NCBI GenBank assembly: GCA_003666385.1 | Contig: QPIN01000056.1 | Coordinates: 1 to 64,000 of the forward strand | From: Methylococcales symbiont of Hymedesmia sp. n. MRB-2018 | Lineage (GTDB): Bacteria > Pseudomonadota > Gammaproteobacteria > Methylococcales > Methylomonadaceae | DNA length: 64,000 nucleotides | Direction: 5' to 3' | Shown: positions 1 through 64,000 of the stretch, in pieces | Layout of the letters: each line of letters starts with the position of its first letter | Numbering within the stretch: position 1 is the first letter of the stretch | Position numbers and translations under genes: made by a program | The notes under the pieces: model-generated | What the model was told of the DNA's origin: nothing | Databases searched by the model: none | The model's input: only the letters and a program-made list of their open reading frames with translations

Positions 1-581
1 GCAGCCATAACCACACCCTAGCCAGCGGTGCCAGCATCAGCCCATCCATAGAATTGGGAATACGCTATGACGATGGCAGTGGTGAGACTGGCGGCGGCAT
101 AGAGTTAGCAGGTAGCTATCGCTACAGCAGCCCCATAGGACTAGAAATGGAACTACGCGCCCACGGTTTACTGGTACATGAATCTTCTTACCAAGAATGG
201 GGACTCAGTGGCTTAGTTAAATACCAAGCCAACAGCAGTGGTCAAGGCTTATGGTTAAGCCTACAACCAGCATTTGGCGACACTCCAGGCAATGTTGCCG
301 ATGGAGTATGGCAAAAACCCACCGTAGCTAACAATGTAAACGATGAGGATAACAGCAACAGTAGAAGGCTACAGTTAAACACCGAGCTAGGTTACGGATT
401 GCCTGGATTCTTTGGTCGCGGCCTACTCACCCCTTACGCTGGCTTAGGTATAGCAAATGGAACACAAAGCTATAATATAGGCGGACGTTGGAAAATAGAT
501 TCTACAATGAATCTAAATCTAATAGGCGAGCATAAGAAAACAGACGACAGCATACAGTTGCGTGGTAACTTTAGGTTTTAG
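1..581 (+). CDS. C-terminal part of an autotransporter/outer-membrane beta-barrel protein (5' end outside window)
   Basis: ORF open to the window start. Alternating hydrophobic/polar strands ending in ...SIQLRGNFRF with terminal aromatic F, typical of outer membrane barrels. Confidence 0.6.
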   Translation, partial: SHNHTLASGASISPSIELGIRYDDGSGETGGGIELAGSYRYSSPIGLEMELRAHGLLVHESSYQEWGLSGLVKYQANSSGQGLWLSLQPAFGDTPGNVADGVWQKPTVANNVNDEDNSNSRRLQLNTELGYGLPGFFGRGLLTPYAGLGIANGTQSYNIGGRWKIDSTMNLNLIGEHKKTDDSIQLRGNFRF

Positions 582-613
582 TGAGTAAATAACAAAGAGC
601 CAAGGAAAAAGGA

Positions 614-644
614 AAAATGAGGACAAAACGTCCTCATTTTTTTT
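614..644 (+). terminator. Rho-independent terminator downstream of the barrel protein
   Basis: Stem AAAATGAGGAC / GTCCTCATTTT followed by a T-run. Confidence 0.75.
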
Positions 645-784
645 GTCTGTCATTTCTTTATTTTTAAAGCCCTCGCTGTTTTTGGGTGAGGAGATTCTAA
701 ATAAATGACTTGTTATCGAGCAATACTCACGAACCATTTTTTATGTATAATCGTATTCATTTACATTTACATTACACATAAGCT

Positions 785-1105
785 ATGTTTGATAACGATT
801 ATTTTGAAAGGTGGTTAGATTCTGAAGCCAGTAAGGCGATGGAAAAAATCACCAACCATGAGTCGATTGATCAACAAGAAATGATGGTTTTGGTGTTAAA
901 AGCACAAACCAACCACATTACACAGATGGAGCAAGACTTACGAGGTGAGATGATTGCCTTGCGTGAAGATATGGACAAGCGGTTTGAACAAGTCGATAAG
1001 CGGTTTGATACAATGATTGCCAGAATGGATAAATTTATGATTTGGTCTTTTTCTAATACTTTCATTGCAGCGGGTATTGTGGTCGCCTTAGTTAAATATT
1101 TGTAA
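785..1105 (+). CDS. Small coiled-coil protein with C-terminal transmembrane helix
   Basis: 106 aa ORF with heptad-like MDKRFEQVDKRFDTMIARMDKF and hydrophobic C-terminus. Confidence 0.5.
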   Translation: MFDNDYFERWLDSEASKAMEKITNHESIDQQEMMVLVLKAQTNHITQMEQDLRGEMIALREDMDKRFEQVDKRFDTMIARMDKFMIWSFSNTFIAAGIVVALVKYL

Positions 1106-1237
1106 CTACTCCGCTTACCTCTATTTTGTCCAATGGCCGCGTTGAAAGTGTGCATTTACACCTGTAAACCATGCCTTTACCGTCATTCCCGCGTTCGCGG
1201 GAATGACGGTGACTTGAACAAAATAGAGGGCAATCTA
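1106..1237. repeat. Palindromic non-autonomous element, copy 1 (carries an internal REP-like hairpin)
   Basis: Matches the reverse complement of 53753-53874 at both ends (CTCTATTTTGTCCAAT...TGAACAAAATAGAGGGCAATCTA). Centre contains CCGTCATTCCCGCG TTCG CGGGAATGACGG. Confidence 0.7.
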
Positions 1238-1238
1238 A

Positions 1239-1342
1239 ATAGAATTTTTCAGGTTTTAGTCAAAATACAAGTGTAATAGTGAGCTATTGCGCGTTATTTT
1301 GGCTGACCTTTTTTATCCGTTCATGAGTTATGCTGAGTTCTC
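1239..1342. repeat. MITE family A, 5'-truncated copy
   Basis: Near-identical to 44620-44760 and 61016-61156 over ...AGAATTTTTCAGGTTTTAGTCAAAATACAAGTGTAATAGTGAGCTATTGC..., right TIR present, left TIR absent. Confidence 0.75.
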
Positions 1343-1926
1343 AAAGTATTACTTACTATTTTCCTAAAGGTTAAATTGATCCGTTCGCTTTTCAGTTTTT
1401 TTGTTTTTGGGATTTGATGTCGCCAATGATGCTGAATTTCGCCCCTCATTAGCAACAGGTCGCCATGCCCTAACAGTACATCTATCACCTGTTTACGTTG
1501 CTGATGTCTGAATTTAAGCAAACGCTGTTCACCCAAACTTAATGATGCGATGACAGGATTTATTCCCAGCTCTTTTTCATCATCTGCATGACAGCCCATA
1601 GAGTCAGACCCATTACGATAAAGATTTGCCATAACACTATTAAATGAACATTGATGTACTCTTTCAATATTATGCCTTATGGCTATTAATGGCTCCGTCC
1701 ATGGCATTGCCTGGTGATTCACTCCTGAATATTGATAGCTAGCATCTTCATCACCATACCAACACATCAAACGCGGTACTTTTAGCCAGCGACCATAGAG
1801 AAATATCTTTTCTTCTTGCCAGACTAAATTTTGCAATAAAACATTGAATAGTTGCCAAGCGTGTTCCTCTGAGTAAAAACTTTTCACTAAATATAATTCA
1901 CCATTAAAGGGTAATAAATTATTCAA
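1321..1926 (-). CDS. AlkB-like 2OG-Fe(II) oxygenase (alkylated DNA repair)
   Basis: YRNGSDSMGCHADDEKELG and SLGEQRLLKFRHQ motifs, HxD iron-binding and C-terminal RINLTFR. Confidence 0.8.
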   Translation of the reverse strand: MNNLLPFNGELYLVKSFYSEEHAWQLFNVLLQNLVWQEEKIFLYGRWLKVPRLMCWYGDEDASYQYSGVNHQAMPWTEPLIAIRHNIERVHQCSFNSVMANLYRNGSDSMGCHADDEKELGINPVIASLSLGEQRLLKFRHQQRKQVIDVLLGHGDLLLMRGEIQHHWRHQIPKTKKLKSERINLTFRKIVSNTLRTQHNS

Positions 1927-2058
1927 AAGTGAAATGTTGTTTGCAAATAGAAACTACGACTAGGAATGGGAAAGTTTTCTATCCAGCATGACTCTAAGGG
2001 CTGAGGATTTAATAACTTCCCGATGGGTGACTCTAAAGTATATCTCAGGAAACTGGTT

Positions 2059-3459
2059 CTAATGATTTTTTTTATACTTCCCCCAAATATGCACATTAAC
2101 AGCAGGCCCAATTTCTTCGACTTCCTCATGCTTTTTATTCTTTTCAGGAGTTTCTGAAACTTTTGTTATTTTCTCTGACTCTTTCCTTGCTTTTTGTTTT
2201 TTACTTAATCTGACTTTTTTCTTTTTCGGGCTTTTACGTGGTAAAGGAAGTGGGGTTTCATCCAGCTCAAAGCCCTCTATTTCTTCCCTTGTTAATTGAA
2301 TACCATTATGTTTTTCAATCACAGAAAAATGCGGAAATTCATGGTGGGCAATTAAAGAAATAACATGCCCTGCCTGCCCTGCACGTCCTGTTCGCCCAAT
2401 TCTATGCACATAATCATTGGGCGAACGTGGTAAATCGTAATTAATAACACAAGGTAATTGCTTAATATCAATACCTCTTGCTGCCACATCGGTAGCAATT
2501 AAAATACGTATTTTTCCTGCTTTAAAATCTTTTAATGCGGCAATGCGTTTAGATTGCTCTTTGTTACTGTGCATGGCAGTTGCAGCAATACTTCTGTTTT
2601 CCAGTTTTTTAAGCAGATTATCGCAAGTCCGTTTGGCACTGCAAAATATCAACACTTGTTGCCAGTCATTTTGTTCCAGTAAATGCGCCAGCAAGTCATT
2701 TTTTTGATAATGATTAATGGTAATGACTCGTTGTTCAATATCTAACTCATCAACAAACTCATCCATATTAATAATGTCTGGTTTATTGAGTACTTCACGC
2801 ACTAATTGACTAATACTGTCTGGAAAAGTCGCCGTAAACATCATATTTTGACGTTTATTTGGCAGTAATTTGATAATGCGCTCAATTTCTTCCTGAAAAT
2901 CCCCTTTCATTAAGCGATCCACCTCATCAATCACCAGTGCTTTGACTTGATTAAATTTGATAGCATTTTGATCGACTAAATCAAGTAATCGCCCAGGCGT
3001 AGCAACCAACACATCAGATCCTCCACGTAACGCCTGCATTTGAGGGTTGATTTTGACCCCACCATGGACACTGTGTGATTTAATTGCTGGACTGATATGA
3101 GAAGACAGTTGTGTAAATACATCGGCTACTTGTATGGCTAATTCGCGTGTAGGTACCAGCACTAATATTTGTACACAATTACTACCGACTCTTGCTGTTG
3201 CTTTAAAGCGTTTACATCGATCTATCTGGGCATAGATATTATGATTACTCATCTTATCTAATAGCGGTAAGGCAAAAGCCGCTGTTTTACCTGATCCTGT
3301 ATCAGCACGAGCCAGCACATCCTTACCTTTTAATATAGCGGGTATTGTTTTAGCTTGTATATCCGTTGGCTTTTCAAAACCCATCTGTTTAATGGCCGAG
3401 AGGATTTCATCTGAAAAGGAGAATGATTCAAAATCAGCTTGAGGTGTATTTTTTTTCAT
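2059..3459 (-). CDS. DEAD-box ATP-dependent RNA helicase (RhlE-like)
   Basis: Motifs ARADTGSGKTAAF, VIDEVDRL, FTATFP, HRIGRTGRAG. Likely start at the internal Met MKKNTPQADF; the track ORF extends to 3507. Confidence 0.85.
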   Translation of the reverse strand: MKKNTPQADFESFSFSDEILSAIKQMGFEKPTDIQAKTIPAILKGKDVLARADTGSGKTAAFALPLLDKMSNHNIYAQIDRCKRFKATARVGSNCVQILVLVPTRELAIQVADVFTQLSSHISPAIKSHSVHGGVKINPQMQALRGGSDVLVATPGRLLDLVDQNAIKFNQVKALVIDEVDRLMKGDFQEEIERIIKLLPNKRQNMMFTATFPDSISQLVREVLNKPDIINMDEFVDELDIEQRVITINHYQKNDLLAHLLEQNDWQQVLIFCSAKRTCDNLLKKLENRSIAATAMHSNKEQSKRIAALKDFKAGKIRILIATDVAARGIDIKQLPCVINYDLPRSPNDYVHRIGRTGRAGQAGHVISLIAHHEFPHFSVIEKHNGIQLTREEIEGFELDETPLPLPRKSPKKKKVRLSKKQKARKESEKITKVSETPEKNKKHEEVEEIGPAVNVHIWGKYKKNH

Positions 3460-3491
3460 AAACTTATCTCTTTCTTTATCTGCTTCAAGTA

Positions 3492-4883
3492 TCAGCTCAC
3501 AACCCACTGGTTCAACAAGTTCTGTAAATCATCTTTTTGCAAAATTTTATTATCCACCTTTAGATACGCCACATTTTCTTCAAAATGCAGCTTTACTTCT
3601 GATACACCTGTAATACCCAGTAACTCTGTGACAAAATCATCCCCTTGAGATGCATTGATATCAGCCAAAGAAATCAGCATATTGGCTAAATATTTAGGTG
3701 TGTTCATAAATAAAGCAACAATAGCCCAGCTACAACTGGCTATTGCACAAAATAAAAATACCACTTCCGCACCCATTTCACCATAAAGCCAGCCTCCACT
3801 GACACCACCAACAAAAGCACCGATAAATTGTGAACTGGAATAAGCACCCATTGCAGTGCCTTTTAAATCGCCAGGAGCCGTCTTGGATATTAATGAAGGT
3901 AATGTCGCCTCCAGCAAATTAAAACCACAGAAAAACAACGCTAAAAACCCAATAATGCCATACAAATCATCAAAGAATTTGAATAGCCCCAAATTAGCTA
4001 ACATTAAGATAATAATCGCACTCACAAAGACTTTTTTCAGCTGACGGTTTTTTTCTGCGATGATGACAAAAGGTACAATAACAGCCATTGAAGTAATTAA
4101 TATCGGTAAATACACCATCCAGTGTTTATCGACTGACAAACCTGCATCTCTTAATAATAAAGGTAACACTACAAAACTGGAAGTCAGACACAAATGCAAA
4201 ATAAAAATACCATAATCCAGTCTTAGTAAATCAGGCGTTTTCAAAACACTAAAAAACTGAGAAGGGACTAATTGCGCATCACAATGCACAATCGATTTTT
4301 CTGGACTTGGCACAATAAACACAACCACTAAAATCGCTAATAATGCCAAAACAGCGGTTAACCAAAAAATGCCAGTGATACCCATATAACTCGCTAAAAT
4401 AGGGCCCAAAGTAATCGCCACAGCAAATGAAATGCCTATACTGGCACCTATGGTAGCCATTGCTTTGGTACGATGGACTTCTTGAGTTAAGTCAGCTACC
4501 AAGGCCATTATTGCGGATGCAATAGCACCGCAACCTTGAATTGCACGACCTAATAAAACACCATAGATAGTAGTTGATACTGCGGCAATGACACTTCCTG
4601 CTGAAAAAATAATCAAACCAATAATAATGATTTTTTTACGACCAAATCTATCGGACAATAAACCAAAGGGAATTTGTAAAATAGCCTGCGATAGCCCATA
4701 AACACTAATTGCAAGACCAATTAACAGAGGTGTAGCGCTTTCCATTTGTTCAGCAAATAATGACAATACAGGCAATATCATAAACAAACCCAACATGCGT
4801 AAAGCATAAATGCTTGCTAAGGAGAAGGTTGCACGCTTTTCCAAGGGTGTCATTGGACTGGTAATATCCTGCATTTGTGCCAA
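3492..4883 (-). CDS. MFS transporter with C-terminal YAM-like domain (YajR-like)
   Basis: 12-TM MFS with DRFGRKK motif and a soluble C-terminal extension (INASQGDDFVTELLGITGVSEVKLHFEENVAYLKVDNK). Confidence 0.75.
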   Translation of the reverse strand: MAQMQDITSPMTPLEKRATFSLASIYALRMLGLFMILPVLSLFAEQMESATPLLIGLAISVYGLSQAILQIPFGLLSDRFGRKKIIIIGLIIFSAGSVIAAVSTTIYGVLLGRAIQGCGAIASAIMALVADLTQEVHRTKAMATIGASIGISFAVAITLGPILASYMGITGIFWLTAVLALLAILVVVFIVPSPEKSIVHCDAQLVPSQFFSVLKTPDLLRLDYGIFILHLCLTSSFVVLPLLLRDAGLSVDKHWMVYLPILITSMAVIVPFVIIAEKNRQLKKVFVSAIIILMLANLGLFKFFDDLYGIIGFLALFFCGFNLLEATLPSLISKTAPGDLKGTAMGAYSSSQFIGAFVGGVSGGWLYGEMGAEVVFLFCAIASCSWAIVALFMNTPKYLANMLISLADINASQGDDFVTELLGITGVSEVKLHFEENVAYLKVDNKILQKDDLQNLLNQWVVS

Positions 4884-4965
4884 AACTTAAACTCCTTTAA
4901 CTTTGCTATTTGCTTATAAAAAGACGTATATTATCAGGTTCTTTAAAATTGTCGGAATTCAATGA

Positions 4966-7794
4966 GTGGATAAAATTAGTATTCGAGGTGCCAGAACCCA
5001 TAACCTTAAAAATATAGACCTCGACTTACCCAGAGATTCACTCATTGTAATTACTGGTCTTTCTGGCTCAGGCAAATCTTCATTAGCTTTTGATACCATT
5101 TATGCAGAAGGTCAACGACGTTATGTAGAGTCACTCTCTGCCTATGCCAGACAATTTTTATCAATGATGGAAAAGCCCGATGTGGATCATATTGAAGGAC
5201 TTTCTCCCGCTATTTCTATTGAACAAAAATCAACCTCGCATAACCCACGTTCCACAGTCGCTACTATTACAGAAATTTATGATTATTTAAGACTGTTATA
5301 TGCCCGAGCTGGTATTCCACATTGCCCCGAACATAATATTTCTTTACAAGCGCAAACTGTTAGCCAAATGGTAGATCAAGTACTTGCACAAGAAGAGGGC
5401 GAACGCTGGATGTTATTGGCACCTGTTGTAAATCAACGAAAAGGCGAGCATATTCAACTGCTGGAAACCTTGTTGGCAGAAGGTTTTATTCGTGCTCGAA
5501 TCGATGGCGAAATATACGAATTGGACGAACCACCGACTCTCGATTTAAAAAAGAAACATTCTATAGATGTCATTATTGATCGCTTTAAGATACGTGATGA
5601 TATTCGACTGCGTTTATCAGAATCTTTTGAAACCGCCTTAAGAATTGCTGATGGCATTGCCATTGCCGCAACTATGGACGGCAAGAACCAGCTGTTATTT
5701 TCTGAGCGTTATGCCTGCTCACAATGTGGTTATAGTATTGCTGAGCTGGAGCCTCGTATTTTTTCTTTTAACAATCCCAAGGGAGCCTGTCCTGGATGTG
5801 ATGGCTTAGGTACAAAACAAAGTTTTGACCCAGATTTAGTCGTTCATAATGCAGATATTAGCCTTTCTGGCGGTGCCATTAGAGGCTGGGATCGACGTAA
5901 TGCCTATTATTACCAAATCATCCGCTCCCTAGCAGACCATTATGATTTTGATACCGAAACACCTTTTTCAAAAATCCCTAAAAACATTCAAGCGGTTATT
6001 CTTTATGGTAGTGGCAGGGAAAAAATAGATTTCCAATTCGCATCATCTTCTGCAAAAAAGCAAACCAGAACACATCCCTTTGAAGGCATTATTGCCAATA
6101 TGGAAAGACGCTACCATGAAACAGAATCGCAAATGGTACGTGATGAATTAGCAAAATATTTATCCCGAAAAGTCTGTAAACAATGCAATGGTTCTCGCCT
6201 GAATACAGCGGCACGCCATGTCTTCATTAATCAGAAACCCTTGCATGAAATTACTCGTTTACCCATCAAACAAACACTGGAATTTTTTAACCAGCTACAT
6301 TTACCCGGCCATCGGGGCGAAATTGCTGAAAAAATCAATAAAGAAATCCAGCAACGCTTAGAGTTTTTAGTGAATGTTGGGCTGGATTATCTAACCCTAG
6401 ACAGAAATGCTGATACTTTATCTGGTGGAGAAGCGCAACGTATTCGACTAGCAAGTCAAATAGGTGCGGGCTTAGTCGGAGTCATGTATGTATTAGATGA
6501 ACCTTCAATCGGCCTGCATCAACGTGATAATCAACGCTTACTCAGCACCCTTTTTCGCTTACGCGATTTAGGTAATACCGTGATTGTGGTTGAACACGAT
6601 GAAGATGCAATTTTATCAGCTCAACATATAATTGATATTGGTCCAGGTGCAGGTATTCATGGTGGCAAAATCGTCGCTAAAGGAACCGCTGAAGAAATTA
6701 AAAATAACCCAGCATCATTAACTGGACAATATTTATCTGGAAAACAAAAAATTGAAATTCCAAGTTCATTAACTGCATTAAATAAAAAAAAACTAATCAC
6801 TATTCATAATGCACGAGGCAATAATTTACAAAATGTAACCGTCTCTTTTCCCATTGGACTGTTAACCTGTGTCACTGGTGTTTCTGGCTCTGGAAAATCT
6901 ACCTTAATCAATGACACCTTGTATCGAAATGTTGCACGTATTATTAACAAAGCCAGTTGTATACCTGCACCTTGTGATGAAATTAGTGGTTTAAATCATA
7001 TTGATAAAGTAGTCGATATTGATCAAAGTCCTATCGGTCGAACACCTCGCTCTAATCCTGCCACTTATACCGGAATTTTTACCCCGGTTCGTGAACTGTT
7101 TGCTGCAACGGCTGAAGCCAGATCAAGAGGTTACACCCCTGGGCGCTTTAGCTTTAATGTTAAAGGCGGTCGCTGTGAATCCTGTAAAGGAGATGGCGTG
7201 ATAAAAGTAGAAATGCACTTTTTACCTGATATTTTTGTCGCCTGTGATATCTGTCAAGGTAAACGCTATAACAGAGAAACATTAGATATTCGTTATAAGG
7301 GCAAAACCATTAACGAAATTCTAGAAATGACGGTTGAAGATGGCGCTAAATTCTTTAGTCCTGTGCCTGTATTAGCCAAAAAACTACATACTCTAATTGA
7401 TGTAGGACTCAGCTATATTACCTTAGGGCAAAATGCAGTAACCTTATCCGGTGGTGAAGCGCAGCGGGTTAAACTGGCAAAAGAATTATCAAAACGCGAT
7501 ACAGGAAAAACCTTATATATCTTAGATGAACCAACAACAGGATTGCATTTTCACGATATAAAACAATTACTTTCAGTACTGCATACCCTTCGTGACCACG
7601 GTAACACCATCATCATTATTGAACACAATCTTGATGTCATTAAAACCGCAGACTGGGTGATTGATATGGGACCAGAAGGCGGTGCAGAAGGAGGAATGCT
7701 AGTTGCAGAAGGAACACCTGCTGAAGTATCTATAGTTGAGGACTCTTATACTGGACATTATTTAAAGCGATTTTTTGACGTTATCAAAAATTAA
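4966..7794 (+). CDS. uvrA: Excinuclease ABC subunit A
   Basis: Full-length; two Walker A motifs ([28 protein letters not shown]), zinc fingers and ABC signatures ([12 protein letters not shown]). Confidence 0.97.
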
Positions 7795-7846
7795 GAATAT
7801 TAATACCATTTTCAAAAAATAAAGGCTATGACTGGACACTCAAACT

Positions 7847-10800
7847 ATGCACACAAAATTTTTTACTAATACTAAAGAAAATACTTTATTTGAGAAATTA
7901 TCGGGGGTTTTTAAACACAATTTGTCCATCAATAATTTTGATGTTTTAGTGGGTTATTTTCGTTCCTCTGGCTATTTTAAACTGCGTCCATTACTAGAAA
8001 ATGTTGATAATATCCGCATTTTGGTTGGCATTGATGTTGATAAAATCACCAGCAATATGCAACAAAAAGGCTTGGCATTATTTCAGGGCGATGTTAAGCA
8101 AACCACTCAACAATGGGATAAAAAATTTATCGAAGATATACAACAATCGAAATATGATAAAGAAACCGAGCAGGGTATTTTACAATTTATTGAGGATGTT
8201 AAAAGACAAAAAATCCAGCTAAAAGCCCATCCTAGCCGTATTATTCACGCCAAAATTTATATTTTCCGCCCCGATAATTTTAACCAGCACAATGCCGGCA
8301 ATGTAATCACTGGCTCATCTAATCTTAGTGAGGCGGGTTTAGGCACTAAAAAAACCCCTAATTATGAATTTAATGTGCTGCTAAACGATTATGAGGATAT
8401 TCAATTTGCCACCGATGAGTTTGAGAAACTTTGGTCTGAGGGGGTGGAAATATTGCCCGAACAAGTGGAGAAAAGCAAACAAGCCACTTATTTAAACGAC
8501 GACATAAGCCCTTATGAACTTTATCTAAAATGCCTGATTGAGTATTTTGCTGATGATATTGAGTTTGACCCAAATTCCATTCAAGATTTACCCGATGGGT
8601 TTAAGCGTTTATCCTACCAAATGGACGCGGTTAATGAGGGTTGGGGCATGCTCAAAAAGCATAATGGTTTTTTCTTGTCCGATGTGGTGGGCCTGGGTAA
8701 AACAATGATTGCCACTTTAATTGCCAGACAATTTTATTATCACAATAGTTATCCTGATCACCGTTCTAAAATTTTGCTGATTATTCCACCCGCCTTAAAA
8801 CAAAACTGGCAAGATACACTGCAAAAATTCAAACTTGATGATGCGGTAAAAATCATCACTAACGGCAGTTTGCATAAAATTAAAAACGCCAAAGATTTTG
8901 ATATGGTGATTATTGATGAGGCACATAAGTTTCGCAACGATACGGCTGAATCTTACGACCAATTACAAATTATTTGTAAAACGAAAACCTTAGATAATAA
9001 AGCCAAAAAAGTAATGCTGATTTCAGCTACGCCGCTGAATAATCGCCCCGATGATTTATACAATCAAATTTTATTATTTCAGGATGGCAATAACTCTACC
9101 CTTGATTTTTCGTTGGCAAGTTTTTTTAATAAAGCCAAAAGGCAATATAAAGAGATTTTAAAATTAGCCGATGCAAAAAAAGCTGCAATACAAACCAAAA
9201 TATTATATGAAGAAATTAGGCAGCAGGTGATTGATCCACTTATGGTGCGCAGGACTCGCACTGATTTATTAGATAATGTGCGTTATAAAAAAGACTTAAT
9301 TGAACATAATGTCGTTTTCCCAGAAACCACAGCACCAAAGCCTGTTTATTACCAATTAGATGCAGATTTAAATGCGTTATATGACGCAACTATTAAAAAA
9401 ATTCACAACCCAGAACAAAAGCAAACAGGGTTATTGCATACGCGATACCGAGCTTTGCATTACTTAAAACCAGAATTCAAGCAAAACTACACGAGGGCTG
9501 ATTTTATTGCTGATCGTTTGGTTGGTATTATGAAAACGCTACTGCTGAAACGAATGGATAGCAGTTTTTATGCTTTTAAACAAACCTTAAAGCGTTTTAT
9601 AAAATCATCTGAAACCATGCTCAAGATGATTAAAAACAATCAAATCATCATTGCTCCAAAAATCAATATCAGCGACTATATTCTCAACGCCAAAGAAGAG
9701 GAGTTAATGGAGTTATTGGCGGATGAAAGCCTAACTAATCCCAATATTATCATTTGCACAAAAGATGATTTTGAAGCAGGTTTTGTTGAGGGCGTTAAGC
9801 ATGATTATGAGATGTTGAAACAATTAAAATCCGACTGGGACAAAATAACTAAAGACCCAAAAATTGATGAGTTTTTAACCCAATTACCAAACTTTTTAGT
9901 AGCAGAAAACAACCCAGAACAGAAAATCATCATTTTCACCGAAAGCACTGATACCATGAATTATTTATCACAAAACATCGCAACTACCGATTTTAATGAT
10001 AAAACTTTAGTGGTTAATGCCAGCAACCGCAATCAACTAAAGCAAACCATCAGTGAGAATTTTGATGCCAATATCAACGCCCAAGACAAGAAAAATGCTT
10101 ATCAAATTATTCTAAGCACCGATGTTTTAGCAGAGGGCATAAACTTGCACCGTGCCAATACGGTAATCAATTATGACACCCCGTGGAACGCCACCAAACT
10201 CATGCAACGTATTGGGCGAGTCAATCGTATTGGGCAAGCGGCAAGCCATATTTTTGTGTATAACTTTTATCCCACCGCACAAATTAACGATGATATTGGG
10301 CTGGAAAAAAAGGCATTGATTAAACTGCAAGCTTTTCATAGTGCATTAGGCGAAGATTCACAAATTTATTCCACTGATGAGCAGATCGGTAGCTATGGTA
10401 TTTTTGATGAAAACATTCAAGCAGAAAAAAACCAAACCCTGCCTTTTTTAGAAGAAATAAGAGGCTATAGAAAACACAATCCAGAAAACTATAAACGCAT
10501 TAAAGACCTGCCCAGCAAAGTCAGAAATGCGGTTAAAAACGCCACCCATAAAGACGGCACTCTGGTTTTTGCTCGTACCGAGGACAAAGGTAGTAGCCGA
10601 TTTTATATGATGCAAGCAGACCGTAAAATTGATAATTACAGCTTTATCCAAACTGCCCAATTATTAAAATGCACTCCAGACACCAAAGCCGCACCACTGC
10701 ACCAACAACACTACCCACAAGTTTTATCCGCATTGGATAAGTTTCAAGGTGAAATCGAGCAAAATATCCTCGACCAAACTCAAAATAAATCGCTATCTCC

Positions 10801-11104
10801 GCAAGATAAAAAAGCCATTCATTTTTTAAAATCCATCACCAACCTACCTAATGCCAACCCCGATGAACGGGAAAAACTAAGCCAAGCAATTAAACAAACA
10901 GAAAATAAAGCCTTTCCAAACCTCACCAGAGACATTAATAAATTGGCAAAAAATATCAAAGGCATAAAGCCGATTGTGGTGTTAGAAAACGCCTTAAAAA
11001 TTATTGGAAAATACGATATTAACCAGCATATACAAGCCGACATCGCAGAGGAAAGTGCCCAAGACACTCAGCCAATTATTGTAATATCCCAATCTTATGT
11101 CTAA
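7847..11104 (+). CDS. SNF2-family helicase with N-terminal PLD-like nuclease domain
   Basis: N-terminal HAKIYIF...GSSNLSEAGL (HKD/PLD-like), DVVGLGKT Walker A, IIDEAHKFRN, ISATPLNN, QRIGRVNRIGQ. Confidence 0.85.
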   Translation: MHTKFFTNTKENTLFEKLSGVFKHNLSINNFDVLVGYFRSSGYFKLRPLLENVDNIRILVGIDVDKITSNMQQKGLALFQGDVKQTTQQWDKKFIEDIQQSKYDKETEQGILQFIEDVKRQKIQLKAHPSRIIHAKIYIFRPDNFNQHNAGNVITGSSNLSEAGLGTKKTPNYEFNVLLNDYEDIQFATDEFEKLWSEGVEILPEQVEKSKQATYLNDDISPYELYLKCLIEYFADDIEFDPNSIQDLPDGFKRLSYQMDAVNEGWGMLKKHNGFFLSDVVGLGKTMIATLIARQFYYHNSYPDHRSKILLIIPPALKQNWQDTLQKFKLDDAVKIITNGSLHKIKNAKDFDMVIIDEAHKFRNDTAESYDQLQIICKTKTLDNKAKKVMLISATPLNNRPDDLYNQILLFQDGNNSTLDFSLASFFNKAKRQYKEILKLADAKKAAIQTKILYEEIRQQVIDPLMVRRTRTDLLDNVRYKKDLIEHNVVFPETTAPKPVYYQLDADLNALYDATIKKIHNPEQKQTGLLHTRYRALHYLKPEFKQNYTRADFIADRLVGIMKTLLLKRMDSSFYAFKQTLKRFIKSSETMLKMIKNNQIIIAPKINISDYILNAKEEELMELLADESLTNPNIIICTKDDFEAGFVEGVKHDYEMLKQLKSDWDKITKDPKIDEFLTQLPNFLVAENNPEQKIIIFTESTDTMNYLSQNIATTDFNDKTLVVNASNRNQLKQTISENFDANINAQDKKNAYQIILSTDVLAEGINLHRANTVINYDTPWNATKLMQRIGRVNRIGQAASHIFVYNFYPTAQINDDIGLEKKALIKLQAFHSALGEDSQIYSTDEQIGSYGIFDENIQAEKNQTLPFLEEIRGYRKHNPENYKRIKDLPSKVRNAVKNATHKDGTLVFARTEDKGSSRFYMMQADRKIDNYSFIQTAQLLKCTPDTKAAPLHQQHYPQVLSALDKFQGEIEQNILDQTQNKSLSPQDKKAIHFLKSITNLPNANPDEREKLSQAIKQTENKAFPNLTRDINKLAKNIKGIKPIVVLENALKIIGKYDINQHIQADIAEESAQDTQPIIVISQSYV

Positions 11105-11149
11105 AAAATTAACCACCGAAAACCGGCTATCAATCTTTAAATATCGGCT

Positions 11150-11986
11150 ATGGGGATTAGAATTGTGAGTAAAAAAATTAAACTTTTTCAAAATCAAAAA
11201 GCTAGAACTTATTGGGATGAAAAAAATGAACTTTGGTATTTTTCCATTATTGATGTAATTGAGATATTGACAGAAAGCCCAAGACCTAGAAAATATTGGA
11301 ACGCGCTAAAAGCCAAGCTTATAAATGAAGGCAGCCAACTGTCCCATGATTTGGGACAGTTGAAAATGCGAGCCACAGACGGAAAAATGCGATTAACTGA
11401 TGTGGCAAATACTAAGCAATTATTACGCCTAATTCAGTCTATCCCCTCAAAAAAAGCTGAACCCTTTAAACTCTGGCTCGCCAAAGTTGGCAACGAGCGA
11501 ATCCAAGAAATTAGCGACCCTGAACAATCGCTAAACCGTGCCAGAGAAAACTGGCAAAAAGCAGGCAGAAGCAAAAAATGGATTGAAAAACGCATGAGTG
11601 GGCAAGAAACCCGCAATAAACTCACCGATTATTGGCAAGAAAACGAGGTCAAAGCAGGCAAAGAATTTGCCATTTTAAGCAACATAATCCATTCAGAATG
11701 GAGCGGGCTATCTGTTGCTGACCACAAAGCCCTTAAAAATTTAGACAGCCGAAACTTACGCGATAATATGAGTGAAGCCGAGCTACTTTTTACTGCCCTA
11801 GCCGAGCTATCCACCCGCCAAATTGCCGAAACTGACGAAGCAAAAGGGCTGGAACAAAACAAAAAATCCGCCAAACAAGGCGGCACTATCGCCAAAAATG
11901 CCAAAGTTGAATTAGAAAACAAAACCCATAAAAAGATTGTTGATAGTAGTAATTTTTTAAAGCCAATAAAATTGATAAAAAAATAA
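11150..11986 (+). CDS. BRO-N / DinD-like protein
   Basis: YWDEKNELWYFSIIDVIEILTESPRPRKYWNALKAKLINEGSQLS and later ETRNKLTDYWQENEVKAGKEFAILSNIIHSEWSGLS are typical of the BRO-N/DinD family. Confidence 0.75.
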   Translation: MGIRIVSKKIKLFQNQKARTYWDEKNELWYFSIIDVIEILTESPRPRKYWNALKAKLINEGSQLSHDLGQLKMRATDGKMRLTDVANTKQLLRLIQSIPSKKAEPFKLWLAKVGNERIQEISDPEQSLNRARENWQKAGRSKKWIEKRMSGQETRNKLTDYWQENEVKAGKEFAILSNIIHSEWSGLSVADHKALKNLDSRNLRDNMSEAELLFTALAELSTRQIAETDEAKGLEQNKKSAKQGGTIAKNAKVELENKTHKKIVDSSNFLKPIKLIKK

Positions 11987-12126
11987 TGCAACTATTAGAC
12001 AAACCTTACAAGCGAACAGATTATCTTGAATTTTTAAATGATACGTTTAGTTTTTCTAAAACCTTAACGGCTATTTCAATCGACAGTCAAGCGATTAAGA
12101 GTTTTGAACAATTAGGTTTTATTACC
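11986..12126 (+). pseudogene. 5' remnant of a type IIG (Eco57I-like) restriction-modification gene
   Basis: MQLLDKPYKRTDYLEFLNDTFSFSKTLTAISIDSQAIKSFEQLGFITT parallels [47 protein letters not shown] at 21745. Confidence 0.75.
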
Positions 12127-12271
12127 ACCACAGGTCTAGGCATACATCCCGACTTCGTAGAAGTCGCCGCATTTGCCTATTGCCCACCAAACCATGCAAA
12201 ATAAACCCGCAAACATCCCTACGGTAACAGGTGCTAAGGGTGGGCGAATTTTAGGTGCTATCTACCAATAA
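12127..12271 (+). pseudogene. anmK: 3' fragment of anmK (anhydro-N-acetylmuramic acid kinase), frameshifted
   Basis: Frame-corrected translation GLGIHPDFVEVAAFAY/(LA)HQTMQNKPANIPTVTGAKGGRILGAIYQ* matches the AnmK C-terminus (EALAFAWLA...GNLPSVTGA...VLGAI). Confidence 0.7.
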
Positions 12272-12276
12272 GGTAT

Positions 12277-13170
12277 ATGAATACAAATCAAAACAATTAT
12301 ACAATAGGCAGTTTGTTTGCTGGTGTAGGTGGTATATGTCATGCTTTCAAAGCGGTGTCTTGCGAGGTGTTATGGGCAAATGAAATAGACTCTAATGCTT
12401 GCAAAACTTATAAATTAAATAATAAAAACACTCATTTATTTGAGTGCGATATAAAAGATCTGCATCATAGAGAATTACCAAGCATAGACATTCTAACTGC
12501 CGGCTTCCCTTGTCAGTCGTTTTCACACGCTGGACATAGCAAAGGGTTTGATGATGAAAGGGGAAGGTTGTTTTTTGAAGTGCCAAAATTGCTCGCAAAA
12601 TTACAGCCAAAGGCGTATTTATTAGAAAATGTTCGCGCCCTCGCCACGCACGACAAAGGCAACAGTTTAGACATTGTTAAAAATGCAATATTGCGGTTGG
12701 GGTATTCATTTATTCCCTTTGTTTTAAACGCCGCAAAATACACAAGTATACCGCAGGGCAGAGAACGTATTTATATGCTTGGATTTAGCAACGAGGCAGA
12801 TTTTTACTTTGATGCTCCAACAAAAATAAACGATAAAAAGATTACTGCCTGCCCCTTGTCAAACGCATTTTACATCCCCCAAGAAACCGAAAACACCCCA
12901 AAACCAATTAAAGATTTTTTGCAAAACAATGTGGATGAAAGTTATTTTTACACAGACAAAAATAACCACATCCACAAAAAATCCGCCAAAAATGCCAAGC
13001 GGAATGACACTGTATATCAATATCGCCGCTACTATGTGCGGGATAACAAATCCAATGTTTGCCCCACGCTCACTGCTAATATGGCAGGTGGCGGACATAA
13101 TGTCCCCATTATTTTAGACGGCGGGCGACCACGGAAGCTTACGCCTAAAGAGTGTTTTAATTTGCAATGA
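12277..13170 (+). pseudogene. C5-cytosine DNA methyltransferase, truncated before the C-terminal motif X
   Basis: Motifs GSLFAGVGGI, GFPCQSFSHAG, LLENVRAL, QGRERIYMLG. Ends abruptly at LTPKECFNLQ* where the family continues GFP...GN. Confidence 0.8.
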
Positions 13171-13949
13171 ATACCCAAACACAACACAGTAGCAAACATC
13201 AAAATTATGAAATTCTTAATTTAATAGGCTATGGTTTAGCAAAATTTAACGATGATTTTGTTAAAGAATTTGGTTTTAATAGCAAGACTGCATTTTATAA
13301 TTTTTGTGTTACTAATAAAATTGCCGATACAATTGGCACGGTCAAAAATCGTATGGATTTGTTTGATCCTTTTTTCCCTAATAATGACCGTAAAGGCTGG
13401 TGGCAAAAGGGGGAAGTTTATATCCATAGGAAGACTCTAATTGATGGTCTGTTTGGTGCTGAAAATGTAGTGGAATATGCCGATATTGTTAAACTGTATA
13501 TGCAAGATTTTTTTAATATTAAAGACCTTGATTATCAAACAAAACCTATCATTAAAACCAAGTTTAAAAAGATGCAAGAGACTGGTTTAGAGGCGGAATT
13601 ATTTTTTAAGTATAACTACAATTCTATAGATATTTTTAAAAATGGATTATTAGAGGATGCAAGGCTTTATGGTGATGGCTACGACTTCCAAATTACCAAT
13701 TAACAACGCTCTTATTTAGCAGAAGTAAAAGGCATTAGAGAAAAAACTGGTAAATTTCGCCTCACCAAAAACGAATATCAAAAAGCACAAGACTATCAAA
13801 ATGATTATATTATTGCCGTTGTGCTTAACCTAAATGCCAGCCCTAAAATTTTAACCTTTACAGACCCTGTTAATTGCTTGAGATTTGAGGAGAAATTCTT
13901 TAAACCCAAGATGGTAAGTGAATATTATTTAATGGATATAGTGAAATAA
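13167..13949 (+). pseudogene. Putative restriction endonuclease (DUF3883-like) interrupted by an in-frame TAA
   Basis: ORF 13167-13703 stops at ...DGYDFQITN*, then the same frame continues QRSYLAEVKGIREKTGKFRLTKNEYQKAQDYQNDYIIAVV to 13949. D...AEVKG resembles a PD-(D/E)XK core. Confidence 0.65.
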
Positions 13950-13951
13950 TT

Positions 13952-14695
13952 ATGGCTATAATCTTGCCAAAAGGAACAACAAACTATCAGGAAATGCATA
14001 ATGGAGTTTCTATAATTGGTATTTCTTATTCAGACAATCAAGTTAAGCAATACTCTGAACTTGTTAAAAATGCTTGTTTTGATAGTGATGGGCAGGACGA
14101 GCTGAATGCATATATAAGCTCTATTGGTGAAACTGGTTTTACATCAACTCAATCAATCCTCACAAACATTAAAGAATGGCAATTAGGAGAGGCGCTTGCA
14201 GAAGTCCATCTTGAACAATGTTTTTCTTGTCATTTCCCATGGTCTAATCGTAGAGATTTAAAAAACCCTAAATCAAGTTTATCAGGGGCTGATTTAGTTG
14301 GTTATCATAATAGTGAATTTGCTTTTGGTGAAGTAAAAACATCAGCAGAACAAAAATCACCTCCACAAGTAACCTCTAAAAGATATGATGGATTGAGTGC
14401 ACAGTTAAATAAATTATGTATCGATACAGATTTACGTCAGACAATTATTCAATATTTATTTTTTCGTCAAAAAGAAACAGTTAAATATCAAGAAGCACTG
14501 AGGACATATTTAAAAAACCAGCATAATTTTTATATATTTGGTGTCTTAGTGCGTAATACTCTGCCAAATGTAAACGATTGGAGTTATCTAAAAAATAACT
14601 TTACGGCACATAAGAAAAACAAATCTTATCTTGTTGCCTTGTATCTATCATTTGATAAATTAAGAGATTGTGTCACCAGTGGAGGTGAATCATGA
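13952..14695 (+). CDS. HamA-like (DUF1837-type) nuclease of a Hachiman/AbpAB-like system
   Basis: GADLVGYHNSEFAFGEVKTS nuclease-like motif. Overlaps the helicase gene by 4 nt (ATGA). Confidence 0.6.
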   Translation: MAIILPKGTTNYQEMHNGVSIIGISYSDNQVKQYSELVKNACFDSDGQDELNAYISSIGETGFTSTQSILTNIKEWQLGEALAEVHLEQCFSCHFPWSNRRDLKNPKSSLSGADLVGYHNSEFAFGEVKTSAEQKSPPQVTSKRYDGLSAQLNKLCIDTDLRQTIIQYLFFRQKETVKYQEALRTYLKNQHNFYIFGVLVRNTLPNVNDWSYLKNNFTAHKKNKSYLVALYLSFDKLRDCVTSGGES

Positions 14696-17600
14696 TTACT
14701 AATAAAATTTTACAAAAGATAGATGATCATTGGGCGGTAAAAGCTGTGGGTGATGATGATTTTCGCCGATCTATTTTACAAAGCGTAAAAGCAAAATTAG
14801 TGAGTAACGCTGTTGGCGAACAGCTTACCTTAGATCCAACCACCCATATTCTTGATGATGCGGATTTAAAGCGTCTAGCAATGGCATACGAAATGGCTGC
14901 AATTGAAGGGATGCATGATTTTATTAACCATTCAAATGATGATCTGTATGATCAATTTTTAGCAGGCTCTTTTAGGGCTTTTGAAATTAATAGAGTTTTG
15001 AATGATCCAGATGATGATTTTGCATTTATTTTTTATGTGTTACACCTGTCATCATTGGCTTGTTGTGGCGATTGTTGGACTGATTTAAAACACATCTATG
15101 ATGATAAATCAGAAAAAATTGAATCTATTTTATTAAGGCAGGAAACAGAGTGGGATAAGCAAATATTGTTATGTTTATTTACTTGTTGGGTAAGTTTATT
15201 TAGAAAAAACTCTTGGAATGATTTAAGTCAAATATCAAATTCAATCAATCAATTAAGAAAAGAACAAGCACAGTATGAGCAAGAGTTTTTAAAATCAAAT
15301 TCCAATAAAGAAAACCAAACTAAAGCAATAAGGTTGATGGCTCTTTATCATTGGGCAAAGGCATCTGAATTATTATCTCTATATATGCTGCAAGGAGACC
15401 CTGCTGATATTAAATCACAATTAGATAAACACTTTAATTTAGCAATTAAAATTTCAGCTGATGGCGGCGATGCTCAATTAGAAGTTTTATTGCGTTGGCT
15501 GCACGCTTGTGCAGAACAGATGATTAACGGCTCAATTTGGTGGGTTGCACGCACTATCAATTCAAAAGCAACTAAATTTATTGAAAAACTATCAAAACAG
15601 GCAAAACCACTTTTAGAGTTGCTTCCACCTCAAAGAGCAGCGCTCAAGGAAATGAATTTACTAGACCCTGCTAAAACAGCAGTGGTTGTTGATATGCCGA
15701 CATCTGGTGGTAAAACTTTATTAGCTCAATTTAAAATATTACAAGCCATTAATAATTTTGGCGAAACCAAAGGCTGGGTTGCCTACATCGCACCTACTAA
15801 AGCATTAGTGTCTCAAATTACTCGGCAATTGCGTCAAGATTTTTCACCTATTGGCATTAAAGTAGAAAAATTAAGTGGTGCTATTGAGGTTGATGCTTTA
15901 GAAGAGGATATGCTCAATGATGAGGCTAGTTTTGATATTTTAGTTTCAACGCCCGAAAAAATGCAGTTAGTATTGCGTAACCATAAAATAAAAAGACCTT
16001 TATCATTATTAGTAATGGATGAAGCTCACAATATAGAGGACGAAAGTAGAGGGCTTAGAATTGAATTATTATTGGCAACAGTTAAACAACATTATCAAGC
16101 AAAAGCTAATTTTTTGTTATTAATGCCCTATGTTGAGAATGCACAAACACTATCACGCTGGTTAGCCCATGATCGTAATGCGGGTTTATCTATTAGTTTA
16201 AGCACCAGCCCATGGAAACCAAATGAACGCATTATAGGATTAGTCACAAAGCAAAAAGGTAAAAAACGCGGTGATTGGTCAATAAAATACAAAACACTAA
16301 TCACCAGCCCTAAAACCATTCATTTAAAGGGCAAGCATAAAATTGGTGTCACAAAGCCTATTAATGATGTTACTTACAGCAGTGCTAATTTGTCTAAATT
16401 AGTAGCAGCTTGTGCTAAAAATTTTGCTAATCGTGGTACCAGCATTGTTGTTGTAAAAACTAAGCCAAACACTTGGAGTGTGGCAAAAACTATATTTGAA
16501 AATATTGATCCGTTTGAAAATATTTCAACAAATATTAAATTAGTGCAAAATTATCTTAAAGACGAAGTTGGAGTCGAATTTGAATTAATAAAAATGTTAG
16601 ACAAAGGTATTGGTATTCATAATTCAGGTCTTTCAGATGAAATAAAATCTCTAATGGAGTGGCTTACTGAAGAAGGTGAATTGAGAGTTTTATGTGCTAC
16701 CACTACAATTGCACAAGGTATTAATTTTCCAGTTTCTTCCATATTTTTACAAAGCATTGAATACCCTTATGGTAAAAAAATGTCATATAGAGAATTTTGG
16801 AATTTAGTAGGTAGAGCAGGCAGGATTGGGCAGGATAATATAGGCGTAGTTGGTATTGCTTGTGATTCAGACGAAAAAGAAAAAGAGCTAACTCACTTTG
16901 TTCAGCAAAGCACTGGAGATTTAATTTCTCGTTTAATTGGCATTCTTAAGGAGTTAGATAATCGTGGTGAATTAAATAATTTAGAAAGTATGATGTATGC
17001 TCCTCAATGGGAGGATTTTCGCTGTTATATTGCACATTTATTAAATGAGAAGAAAGAACTACAAGCAACCATAAATGAAATGGATCAAATGCTTACCAAT
17101 ACTTTTGGTTATAGCGAGCTAAAAAATACCAATCAAAATCATTCTGAGATATTACTTGAAGCTACTAAACAATACACACAAAGTATTGCAAAAAACATGG
17201 GTAGAGTTGCGCAAGCTGATATGACAGGATTTTCAGTAGAATCTGTTAAGAAAGCAGCACAAGAAATAGATCAATTAAAATATAAATTAACCACATCAGA
17301 CTGGATGCCACAAAGTTTGTTTAGCTCAACTGATAGTAAGTTACCTGATTTGTTTAGTGTTATGTTCAAAATAGAGCAATTAAACTTTTCTCATGACGAC
17401 ACACAAGGCAGAAAAAAATCTCGTATGGCTGATATAGCCAAAGCATGGATTGATGGTAAAACAATCAATGAAATTGCAATTAGTTTTTTTGAAGGCAATG
17501 ATTCTAAAAAAATATCTGAAGTTTATAATGCAATTTATAGCAAATTAGCTAATGGTGGTACATGGGGTTTATCTGCTTTAGCTTCAATATCTGGGCTGGA

Positions 17601-17895
17601 TTTTGAAGCTATGTCAGACGAACAAAAAAGACAATTGAATTTAATGCCAGCAATGCTTTATCACGGCGTTAATAATGAAGAATCAGTATTGATGCGCATG
17701 AATTCAGTTCCAAGAAGTATCGCAGATTCAATCGGTAATAATTTTAAACAGCGAACAGAAAAAAGAAATATTGCAACAGCAAGAAAATACTTAAAAAGTT
17801 TACGCAACGAAGATTGGGCTATATATAAAAGTAATTTTTTAACTGGCTCAGAATATAAAAAAATATGGCAAATATTGTCTGGTGAATTAGATTAA
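14692..17895 (+). CDS. HamB-like DEAD/DEAH helicase
   Basis: DMPTSGGKTLLAQF, LVMDEAHNIEDESRG, ATTTIAQGINFPVSS, NLVGRAGRIGQ. Coupled to the upstream DUF1837-like gene. Confidence 0.7.
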   Translation: MITNKILQKIDDHWAVKAVGDDDFRRSILQSVKAKLVSNAVGEQLTLDPTTHILDDADLKRLAMAYEMAAIEGMHDFINHSNDDLYDQFLAGSFRAFEINRVLNDPDDDFAFIFYVLHLSSLACCGDCWTDLKHIYDDKSEKIESILLRQETEWDKQILLCLFTCWVSLFRKNSWNDLSQISNSINQLRKEQAQYEQEFLKSNSNKENQTKAIRLMALYHWAKASELLSLYMLQGDPADIKSQLDKHFNLAIKISADGGDAQLEVLLRWLHACAEQMINGSIWWVARTINSKATKFIEKLSKQAKPLLELLPPQRAALKEMNLLDPAKTAVVVDMPTSGGKTLLAQFKILQAINNFGETKGWVAYIAPTKALVSQITRQLRQDFSPIGIKVEKLSGAIEVDALEEDMLNDEASFDILVSTPEKMQLVLRNHKIKRPLSLLVMDEAHNIEDESRGLRIELLLATVKQHYQAKANFLLLMPYVENAQTLSRWLAHDRNAGLSISLSTSPWKPNERIIGLVTKQKGKKRGDWSIKYKTLITSPKTIHLKGKHKIGVTKPINDVTYSSANLSKLVAACAKNFANRGTSIVVVKTKPNTWSVAKTIFENIDPFENISTNIKLVQNYLKDEVGVEFELIKMLDKGIGIHNSGLSDEIKSLMEWLTEEGELRVLCATTTIAQGINFPVSSIFLQSIEYPYGKKMSYREFWNLVGRAGRIGQDNIGVVGIACDSDEKEKELTHFVQQSTGDLISRLIGILKELDNRGELNNLESMMYAPQWEDFRCYIAHLLNEKKELQATINEMDQMLTNTFGYSELKNTNQNHSEILLEATKQYTQSIAKNMGRVAQADMTGFSVESVKKAAQEIDQLKYKLTTSDWMPQSLFSSTDSKLPDLFSVMFKIEQLNFSHDDTQGRKKSRMADIAKAWIDGKTINEIAISFFEGNDSKKISEVYNAIYSKLANGGTWGLSALASISGLDFEAMSDEQKRQLNLMPAMLYHGVNNEESVLMRMNSVPRSIADSIGNNFKQRTEKRNIATARKYLKSLRNEDWAIYKSNFLTGSEYKKIWQILSGELD

Positions 17896-17902
17896 ATAAA
17901 AA

Positions 17903-19008
17903 ATGAAAACATTAAATACCAATTTACATAAGGCTAATAAAGCCAAGAAAGATGAGTTTTATACTCAATTAGCGGATATTGAAAAAGAAGTAAAGCATTA
18001 TAAAAAACACTTTAAAAATAAAGTGGTGCTGTGTAATTGTGATGATCCAAGAGTGAGTAATTTTTTTCATTATTTTTCTTACAATTTTGAAAGTTAGAGC
18101 TTAAAAAGTTGATTGCTACTTGCTATAAAAATCAACAGATGGATTTATTCAGCCAACACGATTGTGAAAAAGCCATTTATTTAGAATACGAAGGCGATAA
18201 AAATAACAACAAAATCCCTGATACTGAGGAAATTGGTATTAAGCATTTTAAAGGCGATGGTGATTTTAGAAGCGATGAATGTATAAAATTATTAAAACAA
18301 GCCGATATTGTGCTTACTAATCCGCCGTTTTCTCTGTTTAGAGAGTATGTTACACAGTTGGTAGAATACGATAAAAAGTTTTTGATTATTGGCAATATGA
18401 ATGCCATAACCTATAAAGAAACTTTTAAATTGATTAAGGAAAATAAATTATGGTTAGGTGCCAGTATTCATAGTGGCGATAGAGAGTTTGGCGTTCCCAA
18501 AGATTATCCATTACATGCAGCTAGTAGTAGAATTGATGAAAATGGCAATAAATTTATCAGAGTTAAAGGGGTGCGTTGGTTTACTAATTTAGACTACAAA
18601 GAAAGACACGAAGACCTGATTTTGTATAAAACCTACAACCAAGCAGACTACCCAAAATACGATAATTACGATGCGATTAATGTGGATAAAACCAAAGAAA
18701 TACCTGTGGACTATAAAGGTGCTATGGGTGTGCCGATTACCTTTATGGATAAATATAATCCTGAGCAGTTTGAGATTTTAGGGATAACTGCTGGGCGAGA
18801 TGAGTTTGAGTGTCGTCCTACAAAACGCTATAAAAATGCTATCCAAGTCAATCAAAACGGCTCCACAGCAAATGGGAGTAAGGCAAATACGCGGTCAACG
18901 CTACTCTATTCCAGAAAACCCAACGGGACTTATTATACTGCTGATAATGTAAATGGATATTTATCTATACTATACGCAAGAATTTTAATCAAAAACAAAA
19001 AACTATAA
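17903..19008 (+). pseudogene. EcoRI-family adenine-specific DNA methyltransferase, split by a single-nucleotide frameshift
   Basis: ORF 17903-18097 (NKAKKDEFYTQLADIEKEVKHYKKHFKNKVVLCNCDDPRVSNFFHYF) and ORF 18109-19008 (ADIVLTNPPFSLFREYV). Adding one A after GAA near 18091 joins the frames as NFEKLELKKLIATCYKNQ. Confidence 0.8.
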
Positions 19009-19165
19009 TGTGCAATCCATTAAACCATTTATTATTGAGCTGCGAAGCCAAAAAGTTATTTTAGATAGTGATGTGGCTAAAATTTATGGCGTAGAAACTA
19101 GAGATATTAACAAAGCAGTAAAAAATAATTTAGATAAATTTCCTAATGGTTACATTTTTGAATTA
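18987..19165 (+). repeat. Direct repeat, copy 1 (5' part of an ORF6N gene)
   Basis: AATCAAAAACAAAAAACTATAATGTGCAATCC... matches 19239-19417 at an offset of 252 bp. Confidence 0.85.
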
Positions 19166-19237
19166 GAAGAAAATGAGAAACAAGATGTGGTGGAAAATTT
19201 CCACCACCTTGAAAAAATAAAATTTTCGATCGTATAA
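19010..19237 (+). CDS. Truncated ORF6N domain protein (duplicate)
   Basis: First about 52 aa almost identical to the 19262 product, then diverges and stops. Confidence 0.6.
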   Translation: MQSIKPFIIELRSQKVILDSDVAKIYGVETRDINKAVKNNLDKFPNGYIFELEENEKQDVVENFHHLEKIKFSIV

Positions 19238-19238
19238 T

Positions 19239-19417
19239 AATCAAAAACAAAAAACTATAATATGCAATCCATTGAACCCTTTATTATTGAACTGAGAAGC
19301 CAAAAAGTTATTTTAGATAGTGATGTGGCTAAAATTTATGGCGTAGAAACTAGAGATATTAACAAAGCAGTAAAAAATAATTTAGATAAATTTCCTGATG
19401 GCTATATTTTTAAATTA
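19239..19417 (+). repeat. Direct repeat, copy 2 (5' part of an ORF6N gene)
   Basis: See copy 1 at 18987-19165. Confidence 0.85.
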
Positions 19418-19804
19418 TCAAAACATGAATTAGAATATTTGCGGGGGAATTTTTCCACCACAAACAATACTATGCAATTATCTAAAACCAGAGTTTTACC
19501 CAAAGCCTTTACCGAAAAAGGACTCTATATGTTAGCCACTATCATAAAATCAAAACAAGCAACAAACGCAACACTACAAATTATTGAAACTTTTGCTAAA
19601 GTGAGGGAGTTTAGCAATGTAGCCAAAAGTCTGGCAACAGAAAAAAGTGAGCTTAAAAAACAGAGCCTTATCAAGAAAAGCGGGCAACTTATTGGCGATA
19701 TTCTCAATCAAGAATTTGCTGATGACACCAGTAGCGAAACAACCATTGAACTGAACTTAGCCATGATAAAAATTAAGCATAAAATAATCAAAAACAAAAA
19801 ATAA
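19262..19804 (+). CDS. ORF6N domain-containing protein
   Basis: FIIELRSQKVILDSDVAKIYGVETRDINKAVKNNLDKFPDGYIF ... RVLPKAFTEKGLYMLATIIKS, typical ORF6N. Confidence 0.8.
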   Translation: MQSIEPFIIELRSQKVILDSDVAKIYGVETRDINKAVKNNLDKFPDGYIFKLSKHELEYLRGNFSTTNNTMQLSKTRVLPKAFTEKGLYMLATIIKSKQATNATLQIIETFAKVREFSNVAKSLATEKSELKKQSLIKKSGQLIGDILNQEFADDTSSETTIELNLAMIKIKHKIIKNKK

Positions 19805-20889
19805 TGGAGATAAAACTCAAAGAAATAACAGTGGCTGATTTAGTCAAAGATTACGCCGATGATACTGCCAGCGGTCAGGTTGTGGGCTATGGCGGCAAAT
19901 TAGATATTCGCCCTAAATATCAACGCGAATTTATTTACAAAGATGAGCAAAGAAGTGCCGTGATTGACACTTTAACTAAAGATTTTCCCTTAAATGTAAT
20001 GTATTGGGCAGTGCGTGATGACGGTGGTTTTGAAGTGATTGATGGGCAACAACGCACTATTTCGGTATGCCAGTATGTTAATGGCGATTTTTCTTATAAA
20101 GAGTTGTATTTTAATAATCTGCAAGATGATAAGCAAGCACAAATCCTTAACTATAAACTCTCAATTTATCAGTGTAGCGGCAGCGATAGTGAAAAATTAG
20201 AGTGGTTTAAAACCATCAATATCGCAGGTGAAAAACTTACCAACCAAGAATTAAGAAACGCCGTTTATTCTGGTGCGTGGGTGTCTGATGCGAAACGATA
20301 TTTTAGTAGAAATGGCTGTGCCGCTCACAATATTGCCAATAAATATTTAACAGGTTCATCAATCAGGCAAGATTATTTAGAAACTGCGATTAAATGGATT
20401 TCTGATAATAAAATTGAAGATTATATGGCAACAAATCAGCACAAACCCAAGGCAGATGAATTATGGCTGTATTTTCAAAATGTAATAAATTGGGTTGAGA
20501 TAGTTTTTGCAAAATATCGCAAAGAAATGAAAGGCGTTGATTTTGGTTTTTTATACAATCAGTTTAAAGATGATAAATTTGATTCAGATAAATTAGAGGC
20601 AGAAATAGCAAAATTGATGCAAGATGACGATGTTACTAAAAAATCAGGTATTTATCCATTTGCTCTTACAGGAAAAGAAAAATACCTCAACATCCGTGCA
20701 TTTACCGACAATCAAAAACGCGAGACATACGAAAAGCAAAAAGGCATTTGCAAAAAATGTAAAAAAGAATTCACCCTAGTAGAAATGGAAGCCGACCACA
20801 TAAAACCTTGGCACGAAGGCGGAAAAACCATTACTAAAAATTGCCAGATGTTATGTAAAGACGATAATCGCAGGAAGTCTGGGAAGTGA
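19804..20889 (+). CDS. DUF262 (GmrSD-like) protein with C-terminal HNH endonuclease
   Basis: KYQREFIY, VIDGQQRTIS (DGQQR) and a C-terminal CKKCKKEF...EADHIKPWHEGGKT...NCQMLCKDDN HNH. Confidence 0.85.
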   Translation: MEIKLKEITVADLVKDYADDTASGQVVGYGGKLDIRPKYQREFIYKDEQRSAVIDTLTKDFPLNVMYWAVRDDGGFEVIDGQQRTISVCQYVNGDFSYKELYFNNLQDDKQAQILNYKLSIYQCSGSDSEKLEWFKTINIAGEKLTNQELRNAVYSGAWVSDAKRYFSRNGCAAHNIANKYLTGSSIRQDYLETAIKWISDNKIEDYMATNQHKPKADELWLYFQNVINWVEIVFAKYRKEMKGVDFGFLYNQFKDDKFDSDKLEAEIAKLMQDDDVTKKSGIYPFALTGKEKYLNIRAFTDNQKRETYEKQKGICKKCKKEFTLVEMEADHIKPWHEGGKTITKNCQMLCKDDNRRKSGK

Positions 20890-20897
20890 AAAATATT
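20869..20897 (+). repeat. 29-bp direct repeat, copy 1
   Basis: CGCAGGAAGTCTGGGAAGTGAAAAATATT, identical to 25179-25207. Confidence 0.9.
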
Positions 20898-20899
20898 GA

Positions 20900-21094
20900 A
20901 TTAATGGGGACAGGCTACTTTTTAGGGTGTAATACCAATCACCAAAATAAATCACCCATCTAGCATTCATATTTGCACCAACTATAAGCACTATCTGAGC
21001 GATTTATTTTGGTGATTGGTATAATCCAGGTAAAAAAGGATAGCATCCACATTTGCATGGATTACACCCTAAAAAGTAGCCTGTCCCCATTAAT
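20900..21094. mobile_element. MITE-like element with nested perfect inverted repeats
   Basis: Outer 34-bp perfect IR ATTAATGGGGACAGGCTACTTTTTAGGGTGTAAT (20900-20933 / 21061-21094). Inner 22-bp perfect IR ATACCAATCACCAAAATAAATC (20932-20953 / 21001-21022). Confidence 0.85.
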
Positions 21095-21111
21095 ACACAA
21101 AGAGGTAAAAA

Positions 21112-21345
21112 ATGTTAAGCACTGCCCATAGAACCAATGTTGTCTTAGATGAAAACATCGTCCAAGAAGCCCTAAAACTCAGCCAAATAAAAACTAAACG
21201 TGCCTTGATAGACACCGCCCTAAAAGAGTTTATTGCCAATCATAAAAAGCCAAATATTATGGATTTATTGGGCATGGGCAGTATTGATAAGGATTATGAT
21301 TACAAAGCATTACGCGGTAGAGACCACCTGCCAAAGTTAAAATAA
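21112..21345 (+). CDS. vapB: VapB-family antitoxin
   Basis: 77 aa; RTNVVLDENIVQEALKLSQIKTKRALIDTALKEFI, immediately upstream of a PIN toxin. Confidence 0.8.
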   Translation: MLSTAHRTNVVLDENIVQEALKLSQIKTKRALIDTALKEFIANHKKPNIMDLLGMGSIDKDYDYKALRGRDHLPKLK

Positions 21346-21347
21346 TT

Positions 21348-21743
21348 GTGTATTTAATAGATTCATCGGTTTGGATAGATGGCATCAACGGCAAAGCCAA
21401 GACAGTTAAATTTCTCAGACAACTGTCGCCAGAGGCATTAGGGATAAATTTACTCATTTATACTGAGGTATTGCAAGGGGCAAGCACTCAGAAATTGCTT
21501 AATGTGCAACAATCCTATTTATCGGCACAGCCTTTCTACGGCTTTCAAAACGATAAAATCAGCCATCAACAAGCGGCTAATATTTATAGAAAATGTCGTC
21601 AAAATGGCGTTACACCACGTTCCACTATAGATTGCCTCATCGCCCAATGTGCCATAGAAAATGATTTAATCTTATTACACAATGATAAAGATTTTGTAAA
21701 AATCGCCAGTGTAATGCCCAATTTACAACAAACAGCCATTTAA
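21348..21743 (+). CDS. vapC: VapC-family PIN-domain ribonuclease toxin
   Basis: [12 protein letters not shown], conserved acidic PIN residues, [23 protein letters not shown]. Confidence 0.85.
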
Positions 21744-21744
21744 T

Positions 21745-23067
21745 ATGGATTTTAAGCAAGCCTACAACCAACCCAATTATCTTAATTTTTTAAGCGAAAA
21801 GTTTAATTTTTCTAAAACCTTAACGCCTATTACAATCAACAATACAGAGGTTAAAACCTTTAAGTCATTAGGATATATAACAACGGCTGATGACAAACAA
21901 TTACCCGTTTTTGAAATCCACATCAAACCCAATACCAAATTATCACGCAATCGGGCTGGCTTGCGCAATCTAGTTGCCAAACAAATCCCACCAGAAGATG
22001 GCGCTTTAGCAGTTTATGTGGATGGTGAAAACAAACAGTGGCGTTTTAGTTTTATTGCCATTGAATATAAATTCACCGAAGATGGTTTAGAAAAACAGCA
22101 AACAGCCAGTAAACGCTTTACCTATCTTTTAGGTGAAAATGCCCAAATTAGAACTGCCAAACAGCGTTTTGAAACCCTTAATAAAACCTCAACATTAGCA
22201 GACTTAAAAGCCGCTTTTGCGGTTGAGCAACTTAACAAGGATTTTTATAAACAATTATACGATTGGTATAACCACGCCAAAGAAAAAGTGATTTTCCCCA
22301 ATGACGAAAACGCCAAAAGCCATATTGAGGATAGTTTAATCCGCTTTTTAACACGGATTTTATTCGTCTGGTTTCTCAAAGAAAAACACCTAATTAACAA
22401 AGATTTATTTGATTTAACCAAACTCAAAAACTTGATTAAATATGAAGAAGACAGCAGTTTCTACAAAGCTATTTTACAAAATCTATTTTTTGCCACGCTA
22501 AATCGTCAAATAAAAGACCGTAGTTTTCGCCGCACCACCAATGGCAAGCCCAATAACACCAATTATTTAGCCGCCAATATTTATCGTTATCAAAATTATT
22601 TTCAAAACAACGATGAGCAAGAAATTATGGATTTATTCAAGCAAACCCCGTTTTTAAACGGCGGCTTATTTGAATGTTTAGACCGCGAGGCAACAGATGA
22701 AGAAAAATCGGCCTACGACCAAGACAAAACCGTCCGCAAAATTGGCAGTGCCATTCGCATTGATGGCCTTTCTGATAGAAAAAATAATGCATTAGATTTT
22801 GACAATGCCTTATTTTTTAACACTAACGAAACAGGCTTATGTGATTTATTCAAGCAATACCAATTTACCGTAGAAGACGCACTCACCGATGCAGGATTGC
22901 AAGCAAGCCACGCCGAAGTAACCATGGAACCCGCCACCCGCGTCGAACTCAACCTCGTCAACGCCGAAAAATTTATGAAACTAATTGAACGCCTAGAAGA
23001 CCTAGACGACACCCAAGAGGTTTATCACAATGCTGATATTTCTGATGAAGTGATGGCTCAGTTATAA
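21745..23067 (+). CDS. Chimeric ORF: N-terminal region of a type IIG (Eco57I-like) R-M protein joined to the C-terminus of YebC
   Basis: Residues 1 to about 375 resemble Eco57I-type N-terminal regions. Last 64 aa [63 protein letters not shown] match the YebC/PmpR C-terminus. Confidence 0.75.
22876..23067 (+). pseudogene. yebC: yebC 3' fragment in the chimeric ORF
   Basis: Translated match to the YebC C-terminal domain ending ISDEVMAQL*; local base composition is higher in GC than the preceding segment. Confidence 0.75.
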
Positions 23068-23076
23068 AATTATTCC

Positions 23077-25143
23077 ATGCCAAAAATAAAAGACATTCCA
23101 AAAGTTGAACGCCCAAGAGAGCGATTATTGCAAAAAGGCGCTAACGCATTATCCAAAACCGACCTTTTAGCGATTTTGCTTGGAAGTGGCATTAAAGGTG
23201 TAAATGTAGAAGAGTTATCTACTCAGATTATTAATAAATTTGGCAAAAATTTTCTTAATGTCAGCATTAAAGATTTAACATCTGTTAAAGGTATCGGCGA
23301 AGTTAAGGCGCTGCAAATACATTCCGCTATTGAACTGGTTAAGCGTTTTGATGAGCCAAAAAATACCAATCAATTAACCTTTATGGATTTTTGTGCTGGG
23401 GTTGGTGGTGGTCGTCTGGCTTTAGATAACCTAGGTATGCAGTGTGTTGGATTTTCTGAAATTGATGAAAATGCTGAAAAAACTTATCGTCTATTATTCA
23501 ATGATAAAGGCAAAAATTACGGTGATTTAACCAAAATAAATGCAGATAAATTGCCTGATTTTGATGTGATGATTGCAGGTTTTCCTTGTCAGGCTTTTTC
23601 TGTTTTAGGCAAGAGGCAAGGCATTTATGACAAGGTGCAAAAGAAAGGGGAAATCATTTTTCACTTGATAGAATTTTTAATTGCAAAGTCTGTTAAATTT
23701 TTTATTTTTGAAAATGTAAAGGGTTTGATAGGTCACGATAACGGCTTAACTTTAAAAATAATTTTAGATGAATTAGATAAAGCTGGATATTTTGTTAAAT
23801 GGCAAATGTTAAATAGCATTGATTATGGCACGCCACAAATGAGAGAGCGTATTTATTTTGTAGGAGTAAAAAAGGAACTGTTAGGAGATAATAACTTTGA
23901 TTTTGATTTTCCTCAGAAGTTGACTAAAAAATCCAATGTAACTGATTTTTTAATTGATAATGTAGAACTAGATTTTAACGATAAGCAGCAAACATACAAA
24001 ACCTTTCAAAGATACTTAGAAAACAAATACAATAAAGATAAATTTAGCGTTGCAGAATTATTAAAAGAGGAAAATTTGGTTATAGATACTCGGCAATCAG
24101 ATTTAAGGAAATATTACAACAGAGTGCCAACTTTAAGGCTAGGAAGACACGGTATTTTGTATGTTAGAAATGGTAAATTTAGAAAATTATCTGGTTATGA
24201 ATCTTTTTTATTACAGGGGTTTGGTAAAGAAAAAGCCCAAAAAGCTAGAGACAATATTTTAGATATACACTTACTAAAACAAGCTGGCAATGCAATGACT
24301 GTTAGCACGGTTCAGGCGATTGCCGCTAAGGTGTTGAAGTTTATCAATAATTTAGAGATGGTCAATATGAACAAAAAACAAAAAATAGGTTCAAAGACAG
24401 CGAAAGACGGGTTTAAAAATGAATTGGGTGTTGTTGACGCTTTTAATTGCTGGAAAACTAATGATTCTGCTCAAAAATGGTTAATGGCTATGGATTACCA
24501 TTTAGAAGATATTGAGCATGTTGAAGCCCATCAAATTAGCGGATATAAAGCAGATGTACAAGTAGAAATTAAAATATCAATCAAATTAAAACATTTAACA
24601 GATGTGCAAAACTTACAAGTTAAATTGGTAACTAATGATGAAGATAAAAAATTATCAGGCAAAAATCAAATTGATAAAAGATGGGTGGAAACCTATCAGG
24701 AATTGTGGAATATTCCTAAAAATGTGGTAAAAATTTTAAAGCACTTTACAGGCGAATTACCGCCGCATATAGATAACGCAAGAGACCCTAGGCGGATGTT
24801 TATTAATGAATTATCGCAGCAGGATAGAGTAGCATTATTTGATTTTTTAAAAGCTAATCAGTTACTAATAGTTAGTGATATATTAAAAGGTAGAGGTAAA
24901 CTTGCTGCTGAATGGATGTTGGTAATTGTAAGAAATAGAGACTATAAAATCACTCACTGGGCATTAAAATCCATCAATGTTGTTTGTAATTTTTTTGGCA
25001 ATGGTGAGATAGAAATATCACCACAAGGAAGCATTAAAATTGGTAAGATTTTAATGCAAAGAAAAGGCGGAGATGGTGGCAGGCCTAGTGCAAATATGTT
25101 GCAATTTAACATAGACCCAACAAAATTAATAGACATAATGTAA
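23077..25143 (+). CDS. Three-domain fusion: RadC/UPF0758 N-terminal HhH domain + C5-cytosine methyltransferase + HinP1I-like type II restriction endonuclease
   Basis: RPRERLLQKGANALSKTDLLAILLGSGIKG...VKGIGEVKALQI (RadC N-term); FMDFCAGVGGGRLAL, GFPCQAFSVLGK, ENVKGL, QMRERIYFVG, QAGNAMTVSTVQAIA (C5 MTase); GSKTAKDGFKNE...HFTGELPPH...RRMF...LKGRGKLAAEW...QRKGGDGGRPSANMLQFNIDPT (as recalled for R.HinP1I). Confidence 0.85.
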   Translation: MPKIKDIPKVERPRERLLQKGANALSKTDLLAILLGSGIKGVNVEELSTQIINKFGKNFLNVSIKDLTSVKGIGEVKALQIHSAIELVKRFDEPKNTNQLTFMDFCAGVGGGRLALDNLGMQCVGFSEIDENAEKTYRLLFNDKGKNYGDLTKINADKLPDFDVMIAGFPCQAFSVLGKRQGIYDKVQKKGEIIFHLIEFLIAKSVKFFIFENVKGLIGHDNGLTLKIILDELDKAGYFVKWQMLNSIDYGTPQMRERIYFVGVKKELLGDNNFDFDFPQKLTKKSNVTDFLIDNVELDFNDKQQTYKTFQRYLENKYNKDKFSVAELLKEENLVIDTRQSDLRKYYNRVPTLRLGRHGILYVRNGKFRKLSGYESFLLQGFGKEKAQKARDNILDIHLLKQAGNAMTVSTVQAIAAKVLKFINNLEMVNMNKKQKIGSKTAKDGFKNELGVVDAFNCWKTNDSAQKWLMAMDYHLEDIEHVEAHQISGYKADVQVEIKISIKLKHLTDVQNLQVKLVTNDEDKKLSGKNQIDKRWVETYQELWNIPKNVVKILKHFTGELPPHIDNARDPRRMFINELSQQDRVALFDFLKANQLLIVSDILKGRGKLAAEWMLVIVRNRDYKITHWALKSINVVCNFFGNGEIEISPQGSIKIGKILMQRKGGDGGRPSANMLQFNIDPTKLIDIM

Positions 25144-25178
25144 ATCTTTTATGGGGATAGAGCAAAGGTTGTAATAAC

Positions 25179-25207
25179 CGCAGGAAGTCTGGGAAGTGAA
25201 AAATATT
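25179..25207 (+). repeat. 29-bp direct repeat, copy 2
   Basis: Identical to 20869-20897. Confidence 0.9.
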
Positions 25208-25253
25208 AAAGGTAAAAATGAATAGCGAAGAATACGGTTGGCATATTGGCGAC

Positions 25254-25334
25254 GAAACCAAAATTGACTAGATGGTCTATAAACTCTACAACCTAAGCAC
25301 CGCTGAAATCAAAATCATTGAGGCTGAAAAATGA
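25254..25334 (+). pseudogene. Type IIG C-terminal tail remnant A
   Basis: ETKID*MVYKLYNLSTAEIKIIEAEK*; the stop TGA overlaps the ATG of the following TPR gene. Confidence 0.7.
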
Positions 25335-26638
25335 ATAAAAAAGCAGTGAAATTTTTCAATCAAGGCAATGATTATTTTGAAGCAAAAGAATTTGATCTCG
25401 CCATTCAGAATTACAACAAAGCTATTAAATTAAAGCCCGATTCTGCTGAGGCTTTTAGCAATCGTGGGATGGCTTATGCCGATAAAGGAGAATTTGATCG
25501 TGCCATCAAAGATTTTGACCAAGCTATTAAATTAAACCCCAAGTTTGCTGAGGCTTTTAACAGTCGTGGGCTGGCTTATGACGGGAAAGGTGAACTTGAT
25601 CGCGCCATTGAGGATTACAACGAAGCTATTGAATTAAACCCTAAATACGCTGAGGCTTTTAGCAATCGTGGGGTGGCTTATGGCAAGAAAAGAAAATTTG
25701 ACCGTGCCATTGAGGATTACAACAAAGCTATTACATTAAACCCTGAATACGTTAAGGCTTTTTACAATCGTGGGCTGGCTTATGTCCGGAAAGGAGAACT
25801 TGATCGTGCCATCAAAGATTTTGACCAAGCTATTAAATTAAACCCTGAATACGCCGATGCTTTTAACGGTCGTGGGGTAACTTATGTTCAGAAAGAAGAA
25901 CTTGATCGTGCCATCAAAGATTTTGACCAAGCTATTAAATTAAACCCTGAATACGCCGATGCTTTTAACGGTCGTGGGGTAACTTATGGCAAGAAAGGAG
26001 AAGCTGATCGTGCCATTCAGGACTTTGACCAAGCTATTGAATTAAACCCTGAACACGCTGGTGCTTTTAACGGTCGTGGATTGACTTACCGCAAAATAGG
26101 AAAAGAAAAAGAGGCAATAGAAGATTTTCAAAAGGCAAATGAATTAGATCCGACTGTTATTCCACAAAAGCAAGTTGAGGAAACAGAAAAGAAAATTGAA
26201 GAAACAAAAAAGGAAGTTAAAGAAGTCCAAGATTTTCAAAGTATTTTGACCGACTTAAAAACCGAGTATACAAAAGACGAGAAGCGGTGGTTTTGGGCAA
26301 GCACTATTTTTACTGTGCTTGTTTTTGTGGGTTTATTGGCTTTAACCTTTTACTATAAAGTGGATTATAAAATCTCATATTCCCTCTATATTTTTTCATC
26401 AATCATCACTTTTGTTGTCATTCGTCAATATACCAATGCCAAACAACTTAGGATTGAAAGCAGTAACCGCCTAGCAATGGCAAAAATGTTTGAAAAAATA
26501 CAAGCAAGCAAAGACAATCAGCACTATCAAGCTTTTATACCTAAAATAATTGATAGCATCACTTACTCAATGTATAAAAACCACAAAGAATCAACAGTGA
26601 AAATTATTGAAGAATTAAAATCAATATTCAAAAAATAG
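25331..26638 (+). CDS. TPR-repeat protein with C-terminal transmembrane region
   Basis: Tandem 34-aa TPRs (AEAFNSRGLAYDGKGELDRAIEDYNEAIELNPK) followed by two hydrophobic helices (WASTIFTVLVFVGLLALTFYY; ISYSLYIFSSIITFVVIRQY). Confidence 0.9.
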   Translation: MNKKAVKFFNQGNDYFEAKEFDLAIQNYNKAIKLKPDSAEAFSNRGMAYADKGEFDRAIKDFDQAIKLNPKFAEAFNSRGLAYDGKGELDRAIEDYNEAIELNPKYAEAFSNRGVAYGKKRKFDRAIEDYNKAITLNPEYVKAFYNRGLAYVRKGELDRAIKDFDQAIKLNPEYADAFNGRGVTYVQKEELDRAIKDFDQAIKLNPEYADAFNGRGVTYGKKGEADRAIQDFDQAIELNPEHAGAFNGRGLTYRKIGKEKEAIEDFQKANELDPTVIPQKQVEETEKKIEETKKEVKEVQDFQSILTDLKTEYTKDEKRWFWASTIFTVLVFVGLLALTFYYKVDYKISYSLYIFSSIITFVVIRQYTNAKQLRIESSNRLAMAKMFEKIQASKDNQHYQAFIPKIIDSITYSMYKNHKESTVKIIEELKSIFKK

Positions 26639-26658
26639 ACTGCCATCAACACCACGTA

Positions 26659-26742
26659 TTAAAAACCAAAATTGATACAATAGTCTATAAAATATACAAG
26701 CTAAGCACTACTGAAATCAAAATTATTGAGGGTGAAAAATGA
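26659..26742 (+). pseudogene. Type IIG C-terminal tail remnant B
   Basis: LKTKIDTIVYKIYKLSTTEIKIIEGEK*; overlaps the ATG of a TPR gene remnant. Confidence 0.7.
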
Positions 26743-26860
26743 ATAAAGAAGCAGAGAAATTTTTCAATCAAGGCAATGCTCATTTTGAAGCAAAAGAATT
26801 TGATCTTGCCATTAAAAATTACAAGCAAGCTATTGAATTAAACCCTCGATCTTGCTGAGG
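26739..26860 (+). pseudogene. 5' remnant of a third TPR gene copy
   Basis: MNKEAEKFFNQGNAHFEAKEFDLAIKNYKQAIELNPRSC* parallels the starts at 25331 and 30848. Confidence 0.8.
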
Positions 26861-26972
26861 CTTTTAAATATAAAGAGATTATAATACCACTCGCAACCCT
26901 TGCTAAAAATAGTGGGTTTGATTGTGAATGGACATATTAAAATAAAAAAGATAATTAATAAGGATAACTATA

Positions 26973-27947
26973 ATGGCTCAAGCAGATTTACTGGTAAATT
27001 TAGTTAAAAATGCAAGTAATGGCGACCAGTTAGGAGTGCGTAAGATTGCGCAAAATTTAATCCAAGAAGAGAAAAATAAAGGTCACAGGATATTAGCAGA
27101 TAGATTGATAGAGGCACTAAAGCCAACCGTTAAAAAATCTATAAATAAAATAAGCAATAACAATTCTAATGCTGATTTATATTTTGAAACAACACCAGAA
27201 AGAGGCTTAAACAGCTTGGTATTGCCAGATAAAATTCGCGAACAAATACAAGAGCTAGTTGAAGAGCAACATAGAAGCGAGTTATTACATTCTTACAATC
27301 TAAGAGCAAGAAATAGTTTATTGTTTGCAGGCCCTCCGGGTAATGGCAAAACGACATTAGCAGAAGCATTAGCGCACGAATTGATGTATCCATTATTAGT
27401 GGTGCGTTATGAAAATTTAGTCGGTAGTTATTTAGGCGAAACCTCTGGGCGTTTAAAGTCAGTATTGGATTATGCTAAAACAATGCGCTGTGTGTTATTT
27501 TTTGATGAATTTGAAACGCTGGCAAAAGAGCGAGGCGATACACACGAAACAGGGGAGATTAAAAGAGTAGTGAGTTCACTGTTATTACAATTAGATAGCT
27601 TGCCTGATTATGTTGTAGTCGTTACTGCAAGCAATCACCCGGAGTTGTTAGATAGGGCAGTATGGCGGCGTTTTCAAGTTAGAGTAGAATTGCCATTACC
27701 CACAAGAACACAGCTAACAGATTTTATTACTCAAATAAGCAAACGCTGTAATGTTGAATTTGGACTAGCCGCAGAAACAATCGCCAAACATTTGAAAGGG
27801 TTAAATTTTGCCGAAGCCGAAGAGTTTTGTTTAGGCATTGTTAGAAAAGCCATTTTAGATAAAAAGCAAAATAACGCCAAAACTATTACCAATCTCAAAT
27901 TAACCCAATATAGAAGCAGGCTAAAACCAGTCACTAATAAGGATTAA
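26973..27947 (+). CDS. AAA+ ATPase (IetA-like)
   Basis: LLFAGPPGNGKTTLAEALA (Walker A), CVLFFDEFETLAKERG (Walker B), SNHPELLDRAVWRRF. Lies directly upstream of a subtilase. Confidence 0.8.
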   Translation: MAQADLLVNLVKNASNGDQLGVRKIAQNLIQEEKNKGHRILADRLIEALKPTVKKSINKISNNNSNADLYFETTPERGLNSLVLPDKIREQIQELVEEQHRSELLHSYNLRARNSLLFAGPPGNGKTTLAEALAHELMYPLLVVRYENLVGSYLGETSGRLKSVLDYAKTMRCVLFFDEFETLAKERGDTHETGEIKRVVSSLLLQLDSLPDYVVVVTASNHPELLDRAVWRRFQVRVELPLPTRTQLTDFITQISKRCNVEFGLAAETIAKHLKGLNFAEAEEFCLGIVRKAILDKKQNNAKTITNLKLTQYRSRLKPVTNKD

Positions 27948-27949
27948 TT

Positions 27950-30670
27950 ATGGCGGATAATTTGCCTTTATTGTTTTTTCCAAATGCAAGAAGAGCAACC
28001 CCAGAAGCAGCATCAGGATTTCCACCATCTCAACCACATTTTCCAACACATAATATTCAAGCACAACGCTTAAAAACAAAAATTGATAAATTACAAGCCA
28101 GTATTAATATGGCTGGATTAGAGCCAGAAACGGTTTTGGTGATAGAAATTATAGGGCGTATTGAAAATTTTAAAAATGCAATTGATAGAACAGGTGGACT
28201 AGAGTGGATGGGGGAGTGGGATATTGATGATATTGAGGCTGATGATAATTTTTATGAGCCGCCCACAATAGGTGTTGATTTTTTCAAAAATAAAATTGAT
28301 GGCATTGCCACACGAGTGCAATCCAAGGAGATTCAAGAACAACTAATAGAGATAGGATTTATTAACCACAAAGGAGAAATTATTGGCGATAATTCGTTAT
28401 TAATTGGCTTTGAAAATAATATTATTGATGCAATAAATCAAGCAAAAAATAAACCTTTATCTGGTAGATTGTTTTTGTCGTTCAGTAATCAACAGGGAAT
28501 GCAAGAGTTGTTATCGCTATTCAAAAAATGGCAAAAAGGCGAGCAATTTCCAATGGGTCAAACAAAGTGGCGTGATGTATTTACTCAAATTAGAGATATT
28601 CGTAAATGGGGCATTCAAGAAGCATTAAAAGACACTAGAATGGTAGAGCGTTGGAATGATGATTTTATAAACCATCCAGATGATTCAAACAAAACTTTTC
28701 AAATTGAATTGTTTTATCGCAGTAATCAAAACAAAAGATCAAATAATGAAGACAAAATAAAGCAATTATTACAAAACCAAGGTGGCGAGATTATTGCCAC
28801 TATAGATAAACCAGAAATAGCTTTTCATGCAGTTAAAGCAAAATTACCTACTAATAAAATACGTGATTTATTAGATAATTTAGATTCATCAGACACAACA
28901 GATATAGAATTATTTAACTTTTCAGGCATTATGTATTGCTATCCAACGGGGCAAAATATATCTACGCCAAGTGATGATGATATTGACGCTAAACATATTG
29001 AATTAACAGAATTACCAAAATCAGATTTTCCACCTATAGTTGCCATTCTTGATGGTGTGCCAAATACTCAACATATCGCATTAAAAAATAGATTATTACT
29101 GGATGATCCTGATAATTTATCTGCCACTTATCAGACGGGTAAAAGAGGCCACGGCACAGCCATGGCATCACTGGTAATTCATGGTGATTTATCCAACCCA
29201 ACAACCTTAACAAGCAATGTTTATCATTTGCCAGTTATGCAATATAAACAAGACGATGAAGGTTTTCCTGATGAAATATTTTTTGAAGATAGGATTGAGC
29301 GAGCAGTTAGGCGTATATTTGAAGGTGAAGGTGATACACCTGCACAAGCACCACATATAAAAATTATCAATATTTCATTAGGTGATCCAGATCGTCTATT
29401 TATTCATTTTCCCAGTCCATGGGCGCGACTATTGGATTATTTATCTGATAAATATCAAGTGTTGTTTTGTGTCAGTGCTGGCAACTATGTGGATGACTTT
29501 AATATGGACATCCCTTATGGAGAATTTAGTGCATTATCGAACAATGATAAAAACAAGCATATTGTAAAATGTATCAGCAAACAGTTATCACAAAGACGAC
29601 TATTATCACCTGCTGAATCGTTAAATTCATTGACAATCGGTGCTTTAAATATGGATGATTCTAGCGGATTTGCACTTGCTAATAACATTGATTTATTGCC
29701 AGATAATTTATTTAGCCCTCTTTCGCGTTTTGGCTATGGATTTAGAAATTCCATAAAGCCAGAGATATATTTTGCAGGTGGTAAGCAACTATACATCTCT
29801 CCTCATGTTGATAGTGCAACAGAATGCAAGCTTAACGAATACAACATAAAACCAGGGCAACAAGTGGCAGCAGATGGCTCACAACAAGGCGAATTATCAC
29901 AAACAAAATACACTGCTGGCACAAGCAATGCTTGTGCGTTAGCCACCCATAGTGGTGCTAGAATTTATGAAGTATTATCAAAATTACAAGCAGAGAATAA
30001 TGAAAATATAGATGATGAGTTAATGGCGGTGCTAATTAAAGCTTTATTGGTGCATGGTGCTAAACAAGATAATGCTAGCAAGCAAATATTAAAAGAATTA
30101 AAAACTGCTAATAATTCAAGAGTATTTAAGAAAGTTATCAATCGTTATTTAGGTTATGGCTCGGTTGATATTGAGAGGGTTTTGGCTTGCACCGAGCAAC
30201 GCGGCACAGTGTTAGGCAGTGGTAAAATTAAACAGAACGAAACGCATGAATATATTTTTCCAATACCTTATGGGTTGTCAGGCGAAAAAGTTTGGCGAAG
30301 CATGACTATTACTTTGGCGTGGTTTTCACCAATTAATACTAATCATAGAAATTTAAGACAAGCTAAATTAAGTTTTGAACCGCCAAAAAATAACGATTCT
30401 GTATTGAATATTAGTAGAATAGATTCAAATCATCATATAGTCAATAAAGGTACTGTTCAACATGAAATTTTGACAGGTAAAAATAAAATATTAGCCTTTC
30501 AAGATAATGAACATATCAAATTACATATAAATTGTAAAAAAGATGCAATAGAAACTTTAGATAAAGAGATATGTTACGGTCTGGCGGTTACTTTAGAGCT
30601 TGAAGATGGTGTGAGTATTGATATTTACAATCAAATTAAAAATAGAATACAACAAGTTATTCAAGTTTAA
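27950..30670 (+). CDS. Subtilisin-like S8 serine protease (IetS-like)
   Basis: Catalytic triad contexts VAILDGVPN, RGHGTAMASL and AGTSNACALATHSGA. Confidence 0.85.
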   Translation: MADNLPLLFFPNARRATPEAASGFPPSQPHFPTHNIQAQRLKTKIDKLQASINMAGLEPETVLVIEIIGRIENFKNAIDRTGGLEWMGEWDIDDIEADDNFYEPPTIGVDFFKNKIDGIATRVQSKEIQEQLIEIGFINHKGEIIGDNSLLIGFENNIIDAINQAKNKPLSGRLFLSFSNQQGMQELLSLFKKWQKGEQFPMGQTKWRDVFTQIRDIRKWGIQEALKDTRMVERWNDDFINHPDDSNKTFQIELFYRSNQNKRSNNEDKIKQLLQNQGGEIIATIDKPEIAFHAVKAKLPTNKIRDLLDNLDSSDTTDIELFNFSGIMYCYPTGQNISTPSDDDIDAKHIELTELPKSDFPPIVAILDGVPNTQHIALKNRLLLDDPDNLSATYQTGKRGHGTAMASLVIHGDLSNPTTLTSNVYHLPVMQYKQDDEGFPDEIFFEDRIERAVRRIFEGEGDTPAQAPHIKIINISLGDPDRLFIHFPSPWARLLDYLSDKYQVLFCVSAGNYVDDFNMDIPYGEFSALSNNDKNKHIVKCISKQLSQRRLLSPAESLNSLTIGALNMDDSSGFALANNIDLLPDNLFSPLSRFGYGFRNSIKPEIYFAGGKQLYISPHVDSATECKLNEYNIKPGQQVAADGSQQGELSQTKYTAGTSNACALATHSGARIYEVLSKLQAENNENIDDELMAVLIKALLVHGAKQDNASKQILKELKTANNSRVFKKVINRYLGYGSVDIERVLACTEQRGTVLGSGKIKQNETHEYIFPIPYGLSGEKVWRSMTITLAWFSPINTNHRNLRQAKLSFEPPKNNDSVLNISRIDSNHHIVNKGTVQHEILTGKNKILAFQDNEHIKLHINCKKDAIETLDKEICYGLAVTLELEDGVSIDIYNQIKNRIQQVIQV

Positions 30671-30719
30671 AATAATATTTTTCAAAAATAAGTCTGGCCA
30701 GAGTAAAATTTTAATAAAA

Positions 30720-30851
30720 TCAGTTAAAATCCTCACTGCCAAAAAAGACGGCAAAGACACCACCACTTTAGAAGCCCAAATAGATAAAATAGTGTATAAA
30801 CTCTACAACCTAAGCACCGCTAAAATAAAAATTATTGAGGCTGAAAAATGA
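30720..30851 (+). pseudogene. Type IIG C-terminal tail remnant C
   Basis: KSVKILTAKKDGKDTTTLEAQIDKIVYKLYNLSTAKIKIIEAEK*; overlaps the ATG of the TPR gene at 30848. Confidence 0.75.
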
Positions 30852-32461
30852 ATAAAAAAGCAGTGAAATTTTTTAATCAAGGCAATGATTATTTTGAAGC
30901 AAAAGAATTTGATCTCGCCATTCAGGATTACAAGCAAGCTATTAAATTAAACCCCAAGTTTACTGAGGCTTTTAGCAATCGTGGGATGGCTTATGCCGAT
31001 AAAGGAGAATTTGATCGTGCCATTGAGGATTACAACGAAGCTATTGAATTAAACCCTAAATACGCTGAGGCTTTTAACGGTCGTGGGTCGGCTTATGACG
31101 GGAAAGGAGAATTTGATCGTGCCATTGAGGATTACAACGAAGCTATTGAATTAAACCCTAAATACGCTGAGGCTTTTAACAATCGTGGGGTGGCTTATGG
31201 CGAGAAAAGAGAATTTGATCGTGCCATCAAAGATTTTGACCAAGCTATTAAATTAAACCCTGAATACGCCGATGCTTTTAACGGTCGTGGGGTGGCTTAT
31301 CGCAAGAAAGGAGAATTTGATCGTGCCATTCAGGACTTTGACCAAGCTATTGAATTAAACCCTGAACACGCTGAGGCTTTTAACAATCGTGGGTCGGCTT
31401 ATGGCGAGAAAGAAGAGTTTGATCGTGCCATTGAGAATTACAACCAAGCCATTAAATTAAAACCTGATTTTGCTGGTGCTTTTAACAATCGTGGGACGGC
31501 TTATCGCAAGAAAGGAGAATTTGATCGTGCCATCAAAGATTTTGATCAAGCTATTAAATTAAACCCTGAATACGCTGAGGCTTTTAACAATCGTGGAACG
31601 GCTTATGCCGAGAAAGGAGAACTTGATCGTGCCATTGAGGATTACAACCAAGCCATTAAATTAAAACCTGATTTTGCTGGTGCTTTTAACAATCGTGGGT
31701 TGGCTTATGACGAGAAAGGTGAATTTGATCGTGCCATTGAGGATTACAACCAAGCTATTAAATTAAACCTCGAGTTTGCTGAGTCTTTTTATAATCGTGG
31801 GACAACTTATGGCAAGAAAGGAGAAGCTGATCGTGCCATTCAGGACTTTGACCAAGCTATTGAATTAAAGCCCGATTTTGCTAAGGCTTTACACAATCGT
31901 GGAGTGACTTATCGCAAAATAGGAAAAGAAAAAGAGGCAATAGAAGATTTTCAAAAAGCAAATGAATTAGATCCGACTGTTATTCCACAAAAGCAAGCTG
32001 AAGAAACAAAAAAGAAAATTGAAGAAACAAAAAAGGAAGTTGAAAAAGTCCAAGATTTTCAAAGTATTTTGACAGATTTAAAAACCGAGTATACAAAAGA
32101 CGAGAAGCGGTGGTTTTGGGCAAGCACTATTTTTACTGTGCTTGTTTTTGTGGGTTTATTGGCTTTAACCTTTTATTATAAAGTGGATTATAAAATCTCA
32201 TATTCCCTCTATATTTTTTCATCAATCATCACTTTTGTTGTCATTCGTCAATATACCAATGCCAAACAACTTAGGATTGAAGGCAGTAACCGCCTGGCAA
32301 TGGCAAAAATGTTTGAAAAAATACAAGCAAGCAAAGACAATCAGCACTATCAAGCTTTTATACCTAAAATAATTGATAGCATCACTTACTCAATGTATAA
32401 AAACCACAAAGAATCAACAGTGAAAATTATTGAAGAATTAAAATCAATATTCAAAAAATAG
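30848..32461 (+). CDS. TPR-repeat protein with C-terminal transmembrane region (paralog of 25331)
   Basis: Near-identical N- and C-terminal segments, larger number of TPR units. Confidence 0.9.
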   Translation: MNKKAVKFFNQGNDYFEAKEFDLAIQDYKQAIKLNPKFTEAFSNRGMAYADKGEFDRAIEDYNEAIELNPKYAEAFNGRGSAYDGKGEFDRAIEDYNEAIELNPKYAEAFNNRGVAYGEKREFDRAIKDFDQAIKLNPEYADAFNGRGVAYRKKGEFDRAIQDFDQAIELNPEHAEAFNNRGSAYGEKEEFDRAIENYNQAIKLKPDFAGAFNNRGTAYRKKGEFDRAIKDFDQAIKLNPEYAEAFNNRGTAYAEKGELDRAIEDYNQAIKLKPDFAGAFNNRGLAYDEKGEFDRAIEDYNQAIKLNLEFAESFYNRGTTYGKKGEADRAIQDFDQAIELKPDFAKALHNRGVTYRKIGKEKEAIEDFQKANELDPTVIPQKQAEETKKKIEETKKEVEKVQDFQSILTDLKTEYTKDEKRWFWASTIFTVLVFVGLLALTFYYKVDYKISYSLYIFSSIITFVVIRQYTNAKQLRIEGSNRLAMAKMFEKIQASKDNQHYQAFIPKIIDSITYSMYKNHKESTVKIIEELKSIFKK

Positions 32462-32484
32462 ACTGCCATCAACACCACGCATCA

Positions 32485-32559
32485 GAAACCAAAATTGATA
32501 CAGTAGTCTATAAAATCTACAGCACTACTGAAAGCAAAATTATTGAGGGTGAAAAATAA
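32485..32559 (+). pseudogene. Type IIG C-terminal tail remnant D
   Basis: ETKIDTVVYKIYSTTESKIIEGEK*. Confidence 0.65.
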
Positions 32560-32577
32560 TTGTAAAATATCTCACTT

Positions 32578-33474
32578 ATGGACATAAAAAAAGACAAACC
32601 AAAATTTTATAGGCAAAGAATATTATTGTCTTTATTGCACTTTATGGGCAAGAATATAAGCAGAACTGATCTGCACAAACACAGTTTTTTGTTTTCCGTG
32701 CAAAACCCTATGGGCTATGACTTTGTGCCTTATCAGTATGGGTGTTATTCGTTTCAGTTAGATAAGGATTTATCGGATTTATCCGAACAAGGTTTTATAG
32801 AAGTTGTGGATAAAAAAATAGGGTTGAAAGTAGATAATCCCATTATTTGGCTAAAAACAAAAGACAGCAATAGTTTATTCAAATACCCTGAAGCGCAAAA
32901 GCAATTAAAAGGCGATGAGCTGATTAAATTTGTTTATGACAATCACCCCTTTTATGCAATCAATAGCCAGATTAAAAATATTTGCGGATCTGCAACGAGA
33001 AAGAAAATCACCCAAGAGCGGAATAAACTTAGTAAAAATAATAAGGTCATTTATACGATTGGCTACGAGGGCATTAGTATTGAGGCTTATATAAACAAAT
33101 TAATTAGAAATGATATTAAACTATTGCTTGATGTGCGGAAAAATCCCTTTAGCCGTAAATTCGGCTTTAGTTATAAGACACTTAATAATATTTTGCCAAA
33201 ATTGGGTATTGAATACGCACATATTCCAGAGTTAGGTATTGAATCTAATAAAAGGCAAAATTTGGATGATAAGTTAGCTTATAAAAAATTATTTGATGAA
33301 TATAAAACCACATTGCCTGATAAAAACAAGGCGCTTGCACAGGTATTAGATTTACAAAAAAAATACCACCGCATTGCCTTGACTTGTTTTGAAAAATATC
33401 ACCGCGAATGCCATCGTCATTGTGTAAGCGATTATCTTGTAGAGCATCACAAAGTTAAGAGTATTCACTTGTAA
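32578..33474 (+). CDS. DUF488 domain protein with N-terminal YwgA/Panacea-like helical region
   Basis: C-terminal YTIGYEGISIEAYINKLIRNDIKLLLDVRKNPFSRKFGFS...CFEKYHRECHRHCVSDYL is DUF488. N-terminal RILLSLLHFMGKNISRTDLHKHSFLF...YDFVPYQYGCYSFQLDKDLSDLSEQGFI. Confidence 0.75.
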   Translation: MDIKKDKPKFYRQRILLSLLHFMGKNISRTDLHKHSFLFSVQNPMGYDFVPYQYGCYSFQLDKDLSDLSEQGFIEVVDKKIGLKVDNPIIWLKTKDSNSLFKYPEAQKQLKGDELIKFVYDNHPFYAINSQIKNICGSATRKKITQERNKLSKNNKVIYTIGYEGISIEAYINKLIRNDIKLLLDVRKNPFSRKFGFSYKTLNNILPKLGIEYAHIPELGIESNKRQNLDDKLAYKKLFDEYKTTLPDKNKALAQVLDLQKKYHRIALTCFEKYHRECHRHCVSDYLVEHHKVKSIHL

Positions 33475-33476
33475 TT

Positions 33477-34307
33477 ATGCTGACAAAAGTGCTTATTAGC
33501 ATCAAAACTTATCCAACATTATCCAGTAAATATAATGAACTGGTTTGCACTGCTGGTTTTTTAGAGTGCGGCACTTGGATTAGAATTTACCCATTACCTT
33601 TCAGGGCATTGGAAGAAGACCAACAATATAAGAAATGGCAGTGGATAGAGTTAGATTTAGAACGTAATTATTCTGATAATAGACCAGAAAGCCACAAGGT
33701 AAAAAATCTGGATTCTTTAAAAGTTATTAAATCTTTAGACACAAGGCAAAATTGGTTTGAGCGTAAAGAAATTGTTAAAAAGACTGAGATATATAAAGAT
33801 TTATCCGTATTGATTGACAAAGCTAATAAAAAAAACTCTTTATCACTCGCAACCTTTAAACCCACAAAAATTATTGATTTTATTGTTACGGAAGTTGATG
33901 AAAATTGGAATAATGAAAAATTAGCACTTTTAAAGGCAAAATCCCAGCAATTATCAATCTTTCAAACAAAGGAAGAAGTTAAAAAAGAGTTTGAATTAGT
34001 GGATAAATTACCTTATAAATTTTCCTATAAATTTGAAGATATAAATGGCAAACAAGCCACTTTAATGATAGAAGATTGGGAGATAGGGGCGTTGTATTGG
34101 AATTGTTTAAAAAATTGTGCAGGAGATAAAAGCAAAGCAGTTCAACAAGTAAAAGATAAATATCTTGGTTTTGTGGAAGAATGTGATGTTTTATTGTTCT
34201 TAGGGACAACAAAAAAATTTCACGGTTGGGCAAGTAATCCCTTTGTTATTATTGGCTTGTTTTATCCCAAAAAAGACAATCAAACAACATTATTTGACTT
34301 TTGTTAG
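33477..34307 (+). CDS. Conserved hypothetical protein partnered with the DUF488 gene
   Basis: 2-nt spacing from the DUF488 stop; CTAGFLECGTWIRIYPLPFR motif; no recognised domain. Confidence 0.6.
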   Translation: MLTKVLISIKTYPTLSSKYNELVCTAGFLECGTWIRIYPLPFRALEEDQQYKKWQWIELDLERNYSDNRPESHKVKNLDSLKVIKSLDTRQNWFERKEIVKKTEIYKDLSVLIDKANKKNSLSLATFKPTKIIDFIVTEVDENWNNEKLALLKAKSQQLSIFQTKEEVKKEFELVDKLPYKFSYKFEDINGKQATLMIEDWEIGALYWNCLKNCAGDKSKAVQQVKDKYLGFVEECDVLLFLGTTKKFHGWASNPFVIIGLFYPKKDNQTTLFDFC

Positions 34308-34366
34308 TGTCTTTTATCAGCCCACAAAAGAATAAATAAATCTAATCAAAACCCACTCTCAATAAT

Positions 34367-34549
34367 CCTATTGCTGTGCGAAAATCGGGTGAAAATATTG
34401 CTTTCTTTTTCAAGCAATGGGGAACATGGGGAGCAGATGAAAAAAAGCGTAGCAAACATCAAAATGGCAAGTTATTAAATAACAAGCTGTATCAAAATTA
34501 TCCAACTATACCAATAGAAAATAGGCCTTATTGTGTTTATTCCCTGTAG
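34367..34549 (+). pseudogene. 3' remnant of a DUF5131 (phage Gp37/Gp68-like) gene
   Basis: PIAVRKSGENIAFFFKQWGTWGADEKKRSKHQNGKLLNNKLYQNYPTIP resembles the DUF5131 C-terminal FFFKQWG signature; no start. Confidence 0.55.
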
Positions 34550-34582
34550 GTACTACCCCTATTTATGCAAAGGTATCATCTG

Positions 34583-35500
34583 TTAAGTTGCAAGATGTTT
34601 ACCAATGTAGCCAATATAGGTTTTTTCATCCTTTTCTATAAAATAAATCCGATACTTATTAGGCAGGCTTTTTATATGATTTTGAAAAAATTCTTTTTCA
34701 CCTTCAATAGAAAACATTCGCATATTTTTTAGCGTTGGATTGTTGCAAACAGTTTGACTTTCACCACTATGATTAAAATCAGTGACTAATTTTCGCTTGG
34801 TTTCGATGTCTCGTAAGATGCTTACGGCTTGTTGAAAAATTATTTTATCTATTCTTTTTATTTGATTTTCTATTTCAGGGCAAAATTTTAAAATCTCTGG
34901 AAAGTTTTTATCTCTATTCTCCCAAAAATTATCTTGGGTGATATTGAGTTTATTTTCAGATTCTATGTTTTTAAAAAATGATTGATGTTCATTTAAATGA
35001 TCAGAAAGTGAAGCGTGTTTAATGCTTATCTCATTTTCAACAATCGCATCATTAATAATTTGAGTTTTTTGGATGGATATATAAGGTTTATTCCAATGTT
35101 CATCTGTATTGAAACTAACAGCGAGTGTATCCCATATATCACAGCAGGCTAAACCACCATTGGTTGATTGTTGTTTATAAAAATACTCGCAACTATTTTG
35201 TTGTTCGCCTTGTTCTAAATCATCATCTTTAATAATAGGGGTATCAATTTTTACAATAGCATTATTAACAAAACTTTTTAGCCTAGTTCGGAAATCTCTG
35301 TTAGTTTGCTGCCCTATAAATTGCTGAAAATTCGTATTTTCTAAAATAGAATATGACTTAAAGTCATTGTTCATTCTAATTTGATTAAACCTTCGTTTTT
35401 TTAACTTCGCTAATAATTCAAAAAACTTACCAAAATTTGCAACGGCTTGATGTTCATTGAGTGGTAAAGATAGTTCATTAAAAACAGAAAAATTTACCAT
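34583..35500 (-). CDS. Hypothetical protein, third gene of a DUF262-ATPase operon (candidate effector)
   Basis: 305 aa ORF overlapping the ATPase gene by 7 nt; no recognised domain. Confidence 0.65.
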   Translation of the reverse strand: MVNFSVFNELSLPLNEHQAVANFGKFFELLAKLKKRRFNQIRMNNDFKSYSILENTNFQQFIGQQTNRDFRTRLKSFVNNAIVKIDTPIIKDDDLEQGEQQNSCEYFYKQQSTNGGLACCDIWDTLAVSFNTDEHWNKPYISIQKTQIINDAIVENEISIKHASLSDHLNEHQSFFKNIESENKLNITQDNFWENRDKNFPEILKFCPEIENQIKRIDKIIFQQAVSILRDIETKRKLVTDFNHSGESQTVCNNPTLKNMRMFSIEGEKEFFQNHIKSLPNKYRIYFIEKDEKTYIGYIGKHLAT

Positions 35501-36600
35501 AATAACTTATCCAATTGACTATCCCATTCATCAAAAAAATCTTTTGGATAGTCACTTAAATCACCATTTTCACCAATATTAATGGGCTGTGCAATGGTAT
35601 CTAAACTCTCTTTTTCTTTGCTAAAAAAGTAAACTTGACTTTCATCCTTGTTAATAATTTTATTTTTAGTTGCCACTCTTAAACCATTTAGAAAATGGTC
35701 GCTATGCGTTTCTACCATTATCTGCACGCCATTATGAGCGGCGATGGCGCATAATTGGGCTATTTTTGACTGTCCTTTGGGATGCAAATGAGATTCTGGA
35801 TTTTCAATGATTAAAAAATCTCCAGGTTTTGATTTCAAAATTGCCACAATCACAGGCAATACATAAGTTAAACCAAACCCAACATTGAGTGGATTTTGTT
35901 CACTTGTGGTCAATAAATTTTTATCATCAGCATAATAATATTGATAAGTTAATTTAGCGCTTTGTGTGGCAGCATCAGCGTTTGCTGATATTTTTACATT
36001 ATCACTAATTTCATTCAGCCATTTTTCAGTATTTTCTAAAAGATTTTGGGTTTTGCTATCTGTGTGTTTTAACGCCGAAATATTTAAAATATCATTAGAT
36101 TTTTCTGCTAAATAATGGGCTGTAAACTCACCTTTTGTACCAATTGAATTATTTTCAATGGCAGTTTCTGAATATGGGAATGTTAGATCGGGTGCAATTC
36201 TATCTGTGTTTAAGTAATAAAAATGCTCCTCAAAAAAATCTATTAACTTATCGTTATTTCTCTCATCTCTATTATCATATTCAAAAGATTCTGCCTTAAA
36301 TTTAGAATCAAGCTCTATGCCAGAAAAAGTATTGCTATAGCCAAACTCAAAACCAATATTTTCCCCTAAAGAGTTTTGATGTAATAAAGACTTTTTATCA
36401 CCTAATTCAGTTGTAAATGTATAGGGTTTATTTATTGGCTGGTGATAAAAGTTAATATTATCTCGCATTAGCAAAAATATTTGAATAAGCGATGATTTAC
36501 CACTGCTATTAACCCCTGAAATAAGGGTTAAATTACTCAAATTTAAATCAATCTCCTTGAGGCTTTTAAAGTTTTTTATTTTTATCTTGTCTAATTTCAT
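35494..36600 (-). CDS. ABC/OLD-like AAA ATPase (DUF3696-type)
   Basis: LISGVNSSGKSSLIQIF (Walker A), FLIIENPESHLHPKGQSKIAQL (Walker B/D-loop), ETHSDHFLNGLR. Confidence 0.8.
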   Translation of the reverse strand: MKLDKIKIKNFKSLKEIDLNLSNLTLISGVNSSGKSSLIQIFLLMRDNINFYHQPINKPYTFTTELGDKKSLLHQNSLGENIGFEFGYSNTFSGIELDSKFKAESFEYDNRDERNNDKLIDFFEEHFYYLNTDRIAPDLTFPYSETAIENNSIGTKGEFTAHYLAEKSNDILNISALKHTDSKTQNLLENTEKWLNEISDNVKISANADAATQSAKLTYQYYYADDKNLLTTSEQNPLNVGFGLTYVLPVIVAILKSKPGDFLIIENPESHLHPKGQSKIAQLCAIAAHNGVQIMVETHSDHFLNGLRVATKNKIINKDESQVYFFSKEKESLDTIAQPINIGENGDLSDYPKDFFDEWDSQLDKLLW

Positions 36601-37715
36601 GATGCCATTACCTCTTTAATCAAAAGATTAATAACCTTAAATCTAGTTTCTTTTGCTGTTTTTCCACTGGTGCCTTTGGTGATTGATTCAAAAAATTCTG
36701 AGTTTTCATTTAATAATAAGCCTTTTAATTTTTCAACAAAAATACTTCTGTTTTTCAATAATAATTCTTTGTTCTCCACCTTATTAAAGCAAACAGTCAA
36801 AACATCAAATAAAGACAAGTTAACCAATTTATTTTTATTTGAATCTGCAATAGAACGACTAAACCTATGATTTTCACCTAGCATTTTTTTAGAAAAATTT
36901 AGTGTCTCTATTAATTTATTTTTTAATATTTCTAACTCTTCTGTATTTTTTTTATCTAACTCTATCATCGCCAAATCTAAAAAATTTGCCATTGTTTTAA
37001 ATTGTTCTTCGTGGAGTATTTGAAAAGCCATAAAGCGTAAAATCAATTCTTGTCCAGCCATTCTTTTATTGGAAATGCCCACAATTTCTTTAAAAATGCC
37101 ACCCTCAGCTATTGTTTGTAAAAACTTAACCCCGTCGCCTTTTTGATTAAGTGCTTGCCTAATTTCCTGAGGTTTTAAAGAGATCCCACCTGTATTAATA
37201 CGATTAAAGATAGAGTATCTAACTTCCATCGGAGTTTGTGCTTCTATTTGATAGGTAATAAACTGCGTATCATCAATAGTTCTCAACATTCCCCTGCTTA
37301 AATCGCTATATTTTTTACCATTCAACTCTATTAAAAACTCTAACCCTGATAGTTTTAGTTGTTTTTTTCCTGTTTCAACAAAAAAACTTCTAATGGTTGA
37401 TATTCTTTGTAAGCCATCAATCACCATCCATTTTTCAGGGTTTTGAACATCAAAATAAAAAACAGGCAATGGTAGTTTTAATAATATAGATTCAATCAAT
37501 CGGCTTTTTTGTTTATTTGTCCATAAGTTTTCGTGTCGTTGATAATCGGGAATACCTATTTCACCCTCTTTTAAGCGCTTAATGATTGATGGCAGTAATA
37601 TTACTCTATTAGCAACAGTTATATCTTTAACAGAAAATGGGCTAATAATATCCTGATCGCTACCAATGTCGTCATCCGTTTTTTCTATTCTCTCTTTTTC
37701 TTCTTGGTTACTCAT
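36597..37715 (-). CDS. DUF262 domain protein
   Basis: DYQRHENLWTNKQKSRLIESILLKLPLPVFYF and VIDGLQRISTIRSF. Confidence 0.8.
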   Translation of the reverse strand: MSNQEEKERIEKTDDDIGSDQDIISPFSVKDITVANRVILLPSIIKRLKEGEIGIPDYQRHENLWTNKQKSRLIESILLKLPLPVFYFDVQNPEKWMVIDGLQRISTIRSFFVETGKKQLKLSGLEFLIELNGKKYSDLSRGMLRTIDDTQFITYQIEAQTPMEVRYSIFNRINTGGISLKPQEIRQALNQKGDGVKFLQTIAEGGIFKEIVGISNKRMAGQELILRFMAFQILHEEQFKTMANFLDLAMIELDKKNTEELEILKNKLIETLNFSKKMLGENHRFSRSIADSNKNKLVNLSLFDVLTVCFNKVENKELLLKNRSIFVEKLKGLLLNENSEFFESITKGTSGKTAKETRFKVINLLIKEVMAS

Positions 37716-37969
37716 GCTAATTTTCTCATCTAAATATCATCTGCCATTTTATGTTTCTGATGAATTGTACAAAAAAGGCAGGAGTTAAACAAAATATCAC
37801 AAGATTTTGACCTTAAATATTGTTTGACAATATTAAATTCAAGGTTTGTAAATGGTTCTTTAAGCAAAAAAGCCTTGGATAAAAAAAGAAAACTAGGACA
37901 ATATGCGGTCGTCTGGGACAGTGAAAAAGTGGTGCGCATTCTGTCAACTGATAAACCAAAGACACCCAC

Positions 37970-38052
37970 GCATTAGAAACCAAAATTGATACAATGGTGT
38001 AATCTAGCACCTCACCGAGGATGAAATCAGCATTATCGAAGGCAAAAAGTGA
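37970..38052 (+). pseudogene. Type IIG C-terminal tail remnant E (frameshifted), right edge of the island
   Basis: ALETKIDTMV* then, in another frame, HLTEDEISIIEGKK*. Confidence 0.65.
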
Positions 38053-38068
38053 TCTATGAATATATGTC

Positions 38069-38329
38069 TTATTTTTTAGACTTTAAGCTGCTATCTAATT
38101 GCTTATTCAGCAATGTATATTTAGATTTCAGTTTTAAAATCTGCAACAAAGCAACTAAATAACCAATGACAATACCAGCAAATAACTCAATTGTTAGGGC
38201 TATTGTTAAAGGTAAATTCAAGGATGTAAACCCTAAATTTATTTGTACTGAATGAAAATTCAATACTGAAAAAATTACAGCGATAAAAAAAACACTTATA
38301 AAGAAAATAAGTGCAATTATTTTAATCAC
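38069..38329 (-). CDS. LapA-like (DUF1049) membrane protein
   Basis: Two TM helices with NFHSVQINLGFTSLNLPLTIAL. Located next to ihfB as in many gammaproteobacteria. Confidence 0.75.
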   Translation of the reverse strand: MIKIIALIFFISVFFIAVIFSVLNFHSVQINLGFTSLNLPLTIALTIELFAGIVIGYLVALLQILKLKSKYTLLNKQLDSSLKSKK

Positions 38330-38350
38330 TTTATTACTCTAAAATCGTGA

Positions 38351-38656
38351 CTAATCAACTATTCTACATTTTCCGCGAGACGCATCTACTCTATCTCGTA
38401 ATTCTTTCCCTGGTTTAAAATGAGGAACATGTTTGGCCGTAAGAGAAACAGCTTCACCCGTTTTTGGGTTTCGACCCATACGCGGTGCCCTATGATGCAA
38501 TGAAAAACTACCAAACCCTCTGATCTCAACTCTTTCACCCGAAGATAAGGTTTCGCGTATTTGTTCGATAACACAATTCACAGCCAGTTCAACATCTTTA
38601 AATGCAAGATGAGAAAGCTGTCCAGCCAAAGCTTCAATTAATTTTGATTTTGTCAC
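38351..38656 (-). CDS. ihfB: Integration host factor subunit beta
   Basis: [34 protein letters not shown] family; downstream of rpsA. Confidence 0.92.
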
Positions 38657-38671
38657 GTATTTCCCTCAAAA

Positions 38672-38710
38672 AAAGTGAGTGTTATACACAACGCGGATAA
38701 CACTCACTTT
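38672..38710 (-). terminator. Terminator hairpin downstream of rpsA
   Basis: AAAGTGAGTGTTAT (38672-38685) pairs with ATAACACTCACTTT (38697-38710). Confidence 0.7.
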
Positions 38711-38719
38711 GTTAGTGTT

Positions 38720-40384
38720 TTATTTCTCTATTTGTTTGAAGAGATCCCCAAAAGTAGCAGCCCCTTCACTCGTTTGTTGTCCAAACTCTTTTAAGGCACC
38801 TGTTTCTTCATCACTATCTTTCGCTTTGATTGATAATGAAATAGATTTGGTTTTTTTATCAACACCGACAAACTTAGCTTCAATCTCTTCACCTTCTGTT
38901 AATAAAGTGCGAGCATCTTCCACTCGGTCACGTTGAATTTCTGATGCACGGATATAACCTTCTATATTTTCAGATAATTCGACAACAGCACCTTTAGCAT
39001 CTACTGACTTGATTTTTCCTTTCACCAAACTTCCTTTTTCATTCAAAGCAATATAGTTTTGGAATGGGTCTTGTTCTAGTTGTTTAATGCCTAGAGAAAT
39101 ACGCTCACGTTCTGAATCGACTGCAATAATAATAGTTTCGACTTCATCACCGCGCTTATATTGACGAATAGCTTCTTCGTCATTTTCATTCCAAGTAATA
39201 TCAGAAGTATGAACCAAGCCATCAATACCACCGTCCAAGCCAATAAAGACACCGAAATCAGTAATTGATTTGATTTTTCCTGAAATTTTATCACCTTTAT
39301 TGTGAGTCGCCGCAAACTCATCCCAAGGATTAGTACAACATTGTTTCATGCCTAAAGAAATGCGACGACGCTCTTCATCAATCTCAAGAATCATAACTTC
39401 AACATCATCACCTAATTGAACTACTTTAGATGGGTTAACATTTTTGTTAGTCCAATCCATTTCAGAGACGTGAACCAGACCTTCAACACCTTCTTCAATC
39501 TCAATAAAACAACCGTAATCCGTTAAGTTATTCACTTTACCATGTACCCGTGTAGCTGTTGGGTAACGCTCTGCAATTGCTTTCCATGGATCTTCCCCCA
39601 TTTGTTTCATACCTAATGAAACGCGGGTTTTTTCTTTGTCAAATTTTAGAACTTTAACTTCAATTTCTTGACCAATTTCTACACATTCAGAGGGGTGGCG
39701 AACACGGCGCCATGCCATATCTGTAATGTGTAACAAGCCATCAACACCACCTAAGTCAATAAATGCACCATAATCAGTCAGGTTTTTAACTATACCTTTA
39801 ACAGTAACACCCTCTTCCAGTGTTTTCAGCAACTCTTCTCTTTCTGCACTGTACTCTTTTTCTACCACAGCACGACGAGATAAAACAACATTATTACGTT
39901 TTTGGTCAATTTTTATAACTTTAAATTCAAGATCACGATCCTCAAGAACCGTAGTATCTCTAATTGGGCGAACATCGACTAATGAGCCAGGTAAGAAAGC
40001 GCGTAATGCACCAACAGTAACAGTGAATCCGCCGCGAACTTTACCATTAATACGACCAATAATGGTTTCTTCACCTTCAAAGGCTTTTTCAAGCTCTCCC
40101 CAGGCTCTGTTTTTCTTAGCTTTATCGCGAGAAAGAAGTGTTGCCCCGAGACCATCTTCAAATAAATCAAGGGCTACTTCAATTTCATCGCCTACGTTAA
40201 CTTCTAGTTCACCATCAGCACTAAGAAATTGCCATTTTGGAATAACACCTTCAGACTTGGCTTGTGCACTGACAGTGACAAAGTCATTATCAATTTCTAC
40301 AACAACACCAATCAACATAGCACCAGGTCGCATTTCTACCCGGACTAAACTTTCTTCAAATAATTCAGCAAAGCTCTCGCTCAT
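38720..40384 (-). CDS. rpsA: 30S ribosomal protein S1
   Basis: Repeated S1 motifs ([35 protein letters not shown]). Likely start at [13 protein letters not shown]; the track ORF extends to 40426. Confidence 0.95.
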
Positions 40385-40515
40385 CTTTTCTCTTTCCCGT
40401 ACTTGTTTAAAAATCACTAAATCCATTAAATGGAATAGAAATCAACAAGTTACTTACATTAAAGTTAAATTCAAAGCCATTATATACACTATAAAATGAC
40501 CACCAAAAACAGGTT

Positions 40516-41190
40516 CTAAGGCAAATGCCTATCAAACCGAACCCAGCTTAACACTTCTTGAATTACCTGATCTATGGATAATTCAGAAGAATCTATATAA
40601 AGAGCATCTTCCGCCTGCTTTAAAGGGGCAGATGTGCGTTCACAATCTCGTTGATCGCGTGCTTCAATCTCTTCAGTTAGCTGTGTAAGGTTAGCATTAA
40701 TTCCTTTTTCTATCAACTGTTTATATCTTCTTTTCCCTCTCTCTTCAGCACTAGCTGTTAAAAAAACCTTTTTTTCTGCATCAGCAAAAACCACGGTACC
40801 CATATCTCGTCCATCAGCTACTAATCCTGGTGCCTGTCTAAAATCTTTCTGTTTTTGCAATAATATAGCTCTTACATCTGGATATGCTGCAATAATAGAG
40901 GCTGTATTTCCTGTAGTTTCAGCAGATAGTTCTGGAGTGATATCCTTGCCATTGAGTTTTACATTCAATTCAGCAGCGCACTCAAACTCTAACATCATAG
41001 ACTCTGCTACTCTAACCACCTTTGCTACATTTGTTATATCTATTTCTTGCTGATTACTGGCAATAGCCAAAGAACGATAGATTGAACCACTATCTAAATA
41101 GCCCCAGCCCAATTGCATAGCAATAGCTCTACTGACCGTTCCTTTTCCAGCACCACTTGGACCATCAATTGTTAGAACAGGAATATTCAT
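40516..41190 (-). CDS. cmk: Cytidylate kinase
   Basis: VLTIDGPSGAGKGTVSRAIA, LVADGRDMGTVVF. Confidence 0.95.
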   Translation of the reverse strand: MNIPVLTIDGPSGAGKGTVSRAIAMQLGWGYLDSGSIYRSLAIASNQQEIDITNVAKVVRVAESMMLEFECAAELNVKLNGKDITPELSAETTGNTASIIAAYPDVRAILLQKQKDFRQAPGLVADGRDMGTVVFADAEKKVFLTASAEERGKRRYKQLIEKGINANLTQLTEEIEARDQRDCERTSAPLKQAEDALYIDSSELSIDQVIQEVLSWVRFDRHLP

Positions 41191-43376
41191 CTTAAATTTA
41201 ATCCTAGCTGAGTCGCTAAATCACGAAATTCGGGGAATGAAGTGTTCACGTTTTCGCAATCATGAATGGTAATCGGTGCAGTTGCCCTCAGACCAGCAAT
41301 AGAAAATGACATGGCTATGCGGTGATCACCATGAGAAATGACCTCACCACCAGTAATAGAAGCAGATGTTTTGCCTTGAATAATCATACCATCATCTGTA
41401 GGCTGGGCAGCAACACCCAATATCTGTAAACCATCAGCCATGACCTGAATGCGGTCACATTCCTTTACCCGTAACTCTTTCGCACCAGTTAACCTGGTTT
41501 GTCCCTCAGCACATGCTGCGGCAACAAATATAACTGGGAACTCGTCAATCGCCAATGGAACCAGTTCTTCAGGAATATCAATGCCTTTTAGCTGGCTGGA
41601 TAACACCTGCAAATCGGCAACGAGTTCACCACCGACAGTACGCTCATTAAGCACTTCAATATTGGCCCCCATTAAGCGTAAAATATTTATAATGCCCGTA
41701 CGGGTTGGGTTAATACCGACATGCTTTAAGGTCACGTCTGAATTTTCGGCAATAGAAGCACCTACTAAAAAGAAAGCTGCTGATGAAATGTCACTTGGCA
41801 CATCAATATCGCACGCCGTTAATTTGCCGTTGGAATTAATATGCACTTTATCGCCATCACGTTGCACTGGATAACCAAAACCATTTAACATCCTTTCGGT
41901 ATGATCACGTGTTGGAGCAGGTTCAGTGACAGATGTATCACCTGCTGCATACATCCCCGCCAGCAATAAACAAGACTTCACTTGAGCACTAGCCACTGGC
42001 ATATTGTAATCAATGGCTTTTAATGACCTTGTACTGGTAATATGCAAAGGTGCTGTTCCATCGTTTTGGGTTTTAATATTTGCACCCATCGTTGCCAGCG
42101 GAGTTGTCACTCTTTTCATTGGTCTGGAAGATAATGATTCATCGCCTGTTAAAACCGTATTAAATGACTGCCCTGCTAATAAACCGCTAAGTAAGCGCAT
42201 GGATGTACCTGAATTACCTAGATACAAAGGTTCTGCGGGGGCTTTTAAACCATGCTTTCCCACACCATGTATAGTCACTTCACCATTTTCCGGCCCTTCA
42301 ATGGTCACGCCCATTGCACGAAAAGCTTGTAAAGTAGCCAAGCTGTCTTCTGCATTTAGAAAACCGCTAACATGGGTCACACCTTCCGCCAATGAACCTA
42401 GCATAATTGAACGATGAGATATGGATTTGTCACCAGGCAGACGAATTTCTCCGCGTAAACTTCCACCTGGCTGTACATTAAAGGTAATTGATTGCGACAT
42501 AGAGTTATCAAATTGAGTAAGAAAGCGTTGCCTCGCTTGTTTGGCATAGGCAAAGGTTGCAAAAATTTGCTGGCTTTGATCATCAGCCAACATCTGCTCC
42601 ATTGCTGCTAATTTTACTTGTAATTGCTGAAGCAGTGGAATTAATTCTTGTTTGTTCGCCTGACAAATATCCAACCACATAGTGGGGTCACTGGAGGCAA
42701 TACGGGTAAAATCTTTAAAGCCACCCGCAGCGTATTTAAAAATTTCAACTTGCTCATCTTTTTTGCCTAATAAATCAACCAAAGAAAAAGCAAGAATATG
42801 CGGCAAATGACTGGTTGCAGCCAACACAGCATCATGATGTTCCACATTCATCTCGGTGACTTGGGCTCCTATTGCCCGCCAAAAAGTAATCATTTTACTG
42901 AGGCAATCAGAGGATGAAGATTTTATAGGTGTGACAACAACACGTTTGTTGTTAAACAAGTCTTCTTTTGAAGCTTCAACACCACTTTTTTCAGCACCTG
43001 CAATAGGATGTGCTGCTATAAAATTGGGAGGGACTTCAGAAAAAACTTTTCGTGCCGCTGCTATCACGCTTCCTTTGGTACTTCCTACATCACTGTAGAT
43101 TGTTTTTTTATTCCAAAAAGGTTTAAGCAAACTGAACATCTGTTCCATAACACCCACAGGTGTACAGATAATGACACAATCAGCATGGTTAACAGCAGAT
43201 TCAATATCCAAATAATATTCATCAACGACACCCAACTCTTTAGCCTTAATTAAATTGTTGATGCCACTTTGCCGACCATAAGCCACAATACAATCACATA
43301 AGCCTTGTGTACGCGCAGCTCTGGCAATAGAACCACCAATTAAACCAATCCCAATAATACAAATTTTATTAAACAT
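41187..43376 (-). CDS. aroA: Fused prephenate dehydrogenase / 3-phosphoshikimate 1-carboxyvinyltransferase
   Basis: N-terminal TyrA (IGIGLIGGSIARAARTQGL) and C-terminal AroA (LPGDKSISHRSIMLGSLAEG...LYLGNSGTSMRLLSGLLAGQ). Confidence 0.92.
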   Translation of the reverse strand: MFNKICIIGIGLIGGSIARAARTQGLCDCIVAYGRQSGINNLIKAKELGVVDEYYLDIESAVNHADCVIICTPVGVMEQMFSLLKPFWNKKTIYSDVGSTKGSVIAAARKVFSEVPPNFIAAHPIAGAEKSGVEASKEDLFNNKRVVVTPIKSSSSDCLSKMITFWRAIGAQVTEMNVEHHDAVLAATSHLPHILAFSLVDLLGKKDEQVEIFKYAAGGFKDFTRIASSDPTMWLDICQANKQELIPLLQQLQVKLAAMEQMLADDQSQQIFATFAYAKQARQRFLTQFDNSMSQSITFNVQPGGSLRGEIRLPGDKSISHRSIMLGSLAEGVTHVSGFLNAEDSLATLQAFRAMGVTIEGPENGEVTIHGVGKHGLKAPAEPLYLGNSGTSMRLLSGLLAGQSFNTVLTGDESLSSRPMKRVTTPLATMGANIKTQNDGTAPLHITSTRSLKAIDYNMPVASAQVKSCLLLAGMYAAGDTSVTEPAPTRDHTERMLNGFGYPVQRDGDKVHINSNGKLTACDIDVPSDISSAAFFLVGASIAENSDVTLKHVGINPTRTGIINILRLMGANIEVLNERTVGGELVADLQVLSSQLKGIDIPEELVPLAIDEFPVIFVAAACAEGQTRLTGAKELRVKECDRIQVMADGLQILGVAAQPTDDGMIIQGKTSASITGGEVISHGDHRIAMSFSIAGLRATAPITIHDCENVNTSFPEFRDLATQLGLNLR

Positions 43377-43379
43377 TAC

Positions 43380-44486
43380 TTAGTCAGACTCTGCTAAAAC
43401 AGCTTTTAAAGCATCAATAAAAAATTGATTTTCAGCTTCTGTACCTATACTAATTCGTAAATGATTAGGCATTTCATAATTGGCCACAGGACGAACAATA
43501 ACGCCTTTTTTTAATAATGCGTGATAAATTGGCATTGCTGTTTGTTGCAAATCAACAGATACAAAATTACCAAAGGATGGAATCCATGAAAGATCTAACT
43601 CAGAAAAAGCCGAGGTAAGTTGTTTCATACCTTGATTGTTCAATGCAATAGTTTGCTTTAAATAATCTGCATCATCTAATGCCGCTTCAGCCGCTACCAA
43701 AGCCAGACTATTATTATTAAAAGGTTGTCTAACACGGTTTAATAAATCTGCAATTTCAACTGACGAAATGCTATAGCCCACTCTCAAACCTGCCAAACCA
43801 TAAGCTTTAGAAAAAGTACGGGTTATCATTAAATTAGGGTATTGCTTAAGCCAGTCAATGGAATTTGCTCGATCTTTATCAGCAATAAATTCATAATAAG
43901 CTTCATCCAATACACAAATGACGGTTTCTGGTAATGCACCGATAAATTCTTCCAGTGCTGTTGCAGATAATAATGTGCCTGTTGGATTATTAGGGTTTGC
44001 TATAAAAGCCAGGCGGGTTTTATTATTAACCTGCGTCAGCATAGCATCCAAATCATGGCCATATTCCAAAGCGGCTGCAATGCTTGCCGTTGCACCTACC
44101 GCCTGAGTCACTAGTGGATATACTGCAAATGAATGCTGAGAAAAAACCACTTCATCTGACGGCGTTAAAAAAGCATGGGCGACTAATTCCAATATTTCAT
44201 TAGAACCATTGCCTAAAGTTATTTGTGCGCTAGAAACTTGATGCTTTTTTGCTAAAGCTTGTTTTAAAGCGAAGCCGTTACCATCTGGATAACGTGACAA
44301 TTCTGTTAAGCTATTTTGAATGGCCTCTATTACTTTTGAACTAGGACCTAAAGGGTTCTCGTTGGATGCCAGTTTTACAATATTAGCTAAACCTAATTCT
44401 CTTTCTAACTCATCTATGGGTTTTCCTGGTGTATAAGGGATGAGTTTTTGTACGCCTTGAACGGCAAGTTCGGATATGGTTTTCAT
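43380..44486 (-). CDS. hisC: Histidinol-phosphate aminotransferase
   Basis: NENPLGPS, IANPNNPTGTLL, TFSKAYGLAGLRVGY. Confidence 0.9.
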   Translation of the reverse strand: MKTISELAVQGVQKLIPYTPGKPIDELERELGLANIVKLASNENPLGPSSKVIEAIQNSLTELSRYPDGNGFALKQALAKKHQVSSAQITLGNGSNEILELVAHAFLTPSDEVVFSQHSFAVYPLVTQAVGATASIAAALEYGHDLDAMLTQVNNKTRLAFIANPNNPTGTLLSATALEEFIGALPETVICVLDEAYYEFIADKDRANSIDWLKQYPNLMITRTFSKAYGLAGLRVGYSISSVEIADLLNRVRQPFNNNSLALVAAEAALDDADYLKQTIALNNQGMKQLTSAFSELDLSWIPSFGNFVSVDLQQTAMPIYHALLKKGVIVRPVANYEMPNHLRISIGTEAENQFFIDALKAVLAESD

Positions 44487-44619
44487 AGCTAATACGATAA
44501 AGATAACAACAGGAATTGAATACTAAGTATCTAATACCATTTTCAAAAATAAATGATGCAATCTAGCACTAATTTATGCAACACAGAAGATGGCAAAAAA
44601 AGACCAGTAAAAATGTTAA

Positions 44620-44760
44620 GAGACCTCAGCATAACTTTGGCGATGAGAAAAAAGTGATAGAATTTTTCAGGTTTTAGTCAAAATACAAGTGTAATAGTGA
44701 GCTATTGCACGTTATTTTGGCTGACCTTTTTTATCCGTTCATGCGTTATGCTGAGGTCTC
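44620..44760. mobile_element. MITE family A, full-length copy
   Basis: TIRs GAGACCTCAGCATAAC / GTTATGCTGAGGTCTC flanked by 5-bp direct repeats GTTAA (44615-44619 and 44761-44765). Confidence 0.9.
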
Positions 44761-44784
44761 GTTAAATTAATTCTGCCTAGGTAC

Positions 44785-45870
44785 TTATATAACTGCCTTA
44801 GGATAGGAGCCTAAAATATTTAACAAATTAACGTTTTGTTTTAACAATTCCAGTGCAGCACATACCTCGCTATCCTCTTTATGTCCTTTAAAATCAATAA
44901 AAAAAACATAGTCCCATAAACCCTGTTTTGATGGACGTGATTCTATATGTGACAGACAAATGCCATGTTGCGCAAAAGATCCTAATATTTGATGTAATGA
45001 GCCCGCGTGATTACCTGTAGAAACCAGTAAGGATGTTTTATCCATTCCCGTTGATGGCGGTTCCTGCTGTCCTATAATAATAAATCGCGTAGTATTATCG
45101 CTGGCATCTTCTATATTGCTTTTTAAAATATTGAGCTGATACAAACTTGCTGCAACCTCACCAGCAATGGCCATTTTATTCTGACTATCGGCAGCTAAAC
45201 GAGCCGCTTCTGCATTGCTACTCACTGCTGTGCGAACTGCATTGGGTAAATGGGTATCCAACCACTGTCTGCACTGCGCTAAAGATTGCTGATGAGAAAA
45301 TACTTCAGTAATATCTTCCAGCTTTTCAACATGTCCCATCAAATTATGACGTACTCTAATTTCAACTTCACCACAGATTTTCAAAGGTGAGGTAATAAAA
45401 CGATCCAGAGTATGAGTGATGACACCTTCTGTTGAGTTTTCAACAGGCACTACACCAAATTGACAATGCTGATTTTCTACTTCGGTAAAAATTTCATCAA
45501 TTGTCGAGACCGGAATTGATTGTACTGCCTGACCAAAATGTTTAAACGTCGCTTGCTGAGTAAAGGTACCTTCAGGACCTAAAAAAGCAACTTCTAAAGG
45601 TTCTTCCAGTGCCAAGCAAGATGACATTAACTCTCTAAAAAAACGCGCGGAAGTGTCATCAGAAAGCGGACCAGGATTTAACTCCTTGATGCGGCGTAAA
45701 ACTAAAGCTTCACGGTCTGGGCGATAAAATGTACCCTTTCCGCCTTCCGCTATTTTAGTTTTAGCCACTTCCATAGCACAAGATGCACGTTGATTGATCA
45801 ATTGCAGTATTTCACTGTCAATCTTATCAATTTTGTCTCTGAGTTCTGAAAGTGGAATTATGTTAGTCAT
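44785..45870 (-). CDS. pheA: Bifunctional chorismate mutase / prephenate dehydratase
   Basis: LRDKIDKIDSEILQLINQRA chorismate mutase region; FLGPEGTFTQQA and ESRPSKQGLWDYVFFIDF. Confidence 0.93.
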   Translation of the reverse strand: MTNIIPLSELRDKIDKIDSEILQLINQRASCAMEVAKTKIAEGGKGTFYRPDREALVLRRIKELNPGPLSDDTSARFFRELMSSCLALEEPLEVAFLGPEGTFTQQATFKHFGQAVQSIPVSTIDEIFTEVENQHCQFGVVPVENSTEGVITHTLDRFITSPLKICGEVEIRVRHNLMGHVEKLEDITEVFSHQQSLAQCRQWLDTHLPNAVRTAVSSNAEAARLAADSQNKMAIAGEVAASLYQLNILKSNIEDASDNTTRFIIIGQQEPPSTGMDKTSLLVSTGNHAGSLHQILGSFAQHGICLSHIESRPSKQGLWDYVFFIDFKGHKEDSEVCAALELLKQNVNLLNILGSYPKAVI

Positions 45871-46081
45871 TTAATGGTGATTTAAAGCTTATGTAAGTTG
45901 GATAAGCGTTTGCGCAATCCGATAAAAATTGAAGGTGGATTACTATACTTTGCGCGGTCACGGATGCGGTTTTCTATCGGTTGATTTTTGCCTACATGGA
46001 TGTAGGTAAGGGGAGTAAGCAGGAGCGGAAACTTTGTCGATAGACTGCGCGAAGTATATATCATCCATCTACCCTACAAAA

Positions 46082-47164
46082 TTAACCGTGTGTGCGTTCA
46101 AATTCTTGCATAAAATCTATCAATGCATTAACGCCCGCCTCGGGCATCGCATTATAAATACTGGCGCGCATACCACCAACTGAACGATGCCCTTTTAATG
46201 CGCTTAAACCTTGTTGACCCGCTAATTCCAAAAAGGATTTGTCTAATTCAGCATCCGCTAATATAAAGGGTATATTCATTCTGGAACGATACGCTTTATC
46301 CACTGGGTTTGAATATAAAGAGGATGTTTCAATGGCTTGATATAACTTATCAGCCTTAATCTGGTTACGCTTTTCCATAGCGGAAATGCCACCTTCTTGC
46401 TTGATCCATTTCATCACTAAACCAACCAGATACCAATTATAAGTAGCTGGTGTATTTAACATAGAGTCATTTTTAGCTTGTTGTGCATAATCAAATACAG
46501 AAGCAATATTTTTATCTGCATTGCCAATCATGTCATCACGCACAATCACAATAGTAACGCCAGCAGGCCCCATATTCTTTTGTGCCCCAGCGTAGATGAT
46601 GGCAAATTTACTGACATCAATCGCACGAGAGAGGATGTTTGAAGACATATCACAAACTAAAGGAATATCGCCAAAAGAAGGGATATCCTGAAATTCAACG
46701 CCGTTAATGGTTTCGTTATCGGTGTAATGCAAATAAGCGGCTTGCTCATCTACATTCCAGTCTACATAGTTAGGAATCGTAGTAAATTTTGAAACTTCAG
46801 AATCAGCGCAAACAATCACTTCACAATGGTTTTGCGCTTCTTTTAAGGCTTTTTTAGACCATGCACCAGTATTGACATAACAGGCTTTAGTCTTGCCATT
46901 AAGAATATTTTGAGGGATACAAGCAAATTGTCCCGTTGCCCCACCTTGTAGAAACAAGATTTTATAATTATCAGGAATATTTAGAATTTCAGTTAAATCA
47001 TTCTTTAGCTCGACCGCAACAGACATAAATTCTTTACCGCGATGACTTATTTCCATCACTGACATACCGCTGCCATTCCAATCTAAAAATTCTTTCTGGG
47101 CTTTTAATAAAACTGATTCTGGTAAAGTAGACGGGCCTGCACTAAAATTAAAAATCCTGCTCAT
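46082..47164 (-). CDS. serC: Phosphoserine aminotransferase
   Basis: NFSAGPSTLPESVL, YAGAQKNMGPAG. Confidence 0.95.
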   Translation of the reverse strand: MSRIFNFSAGPSTLPESVLLKAQKEFLDWNGSGMSVMEISHRGKEFMSVAVELKNDLTEILNIPDNYKILFLQGGATGQFACIPQNILNGKTKACYVNTGAWSKKALKEAQNHCEVIVCADSEVSKFTTIPNYVDWNVDEQAAYLHYTDNETINGVEFQDIPSFGDIPLVCDMSSNILSRAIDVSKFAIIYAGAQKNMGPAGVTIVIVRDDMIGNADKNIASVFDYAQQAKNDSMLNTPATYNWYLVGLVMKWIKQEGGISAMEKRNQIKADKLYQAIETSSLYSNPVDKAYRSRMNIPFILADAELDKSFLELAGQQGLSALKGHRSVGGMRASIYNAMPEAGVNALIDFMQEFERTHG

Positions 47165-47166
47165 TT

Positions 47167-49824
47167 TTACTCTTGTTCTCCTGAATTGTCTTGTTGCTTA
47201 TTTTGTTCAGAAGTGATGCTTACATCACTCTCTAAATTTTTGTCAGCAGTTGCAGTTGTATCACCATCAACAATGGCATCTTCATCTATTTCTTCGTTAT
47301 CGGGTAAACCTTCAATACGATCTACACCCACTACTTTTTCTTTTTTATCTAATCGAATAACGCGAACACCCTGAGTATTGCGACCTACGACAGAAATCTC
47401 ATTCACTTTGGTTCTGACTAAAATACCACCACTGGTAATAATCATAATTTCATCAGTATCGTTGACCAATGTTGCTCCCACCACAGCACCATTACGCTTT
47501 GATGTTTGAATGGCAATCATTCCCTTTCCGCCACGTTTATGCTGAGTGAATTCTTTTAATCGTGTTCTTTTACCGTAACCATTTTCCGTGGTGTTTAAGA
47601 TGGTTCCTTCAGAAGCAATAATCAAAGAAATCACTGTTTGATCATCCTTTAAGCGAATACCTCGCACCCCCTTCCCTGTTCTTCCTATAGATCGTACATC
47701 ACTTTCATTAAAACAATTGGCTTTGCCCGCACTACTAAACAGCAATACATTTTGCTGTCCATCAGTAATAGCCACACCCACCAAGGTATCATCATTACGC
47801 AAATCAATAGCGATTTTGCCATTGGCACGCTGTCTTTCAAATTCTTTTAATACTGTTTTCTTGACAGTACCTGTTGCAGTTGCCATAAAAATAAATTTAT
47901 CATCACTATATTCTCGCACCGTTAACATGGCATTAATTTTTTCACCTTTTTCCAAAGGTAATAAATTAACAAACGGTTTACCACGAGAACCACGACTGGC
48001 TACAGGCAGGTGAAACACTTTTAACCAGTAAACCTTGCCTGCTGAAGAAAAACACAAAATAGTATCGTGGGTATTGGCAATAATTAATTTTTCAACAAAA
48101 TCTTTTTCTTTGGTTGTAGTAGCTGACTTGCCACGCCCACCTCGTCTCTGAGATTTATAATCCGTTAGCGGTTGAGATTTGACATAGCCCTCATAAGACA
48201 TAGTCACCACCATATCTTCTTCAGTGATTAAATCTTCTGCCGATAAATTCAAATGATCTTGAAAAATTTCAGTACGGCGATCATCCGAATATTTTTCTTT
48301 GATCTCGACTAGCTCTTCATGAATCACTTCCATCAAGCGGATATCACTACCTAGAATTTCCAAATAGCCATCAATTAATTCAAGTAACTCTTGATATTCT
48401 TTAACAATTTTTTCTTGCTCAAGTCCAGTTAAGCGATGTAAGCGTAAATCCAGAATGGCCTGTGCCTGGGCTTCTGATAACTTATACATATCATCATCTG
48501 CACCGTATTCAATTGCTAAACTTTCAGGACGCGTTCGATCAGCATCTGCATTTTCCAATAAAGCAGCTACCAAACCTAATTCCCAGTTTTTCGCTAATAA
48601 ACCTTGTTTTGCTTCCGTTGGATTGGCTGATGATTTGATTAACTCAATCATTGCATCAATATTGGCAAGCGCAATCGCCAAACCTTCTAATACATGTGCT
48701 CTGTCACGGGCTTTGCGTAAAAGATAAATGCTTCTGCGGGTAACAATTTCACGTCGATGATTGATAAATGCGACTAGAATATCTTTCAGATTCATACAAT
48801 AAGGTCGACCTTCACGAATCGCCACCATATTGATGCCAAACACAGTTTGTAATTGTGTTTGTTTGTACAGGTTATTTAATACTACTTCAGGTACTTCGCC
48901 TCTGCGCAATTCAATCACCATACGCATACCGTCTTTATCCGATTCATCTCGCAAGCCACTGATACCTTCAAGTCTGGCTTCTTTCACCATTTCGGCTATT
49001 TTTTCCAGCAAACGGGCTTTATTAACTTGATAAGGTAATTCGTCAACAATAATGGAGTGTCGCCCTTCGCCTCTTTCTTCAAAATGGCAGCGAGAGCGCA
49101 AATGAATTCTGCCACGCCCTGTCATATAGGCTTCATCAATACCAGAGGCACCATTGATAATACCCGCAGTAGGAAAATCCGGTCCTGGGATATATTGCAT
49201 TAAATCAGCAATGCTACTGTCTGGATTATCAATTAACGCCAAGCAAGCACTGACGACTTCGGTTAAATTATGTGGTGGAATATTGGTCGCCATACCAACC
49301 GCAATACCAGATGATCCATTAATTAGCAGTGTAGGCAAACGAGTCGGCATGACTGAGGGTTCTGCTTCTGACTCATCATAGTTAGCCACAAAATCAACGG
49401 TCTCTTTATCAAGATCCGCTAAAATCTCATGGGCTATTTTAGCCATCCGTACTTCGGTATAACGCATGGCTGCTGGGGAATCACCGTCAACCGAACCAAA
49501 GTTGCCTTGTCCGTCAATCAGCATATAACGCATGGCAAAAGGTTGCGCCATGCGGACAATAGTGTCATAAACTGCAGTATCACCATGGGGGTGATATTTA
49601 CCAATCACATCCCCAACTACACGTGCTGATTTTTTATAGGCTTTATTCCAGTCATTACCTAATACACTCATCGCATATAAAACGCGGCGATGCACGGGTT
49701 TAAGACCATCTCTAACATCAGGAAGTGCTCGACCAACAATAACGCTCATTGAATAGTCGAGATAAGATTGCTTCATCTCATCTTCTAGATTTACTGGTAT
49801 GATTTCTTTAGCGAATTCTGACAT
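47167..49824 (-). CDS. gyrA: DNA gyrase subunit A
   Basis: [47 protein letters not shown], GyrA box QRRGGRG. Confidence 0.97.
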
Positions 49825-50226
49825 TGATCGATTTTATTAAATTCATGCAAAGTGCATTAAGTCCCTTCAGCATATCTCATAAACCCTACAGTCCTTTTAA
49901 TGAGATATAGCTCAGGCAAAAAATTTGACTATTGTAGCAAATATATACAAATAAAAGAAAAAAGGTTTTACCCTAGGGCAATCGGGCTTAAAAGCCGTTG
50001 AGATTATAATTTAGACGAGCTATTTGTCTAGTCCCTGACAGTTATCTTTTATTGCAAAAATTTAAGGAAGTATTTATTTTTCCCTGCCCACCCTCTTAGA
50101 GATTCCCCGAGCAAAGTCACTTGAATAGCAATAAGAGGCTTATACCTTTGTTTGCTGAACGCGGCATTACTTGCCCTTGGTTATTGAGAAATTACCCTAT
50201 TTAGTTTTTGCAGTTTTTAGTACTTT

Positions 50227-51231
50227 TTGATATATTTCCACTGTACTCGGTGGAATACTGTTATTTGTTATACAGAGAAGAAAACTATGTTATTTAAAAT
50301 GAAAAAAGATATTTTAACTGGTGAAATCACGGATAAACTGGTTTTTCAGAATCGCCGAAAAATAATAAAAGCAGTTACAGCAACAGCAATGGCCTCATTC
50401 ATTCCTGCAAGTATGAGTGCTCAAATAAAAAAATATGCTGAAATTCCGCTTGGGCCCTATTCAGCATCGCTTCAAGTGACAGATATTGAATATGTAAAAA
50501 ACTACACCAATTACTATGAATTTACCACTAATAAAAATGACTCAACTATTTTATCCAAAGCATTAAAGACCAGTCCATGGAGTGTGACTGTGGAAGGTGA
50601 AGCGGAAAAAACAGGTGTTTTTAATTTAGAGGACATCTTAAAAACAAATCCTTTGGAACAACGTATATATCGCTTTCGCTGTGTCGAAGCTTGGTCTATG
50701 GTAGTTCCATGGATAGGTTTTCCTTTAGCTAATATGTTGAAGCAGTTCAAGCCTACATCTAAAGCCAAATATGTTGAATTTACCACCATTTACAATCCCA
50801 ATGTTATGCCCGGGCAAAGAGGGACGGCGCTGGAATGGCCTTATCTGGAAGGGCTTAGAATGGATGAAGCGATGCACCCATTAAGTCTAATGGCAACAGG
50901 GATGTATGATGATGAATTAGCTAATCAAAACGGGGCACCTTTACGATTGGTAGTGCCTTGGAAATATGGTTTTAAAAGTATTAAAGCCATCGTTAAAATT
51001 CGCTTTTCCGAAACCATGCCCGCTACAGCCTGGAATAAAGCTGGACCCAATGAGTATGGTTTTTATGCTAATGTAAATCCTGAAGTTCCTCATCCAAGAT
51101 GGAGTCAAAGTAGAGAGCGTATTTTAGGAGCCAGTATTTTTACCCCTAAACGTAATACTGAGAAATTTAATGGTTATGGGGCACAAGTGGCTTCATTGTA
51201 TTCGGCCATGGATCTAAAAAAATATTTTTAA
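50227..51231 (+). CDS. msrP: Protein-methionine-sulfoxide reductase catalytic subunit (molybdopterin)
   Basis: YRFRCVEAWSMVVPWIGFPL and adjacency to msrQ. The start may be internal (MLFKMKKDIL, about 50287). Confidence 0.9.
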   Translation: MIYFHCTRWNTVICYTEKKTMLFKMKKDILTGEITDKLVFQNRRKIIKAVTATAMASFIPASMSAQIKKYAEIPLGPYSASLQVTDIEYVKNYTNYYEFTTNKNDSTILSKALKTSPWSVTVEGEAEKTGVFNLEDILKTNPLEQRIYRFRCVEAWSMVVPWIGFPLANMLKQFKPTSKAKYVEFTTIYNPNVMPGQRGTALEWPYLEGLRMDEAMHPLSLMATGMYDDELANQNGAPLRLVVPWKYGFKSIKAIVKIRFSETMPATAWNKAGPNEYGFYANVNPEVPHPRWSQSRERILGASIFTPKRNTEKFNGYGAQVASLYSAMDLKKYF

Positions 51232-51836
51232 TGCGGCTATCAAAAGTTCAATGGGCAGTTATTAAAGTTATCGTCTTTATACTGTGTTTAATGCCTTTTT
51301 TGCTATTGCTAATGGACACTATTCAAGATCAATTAGGTGCTAACCCTATTGAAACCTTGCATTTTAGATTAGGCGATTGGGCATTACGTTTTTTATGTAT
51401 AGGCTTGTCATTAACACCATTAAGAAAGTTATTAAAACAGAATGATTTGAGTCGTTTCCGAAGAATGCTGGGCTTATATGCTTTTTTTTATGCCAGCATG
51501 CATTTTTTGGTTTATATCGTGCTTGATTTATCTTTATCTTGGGAAGCCTTTGTTGATGAGGTTCCCAAAAGTCCATATATTTTGGTGGGCTTGCTGACTT
51601 TTATTTTGTTAATTCCTCTAGCTGTAACTTCTACCAAGGCCATGCAAAAAAGATTGGGAAAAAAATGGCTAACACTCCATAAGTTAGTTTATGTGGCAGG
51701 AGTTACAGCAATTGTCCATTATCTTTGGTTGATAAAAACGCTGACGATTGAAGCTATTTTTTATGCAAGTTTAATGTTTGTATTATTGGCTTATCGGTTG
51801 TTCACTTATTTTAAAGCGAGACGTTTGTGTTTTTGA
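51231..51836 (+). CDS. msrQ: Heme-binding membrane subunit MsrQ
   Basis: Multi-TM ferric reductase-like, LGLYAFFYASMHFLVY; overlaps msrP. Confidence 0.9.
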   Translation: MRLSKVQWAVIKVIVFILCLMPFLLLLMDTIQDQLGANPIETLHFRLGDWALRFLCIGLSLTPLRKLLKQNDLSRFRRMLGLYAFFYASMHFLVYIVLDLSLSWEAFVDEVPKSPYILVGLLTFILLIPLAVTSTKAMQKRLGKKWLTLHKLVYVAGVTAIVHYLWLIKTLTIEAIFYASLMFVLLAYRLFTYFKARRLCF

Positions 51837-52097
51837 TGCTAAGAACTGAGGATTTAATAATGTCTCGGTTTTGGGGTAATGTAAACAGTCTGTTGAAACA
51901 ATTAATGCGCTTTAAAACGCAAAGCAAAAATACGAACCAAGTTAATTAACTGTTGTCTAAAACTCATACAAAAAACCGCCAAAATCTTTGAAGTCATAAG
52001 AAGAGATTATAAGACCGACACTTGTTGTACTTACCTGCTTATTTATCCCTTTACCTCTAAAGATTTTCCTTTTAGATTCCAGCTATAGGGGAATGAC

Positions 52098-52550
52098 ATG
52101 AAAAAAGTTCATTTGCTATTGCACAGTTTTATTAACCTGTTTTTTCTAACATTACTATTACTTTATAGCTCCGCTGTGTCTGCCAAAAATGTATATTGCT
52201 GGGTCGATTTTTATGCAGATGCTCCTTTTAAAGGAAAGCAATTTAGGGTAACTGGCCCTGATAAATTAAAGAATTTATTAAACATAAACGGAGAAAATTG
52301 GGACAAAAGAATAGAAAGCATCAAGGTCGGTCCCAAAGCAACTTTAACGGTGTTTGAAAACAAAAATTTTAAGTTAACATTAACAGAAATGGCAAACCAC
52401 CCAATATTGATGAAGTCTTTGGGAATTACAACACGAGATATATTAGAAGAATCAGAAATTATTTTTCGTGCTAATACCAAGATACATAGCTTTGGTGATT
52501 ATCACTTTTATCATAAAATCAGGTCATTGAAAGTAGACTGTGTTAAATAA
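52098..52550 (+). CDS. Secreted beta/gamma-crystallin-like protein
   Basis: Signal peptide, then CWVDFYADAPFKGKQFRVTGP...LTVFENKNFKL crystallin-like motifs. Confidence 0.5.
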   Translation: MKKVHLLLHSFINLFFLTLLLLYSSAVSAKNVYCWVDFYADAPFKGKQFRVTGPDKLKNLLNINGENWDKRIESIKVGPKATLTVFENKNFKLTLTEMANHPILMKSLGITTRDILEESEIIFRANTKIHSFGDYHFYHKIRSLKVDCVK

Positions 52551-52602
52551 AATATCTCACTTTTACAGATTCACTATTCTTGGTTTTAAAGAAGCTTGAA
52601 AC

Positions 52603-53137
52603 ATGAGCAAGAAACTTTGGCAACCCTCTTTAGAAAGACAAAAAGATGCCAATATTATGCGTTTTATCGCTTTATGTAATAGAGAAGCAGAATCAGTTGC
52701 TATCCTCTTTCATAATGAACAAGGTCAATCGAAACAATACAGTTACCTCACATTCTATCAAAAAGTTTCTCAACTGGCGCAAGCCTTAGCGGCTGACGGT
52801 GTCATCAAAGGTGATCGTGTTATTGCCGTTTTACCCAATATCCCAGAAACTGTTATTGCAATGCTGGCAGCAACCAGTCTAGGTGCTATATGGAGCAGTT
52901 GTTCTCCCGATTTTGCTGTCGAAACGGTGAGCGATAGGTTCATCCAGACTAAACCCAAGGTTTTATTTGTCAGTGACAGTTATTACTTCAATGGACATGT
53001 TTTTGATCGCAGTGATCAAATTGAACTGCTGCTGAGTCATTTGGAATCTGTTACCACAGCGTACTGGTTCCTTATATCAACAAAGCTAATCCTGATCATT
53101 TTAAACAGGTGACCTTATGGGATAATTACATCAATTA
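52603..53137 (+). pseudogene. 5' remnant of an acetoacetyl-CoA synthetase / acyl-CoA synthetase gene
   Basis: DRVIAVLPNIPETVIAMLAATSLGAIWSSCSPDF; a frameshift near 53070 then YINKANPDHFKQVTLWDNYI; most of the enzyme is absent. Confidence 0.75.
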
Positions 53138-53229
53138 GACATGGTCTTTCAATAAGCATAGAACAAACCGAGAATGAATTTTATATATTTCTTAAAATAG
53201 CCGAAAAATTAACACATGCAGATTATCAA

Positions 53230-53505
53230 ATGATAACCCCTATAATAGATTCGGCTTTATTAGGTGTTAAAGACGCAAAAGTGAAAATCTTTGTAGACTG
53301 CTCTGAGTTGAAAGGTCTAGAATTAAGAGCGGCTTGGGATGATTTTAAACTCGGCTTAAAACATGGTGGAAAATTTGAAAAAGTAGCTATTTTAGGTAAT
53401 AAAAAATGGCTGAAGTACAGCTCAAAAATTGCTTCATGGTTTATATCGGGAGAAGTAAGATATTTCGAAGATGTAAAAGAAGTTTTAATGTGGTTTCAAG
53501 AATGA
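53230..53505 (+). CDS. STAS/SpoIIAA-like protein (PF11964-like); coding probably extends upstream without a clear ATG
   Basis: AAWDDFKLGLKHGGKFEKVAILGNKKWLKYSSKIASWFISGEVRYFEDVKEVLMWF; upstream in-frame HGLSISIEQTENEFYIFLKIAEKLTHADYQ. Confidence 0.55.
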   Translation: MITPIIDSALLGVKDAKVKIFVDCSELKGLELRAAWDDFKLGLKHGGKFEKVAILGNKKWLKYSSKIASWFISGEVRYFEDVKEVLMWFQE

Positions 53506-53752
53506 CAACATCAAATTGTTACATGCCGTTCTTAAAGCGACTAAAAGAAACCTCCAGACTATCCAGTAAAGGCTCACTGAGCGACGCAAACTCGACCAAG
53601 ATCACAGTTGCAGCCCATATCCCTCGTTTAGCATCGTTTTTTTATACCATTTTCAAGAATAAATGGTATAAATTGCTCCTCTTACATAGGTAATGAAGAA
53701 AGCTATCTTAACCTTCTTCCCATTAGAAATTCGTAACTACTCAGCGTACTCC

Positions 53753-53874
53753 GTAACTGCTTAGATTGCCCTCTATTTTGTTCAAGAGCAAGGCGAAAGT
53801 GCAGAGTTTACAGGTGTAAATGCGCACTTTCAATGCGGCTATTGGACAAAATAGAGGGTAAGCTGAGTAGTTAC
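53753..53874. repeat. Palindromic non-autonomous element, copy 2
   Basis: Ends GTAACTGCTTAG... / ...CTGAGTAGTTAC, internal CCCTCTATTTTGTTCAA / TTGGACAAAATAGAGGG; inverted relative to 1106-1237. Confidence 0.7.
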
Positions 53875-53926
53875 AGAAATTTAAGAACATATTCATATCA
53901 TTCTATCGAAAATCACTGTTTTACTG

Positions 53927-54598
53927 TTATTGATAATGAGTAGGGTCATTCACTTTCGCTTCGTTAAACCCTATAATTCTTAATCTACAAGCATCACAAA
54001 CACCACATGCTAAGCCTGCTTGATCAGCACTATAGCAAGAAACTGTTTGCTGATAATCTATTCCCAAAGCCACACCTTTCTTTATAATTTCCGCTTTGCT
54101 TAATTCAATTAAAGGTGCATGTATTTTTATTTTATGGCCTTCCACTCCTGCTTTTGTCGCTAAATTTGCCAATAGCTGAAATGCTCTAATAAATTCAGGT
54201 CGGCAGTCTGGATAGCCTGAATAATCAACCGCATTAACACCAATAAATATATCGTGTACATTTAATACTTCTGCCCAGCCTAGTGCAAATGATAAAAAAA
54301 CTGTATTTCTAGCAGGAACATAAGTGACAGGAATACCATCTTGTGGACTTTTTGGTACATCAATATGTTCATCTGTTAATGCTGAACCACCAATTGCTGC
54401 AAAGCCTAAATCAATAATTTTGTGTGCTTTGACTTGATAATATGTTGCGATTTTTTTTGCTGCATTTAATTCAGCATTATGTTTTTGACCATAATTAAAA
54501 CTAAGTGCATAGCACTGATAATTTTGCCTTCTCAGCTCCGCCAATACGGTAATAGAATCCAGACCACCTGATAACAGGATGATTGCTTTTTTTTGCAT
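53927..54598 (-). CDS. queC: 7-cyano-7-deazaguanine synthase
   Basis: [32 protein letters not shown], CxxCxxC near C-terminus. Confidence 0.95.
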
Positions 54599-54681
54599 TT
54601 CATTTGTTTAACCGCTTTTATTACCTGAATAGTGTAAGCACCTAGGCACTTAGATGAAATTAAAGTGTTTCTTGATGAATG

Positions 54682-55326
54682 TTACTTGCCTTGTATATCG
54701 CCCCAAAGGTATTTATGTAATTGTATTTGAAATCTTACAGGTAACTGATCTTGAATAATTTTATCCGCAAGTTCCACTGGCTTCATTGCTCCCATAACAG
54801 GTGAAAATAAAACCTCACATTGATCTGATAATGCCTTTTCTCTCATCATGGACTTTGACCATTGGTAATCTTTATCATCAGCAATGACAAATTTAAGCTG
54901 ATCTTTTTTAGTTAAGTATTGGATATTTTGATATAAGTTTTTTTCTATTTCACCCGAACTTGGTGTTTTTAGATCCATCACCTTAATAACTCTTTGGTCA
55001 ACCTTTGAAATATCTATTGCACCACTGGTTTCTAAAGAAACCTTATAGTCTTTGTCAGCCAATAAAGCTATTAAATCCAAGCAAGCTGATTGTGCCAACG
55101 GTTCCCCACCAGTGACTGTAACAAATTGAGTATTATATAAAGCAACCTGGTCGATAATTTCAGATAATGCCATTTTTTTACCACCGCTAAAAGCATAGGC
55201 AGTATCACAATAAGAACAGCGCAAAGGACAACCCGTTAAGCGAATAAATACGGTGGGTAAACCCACAGTATTAGATTCACCTTGCAATGAGAAAAAAATC
55301 TCTGTGATTTTTAAAGACAACTCCAT
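54682..55326 (-). CDS. queE: 7-carboxy-7-deazaguanine synthase (radical SAM)
   Basis: FFSLQGESNTVGLPTVFIRLTGCPLRCSYCDTAYAF, VTGGEPLAQ. Confidence 0.95.
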   Translation of the reverse strand: MELSLKITEIFFSLQGESNTVGLPTVFIRLTGCPLRCSYCDTAYAFSGGKKMALSEIIDQVALYNTQFVTVTGGEPLAQSACLDLIALLADKDYKVSLETSGAIDISKVDQRVIKVMDLKTPSSGEIEKNLYQNIQYLTKKDQLKFVIADDKDYQWSKSMMREKALSDQCEVLFSPVMGAMKPVELADKIIQDQLPVRFQIQLHKYLWGDIQGK

Positions 55327-55331
55327 TTAGC

Positions 55332-56156
55332 TTATTCTGTCGCCATTAACTTTAATTTTTTTGTAGCAAGATACGACGCTCTAGTACCTGGATGGCTAAC
55401 AGCCACTTGTGTTAAATAATCCCTAGCTTTGGCTATATTGTTTTGTTCCAGCTCCATATAACCCAGTTTTAACAATGCATCAGGTACTTTAGGGCTTTCC
55501 CCATAATGGCTAACTACTTTAGTAAAAGCAACTTTAGCAGCCTTTGTATCCTGATTAATTTTATAAGCTTCGCCTAACCAATATTGGGAATTATCAGCAT
55601 ACTCACTATCAGGAAATTCAGCCAATAATGATGTAAAAGCAGCGATTGCTCGGGTATTGTGTCCATTCTTAAGCGTTTCATATGCAGATTGATATAAGTT
55701 TTTTTGATTAAATAAGATTTTTGGCACTCCCGCCTCTATACTTGAACCGCTAGTCATTGGCACTGAATATTGCACCACTCTTTGACTATCTGTTGCTACA
55801 ATCATAGAGTTATCTTTGATCATGTCAGCATTTTGTGGGTTTACTGCAAGTTGACTTATTTTTTCAGAAACATCTACACCCGATAACTCCTGTATTCTCA
55901 AATCCAAATCTGAATAAATATTACCCTGGCGTTTTTTCAAGCCTACAATGGTTTGAGACTGCTCTTCAACAATACCTCTAAGCTGTTGAAGCTCACTTTG
56001 TAATTGCTCCAAACGACCCAACACTTCGTGTATGGTATGATTTGAAGGTGCTGAAGTAGCAGGATAAGTTGAGTTATCAATAACAGGAGGTAGTACTCTG
56101 GACTCAGCATAGACGCTTGAACAGATACACAAAAATATAACTGCTATTTTTTCCAT
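55332..56156 (-). CDS. cpoB: Tol-Pal system protein CpoB (YbgF)
   Basis: Coiled coil plus C-terminal TPRs (YQSAYETLKNGHNTRAIAAFTSLLAEFPDSEYADNSQYWLGEAY); next to pal. Confidence 0.88.
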   Translation of the reverse strand: MEKIAVIFLCICSSVYAESRVLPPVIDNSTYPATSAPSNHTIHEVLGRLEQLQSELQQLRGIVEEQSQTIVGLKKRQGNIYSDLDLRIQELSGVDVSEKISQLAVNPQNADMIKDNSMIVATDSQRVVQYSVPMTSGSSIEAGVPKILFNQKNLYQSAYETLKNGHNTRAIAAFTSLLAEFPDSEYADNSQYWLGEAYKINQDTKAAKVAFTKVVSHYGESPKVPDALLKLGYMELEQNNIAKARDYLTQVAVSHPGTRASYLATKKLKLMATE

Positions 56157-56696
56157 TTATCGACCTTGATAAACAATTTCTACTCGGCGATTCATCTGCC
56201 AAGCGGCCTCATCCATACCATTTGATGCAGGTTTTTCTTCACCATAACTTACGACCTCAACTTGATTATTTGAGACCCCTTGCACCTTCATCATTCTTAA
56301 AATAGACTTGGCTCGTTGCTCACCTAAGGCAATATTATATTCCCTAGAACCTCTTTCATCTGCATGTCCTTCTAAAATGATATGTTCAGAAGGATGACCC
56401 AGCAAATATTGGGAATGAGCCGCAACAACACGAATAAATTCTTGCTGAACCTGACTACTGTCATACATAAAATAAATAGTTTGCTTAGACAAAGGATTTG
56501 CAGGGTTACTAAAACGAGGATCTGCTCCCGAACCAAATTGCTCACCTGAAATGTCCATTCCATTTTGATAAGCGTCAGTTGTCCCATTGGGAGTACCACC
56601 ATCTAAAATACTCTGGTCTTTTTCTTCTGTAGAACTACAGGCTGATAACATAGCTGTACTCATTATAAAAGCTATTATTGTTTTATTTACTCTCAT
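56157..56696 (-). CDS. pal: Peptidoglycan-associated lipoprotein
   Basis: Lipobox LSACSS, OmpA-like HADERGSREYNIALGEQRA. Confidence 0.93.
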   Translation of the reverse strand: MRVNKTIIAFIMSTAMLSACSSTEEKDQSILDGGTPNGTTDAYQNGMDISGEQFGSGADPRFSNPANPLSKQTIYFMYDSSQVQQEFIRVVAAHSQYLLGHPSEHIILEGHADERGSREYNIALGEQRAKSILRMMKVQGVSNNQVEVVSYGEEKPASNGMDEAAWQMNRRVEIVYQGR

Positions 56697-56921
56697 CTTT
56701 TTGTTTCTCCATTGAAATACTATTTAGTCAATTTATTATACACTTTATACTCAATACACTCTATTTTAGCTAGAACCATAGATCACACAAATAGTGCGTG
56801 GGTCACTGAGATGGTTGAGCTTTATTTTATTTTTCTGTCTATAGTCACCCTTTTAATAAACCTCAAAATTTTAATTATGGTTATAGTATTTTGTTAGCAG
56901 TTGGCAAAGCCTCAATGGGAT

Positions 56922-57188
56922 TTACTTTTTAGAAGCCTTTGGGCAATAAATTGCCGCGACGGGTACGCGGTTTTTAGTGGTTTGTGACGTAGCTACTGGC
57001 AGTAAGAGTATTTTTTTGCCGGCTTTTTGGTTGGTCAACAAATTATCAGATGCGGTAATAAAACCATAGCCAGCACTACTTGCAAATACCACCCTCATTG
57101 CATCTGTGTTGCTGATAACACTAACAAATTCACTGCTGGCTAGCAAGCAATGTTTATTAAATCCGCAGTCCTTTTTTAGGGTGACCAA
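56922..57188 (-). pseudogene. Possible 3' fragment of parC (topoisomerase IV subunit A) abutting tolB
   Basis: VVFASSAGYGFITASDNLLTNQKAGKKILLLP resembles the ParC C-terminal repeat (GYGF...L..RQKAGK..L.LP); lacks a proper start. Confidence 0.5.
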
Positions 57189-58471
57189 GCTGGTTCACGC
57201 ACATCACCACTATCAAAAGCCATATTTTGCTGCATTCTTCCATCAATAGAAACAGCTGTTAAAACACCTTTTCTGGCACTATTTTTAGAGGCGAACAAAA
57301 TCATATCACCATTCGGTGAAAAACTGGGTGACTCATCCAATCTACCCGCCGTTAACACATTGACTAACCCAGTCGCCATATCCATCACAGCTATTCGATA
57401 ATCACCACGATTAGCATGCACCATCGCTAAATTTTTACCATCTGCAGAAAATCGTCCTCTGGCATTATAATCACCATCAAATGTAATACGCCTCGGACTA
57501 CCCCCTCGACTAGAAATTTTATATAATTGTGGTTTTCCACCACGATCTGATGTGTAAACAATAGATTGACCATCTGGAGACCAAGTTGCTTCAGTATCAA
57601 TGCCATAACTTTTAGTAACTTTTAACAAAGATCCACTCGCCAAATTTAGAACATAAATATCAGGGCTGCCATCCTTTGATAATGTCATTGCCAATCGCTT
57701 ACCATCTGGTGAAAAAGCAGGCGCGCCATTAATCCCCTTAAATGAAGAAACCTTTGATCTTTTCCCTGTTGCTAAAGTCTGTATAAATATGGCTGAACGT
57801 CTATTCTCAAATGAAACATAGGCAATTTGTTTACCGTCAGGTGACCAGGTAGGCGACATTAACGGTTCAAAAGAAGACATTATCGTTTTTGGGTTAAACC
57901 CATCGACATCAGCCACGAGTAATTTATAGCGCTTTTTGTTGCCCGCTACAGAAGTACTCGTAATGTAAGCAAGATGCGTACTAAACGCACCTTTTTTACC
58001 TGTTAATTTTTCATACACTAAATCACTAATATAGTGTGCTGTTCTTCTTAATTCTTGTTCAGCAACTAATAATCGGTAGCCTAGAATTTGCTCTCCTTTA
58101 TAGACATCAAATAATTGAAATTGTACTTGGTAGCGTCCAGCGACTTCACTCACTTGGCCTATAATCAAATAGTCCTGCCCTAATGCCTGCCAATTTCTAT
58201 ATCTCACTTTTTTAGCATTGGTAGGTCGAGTCAACATATCTGTCTCAGCCAAAATCTTAAAAAAACCACTACGACTTAAATTTGCCTTAATAACTGCGAC
58301 TAAATTAATCGGTACATGAAGTGTTTTTCCTTGCCAGCCGAAAGGAACAATTGCAATAGGAACAGCCGTTTCCACACCTCCAGTGATTTCAATAACCAAC
58401 TCGGCACGAGAAAAATCTGCGTATAAAATCAGAAAGCTGATGAATAGAATTTTTCTAAATAATATTGGCAT
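57176..58471 (-). CDS. tolB: Tol-Pal system beta-propeller protein TolB
   Basis: Repeated PTWSPDGKQIAYVS, PAFSPDGKRLAMTLS. Confidence 0.95.
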   Translation of the reverse strand: MPILFRKILFISFLILYADFSRAELVIEITGGVETAVPIAIVPFGWQGKTLHVPINLVAVIKANLSRSGFFKILAETDMLTRPTNAKKVRYRNWQALGQDYLIIGQVSEVAGRYQVQFQLFDVYKGEQILGYRLLVAEQELRRTAHYISDLVYEKLTGKKGAFSTHLAYITSTSVAGNKKRYKLLVADVDGFNPKTIMSSFEPLMSPTWSPDGKQIAYVSFENRRSAIFIQTLATGKRSKVSSFKGINGAPAFSPDGKRLAMTLSKDGSPDIYVLNLASGSLLKVTKSYGIDTEATWSPDGQSIVYTSDRGGKPQLYKISSRGGSPRRITFDGDYNARGRFSADGKNLAMVHANRGDYRIAVMDMATGLVNVLTAGRLDESPSFSPNGDMILFASKNSARKGVLTAVSIDGRMQQNMAFDSGDVREPAWSP

Positions 58472-58530
58472 AAATTAATATGAGTTTTTAAACCATTAAT
58501 GACACAAAACACTCGATTAAAATATTAATC

Positions 58531-59388
58531 TTATGGCTCAAACCTAAAGGTAAATAATCTAAAGCGTTTTGCAAATAACGCTCTATTTTTAGGAACAGGA
58601 AGCGGTGATGCTTTACGAACAGCGTTTTCTGCTGAACGGTCAAAAATATCGTTACCGCTACTTTTAATCACAGCAACATCCATGACATCACCACTAGGTA
58701 ACAATTTAACACGCACAGTGCAATTCATTCCTTTGGCTGATAAAACGGGCTTAATCCAGCGCTTAATCACCTTTTGCTGAATCGCTGCTGTTGCAGAAAT
58801 AGTGGCTTGTCTATTGCTCTCTGCTCTGGCTTTTTCATCAGCCACTTGCTTATCCAGTAGTGCTTGTTTTTGCACGGCTTCAGCCTGTTGTTTTGCCAAT
58901 AATTCTTTTTGCTTTTTTTGTTCGGCTATTTGCTTTTCTTTGTTTTTCTTTGCTTCAGCTTCTTGTTGTTTCTTAATTTTAGCTTTTTTGGCCGCTTCAA
59001 TTGCTTTTTGTTGTTTCAGCTTTTGTTGTTTTTGTTTATCTGCCAGCTCTTTAGTTTTACGCTCCAGTGCTTTGACTTTTTGCTCTTCCAGTTGTCTTTT
59101 TTTCTTGGCATCTTGCAAAAGTTGCTGTTGTGTTTTTAGATTATCATCTAATTCCTGCCGCTTTTTTTGCTTTTTTAAACGCTTATTTTCTTCATTTTTC
59201 TTTAACCGAATAGCCTCTTCTTGTATTTTTTCATCATCCAAAATAGAGGCTCGAATAAGTTCTGGTAATGGTCTTACTTTAACAACTTCAGGTTCAGCGC
59301 TAAAATCAATACCAAACATCGCTAAAATAGCTAAGTGCAAAGTCAAGGCCAAGACAAAAGAAAGGCCGAATTTTTCATAGCTATTCAT
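58531..59388 (-). CDS. tolA: Cell envelope protein TolA
   Basis: N-terminal TM, long K/Q/E/A-rich coiled coil, C-terminal TonB-like domain; between tolB and tolR. Confidence 0.9.
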   Translation of the reverse strand: MNSYEKFGLSFVLALTLHLAILAMFGIDFSAEPEVVKVRPLPELIRASILDDEKIQEEAIRLKKNEENKRLKKQKKRQELDDNLKTQQQLLQDAKKKRQLEEQKVKALERKTKELADKQKQQKLKQQKAIEAAKKAKIKKQQEAEAKKNKEKQIAEQKKQKELLAKQQAEAVQKQALLDKQVADEKARAESNRQATISATAAIQQKVIKRWIKPVLSAKGMNCTVRVKLLPSGDVMDVAVIKSSGNDIFDRSAENAVRKASPLPVPKNRALFAKRFRLFTFRFEP

Positions 59389-59389
59389 C

Positions 59390-59812
59390 TTATTGGAATG
59401 ATTGAGTCATCAATCCAACACTAGGTACGCCCACATTTTTTAAAGCTGCCATCACCGTGACTACTTTTCCATATTCAACCGTATGATCACCTCTGATATA
59501 AATCTGAGTGTCAGGTTTATTCCTTAATACTGCTCTTACTCTCCTCAACAATACCTCAGCACTGACCGCCTCATCTTCATTTTCGCCAATGTCAATGTAA
59601 AACAGGCCCGATTTATCCACAGAAACAATAACAGGAGGCTCATTCTTTTGTTCTACTGCTACTGTATCTGCCTGAGGTAAATCAACATCTACTCCTGTTT
59701 GTACCAAAGGTGCAGTAATCATAAAAATAATCAATAAAACCAAAGTGACATCAATGTAAGGTACAACATTAATCTCAGCCATTGGTTTTCTGCCTCTAGT
59801 GCCACAACTCAT
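59390..59812 (-). CDS. tolR: Biopolymer transport protein TolR
   Basis: AEINVVPYIDVTLVLLIIFMITAPL. Confidence 0.95.
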   Translation of the reverse strand: MSCGTRGRKPMAEINVVPYIDVTLVLLIIFMITAPLVQTGVDVDLPQADTVAVEQKNEPPVIVSVDKSGLFYIDIGENEDEAVSAEVLLRRVRAVLRNKPDTQIYIRGDHTVEYGKVVTVMAALKNVGVPSVGLMTQSFQ

Positions 59813-60486
59813 ATATTGTGTGCCTCTCTCTGCAATAAAACGACAAACTCATCCACAAACAGTTGATAACGCCCGGCCAATCTATCTAGCCTAGTGGTAA
59901 AACGATTATATGCGACGACTGCTGGAATCGCAGCAAATAAACCGATAGCTGTGGCTATTAATGCCTCTGCAATACCAGGTGCCACATGTGCTAATGTCGC
60001 TTGTTTAACATCACCCAAAGCACGAAATGAATTCATAATTCCCCACACTGTACCAAATAAACCTACATAAGGGCTGGTTGAACCAACCGTAGCAAGAAAA
60101 GAAAGCGTTTCATCCAGTTTATCCACTTCCCTAGTCAGCTCTATTCTCATCACTCTTTGTGCATTTTCCACCTGAACAACAGGGTCTATACCGTCTTTCT
60201 TATTCATGCGGGAATATTCTTTATAACCTGCTAAAAATATTTTTTCTATCCCTTCTGCTTCAAAATCTTGAGTAGTTAACTTCTCATACAGTGCAGCCAA
60301 ATCAACTCCCGACCAGAATACTTGATCAAATTTATCAGTCACTTTAAATGCTTGATTTAACGCCTTACGCTTGAAAAAAATAAATGTCCACGACAGCACA
60401 GAAGCCATCAATAAAATAAACATAACAAATTGCACAACAAAACTGGCATTTGTTACAAGATGAAAAATTGATAAATCGTTAGTCAT
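59809..60486 (-). CDS. tolQ: Biopolymer transport protein TolQ
   Basis: ATVGSTSPYVGLFGTVWGIMNSF; probable start MTNDLSIFHLV inside the longer track ORF (to 60555). Confidence 0.93.
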   Translation of the reverse strand: MTNDLSIFHLVTNASFVVQFVMFILLMASVLSWTFIFFKRKALNQAFKVTDKFDQVFWSGVDLAALYEKLTTQDFEAEGIEKIFLAGYKEYSRMNKKDGIDPVVQVENAQRVMRIELTREVDKLDETLSFLATVGSTSPYVGLFGTVWGIMNSFRALGDVKQATLAHVAPGIAEALIATAIGLFAAIPAVVAYNRFTTRLDRLAGRYQLFVDEFVVLLQREAHNI

Positions 60487-60880
60487 TGCGTAATTTTTGT
60501 AATATAAAAGTTGGAATTTTTTTAGGTGCCATGGTGTCAGCTTGCAAGCAGGCAATCCTTACATTAGCTCTACATAATGCTGTACCATTGAGTGAGGCTA
60601 TCTGCTCAAAATTAAAACTCGCTTTTTTTAGTAGCGTTATTTCAGCACTAATATTAAGCAATTCATTAAAATGACCAGACCTTAAATAATCAATTTGAAC
60701 CGATCTGACCGCAAAAATTAAGTTTTGTTCACTCCTTAACTGATCTTGTTCAAAACCCAATTCACGCAACATTTCAGTCCTGGCACGTTCAAAAAACTTT
60801 AAGTAGTTAGCGTAAAATACTACGCCACCCGCATCGGTGTCTTCGTAATAAACCCGAATGGGCCAGTGAAAAGCTGTCAT
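60479..60880 (-). CDS. ybgC: Tol-Pal-associated acyl-CoA thioesterase YbgC
   Basis: RVYYEDTDAGGVVFYANYLKFFERART. Confidence 0.95.
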   Translation of the reverse strand: MTAFHWPIRVYYEDTDAGGVVFYANYLKFFERARTEMLRELGFEQDQLRSEQNLIFAVRSVQIDYLRSGHFNELLNISAEITLLKKASFNFEQIASLNGTALCRANVRIACLQADTMAPKKIPTFILQKLRND

Positions 60881-60923
60881 CTCATTAATTATTATTGTTA
60901 CACTTAACTTATAAGATCTCTAA

Positions 60924-60964
60924 AAAAAGAGTCGTATGGGATAAAATCGCATACGACTCTTTTT
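60924..60964. terminator. Strong hairpin, probable bidirectional terminator
   Basis: AAAAAGAGTCGTATG ... CATACGACTCTTTTT. Confidence 0.6.
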
Positions 60965-61015
60965 ATTTTTGTTAGCATTCTATGCTTTTCAGCCTGTTGA
61001 AAACATGGATATTAT

Positions 61016-61156
61016 GCGACCTCAGCATAACTCTGGCGATGAGGAAAAAGTGATAGAATTTTTCAGGTTTTAGTCAAAATACAAGTGTAATAGTGAGCTA
61101 TTGCACGTTATTTTGGCTGACCTTTTTTATCCGTTTATGAGTTATGCTGAGTTCTC
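61016..61156. mobile_element. MITE family A, full-length copy
   Basis: TIRs GCGACCTCAGCATAAC / GTTATGCTGAGTTCTC with 5-bp direct repeats ATTAT (61011-61015, 61157-61161). Confidence 0.9.
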
Positions 61157-61235
61157 ATTATACTTGATTCCAACCCAATCACCGCATTAAATCCAACAGA
61201 AAGTCCTAATAAAACACATTTAATTTCTTTAACTT

Positions 61236-62237
61236 TTAATTAAATGTTTTTCCAGAATAAGCAGGTAAAACAGGCATGGATTGTTTCGGAAACTCACCTG
61301 TCAATGCCCCTAAAAAGGCAACGATATCATCCGCTTCATCGTTAGATAAGTCTTTCCCTAATTGCATTTTCGCCATTATTTTTACCGCTCGATCTAAAGT
61401 TTTAACTTTACCATTATGAAAATAAGGTGCAGTTAAAGCAATATTCCTTAATGTAGGTACCTTCCAGAAAAACTCATCTGCTTTTTTACCAGTAACTTCA
61501 GCTAGACCTTTATCTTTTTTAAGCTTGAATTGTGCCTGAATTGAACCATTACTAATCACAGGAAATTTTTGAAATGTTCCTGGCCCATTAAAAGCAGGCC
61601 CACTGTGACAACCTGTACAGCCTATATCAACGGCCAAGTTCATACCGCGAATCTGTTGTCCAGTTAATGCTTTTTTATCACCTTTAACATATTTATCAAA
61701 AGCACTATTAGGCGTAATCAATGTTCTTTCGTAAGCAGCAATCGCTTTAGTCGCATTGTCTTTAGAAATTGAGTTTTTACCAAATGCTTTTTCAAATAAT
61801 GCTTCATAGCCTTTAATACTCTTTAGACGCTTGACCACATCATCCCAGTTTTTCATACCCATTTCAATTGGGTTTGTCACAGGACCTGCTGCCTGATCTT
61901 CTAGACTGACTGCACGCCCGTCCCAAAATTGAACAGCATTAAAAGCAGCATTCCACACTGTCGGCGCACTACGACCACCCACTTGACCACCGACACCGAC
62001 AGATCCACCACGGTTATCCTCACCGCCTAACATGGTATTATGACAAGAAGCACAGGACACTGTACCCGAAGAAGACATACGCGGGTCATGAAAAAGTATT
62101 TGTCCTAAAGCAACTTTCTGTGAAGTTGTAGGGTTATTGGCTGGTGCAGGTGCTTTCGCTGGTAGTGCTTGGGCTAAAGCAACAGAAGTAGAACTGGCAA
62201 ATGCAAGAGCAGTTACCAATAAATGAATTTTAAACAT
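61236..62237 (-). CDS. Diheme cytochrome c peroxidase (MauG/CcpA family)
   Basis: CASCHN and CTGCHSG heme motifs, KVPTLRNIALTAPYFHNG. Confidence 0.92.
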   Translation of the reverse strand: MFKIHLLVTALAFASSTSVALAQALPAKAPAPANNPTTSQKVALGQILFHDPRMSSSGTVSCASCHNTMLGGEDNRGGSVGVGGQVGGRSAPTVWNAAFNAVQFWDGRAVSLEDQAAGPVTNPIEMGMKNWDDVVKRLKSIKGYEALFEKAFGKNSISKDNATKAIAAYERTLITPNSAFDKYVKGDKKALTGQQIRGMNLAVDIGCTGCHSGPAFNGPGTFQKFPVISNGSIQAQFKLKKDKGLAEVTGKKADEFFWKVPTLRNIALTAPYFHNGKVKTLDRAVKIMAKMQLGKDLSNDEADDIVAFLGALTGEFPKQSMPVLPAYSGKTFN

Positions 62238-62495
62238 AGTATCTCCACATGAGTGGACACGATCAAAATGCAGTCTACACTGTGAGCGGACTTTCGCCTA
62301 TCAATGCTTGCTAAAATACGGACAAAAATCCGCTCTACATCACTTTTACGTGTCCAGTATTATTATTGTTAATGAACCACTGCTGAATTGTAAGGTAAGA
62401 TACTACTAAGGTAAATCAAAACATCTAATTTTATACTCAAAAGAAGAAAAGAAAAATTCCAATAAAAAAGAATGTTATTGACTTGCTAAACTATA

Positions 62496-62963
62496 TTAAC
62501 GACAGTTTGCAGGAAGGTATTTAGAATCCACTGTTGTAGCTGCCGTTACAGTTCCGTCAGTATTCTTAGCTTTACACACCCATTTAATCTCTTTTACTGG
62601 TACCTCTCCCTTGGTAATAAGTGCACCACCGGATGTTGGAACCAGTTGTAAGACATTTTTACCCTCAGCACCAATAACCTTTGTATAGGTTATTGTAATT
62701 GTGCCATTTTCTTCATTTATATCAATCGAAGCAACAATATCAGTTTTAGCAGGTGGCGTATAACCAGAGTTAAAGTCACTACCAAATACAGCGTTTTCAT
62801 TGACCGCTAGTTTTGCAGCCCTTGCTAAACTAACACCTTCCATTACTTTTGCTCTAATAATATAATATTGATAAGCAGGAATCGCGATAGAAGCTAGAAT
62901 ACCGATAATCGCAACAACGATCATCAATTCAATTAATGTAAAACCTTGCTGTATTTTTTTCAT
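62496..62963 (-). CDS. pilA: Type IV major pilin (PilA-like)
   Basis: Prepilin motif [28 protein letters not shown]. Confidence 0.9.
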
Positions 62964-63023
62964 GATTTTTCCTGAATAAAAATTAAATTTGAGTAAAACT
63001 CATTGCCTTATGTCACATTATCA

Positions 63024-63515
63024 TTATTGAGAGAACTCATTCAAACAAATAAACATTGCATCTTTTACAACTTGCTTTCGAATATTACCTCGATCCCCAA
63101 AAAAAGATCGCCCAACACACTGCTTTTCCTTGTTTTTTATTTTAAAAGCAATATAAACAGCCCCAACTGGTTTTTGCTCAGAACCACCAGTAGGACCGGC
63201 AATACCCGTAACAGCAACCGCTATATCCGCATCACTATTTTCTAATGCACCGTCAACCATCTCTAATGCAACCTGTTTGCTAACCGCACCATATTTTTCT
63301 AATGAAACCTGTTTTACCTGCAACATTTCAATTTTAGACTGATTACTATAAGTGACAAAGCCTCTATCAAACCAAGCAGAGCTTCCAGCAATATCTGTTA
63401 TTGCTTGAGCAAGTCCTCCACCAGTACAAGACTCAGCAGTCACAAGCTTTAGCCCTTTGTGTTTTAATGATTCACCTAATTGTCTAGCCAACTTAACTAA
63501 TTCTTTATCCATCAT
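63024..63515 (-). CDS. pncC: CinA C-terminal family nicotinamide-nucleotide amidohydrolase
   Basis: LVTAESCTGGGLAQAITDIAGSSAWFDRGFVTYSN, VTGIAGPTGG. Confidence 0.93.
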   Translation of the reverse strand: MMDKELVKLARQLGESLKHKGLKLVTAESCTGGGLAQAITDIAGSSAWFDRGFVTYSNQSKIEMLQVKQVSLEKYGAVSKQVALEMVDGALENSDADIAVAVTGIAGPTGGSEQKPVGAVYIAFKIKNKEKQCVGRSFFGDRGNIRKQVVKDAMFICLNEFSQ

Positions 63516-63546
63516 TCAATAAACTATTTATTTGATAGAATAATAG

Positions 63547-64000
63547 TATGCCTACCACAAAAAAAAATACAAGCCAGCACACCCCAATGATGCAACAATA
63601 TTTACGCATCAAATCCCAACACCCGGATACCTTGGTTTTTTACCGCATGGGTGATTTTTATGAATTATTTTTTGATGATGCTGTAAAGGTCTCTGAGTTA
63701 TTAAATATCACCCTGACCAGCAGAGGGCAATCTGCAGGCCAGCCTATTCCTATGGCTGGGCTTCCTCATCACGCCTCTGAAGCTTATGTTGCCAAACTGA
63801 TCAAATATGGTGAGTCTATTGTATTTTGCGAACAAGTCGGAGACCCTGCTACCAGCAAAGGGCCTGTAGAACGTAAAGTCATGAGAACAGTAACACCAGG
63901 AACTGTCACCGACGAAGCATTTCTAGAAGGTCGAAAAGATAATTTTTTAGTAGCGATTTGCACTCATTCCCAAGCTATCGGTATTGCCTGTCTTGATCTT
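63547..64000 (+). CDS. mutS: DNA mismatch repair protein MutS, N-terminal part (runs off window)
   Basis: Manually translated [45 protein letters not shown]...[13 protein letters not shown]. Confidence 0.95.

Follow-up and report, generated by a model that had tools for sequence, protein, structure and literature searches.

The region analysed here, a stretch of 64,000 nt referred to as the window, contains a genomic island that extends from uvrA to an rpsA-like core gene at 38720–40426, which forms its right border. Within this island, at 11986–12271, the start of an Eco57I-type (type IIG) restriction-modification (RM) gene is joined in frame to the 3′ end of anmK. Comparisons are made chiefly with f117, a family of small-genome gammaproteobacteria (83 genomes, mostly 0.7–2.8 Mb) that is probably Thioglobaceae. 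The left part of the island comprises the following features:

4966..7794, + strand: uvrA, own-lineage core gene and left island border (94% amino-acid identity to congener G001, 85–88% to others)
7847..11104, + strand: PLD-SNF2 helicase, first gene of a PLD-helicase/(BRO)/type IIG cassette (Pfam/PADLOC)
11150..11986, + strand: BRO-N protein (Pfam Bro-N, E 8e-10), its stop overlapping the type IIG start (TAATG)
11986..12130, + strand: type IIG 5′ remnant, first 48 codons (DNA and protein comparison)
12121..12136, + strand: junction 1, type IIG/anmK, where proxy parents share ATAACAACCA (10 bp)
12131..12271, + strand: 3′ end of a foreign anmK including the stop codon, with a 2-nt frameshift near 12179 (AnmK matches, Pfam)
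12277..13170, + strand: m5C DNA methyltransferase without its C-terminus (Pfam DNA_methylase, E 2e-62, covering 2–287 of 324)
13167..13949, + strand: companion gene, probably an endonuclease, with an in-frame stop at 13701 (71% DNA identity to f117 L201 over 13015–13811; translation)
13952..17895, + strand: candidate defence pair PDC-M23A/B (PADLOC, 1e-68 and 0; 71% DNA identity to f117 G588)

The type IIG part lies in a 72-aa ORF at 11986–12204, which translates as MQLLDKPYKRTDYLEFLNDTFSFSKTLTAISIDSQAIKSFEQLGFITTTGLGIHPDFVEVAAFAYCPPNHAK followed by a stop and begins in the overlap with the BRO-N gene. The initial annotation had noted, from the letters alone, that about the first 47 residues parallel the N-terminus of a longer ORF at 21745, and this is borne out: the first 44–48 residues align with residues 5–48 of that ORF (48% amino-acid identity, E 4.8e-8), and the two starts are 75% identical in DNA over 122 bp (E 2e-16). 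Alignment to an intact homolog, which the annotation had proposed as a check, places the N-terminal part on residues 1–50 of a 1170-aa f117 protein carrying Eco57I and TaqI_C domains. The homology ends at codon 48, with the methyltransferase and target-recognition domains missing, and no Pfam family was found in the 72-aa ORF. The segment 11525–12127, which runs across the BRO/type IIG start and up to junction 1, is contiguous in f117 L213 at 75.7% DNA identity.

After the 48 type IIG codons and a join located at about 12126–12136, the reading frame continues in an AnmK segment, GLGIHPDFVEVAAFAY, and a 2-nt frameshift near 12179 puts the rest of the AnmK C-terminus in another frame. The anmK tail comprises the last ~45 codons of the gene and ends in a TAA stop at 12271. 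The assignment to AnmK (anhydro-N-acetylmuramic acid kinase) after a frameshift, also proposed from the letters alone, is upheld by matches to 39 AnmK proteins (36–68% amino-acid identity, E down to 7e-17) and by a match of positions 337–366 of the Pfam AnmK model to 12179–12268 (E 0.0013). Over these ~45 residues, the match to AnmK C-termini reaches 75%; unlike a kinase, the window holds this C-terminal end only, split by the frameshift, and a complete kinase fold in one reading frame is absent. We conclude that 11986–12271 is a decayed pseudogene or boundary chimera and no working gene.

The methyltransferase starts 6 bp after the anmK stop, with AAGG between. Both its truncation point and the gene that follows recur in f117 L201, and the following gene (13167–13949) is probably its endonuclease partner; the PDC-M23 pair starts 2 bp past the final stop of that gene. 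The spacing behind the anmK stop, together with the in-frame fusion here and at the second remnant described below, could be read as a selected arrangement in which the chimeric ORF serves as a functional small protein or as a regulatory leader of the methyltransferase. We find this hardly credible, because a frameshift splits the anmK part, the methyltransferase is truncated at its C-terminus, a stop interrupts the following gene, and the chimera occurs in no other genome searched. The anmK end has no function of its own and is at most a translational lead-in for the methyltransferase.

A second remnant of the same kind lies ~10 kb downstream, among the following features:

21112..21743, + strand: VapB-PIN toxin-antitoxin pair, before the second type IIG remnant (Pfam; 72–74% DNA identity in f117 L206)
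21745..22877, + strand: second type IIG 5′ remnant, ~377 codons (PADLOC REase_MTase_IIG, E 1e-8)
22864..22877, + strand: junction 2, type IIG/yebC, where proxy parents share 10–11 of 14 bases
22864..23067, + strand: 3′ end of a foreign yebC (Pfam, amino-acid comparison)
23077..25143, + strand: RadC N-terminus, m5C methyltransferase and R.HinP1I in one ORF (Pfam)

The type IIG part of the second remnant is 73–74% identical in DNA to several f117 genomes, with matches that stop at 22877. The claim that the 21745 ORF ends in the C-terminus of YebC is confirmed by Pfam (E 8e-13) and NCBIfam (2e-15). Thus, as proposed, two type IIG 5′ remnants are each capped by the 3′ end of an unrelated core gene, a configuration that decay of a single gene does not explain. 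Like Eco57I-type (IIG) RM proteins, the first 48 and ~377 codons in the window match the N-terminus of the intact 1170-aa homolog; unlike them, both copies are remnants without methyltransferase and specificity regions. The ORF behind the yebC tail joins the RadC N-terminal domain, the m5C methyltransferase and R.HinP1I in 688 aa. R.HinP1I is rare, being found in 5 of 369 genomes of a class sample, and is a separate gene in the four others.

Both core-gene ends are foreign to the host lineage. The host has an intact anmK of its own elsewhere (C14:2889–3986), but alignment of the tail to it, as called for by the initial annotation, gives a DNA identity of only 62%, ruling out an own-genome origin. 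The best match to the tail is f117 G541 (36 of 48 residues), as compared with at most 32 of 48 in 39 other genomes and 26 of 48 in the own genome, and a tree of the short AnmK stretch places the tail beside f117, not inside it, with weak support (80/11). On these comparisons, the source of the anmK tail appears nearest to f117. For the YebC tail, identities of 82–86% to f117 yebC, 48% to the own yebC, and at most 66% to anything else in 369 genomes point clearly to f117 as the source. Since the own anmK (62% DNA) and own yebC (48% amino acids) are both so distant, local capture is excluded, and the core-gene ends arrived with foreign DNA.

The neighbouring pieces have similar relationships. 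A DNA search in f117 with window positions 11986–25143 returned homologs of the type IIG 5′ parts (73–74%), the yebC 3′ end (75–83%), the radC 5′ part (72–74%), the M/R.HinP1I part (75%), the methyltransferase end with the endonuclease (71%), and the PDC-M23 pair (71%). The PLD-SNF2 helicase is 73% identical in DNA to f117 L202 and L204, where it lies between erpA and type IIG. The f117 order is erpA, PLD-helicase, (BRO), type IIG, followed by a DUF488 pair where this is visible on the contig (L202, L204, L213, L265 and L266). In the window this frame is split: its start lies at 7847–12130 and its end, a type IIG 3′ end with a DUF488 pair, at 32479–34307, with other cassettes between. Most island pieces have f117 homologs and, as judged from homology, the island is built from f117-type pieces.

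The resemblance of island pieces to another family at 71–83% DNA identity, and the fact that the junction is known from one assembly only, raise the possibility that the assembly fused the host genome with a co-occurring genome of f117 type. Against this stand the PLD-helicase that also follows uvrA in congener G001 (89% DNA identity), the core rpsA-like gene at the right border, the decay of several island ORFs, and the ~10-bp microhomology at the junctions, which is shorter than assembly overlaps. The microhomology and the uvrA/PLD-helicase edge found in an independent congener make an artefact at junction 1 unlikely, and we regard the assembly chimera as a whole as very unlikely. The same edge, shared with G001 but without the helicase in five other congeners with an assembled uvrA, indicates that the island is older than the split between the own genome (G000) and G001. 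The closest congener has no match to the junction or to type IIG; a search for junction 1 in G001, whose contig breaks off within the PLD-helicase at window position 10507, gave no match.

Inspection of the junctions for microhomology, as the initial annotation had advised, was informative at both. With parents represented by proxies ~25% diverged from the true parents, junction 1 has 10 bp common to both parents (chance 6e-5 at a random position pair). At junction 2, matches to yebC begin at 22864, before those to type IIG stop at 22877, and in the resulting 14-bp overlap the proxies share 10–11 bases (chance 6e-5 to 7e-4). Both joins are in frame. Joining of incoming DNA by illegitimate recombination at microhomology is a known process, to which the two unrelated-gene junctions, at 10–14 bp of similarity, correspond.

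The f117 genomes show where such core-gene ends could acquire RM genes. Across 30 f117 anmK loci, pyrC usually comes next after anmK, and an extra gene lies directly behind anmK in 7 of the 30: AlbA_2-type in L216, L217, L219 and L237, and Fic-type in L215, L218 and L229 (AlbA_2 in L216 and Fic in L218 identified by Pfam, the other five loci called as similar genes). Behind f117 yebC lies an N6_N4 methyltransferase (L201) or a BRO gene (L210), and behind lpd a radC′ fused to a methyltransferase (L196, L200) or another RM gene (L208). The 3′ flanks of f117 anmK and yebC are thus insertion-prone. Because accessory or RM genes lie directly behind f117 anmK, yebC and lpd, it is plausible that some donor had an RM pair behind anmK, though none was observed: in no genome examined does an RM gene directly follow anmK, that place being taken by AlbA_2- or Fic-type genes. 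Likewise, no related methyltransferase adjoins anmK in the anmK loci of 39 named genomes, and no anmK or yebC end lies beside related m5C methyltransferases in the loci fetched from 32 gammaproteobacterial genomes.

These observations suggest that the chimeras probably arose by co-transfer, in which RM cassettes from f117-like donors, each carrying a donor gene 3′ end, were spliced by microhomology into resident type IIG genes. The anmK chimera would then mark the left edge of an RM cassette gained horizontally. Specifically, an f117-related donor would have had the methyltransferase/endonuclease pair directly behind anmK. The anmK 3′ end and the pair would have entered, by transformation or another route, and been joined via the ~10-bp microhomology, in frame, at codon 48 of a resident type IIG gene that was part of a PLD-helicase/BRO/IIG cassette, the join removing the rest of that gene. 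A yebC 3′ end and the radC::M.R.HinP1I cassette would have entered the second type IIG gene, at codon ~377, in the same way. The site of splicing would have been the island between uvrA and rpsA, and the anmK end would have become frameshifted after joining.

Further gene 3′ ends cap units elsewhere in the island:

20864..20900, + strand: 3′ end of a GmrSD/HNH endonuclease gene, first copy of a 37-bp direct repeat
25174..25210, + strand: HNH-gene 3′ end, second copy (95%)
25254..25322, + strand: type IIG 3′ end, copy 1, before the TPR gene at 25331
26656..26730, + strand: type IIG 3′ end, copy 2, before a truncated TPR gene and IteA/IteS
30729..30839, + strand: type IIG 3′ end, copy 3, before the TPR gene at 30848
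32479..32547, + strand: type IIG 3′ end, copy 4, before the DUF488 pair
37958..38046, + strand: type IIG 3′ end, copy 5, near the right border

The five type IIG copies comprise the last 12–37 codons of the gene, and the TPR genes start in an ATGA overlap with copies 1 and 3. The DUF488 pair is the native neighbour of type IIG in f117 L204, L265 and L266, and where it directly follows type IIG, in L204 and L266, the arrangement is consistent with an unoccupied TPR-unit site, though across families. The two TPR genes (25331–26638 and 30848–32461) contain near-identical internal repeats of 102 bp, are ~80–90% alike, and flank the IteA/IteS-like pair; the third, truncated TPR copy begins at 26741.

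The pattern described as recurrent in the initial annotation holds within the window, where the two core-gene ends are accompanied by the HNH 3′ end and five type IIG 3′ ends, but not in relatives: no further type IIG-5′/core-gene-3′ junction was seen in the six f117 genomes with this type IIG, 60 relatives and viral contigs gave no exact match to the junction, and neither viral contigs nor plasmids yielded a relative of the 72-aa ORF. What recurs in relatives is cassettes directly behind core genes. The recurring pattern is real and fits known RM-gene mobility.

Duplicated ends of this kind invite another account of the core-gene tails. RM genes are documented to insert with target duplications that are long and vary in length (PMC3031569, PMC1643837; Nobusato et al. 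2000 and Furuta et al. 2010, both as cited in PMC3031569). By analogy, a cassette may have duplicated a gene 3′ end on insertion, and the anmK and yebC ends may be old duplications carried along on later moves. As in those cases, RM cassettes in the window abut gene ends, and duplicated ends of 37–111 bp flank several units: the type IIG 3′ ends flank the TPR, IteA/IteS and DUF488 units, the 37-bp HNH-gene 3′ ends flank 20901–25173, and in f117 G399 a complete type IIG gene is followed by a DUF488 pair and then by a 99-bp copy of the gene's 3′ end (83%). For anmK and yebC, by contrast, direct duplication around the unit is not seen: no second anmK or yebC end flanks the cassettes within the window, no duplication borders the genes inserted at f117 anmK and yebC loci, and no f117 genome has a second anmK-end match. 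Moreover, the foreign anmK end, unlike the documented cases, is one-sided, ectopic, and joined by microhomology to another RM gene. We therefore consider this account unlikely for the chimera, and prefer a co-transferred flank joined by microhomology.

Under co-transfer of a flank, each tail records the last site of a defence cassette, so that donor locus and lineage can be read from the recipient genome. Here they point to RM cassettes having passed between two bacterial families, plausibly ones with a common habitat or animal host, and to an island that grew as cassettes were spliced into each other. A broader and quite improbable proposal is that defence cassettes of these bacteria move without a recombinase as a host-gene 3′ end plus cassette, the 3′ end serving both as recombination anchor and, through stop/start overlap, as translational lead-in by which the cassette is turned on where it lands next; if so, gene 3′ ends would be a general docking device for island growth. 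No integrase domain was found among the island ORFs scanned, no tRNA within the window, and no Rfam match in 7–40 kb.

The RM gene load of the own genome (2.2 Mb) is unusually high, with 13 m5C-methyltransferase matches (~10 genes) on contigs C1, C2, C11, C20, C43, C62 and C63; in the regions fetched around most of the other m5C methyltransferase clusters, there are no type IIG, anmK or yebC tails. Several smaller features were also noted in the island. A tandem duplication at 18986–19452 (89%, 252 bp apart) comprises the 3′ end of an EcoRI-type methylase and the start of an ORF6N-like gene. A MITE-like element of ~200 bp lies between the HNH gene and VapB (20890–21110) and has nearly perfect inverted ends of 37 bp (20897–20933 and 21061–21097). 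Another gene end, a remnant with the motif FFFKQWGTWG at 34340–34560, resembles the 3′ end of a phage gp37/gp68-type gene.

Follow-up and report, generated by a model that had tools for sequence, protein, structure and literature searches.

Restriction-modification (R-M) systems have been described as mobile elements tied to genome rearrangement (Kobayashi 2001, as cited in PMC4612132), and IS-linked movement of such systems has been reported (PMC3031569). The genomes of the sulfur-oxidising symbionts of Bathymodiolus are enriched in R-M systems and have lost synteny, and the R-M systems have been proposed to take part in this reshuffling (PMC4612132). The locus described here is like the mobile R-M systems in that an R-M pair has a foreign location and is bordered by broken genes. 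It differs from them (Kobayashi 2001; PMC3031569) in that the borders showed neither an IS nor a long target duplication and in that the incoming edge is the end of a donor housekeeping gene joined in frame. Compared with the Bathymodiolus symbionts, the junction is placed here at the level of the base, the genome is probably of methanotroph type, and the probable donor lies on the thiotroph side.

Two protein families meet at this junction. The N-terminal 377 residues of the chimera correspond to the upstream region of the Eco57I-family methylases (PF07669), among which are type IIG enzymes, BREX PglX and DISARM DrmMI, and its last 65 residues are a clear C-terminus of the YebC/TACO1 family (PF01709). 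Unlike the former, the gene ends ahead of the catalytic core, whereas the intact relative retains Eco57I and TaqI_C domains; its family also accompanies a PLD-SNF2 helicase, both in this island and in Parabacteroides. Unlike the latter, it lacks the N-terminal domain and most of the second/third-domain region.

The window, a stretch of 64,000 nucleotides, belongs to a genome of 2.2 Mb in 63 contigs (G000), and its features are listed in Table 1. The ORF at 21745–23067 (+) starts with ATG and specifies 440 amino acids with no internal stop in the ORF list, so that the original prediction of an open, in-frame composite holds. It follows the Eco57I-family methylase to about residue 377 and then runs through 65 residues of YebC to YebC's own stop. 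The sole Pfam domain detected is PF01709, of which positions 103–160 (model end 160) align with residues 375–430 above the curated cut-off (E-value=8.4e-13); the NCBIfam model PRK00110.1 aligns over its positions 179–243 of 245 with residues 375–439 (2.3e-15). Both bear out the predicted match to YebC. The claim that the YebC/PmpR C-terminal domain is present went too far, the 65 residues being less than a complete domain and covering only the end of the second/third-domain region. Neither TACO1_YebC_N nor complete second and third YebC domains are found in the chimera, while in the intact yebC genes L001 and L072 both Pfam domains are full length. A methyltransferase core (PF07669 / N6_Mtase) and a target-recognition domain in one chain are likewise missing from it.

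The nearest intact methylase is a 1096 amino acid protein of a Cycloclasticus sponge-symbiont assembly (L013:2615–5905), with Eco57I (PF07669), N6_Mtase and TaqI_C domains (Pfam). Residues 1–376 of the chimera match it at 73%, and plasmid homologues in Parabacteroides and Planktothrix at 38% and 32%. The DNA match to L013 stands at 87% across 22601–22877 and is lost beyond 22877, where L013 itself runs on into the methylase core. After an FTVxE-like motif three relatives keep ESTPLD, ENTPFD or ENTPFE, and then DP; the window has DALTDAGL at this place. In the search among relatives the window's genome shares its order with the Cycloclasticus relative; GTDB places Cycloclasticus in the Methylococcales, which would therefore be the order of both. 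Over 790 bp that take in VapBC and the methylase start, 21089–21878 is 97.7% identical in DNA to another Cycloclasticus locus (L014:7345–8134), and such a match to a symbiont of another family suggests recent transfer.

The N-terminal homology to the type IIG/Eco57I family that had been predicted is confirmed by these intact methylases and by PADLOC (PDLC03596/03601, about 30 bits for the chimera). The label 'type IIG' itself is uncertain, since this methylase family pairs with a separate PLD-SNF2 helicase in Parabacteroides and in this island; in Parabacteroides the methylase lies directly 3' of the helicase, which carries a PLD nuclease-type domain. For the intact L013 the best PADLOC models are those of IIG (185 bits), DISARM- and PglX-like models matching more weakly. 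A Pfam search found no nuclease domain in L013, and a PDB sequence search with this protein matched other methylases in their methyltransferase and C-terminal parts only. A conserved N-terminal PD-(D/E)XK nuclease, considered as a surviving activity, is doubtful: in a four-member alignment the E-x-K motif (IEYK) is present in the window and L013, altered in L137 and missing in L138.

The yebC genes of one gammaproteobacterial family, f117, match the window across 22864–23067 at 76–83% DNA identity, and this match overlaps that of the methylase by 14 bases. The methylase reads TTTACCGTAGAAGA here and the yebC of L072 reads TTCACCGTGAAAGA; 11 of the 14 bases are identical, with a longest exact run of five. 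Both parents encode FTV[E/K][E/D] here and share the codon phase, which agrees with the predicted switch at a TVEDAL stretch plausible in either. The window tracks the methylase as far as AAGA, and the breakpoint is therefore placed at about 22874–22877. With f117 relatives' yebC standing in for the true donor sequence, so that the frequencies are indicative, positions drawn at random from the two genes attain the overlap identity in 6.5e-5 of trials (L072) or 1.4e-4 (L044); the more divergent yebC of L046 has just nine of 14 bases in common, which random positions attain in 3.6e-3 of trials. The parents are unrelated and each has an intact form elsewhere; this, an abrupt loss of similarity at the join and only a short, imperfect microhomology support the illegitimate recombination that had been proposed. 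A join comes out in frame by chance one time in three; here the frame is open to yebC's stop because the join fell in a short homology of the same codon phase.

The resident gene is not the partner. An intact yebC, the gene that the original prediction had put forward for comparison, lies on contig 34 of the genome, with ruvC and ruvA (recognised by eye) next in order; it has 48% amino acid identity to the fragment, and a DNA search of the genome revealed no second copy. In a class-wide search the fragment showed 82–86% amino acid identity to members of f117 and 66% to the next best family. A tree of 53 rows, which resolves its position to the level of the family, nests it within f117 with 100/100 support, the genome's own yebC standing far off. 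The yebC stop and the bases after it (TAAAATTATT) are common to the window and G729, an f117 genome. Judged by this affinity, the yebC piece is that of an f117 donor and not of this genome. We take f117 to be probably the Thioglobaceae (the SUP05/bathymodioline thiotroph group, which includes clam and mussel thiotrophs). Between yebC and purL the f117 genomes are variable: about nine carry other genes there, including by eye toxin-antitoxin, methyltransferase and BRO-type genes, which makes an R-M cassette behind the donor yebC plausible.

The chimera had been noted on its own and is in fact one junction of a multi-part insert in which a yebC end, a radC start and HinP1I-type M and R genes precede a methylase 3' end. 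Nine bases past the yebC stop begins a single frame of 688 codons (23077–25143), in which a RadC N-terminus is followed by M.HinP1I and R.HinP1I. The PF00145 and PF11463 domains occur together at nearly full length, from which a HinP1I-type R-M system is predicted. In the window the M and R genes share one frame, whereas Mycoplasmopsis has them as two distinct, overlapping genes. The genome's own radC is separate, with 38% amino acid identity to the RadC part. Among the genomes searched, the best matches of the RadC start and the HinP1I genes are in f117: G713 has a decayed DNA copy of the HinP1I part (L100:9621–7905; 75% identity) and G720 a fragment. Remnants also occur in G001, which belongs to the genus of the window's genome. 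The methylase 3' end at 25254 has 86.5% DNA identity to L013:5825–5950.

Elsewhere in f117, a full-length RadC (UPF0758_N and JAB) and a C5 methyltransferase form one in-frame fusion (L106:5680–7398, L104:266–1357 and L107:892–2739). A literature search found no paper describing RadC-methyltransferase fusions and none combining R-M systems with microhomology chimeras. The frame at L107:892–2739 (G668) continues into ribosomal protein S5 (rpsE), followed by ribosomal genes and secY, and is either another chimera or an assembly error.

Table 1. Features of the defence island and of the insert, with positions in the window
Feature	Position	Strand	Evidence
PLD-SNF2 helicase	7847-11104		
Methylase start, 51 codons	11986-12138		
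VapB-like antitoxin ORF, upstream of the chimera	21112..21345	+	ORF; VapB/VapC identity by eye
VapC-like toxin ORF	21348..21743	+	ORF and sequence; VapB/VapC identity by eye
N-terminal ~377 codons of Eco57I-family DNA methylase	21745..22877	+	79% DNA identity to L013 over 21763-22877; protein alignment; PADLOC REase_MTase_IIG
Left junction TTTACCGTAGAAGA, overlap of methylase and yebC matches	22864..22877	+	11/14 identity between parents
yebC 3' end of family f117 origin, closing at yebC's own stop	22878..23067	+	PF01709 8.4e-13; 92% aa to L072 of G729; tree nesting
radC 5' end (UPF0758_N), f117-like, without JAB domain	23077..23370	+	PF20582 3.6e-23; 67-71% aa to f117 radC
M.HinP1I-like C5 methyltransferase and R.HinP1I-like endonuclease, one frame, fused to RadC start	23372..25143	+	PF00145 1.6e-66; PF11463 5e-80
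Short copy of 3' end of HNH endonuclease gene (19804-20889)	25174..25210 (37 bp)	+	94.6% to 20864-20900
3' end remnant of Eco57I-family methylase, one stop, right border of insert	25254..25333	+	78% aa to L013 residues 1070-1096

The surrounding island also specifies a BRO-N protein, a C5 methyltransferase, a HamB/PDC-M23B-like helicase, an EcoRI-type methyltransferase, an HNH endonuclease and IetA/IetS. The EcoRI-type methyltransferase gene (17903–19008) is in two ORFs and probably broken. Between the HNH gene and vapB lies an imperfect inverted-repeat element of about 200 bp (20897–21097), and the copy of the HNH gene end in the insert stops where this element begins to border that gene. Copies of the methylase 3' end occur in the window at 25254, 26649, 30710, about 32485 and 37966; after several of them a TPR gene begins, the arrangement being repeated through the island as if at module borders.

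The ORF at 21745–23067 is most probably the left scar of an illegitimate recombination by which an f117-derived R-M cassette replaced the core of the methylase. A segment from an f117 bacterium would have entered a Methylococcales defence island and taken the place of the core in an Eco57I-family methylase gene. It would have brought with it the final 65 codons of yebC, a radC-methyltransferase fusion in shortened form and M and R genes of HinP1I type. At its left side the segment would have joined in phase through the short imperfect homology, presumably by microhomology-mediated joining, leaving the frame open to the stop of yebC. Since a methylase 3' end is found again after the insert, replacement of the core is the simplest reading. 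The right-hand end may derive from the same original gene copy; with 3'-end copies at several positions in the window, the one at 25254 is not necessarily this gene's missing half. The insert was also considered as a phage- or plasmid-borne unit and this was rejected: a related-locus search of viral_contigs with the RadC-M-R protein gave no match, the exact junction 27-mer is absent from that collection, and the plasmid matches listed concern the methylase N-part, YebC or the methyltransferase/HinP1I parts, never RadC with the rest.

Within this replacement the pieces may have come as one unit. The main alternative to import as a unit is a variant of the same explanation, in which the methylase/yebC, yebC/radC and radC/M joins were made separately, here or in earlier hosts. 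This would suit the GC contents of the pieces, which are unequal (yebC 48%, radC 35%, M-R 32%), and the presence of the 37-bp copy of another local gene end at 25174. It would also suit the f117 genomes sampled, none of which places yebC next to such a radC or to HinP1I, and in which the radC of matching kind usually sits 3' of lpdA (in four genomes, by eye). Against it, the yebC, radC and HinP1I pieces are contiguous and have their best matches in one family. We regard assembly in steps as possible, though rather unlikely.

Far less probable is an artefact of assembly or binning, in which reads of a co-occurring f117 organism were joined to this contig. Members of f117 may share hosts with methanotrophic symbionts, and the fragmented genome is possibly a metagenome assembly, but the foreign segment has methylase pieces and island genes on both sides within a contig of 77.8 kb, and its several different joins would require an improbable number of mis-joins. 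Moreover, the yebC-radC-HinP1I order expected of a stray contig was seen in no searched f117 genome, the HinP1I remnants of G001 lie in another genome of the same genus, and the reported contamination is 0.08%.

The least credible reading of all is that the fusion is made as a protein and serves a purpose, for example as an accessory of defence that binds DNA or nucleoprotein, or as a truncated subunit that interferes. There is a 440-codon open frame whose ATG, one base past the VapC-like stop, makes translational coupling plausible, but the protein has no methyltransferase domain, no target-recognition part, YebC only over profile positions 103–160 of 160 and an N-terminal E-x-K that is not conserved across the four aligned members. 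Among the relatives searched no other genome carries the junction, and its exact 27-mer has no match in viral_contigs either.

With neither a methyltransferase core nor a target-recognition part, and with YebC incomplete, the 440 amino acid product would have no function of its own. The frame, free of stops and frameshifts, leaves some room for retention; nothing in it shows selection for the product, and the chimera is most likely to be read as the scar of the replacement. The part of the insert likely kept by selection is the HinP1I M-R unit, with the chimera as a by-product.

The junction is a well-resolved case of known R-M-linked rearrangement and not a new kind of system. A wider conjecture, which we hold to be doubtful, is that in this group of bacteria R-M modules, RadC-methyltransferase fusions included, recurrently carry along the ends of adjacent core genes when they move, and join at gene boundaries by short homologies; this would give rise to recurrent in-frame chimeras of core and defence genes (yebC here and the apparent methyltransferase-rpsE frame of G668), passed between co-resident symbiont lineages.

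As a protein the chimera is probably unimportant, and annotation pipelines should not label it a YebC regulator. The locus is a base-level record of the entry of an R-M cassette into a defence island, in which what was replaced, the rough origin of the cassette and the joining homology can be read. If the explanation is true, it would exemplify DNA transfer across two families of Gammaproteobacteria, and it would bear on the proposal that R-M systems help to reshuffle symbiont genomes (PMC4612132).

Follow-up and report, generated by a model that had tools for sequence, protein, structure and literature searches.

Can one gene carry a complete type II restriction-modification (R-M) system behind one half of a RadC protein, and if so, from which sources were its parts joined and what might the RadC half contribute? 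The question arises from a 688-aa open reading frame (23077..25143, + strand, ATG to TAA, without interruption) in the 64,000-nt stretch of the sponge symbiont contig analyzed here (the window). A preliminary description, made from the sequence alone, had read it as a single polypeptide combining a RadC N-terminal helix-hairpin-helix (HhH) domain, a C5 methylase and a HinP1I-like endonuclease. Here this reading was examined by profile, structure and genome comparisons.

Domain architecture of the fusion protein

The three parts, all on the + strand, are a RadC/UPF0758 N-terminal HhH domain (RadC-N; aa 1–97, Pfam core 4–78; 23077..23367), a C5 methyltransferase (M; aa 101–420; 23377..24336) and an R.HinP1I-type endonuclease (R; aa 436–687; 24382..25137). 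Pfam matches were UPF0758_N at aa 4–78 (E 3.6e-23), DNA_methylase (PF00145) at aa 101–420 (E 1.6e-66, profile positions 2–323 of 324) and R-HINP1I (PF11463) at aa 472–684 (E 5e-80, profile positions 1–207 of 208), while NCBIfam returned dcm (3.4e-76) and the RadC family (9.5e-21), the latter covering the first ~90 aa only. PDB sequence searches matched aa 436–687 to R.HinP1I (1ynm, E 2.3e-77) and aa 95–419 to M.HhaI (E 5e-42), and PADLOC called both a Type II MTase (2e-98) and a Type II REase (5e-93). All of these lie far beyond what chance would give, and the Pfam, NCBIfam and PDB matches together confirmed the domains, their order and the resemblance to HinP1I given in the preliminary description. 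It had also placed a complete methylase where the RadC JAB domain normally follows, and indeed there was no Pfam match to PF04002 (JAB, HxH motif) in the fusion protein; with UPF0758_N present but PF04002 absent, the protein is not filed as a RadC. The methylase retains PCQ (aa 170–172), ENV (212–214), RER (256–258) and GN (404–405), and motifs I, IV, VI, VIII, IX and X of a C5 DNA methyltransferase accompany the full-length PF00145 match. Its target-recognition signature, DTRQSDLR..VPTLRLGRHG (aa 337–359; 24085..24153, +), is unlike the M.HhaI-type signature.

In the AlphaFold model, M and R formed separate confident folds, the N-domain was helical with weaker confidence and an unbroken helix ran through the M-R joint (aa 409–445). 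The structure search that had been proposed as a check, run with Foldseek on the fusion model, returned HinP1I and M.HhaI, in agreement with the profile search. The modelled N-domain on its own looks like an HhH domain, its top matches being the HhH domains of Hef/XPF, LigA and DisA, none with a significant E-value.

Joining of the methylase and the endonuclease

The R domain had 455 relatives in a scan of 84,980 species, and the analysis below covers the best 80. In nearly all of these 80 with a neighbouring M, the two genes were separate or overlapped by a few bases, so that M and R being normally encoded apart, as first stated, was broadly right. In-frame joins nevertheless recur: M and R share one frame of 578–610 aa at five loci among the best 80 of 455 (L030, L035, L036, L038 and L047). 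Four of these carry a Campylobacterota label; the fifth, L036, is unplaced but clusters with them in the R tree. The closest M-R relative among the 80 (L027, from a mussel thiotroph, 72% identity) is decayed, yet in frame across the M-R joint, and a congener of the host (G160) carries a decayed M-R fragment that is likewise in frame through it. Because both run through the joint in frame, the M-R join is real and older than the host genome, and with the five Campylobacterota loci and these two decayed relatives it is not unique to the window. The three-part form (RadC-N, M and R), which had been put forward as an unusual architecture, was found in no other genome examined. The M-R joint is backed by two related loci and the RadC-M joint is seen in a single MAG contig.

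An in-frame ATG at 24367..24369 (+) would begin a stand-alone R and is preceded by Shine-Dalgarno (SD)-like pairing of -4.6 kcal/mol, compared with -5.6 for L027 and G160, -3.7 to -7.8 for the Campylobacterota loci and a background median of -0.9; upstream of 23077 there was no clear SD (+0.9). The R start codon is kept in the in-frame cases, and since most of them retain a plausible ribosome site before it, R may also be translated separately. For the window, the claim of a single polypeptide therefore stands as one open reading frame, but with the fair ribosome site at 24367 it may not be the only product.

As separate observations, a HinP1I-type R was present on three viral contigs, and decayed HinP1I-type R genes lay beside mgtE-like genes at two loci (L016 and L022) from two different families (G417 and G160).

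Origin of the RadC domain

The RadC-N of the window shared 66–72% identity with RadC-methylase proteins of Pseudothioglobaceae-like genomes and of G397, and 57–62% with those of Patescibacteria, versus 34–49% with ordinary RadC; L110, in which RadC stands alone with a Mod-type methylase as its neighbour, showed 49%, and the RadC of the host 40%. It is thus of an R-M-linked RadC type rather than an arbitrary scrap. That the radC of the host had recently been duplicated was rejected (38–40% identity), and across 237 genomes of the host's family the other RadC-N sequences listed reached at most 42% identity, in frames of ordinary or shorter RadC length. A phage or plasmid origin was also rejected, as no record in either collection covered at least 80% of the fusion protein (P0001) with its RadC part; nor did any plasmid or phage record cover at least 80% of the RadC-methylase query. 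Homology to L027 starts at the methylase start, leaving the RadC-N segment without a counterpart there, and because this closest M-R relative lacks it, RadC-N was added at the methylase start separately from the M-R join. Differences between RadC-N and G397 by codon position (30/12/49) were mostly at the third.

Genomes of the Pseudothioglobaceae-like group, of other Gammaproteobacteria and of Patescibacteria hold a recurring and apparently undescribed set in which a complete RadC (UPF0758_N and JAB) precedes a C5 or D12 type II methylase, associated with NgoFVII, HpaII and AlwI types. The C5 cases include a 571-aa protein (G724, L158:2180-3892; RadC N-domain, JAB and methylase) adjoining an NgoFVII-type gene and a Patescibacteria protein (G933, L168:1495-3168) adjoining RE_HpaII, whereas RadC is joined to a D12 adenine methylase and adjoins RE_AlwI in G397 (L134:4914-6692) and G667 (L163:1755-3575, - strand), with G770 and G848 being alike. 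These RadC-methylase fusions retain an intact JAB motif; incomplete or damaged cases occur in G717, G671, G725 and G711. In the genomes sampled, such fusions occurred in 1 of 229 Gammaproteobacteria, 4 of 286 Patescibacteria and 6 of 83 members of f117, the Pseudothioglobaceae-like family that takes in Ca. Thiodubiliella endoseptemdiera, the mussel thiotroph from which L027 comes; of the six in f117, three are attached to a whole or damaged C5 methylase and three are partial. With the window counted, at least four R-M types have such fusions. The window gene has an R-M-linked RadC N-domain before its methylase but no JAB between HhH and methylase, and is therefore a JAB-less derivative of these fusions and not a typical member.

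Further loci in the set are L157, L159, L160, L174 and L176. Several of the R-M-linked RadC genes of f117 (L158, L159, L160, L161 and L164) stand directly after an lpdA-like gene, as read from the sequence, a site that looks like an insertion hot spot. At L157:892-2736 the RadC-C5 methylase frame continues in frame into ribosomal protein S5, a rearrangement or an assembly error.

In Patescibacteria, a complete LexA-like repressor (LexA DNA-binding domain and S24 peptidase) precedes a C5 methylase at L170:895-2451, where the next gene resembles an NgoFVII-type nuclease fragment, and by reading, L171 and L173 are LexA-C5 methylase fusions as well. SOS-linked control of R-M is possible for these proteins. 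A search of the open-access literature found no description of RadC- or LexA-methylase fusions.

Functional state and predicted target

Highly conserved columns were kept at 83 of 85 positions in R (against 80 relatives) and 73 of 77 in M (against 40 relatives). D493, Q514 and K516, conserved across the 80 R relatives, align with the catalytic residues D62, Q81 and K83 of HinP1I. Differences from L027 at the three codon positions were 0.217/0.099/0.379 for M and 0.192/0.133/0.450 for R, the pattern of a sequence under purifying selection, although L027 is decayed. The fusion protein therefore has the look of a functional type IIC-like enzyme, with both domains in one open reading frame. The activity of R is less certain, since the window R forms a long branch in the R tree (1.07 vs a median of 0.18), with a unique short insertion near aa 521–527 and F529K beside the conserved G-F-N-Q motif.

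GCGC is the target of both HinP1I and M.HhaI. HinP1I-family nucleases pair with two methylase recognition types, and the partner of R.HinP1I itself in the R tree is L107 (100/98 support), whose methylase has the recognition-domain type of the window methylase; L048, with an M.HhaI-type methylase, falls inside the window-type R clade. GCGC specificity, originally offered as inferred from resemblance, is strengthened by the grouping of R.HinP1I with L107, and from this kinship GCGC is the likely target of the window enzyme, including for cutting (G^CGC). Avoidance of GCGC was rejected as proof of activity: the window holds 66 sites where 114 would be expected, yet the depletion of CCGG and GGCC is stronger still, so that the GCGC deficit is not diagnostic.

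Host genome and surrounding island

The fusion gene lies on a 77.8-kb contig of a 2.2-Mb genome (99.1% complete, 0.08% contamination). An ammonia/methane monooxygenase subunit A (PF02461, 1.1e-124) encoded there makes it probable that the host oxidises methane and has a genome of reduced size. The island that holds the gene sits between uvrA and ihfB/rpsA (gene names read from their sequences) and carries the PADLOC defence systems PDC-M23AB (13952-17895), IetAS (26973-30670) and NsnABC (34583-37715). The IetAS genes are flanked by two similar TPR-repeat genes (25331-26638 and 30848-32461) with near-identical C-terminal membrane segments.

Several R-M genes of the island are truncated. A C5 methylase at 12277-13170 ends at profile position 287 of 324 and an EcoRI-type methylase at 18109-19008 covers positions 64–345, without 1–63, both being remains of other R-M systems; this agrees, for the genes checked, with the earlier remark that the fusion carries the only apparently undamaged methylase of the island. 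Immediately upstream, ending 9 bp before the fusion gene, a truncated chimera (21745..23067, +) runs without a change of frame from a IIG-type N-terminal fragment into the C-terminal 66 aa of a YebC (22867-23064). The YebC piece shares 48% identity with the host yebC versus 82–89% with many f117 genomes, and since it is far closer to f117 than to the host, at least part of the island probably derives from these Pseudothioglobaceae-like bacteria. The genome of L027 is placed in f117 because its yebC match coordinates are those of G716, a member of that family. That one chromosomal 'yebC 3'-radC 5'' scrap lies behind both chimeras was rejected in that form, because in G409, the only f117 genome whose sequence was followed far enough past yebC, the next gene is purL-like, and because RadC-N is of the R-M-linked type. 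The YebC piece remains a separate foreign fragment.

Interpretation

The reading that we favour, and regard as moderately probable, is that of a type IIC-like M-R enzyme of the HinP1I (GCGC) family which carries the HhH half of RadC from a RadC-methylase fusion, with the HhH aiding DNA binding. The C5 domain would methylate GCGC on the host DNA and the C-terminal PD-(D/Q)xK domain would cut unmodified GCGC on incoming DNA, while the HhH domain may lend the methylase sequence-independent DNA affinity, and translation from the internal start probably yields R as a product of its own as well.

The main rival concerns the role of the HhH: by recombination within a scrambled defence island, the 5' part of a RadC-methylase gene may have landed before an ordinary M-R gene, replacing only its start codon and leaving RadC-N as a passive in-frame relic. 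We consider this rather unlikely, although the homology of L027 from the methylase start exactly, the accidental IIG-YebC chimera next door, the abundance of truncated R-M genes in the island and the missing JAB half would all fit it; the coincidence of the RadC-M joint with a domain boundary, the mainly third-position differences from G397 and the recurrence of RadC-methylase fusions with at least four R-M types argue against it. A chimera created by assembly at that same joint is very improbable: the three-part form was seen once and G671 has a suspicious RadC-methylase-rpsE join, but the window joint is in frame at a domain boundary, well inside a long contig of a nearly complete genome with little contamination.

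It is similarly doubtful, to about the degree of the passive relic, that there is no functional M-R polypeptide and that R is made mainly from 24367, the open frame reflecting a methylase stop lost from an overlapping pair. Overlap by a few bases is the rule for most HinP1I-family pairs and where M and R are in frame an ATG persists, preceded by SD-like pairing stronger than background, yet with no stop between M and R the joined product must also arise whenever M is translated, and the model helix is continuous across the joint. Inactivity or decay of a gene retained by chance in a shrinking genome seems improbable; L027 and G160 are pseudogenes and the R branch is long, whereas the window gene has kept an intact 688-codon frame within an AT-rich island together with its conserved columns, catalytic residues and selection signature.

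Returning to the type IIC-like reading with an HhH aid, a broader and still more tentative idea than the passive relic is that type II methylases repeatedly gain N-terminal modules from DNA-damage genes (complete RadC, its HhH half, complete LexA) which steer or regulate methylation at damaged, branched or new DNA, coupling modification to the state of repair. If so, the protein described here would represent the most compact form, a single chain holding the targeting domain together with modification and restriction. The function of RadC is disputed, and the RadC-methylase set gives it a concrete protein context open to ordinary methylation assays; its recurrence points to a little-noticed habit of RadC joining R-M methylases. 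The family may also be a source of single-chain GCGC enzymes.

Comparison with known systems

Type IIC systems combine endonuclease and methyltransferase activities in one protein (PMC4081073). C5 methylase-nuclease fusions made in the laboratory serve as a model for type IIC origin, and the HinP1I family offers natural cases at several stages: separate, overlapping, joined in frame, and joined with an extra domain. With the HinP1I R-M family (PF11463; PDB 1ynm, 2fkc) the window protein shares the whole R domain, the equivalents of D62/Q81/K83 and a methylase whose recognition-domain type matches that of the nearest neighbour of HinP1I; it differs in the single M+R frame, the added RadC-N, the short R insertion and F529K. 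The Campylobacterota in-frame pairs have the same M-R order and single frame without a RadC domain. The RadC-methylase fusions (L158, L168, L134 and L163) likewise set a RadC N-domain before a type II methylase but, unlike the window protein, keep JAB and have their R (NgoFVII, HpaII or AlwI type) encoded apart, and their methylase is either a C5 enzyme of another type or a D12 adenine methylase. The engineered RM.Eco29kI fusion, which kept 80% of MTase and a third of REase activity, is also a C5 methylase and a nuclease in one functional polypeptide, though laboratory-made, in R-M order and with a GIY-YIG nuclease (PMC3039593). M.SsoII-type methylases resemble the window protein as C5 enzymes with an additional DNA-binding domain at the N-terminus, which the close homologue M.NlaX lacks, but theirs is a transcription regulator and not a RadC HhH (PMC3039593).
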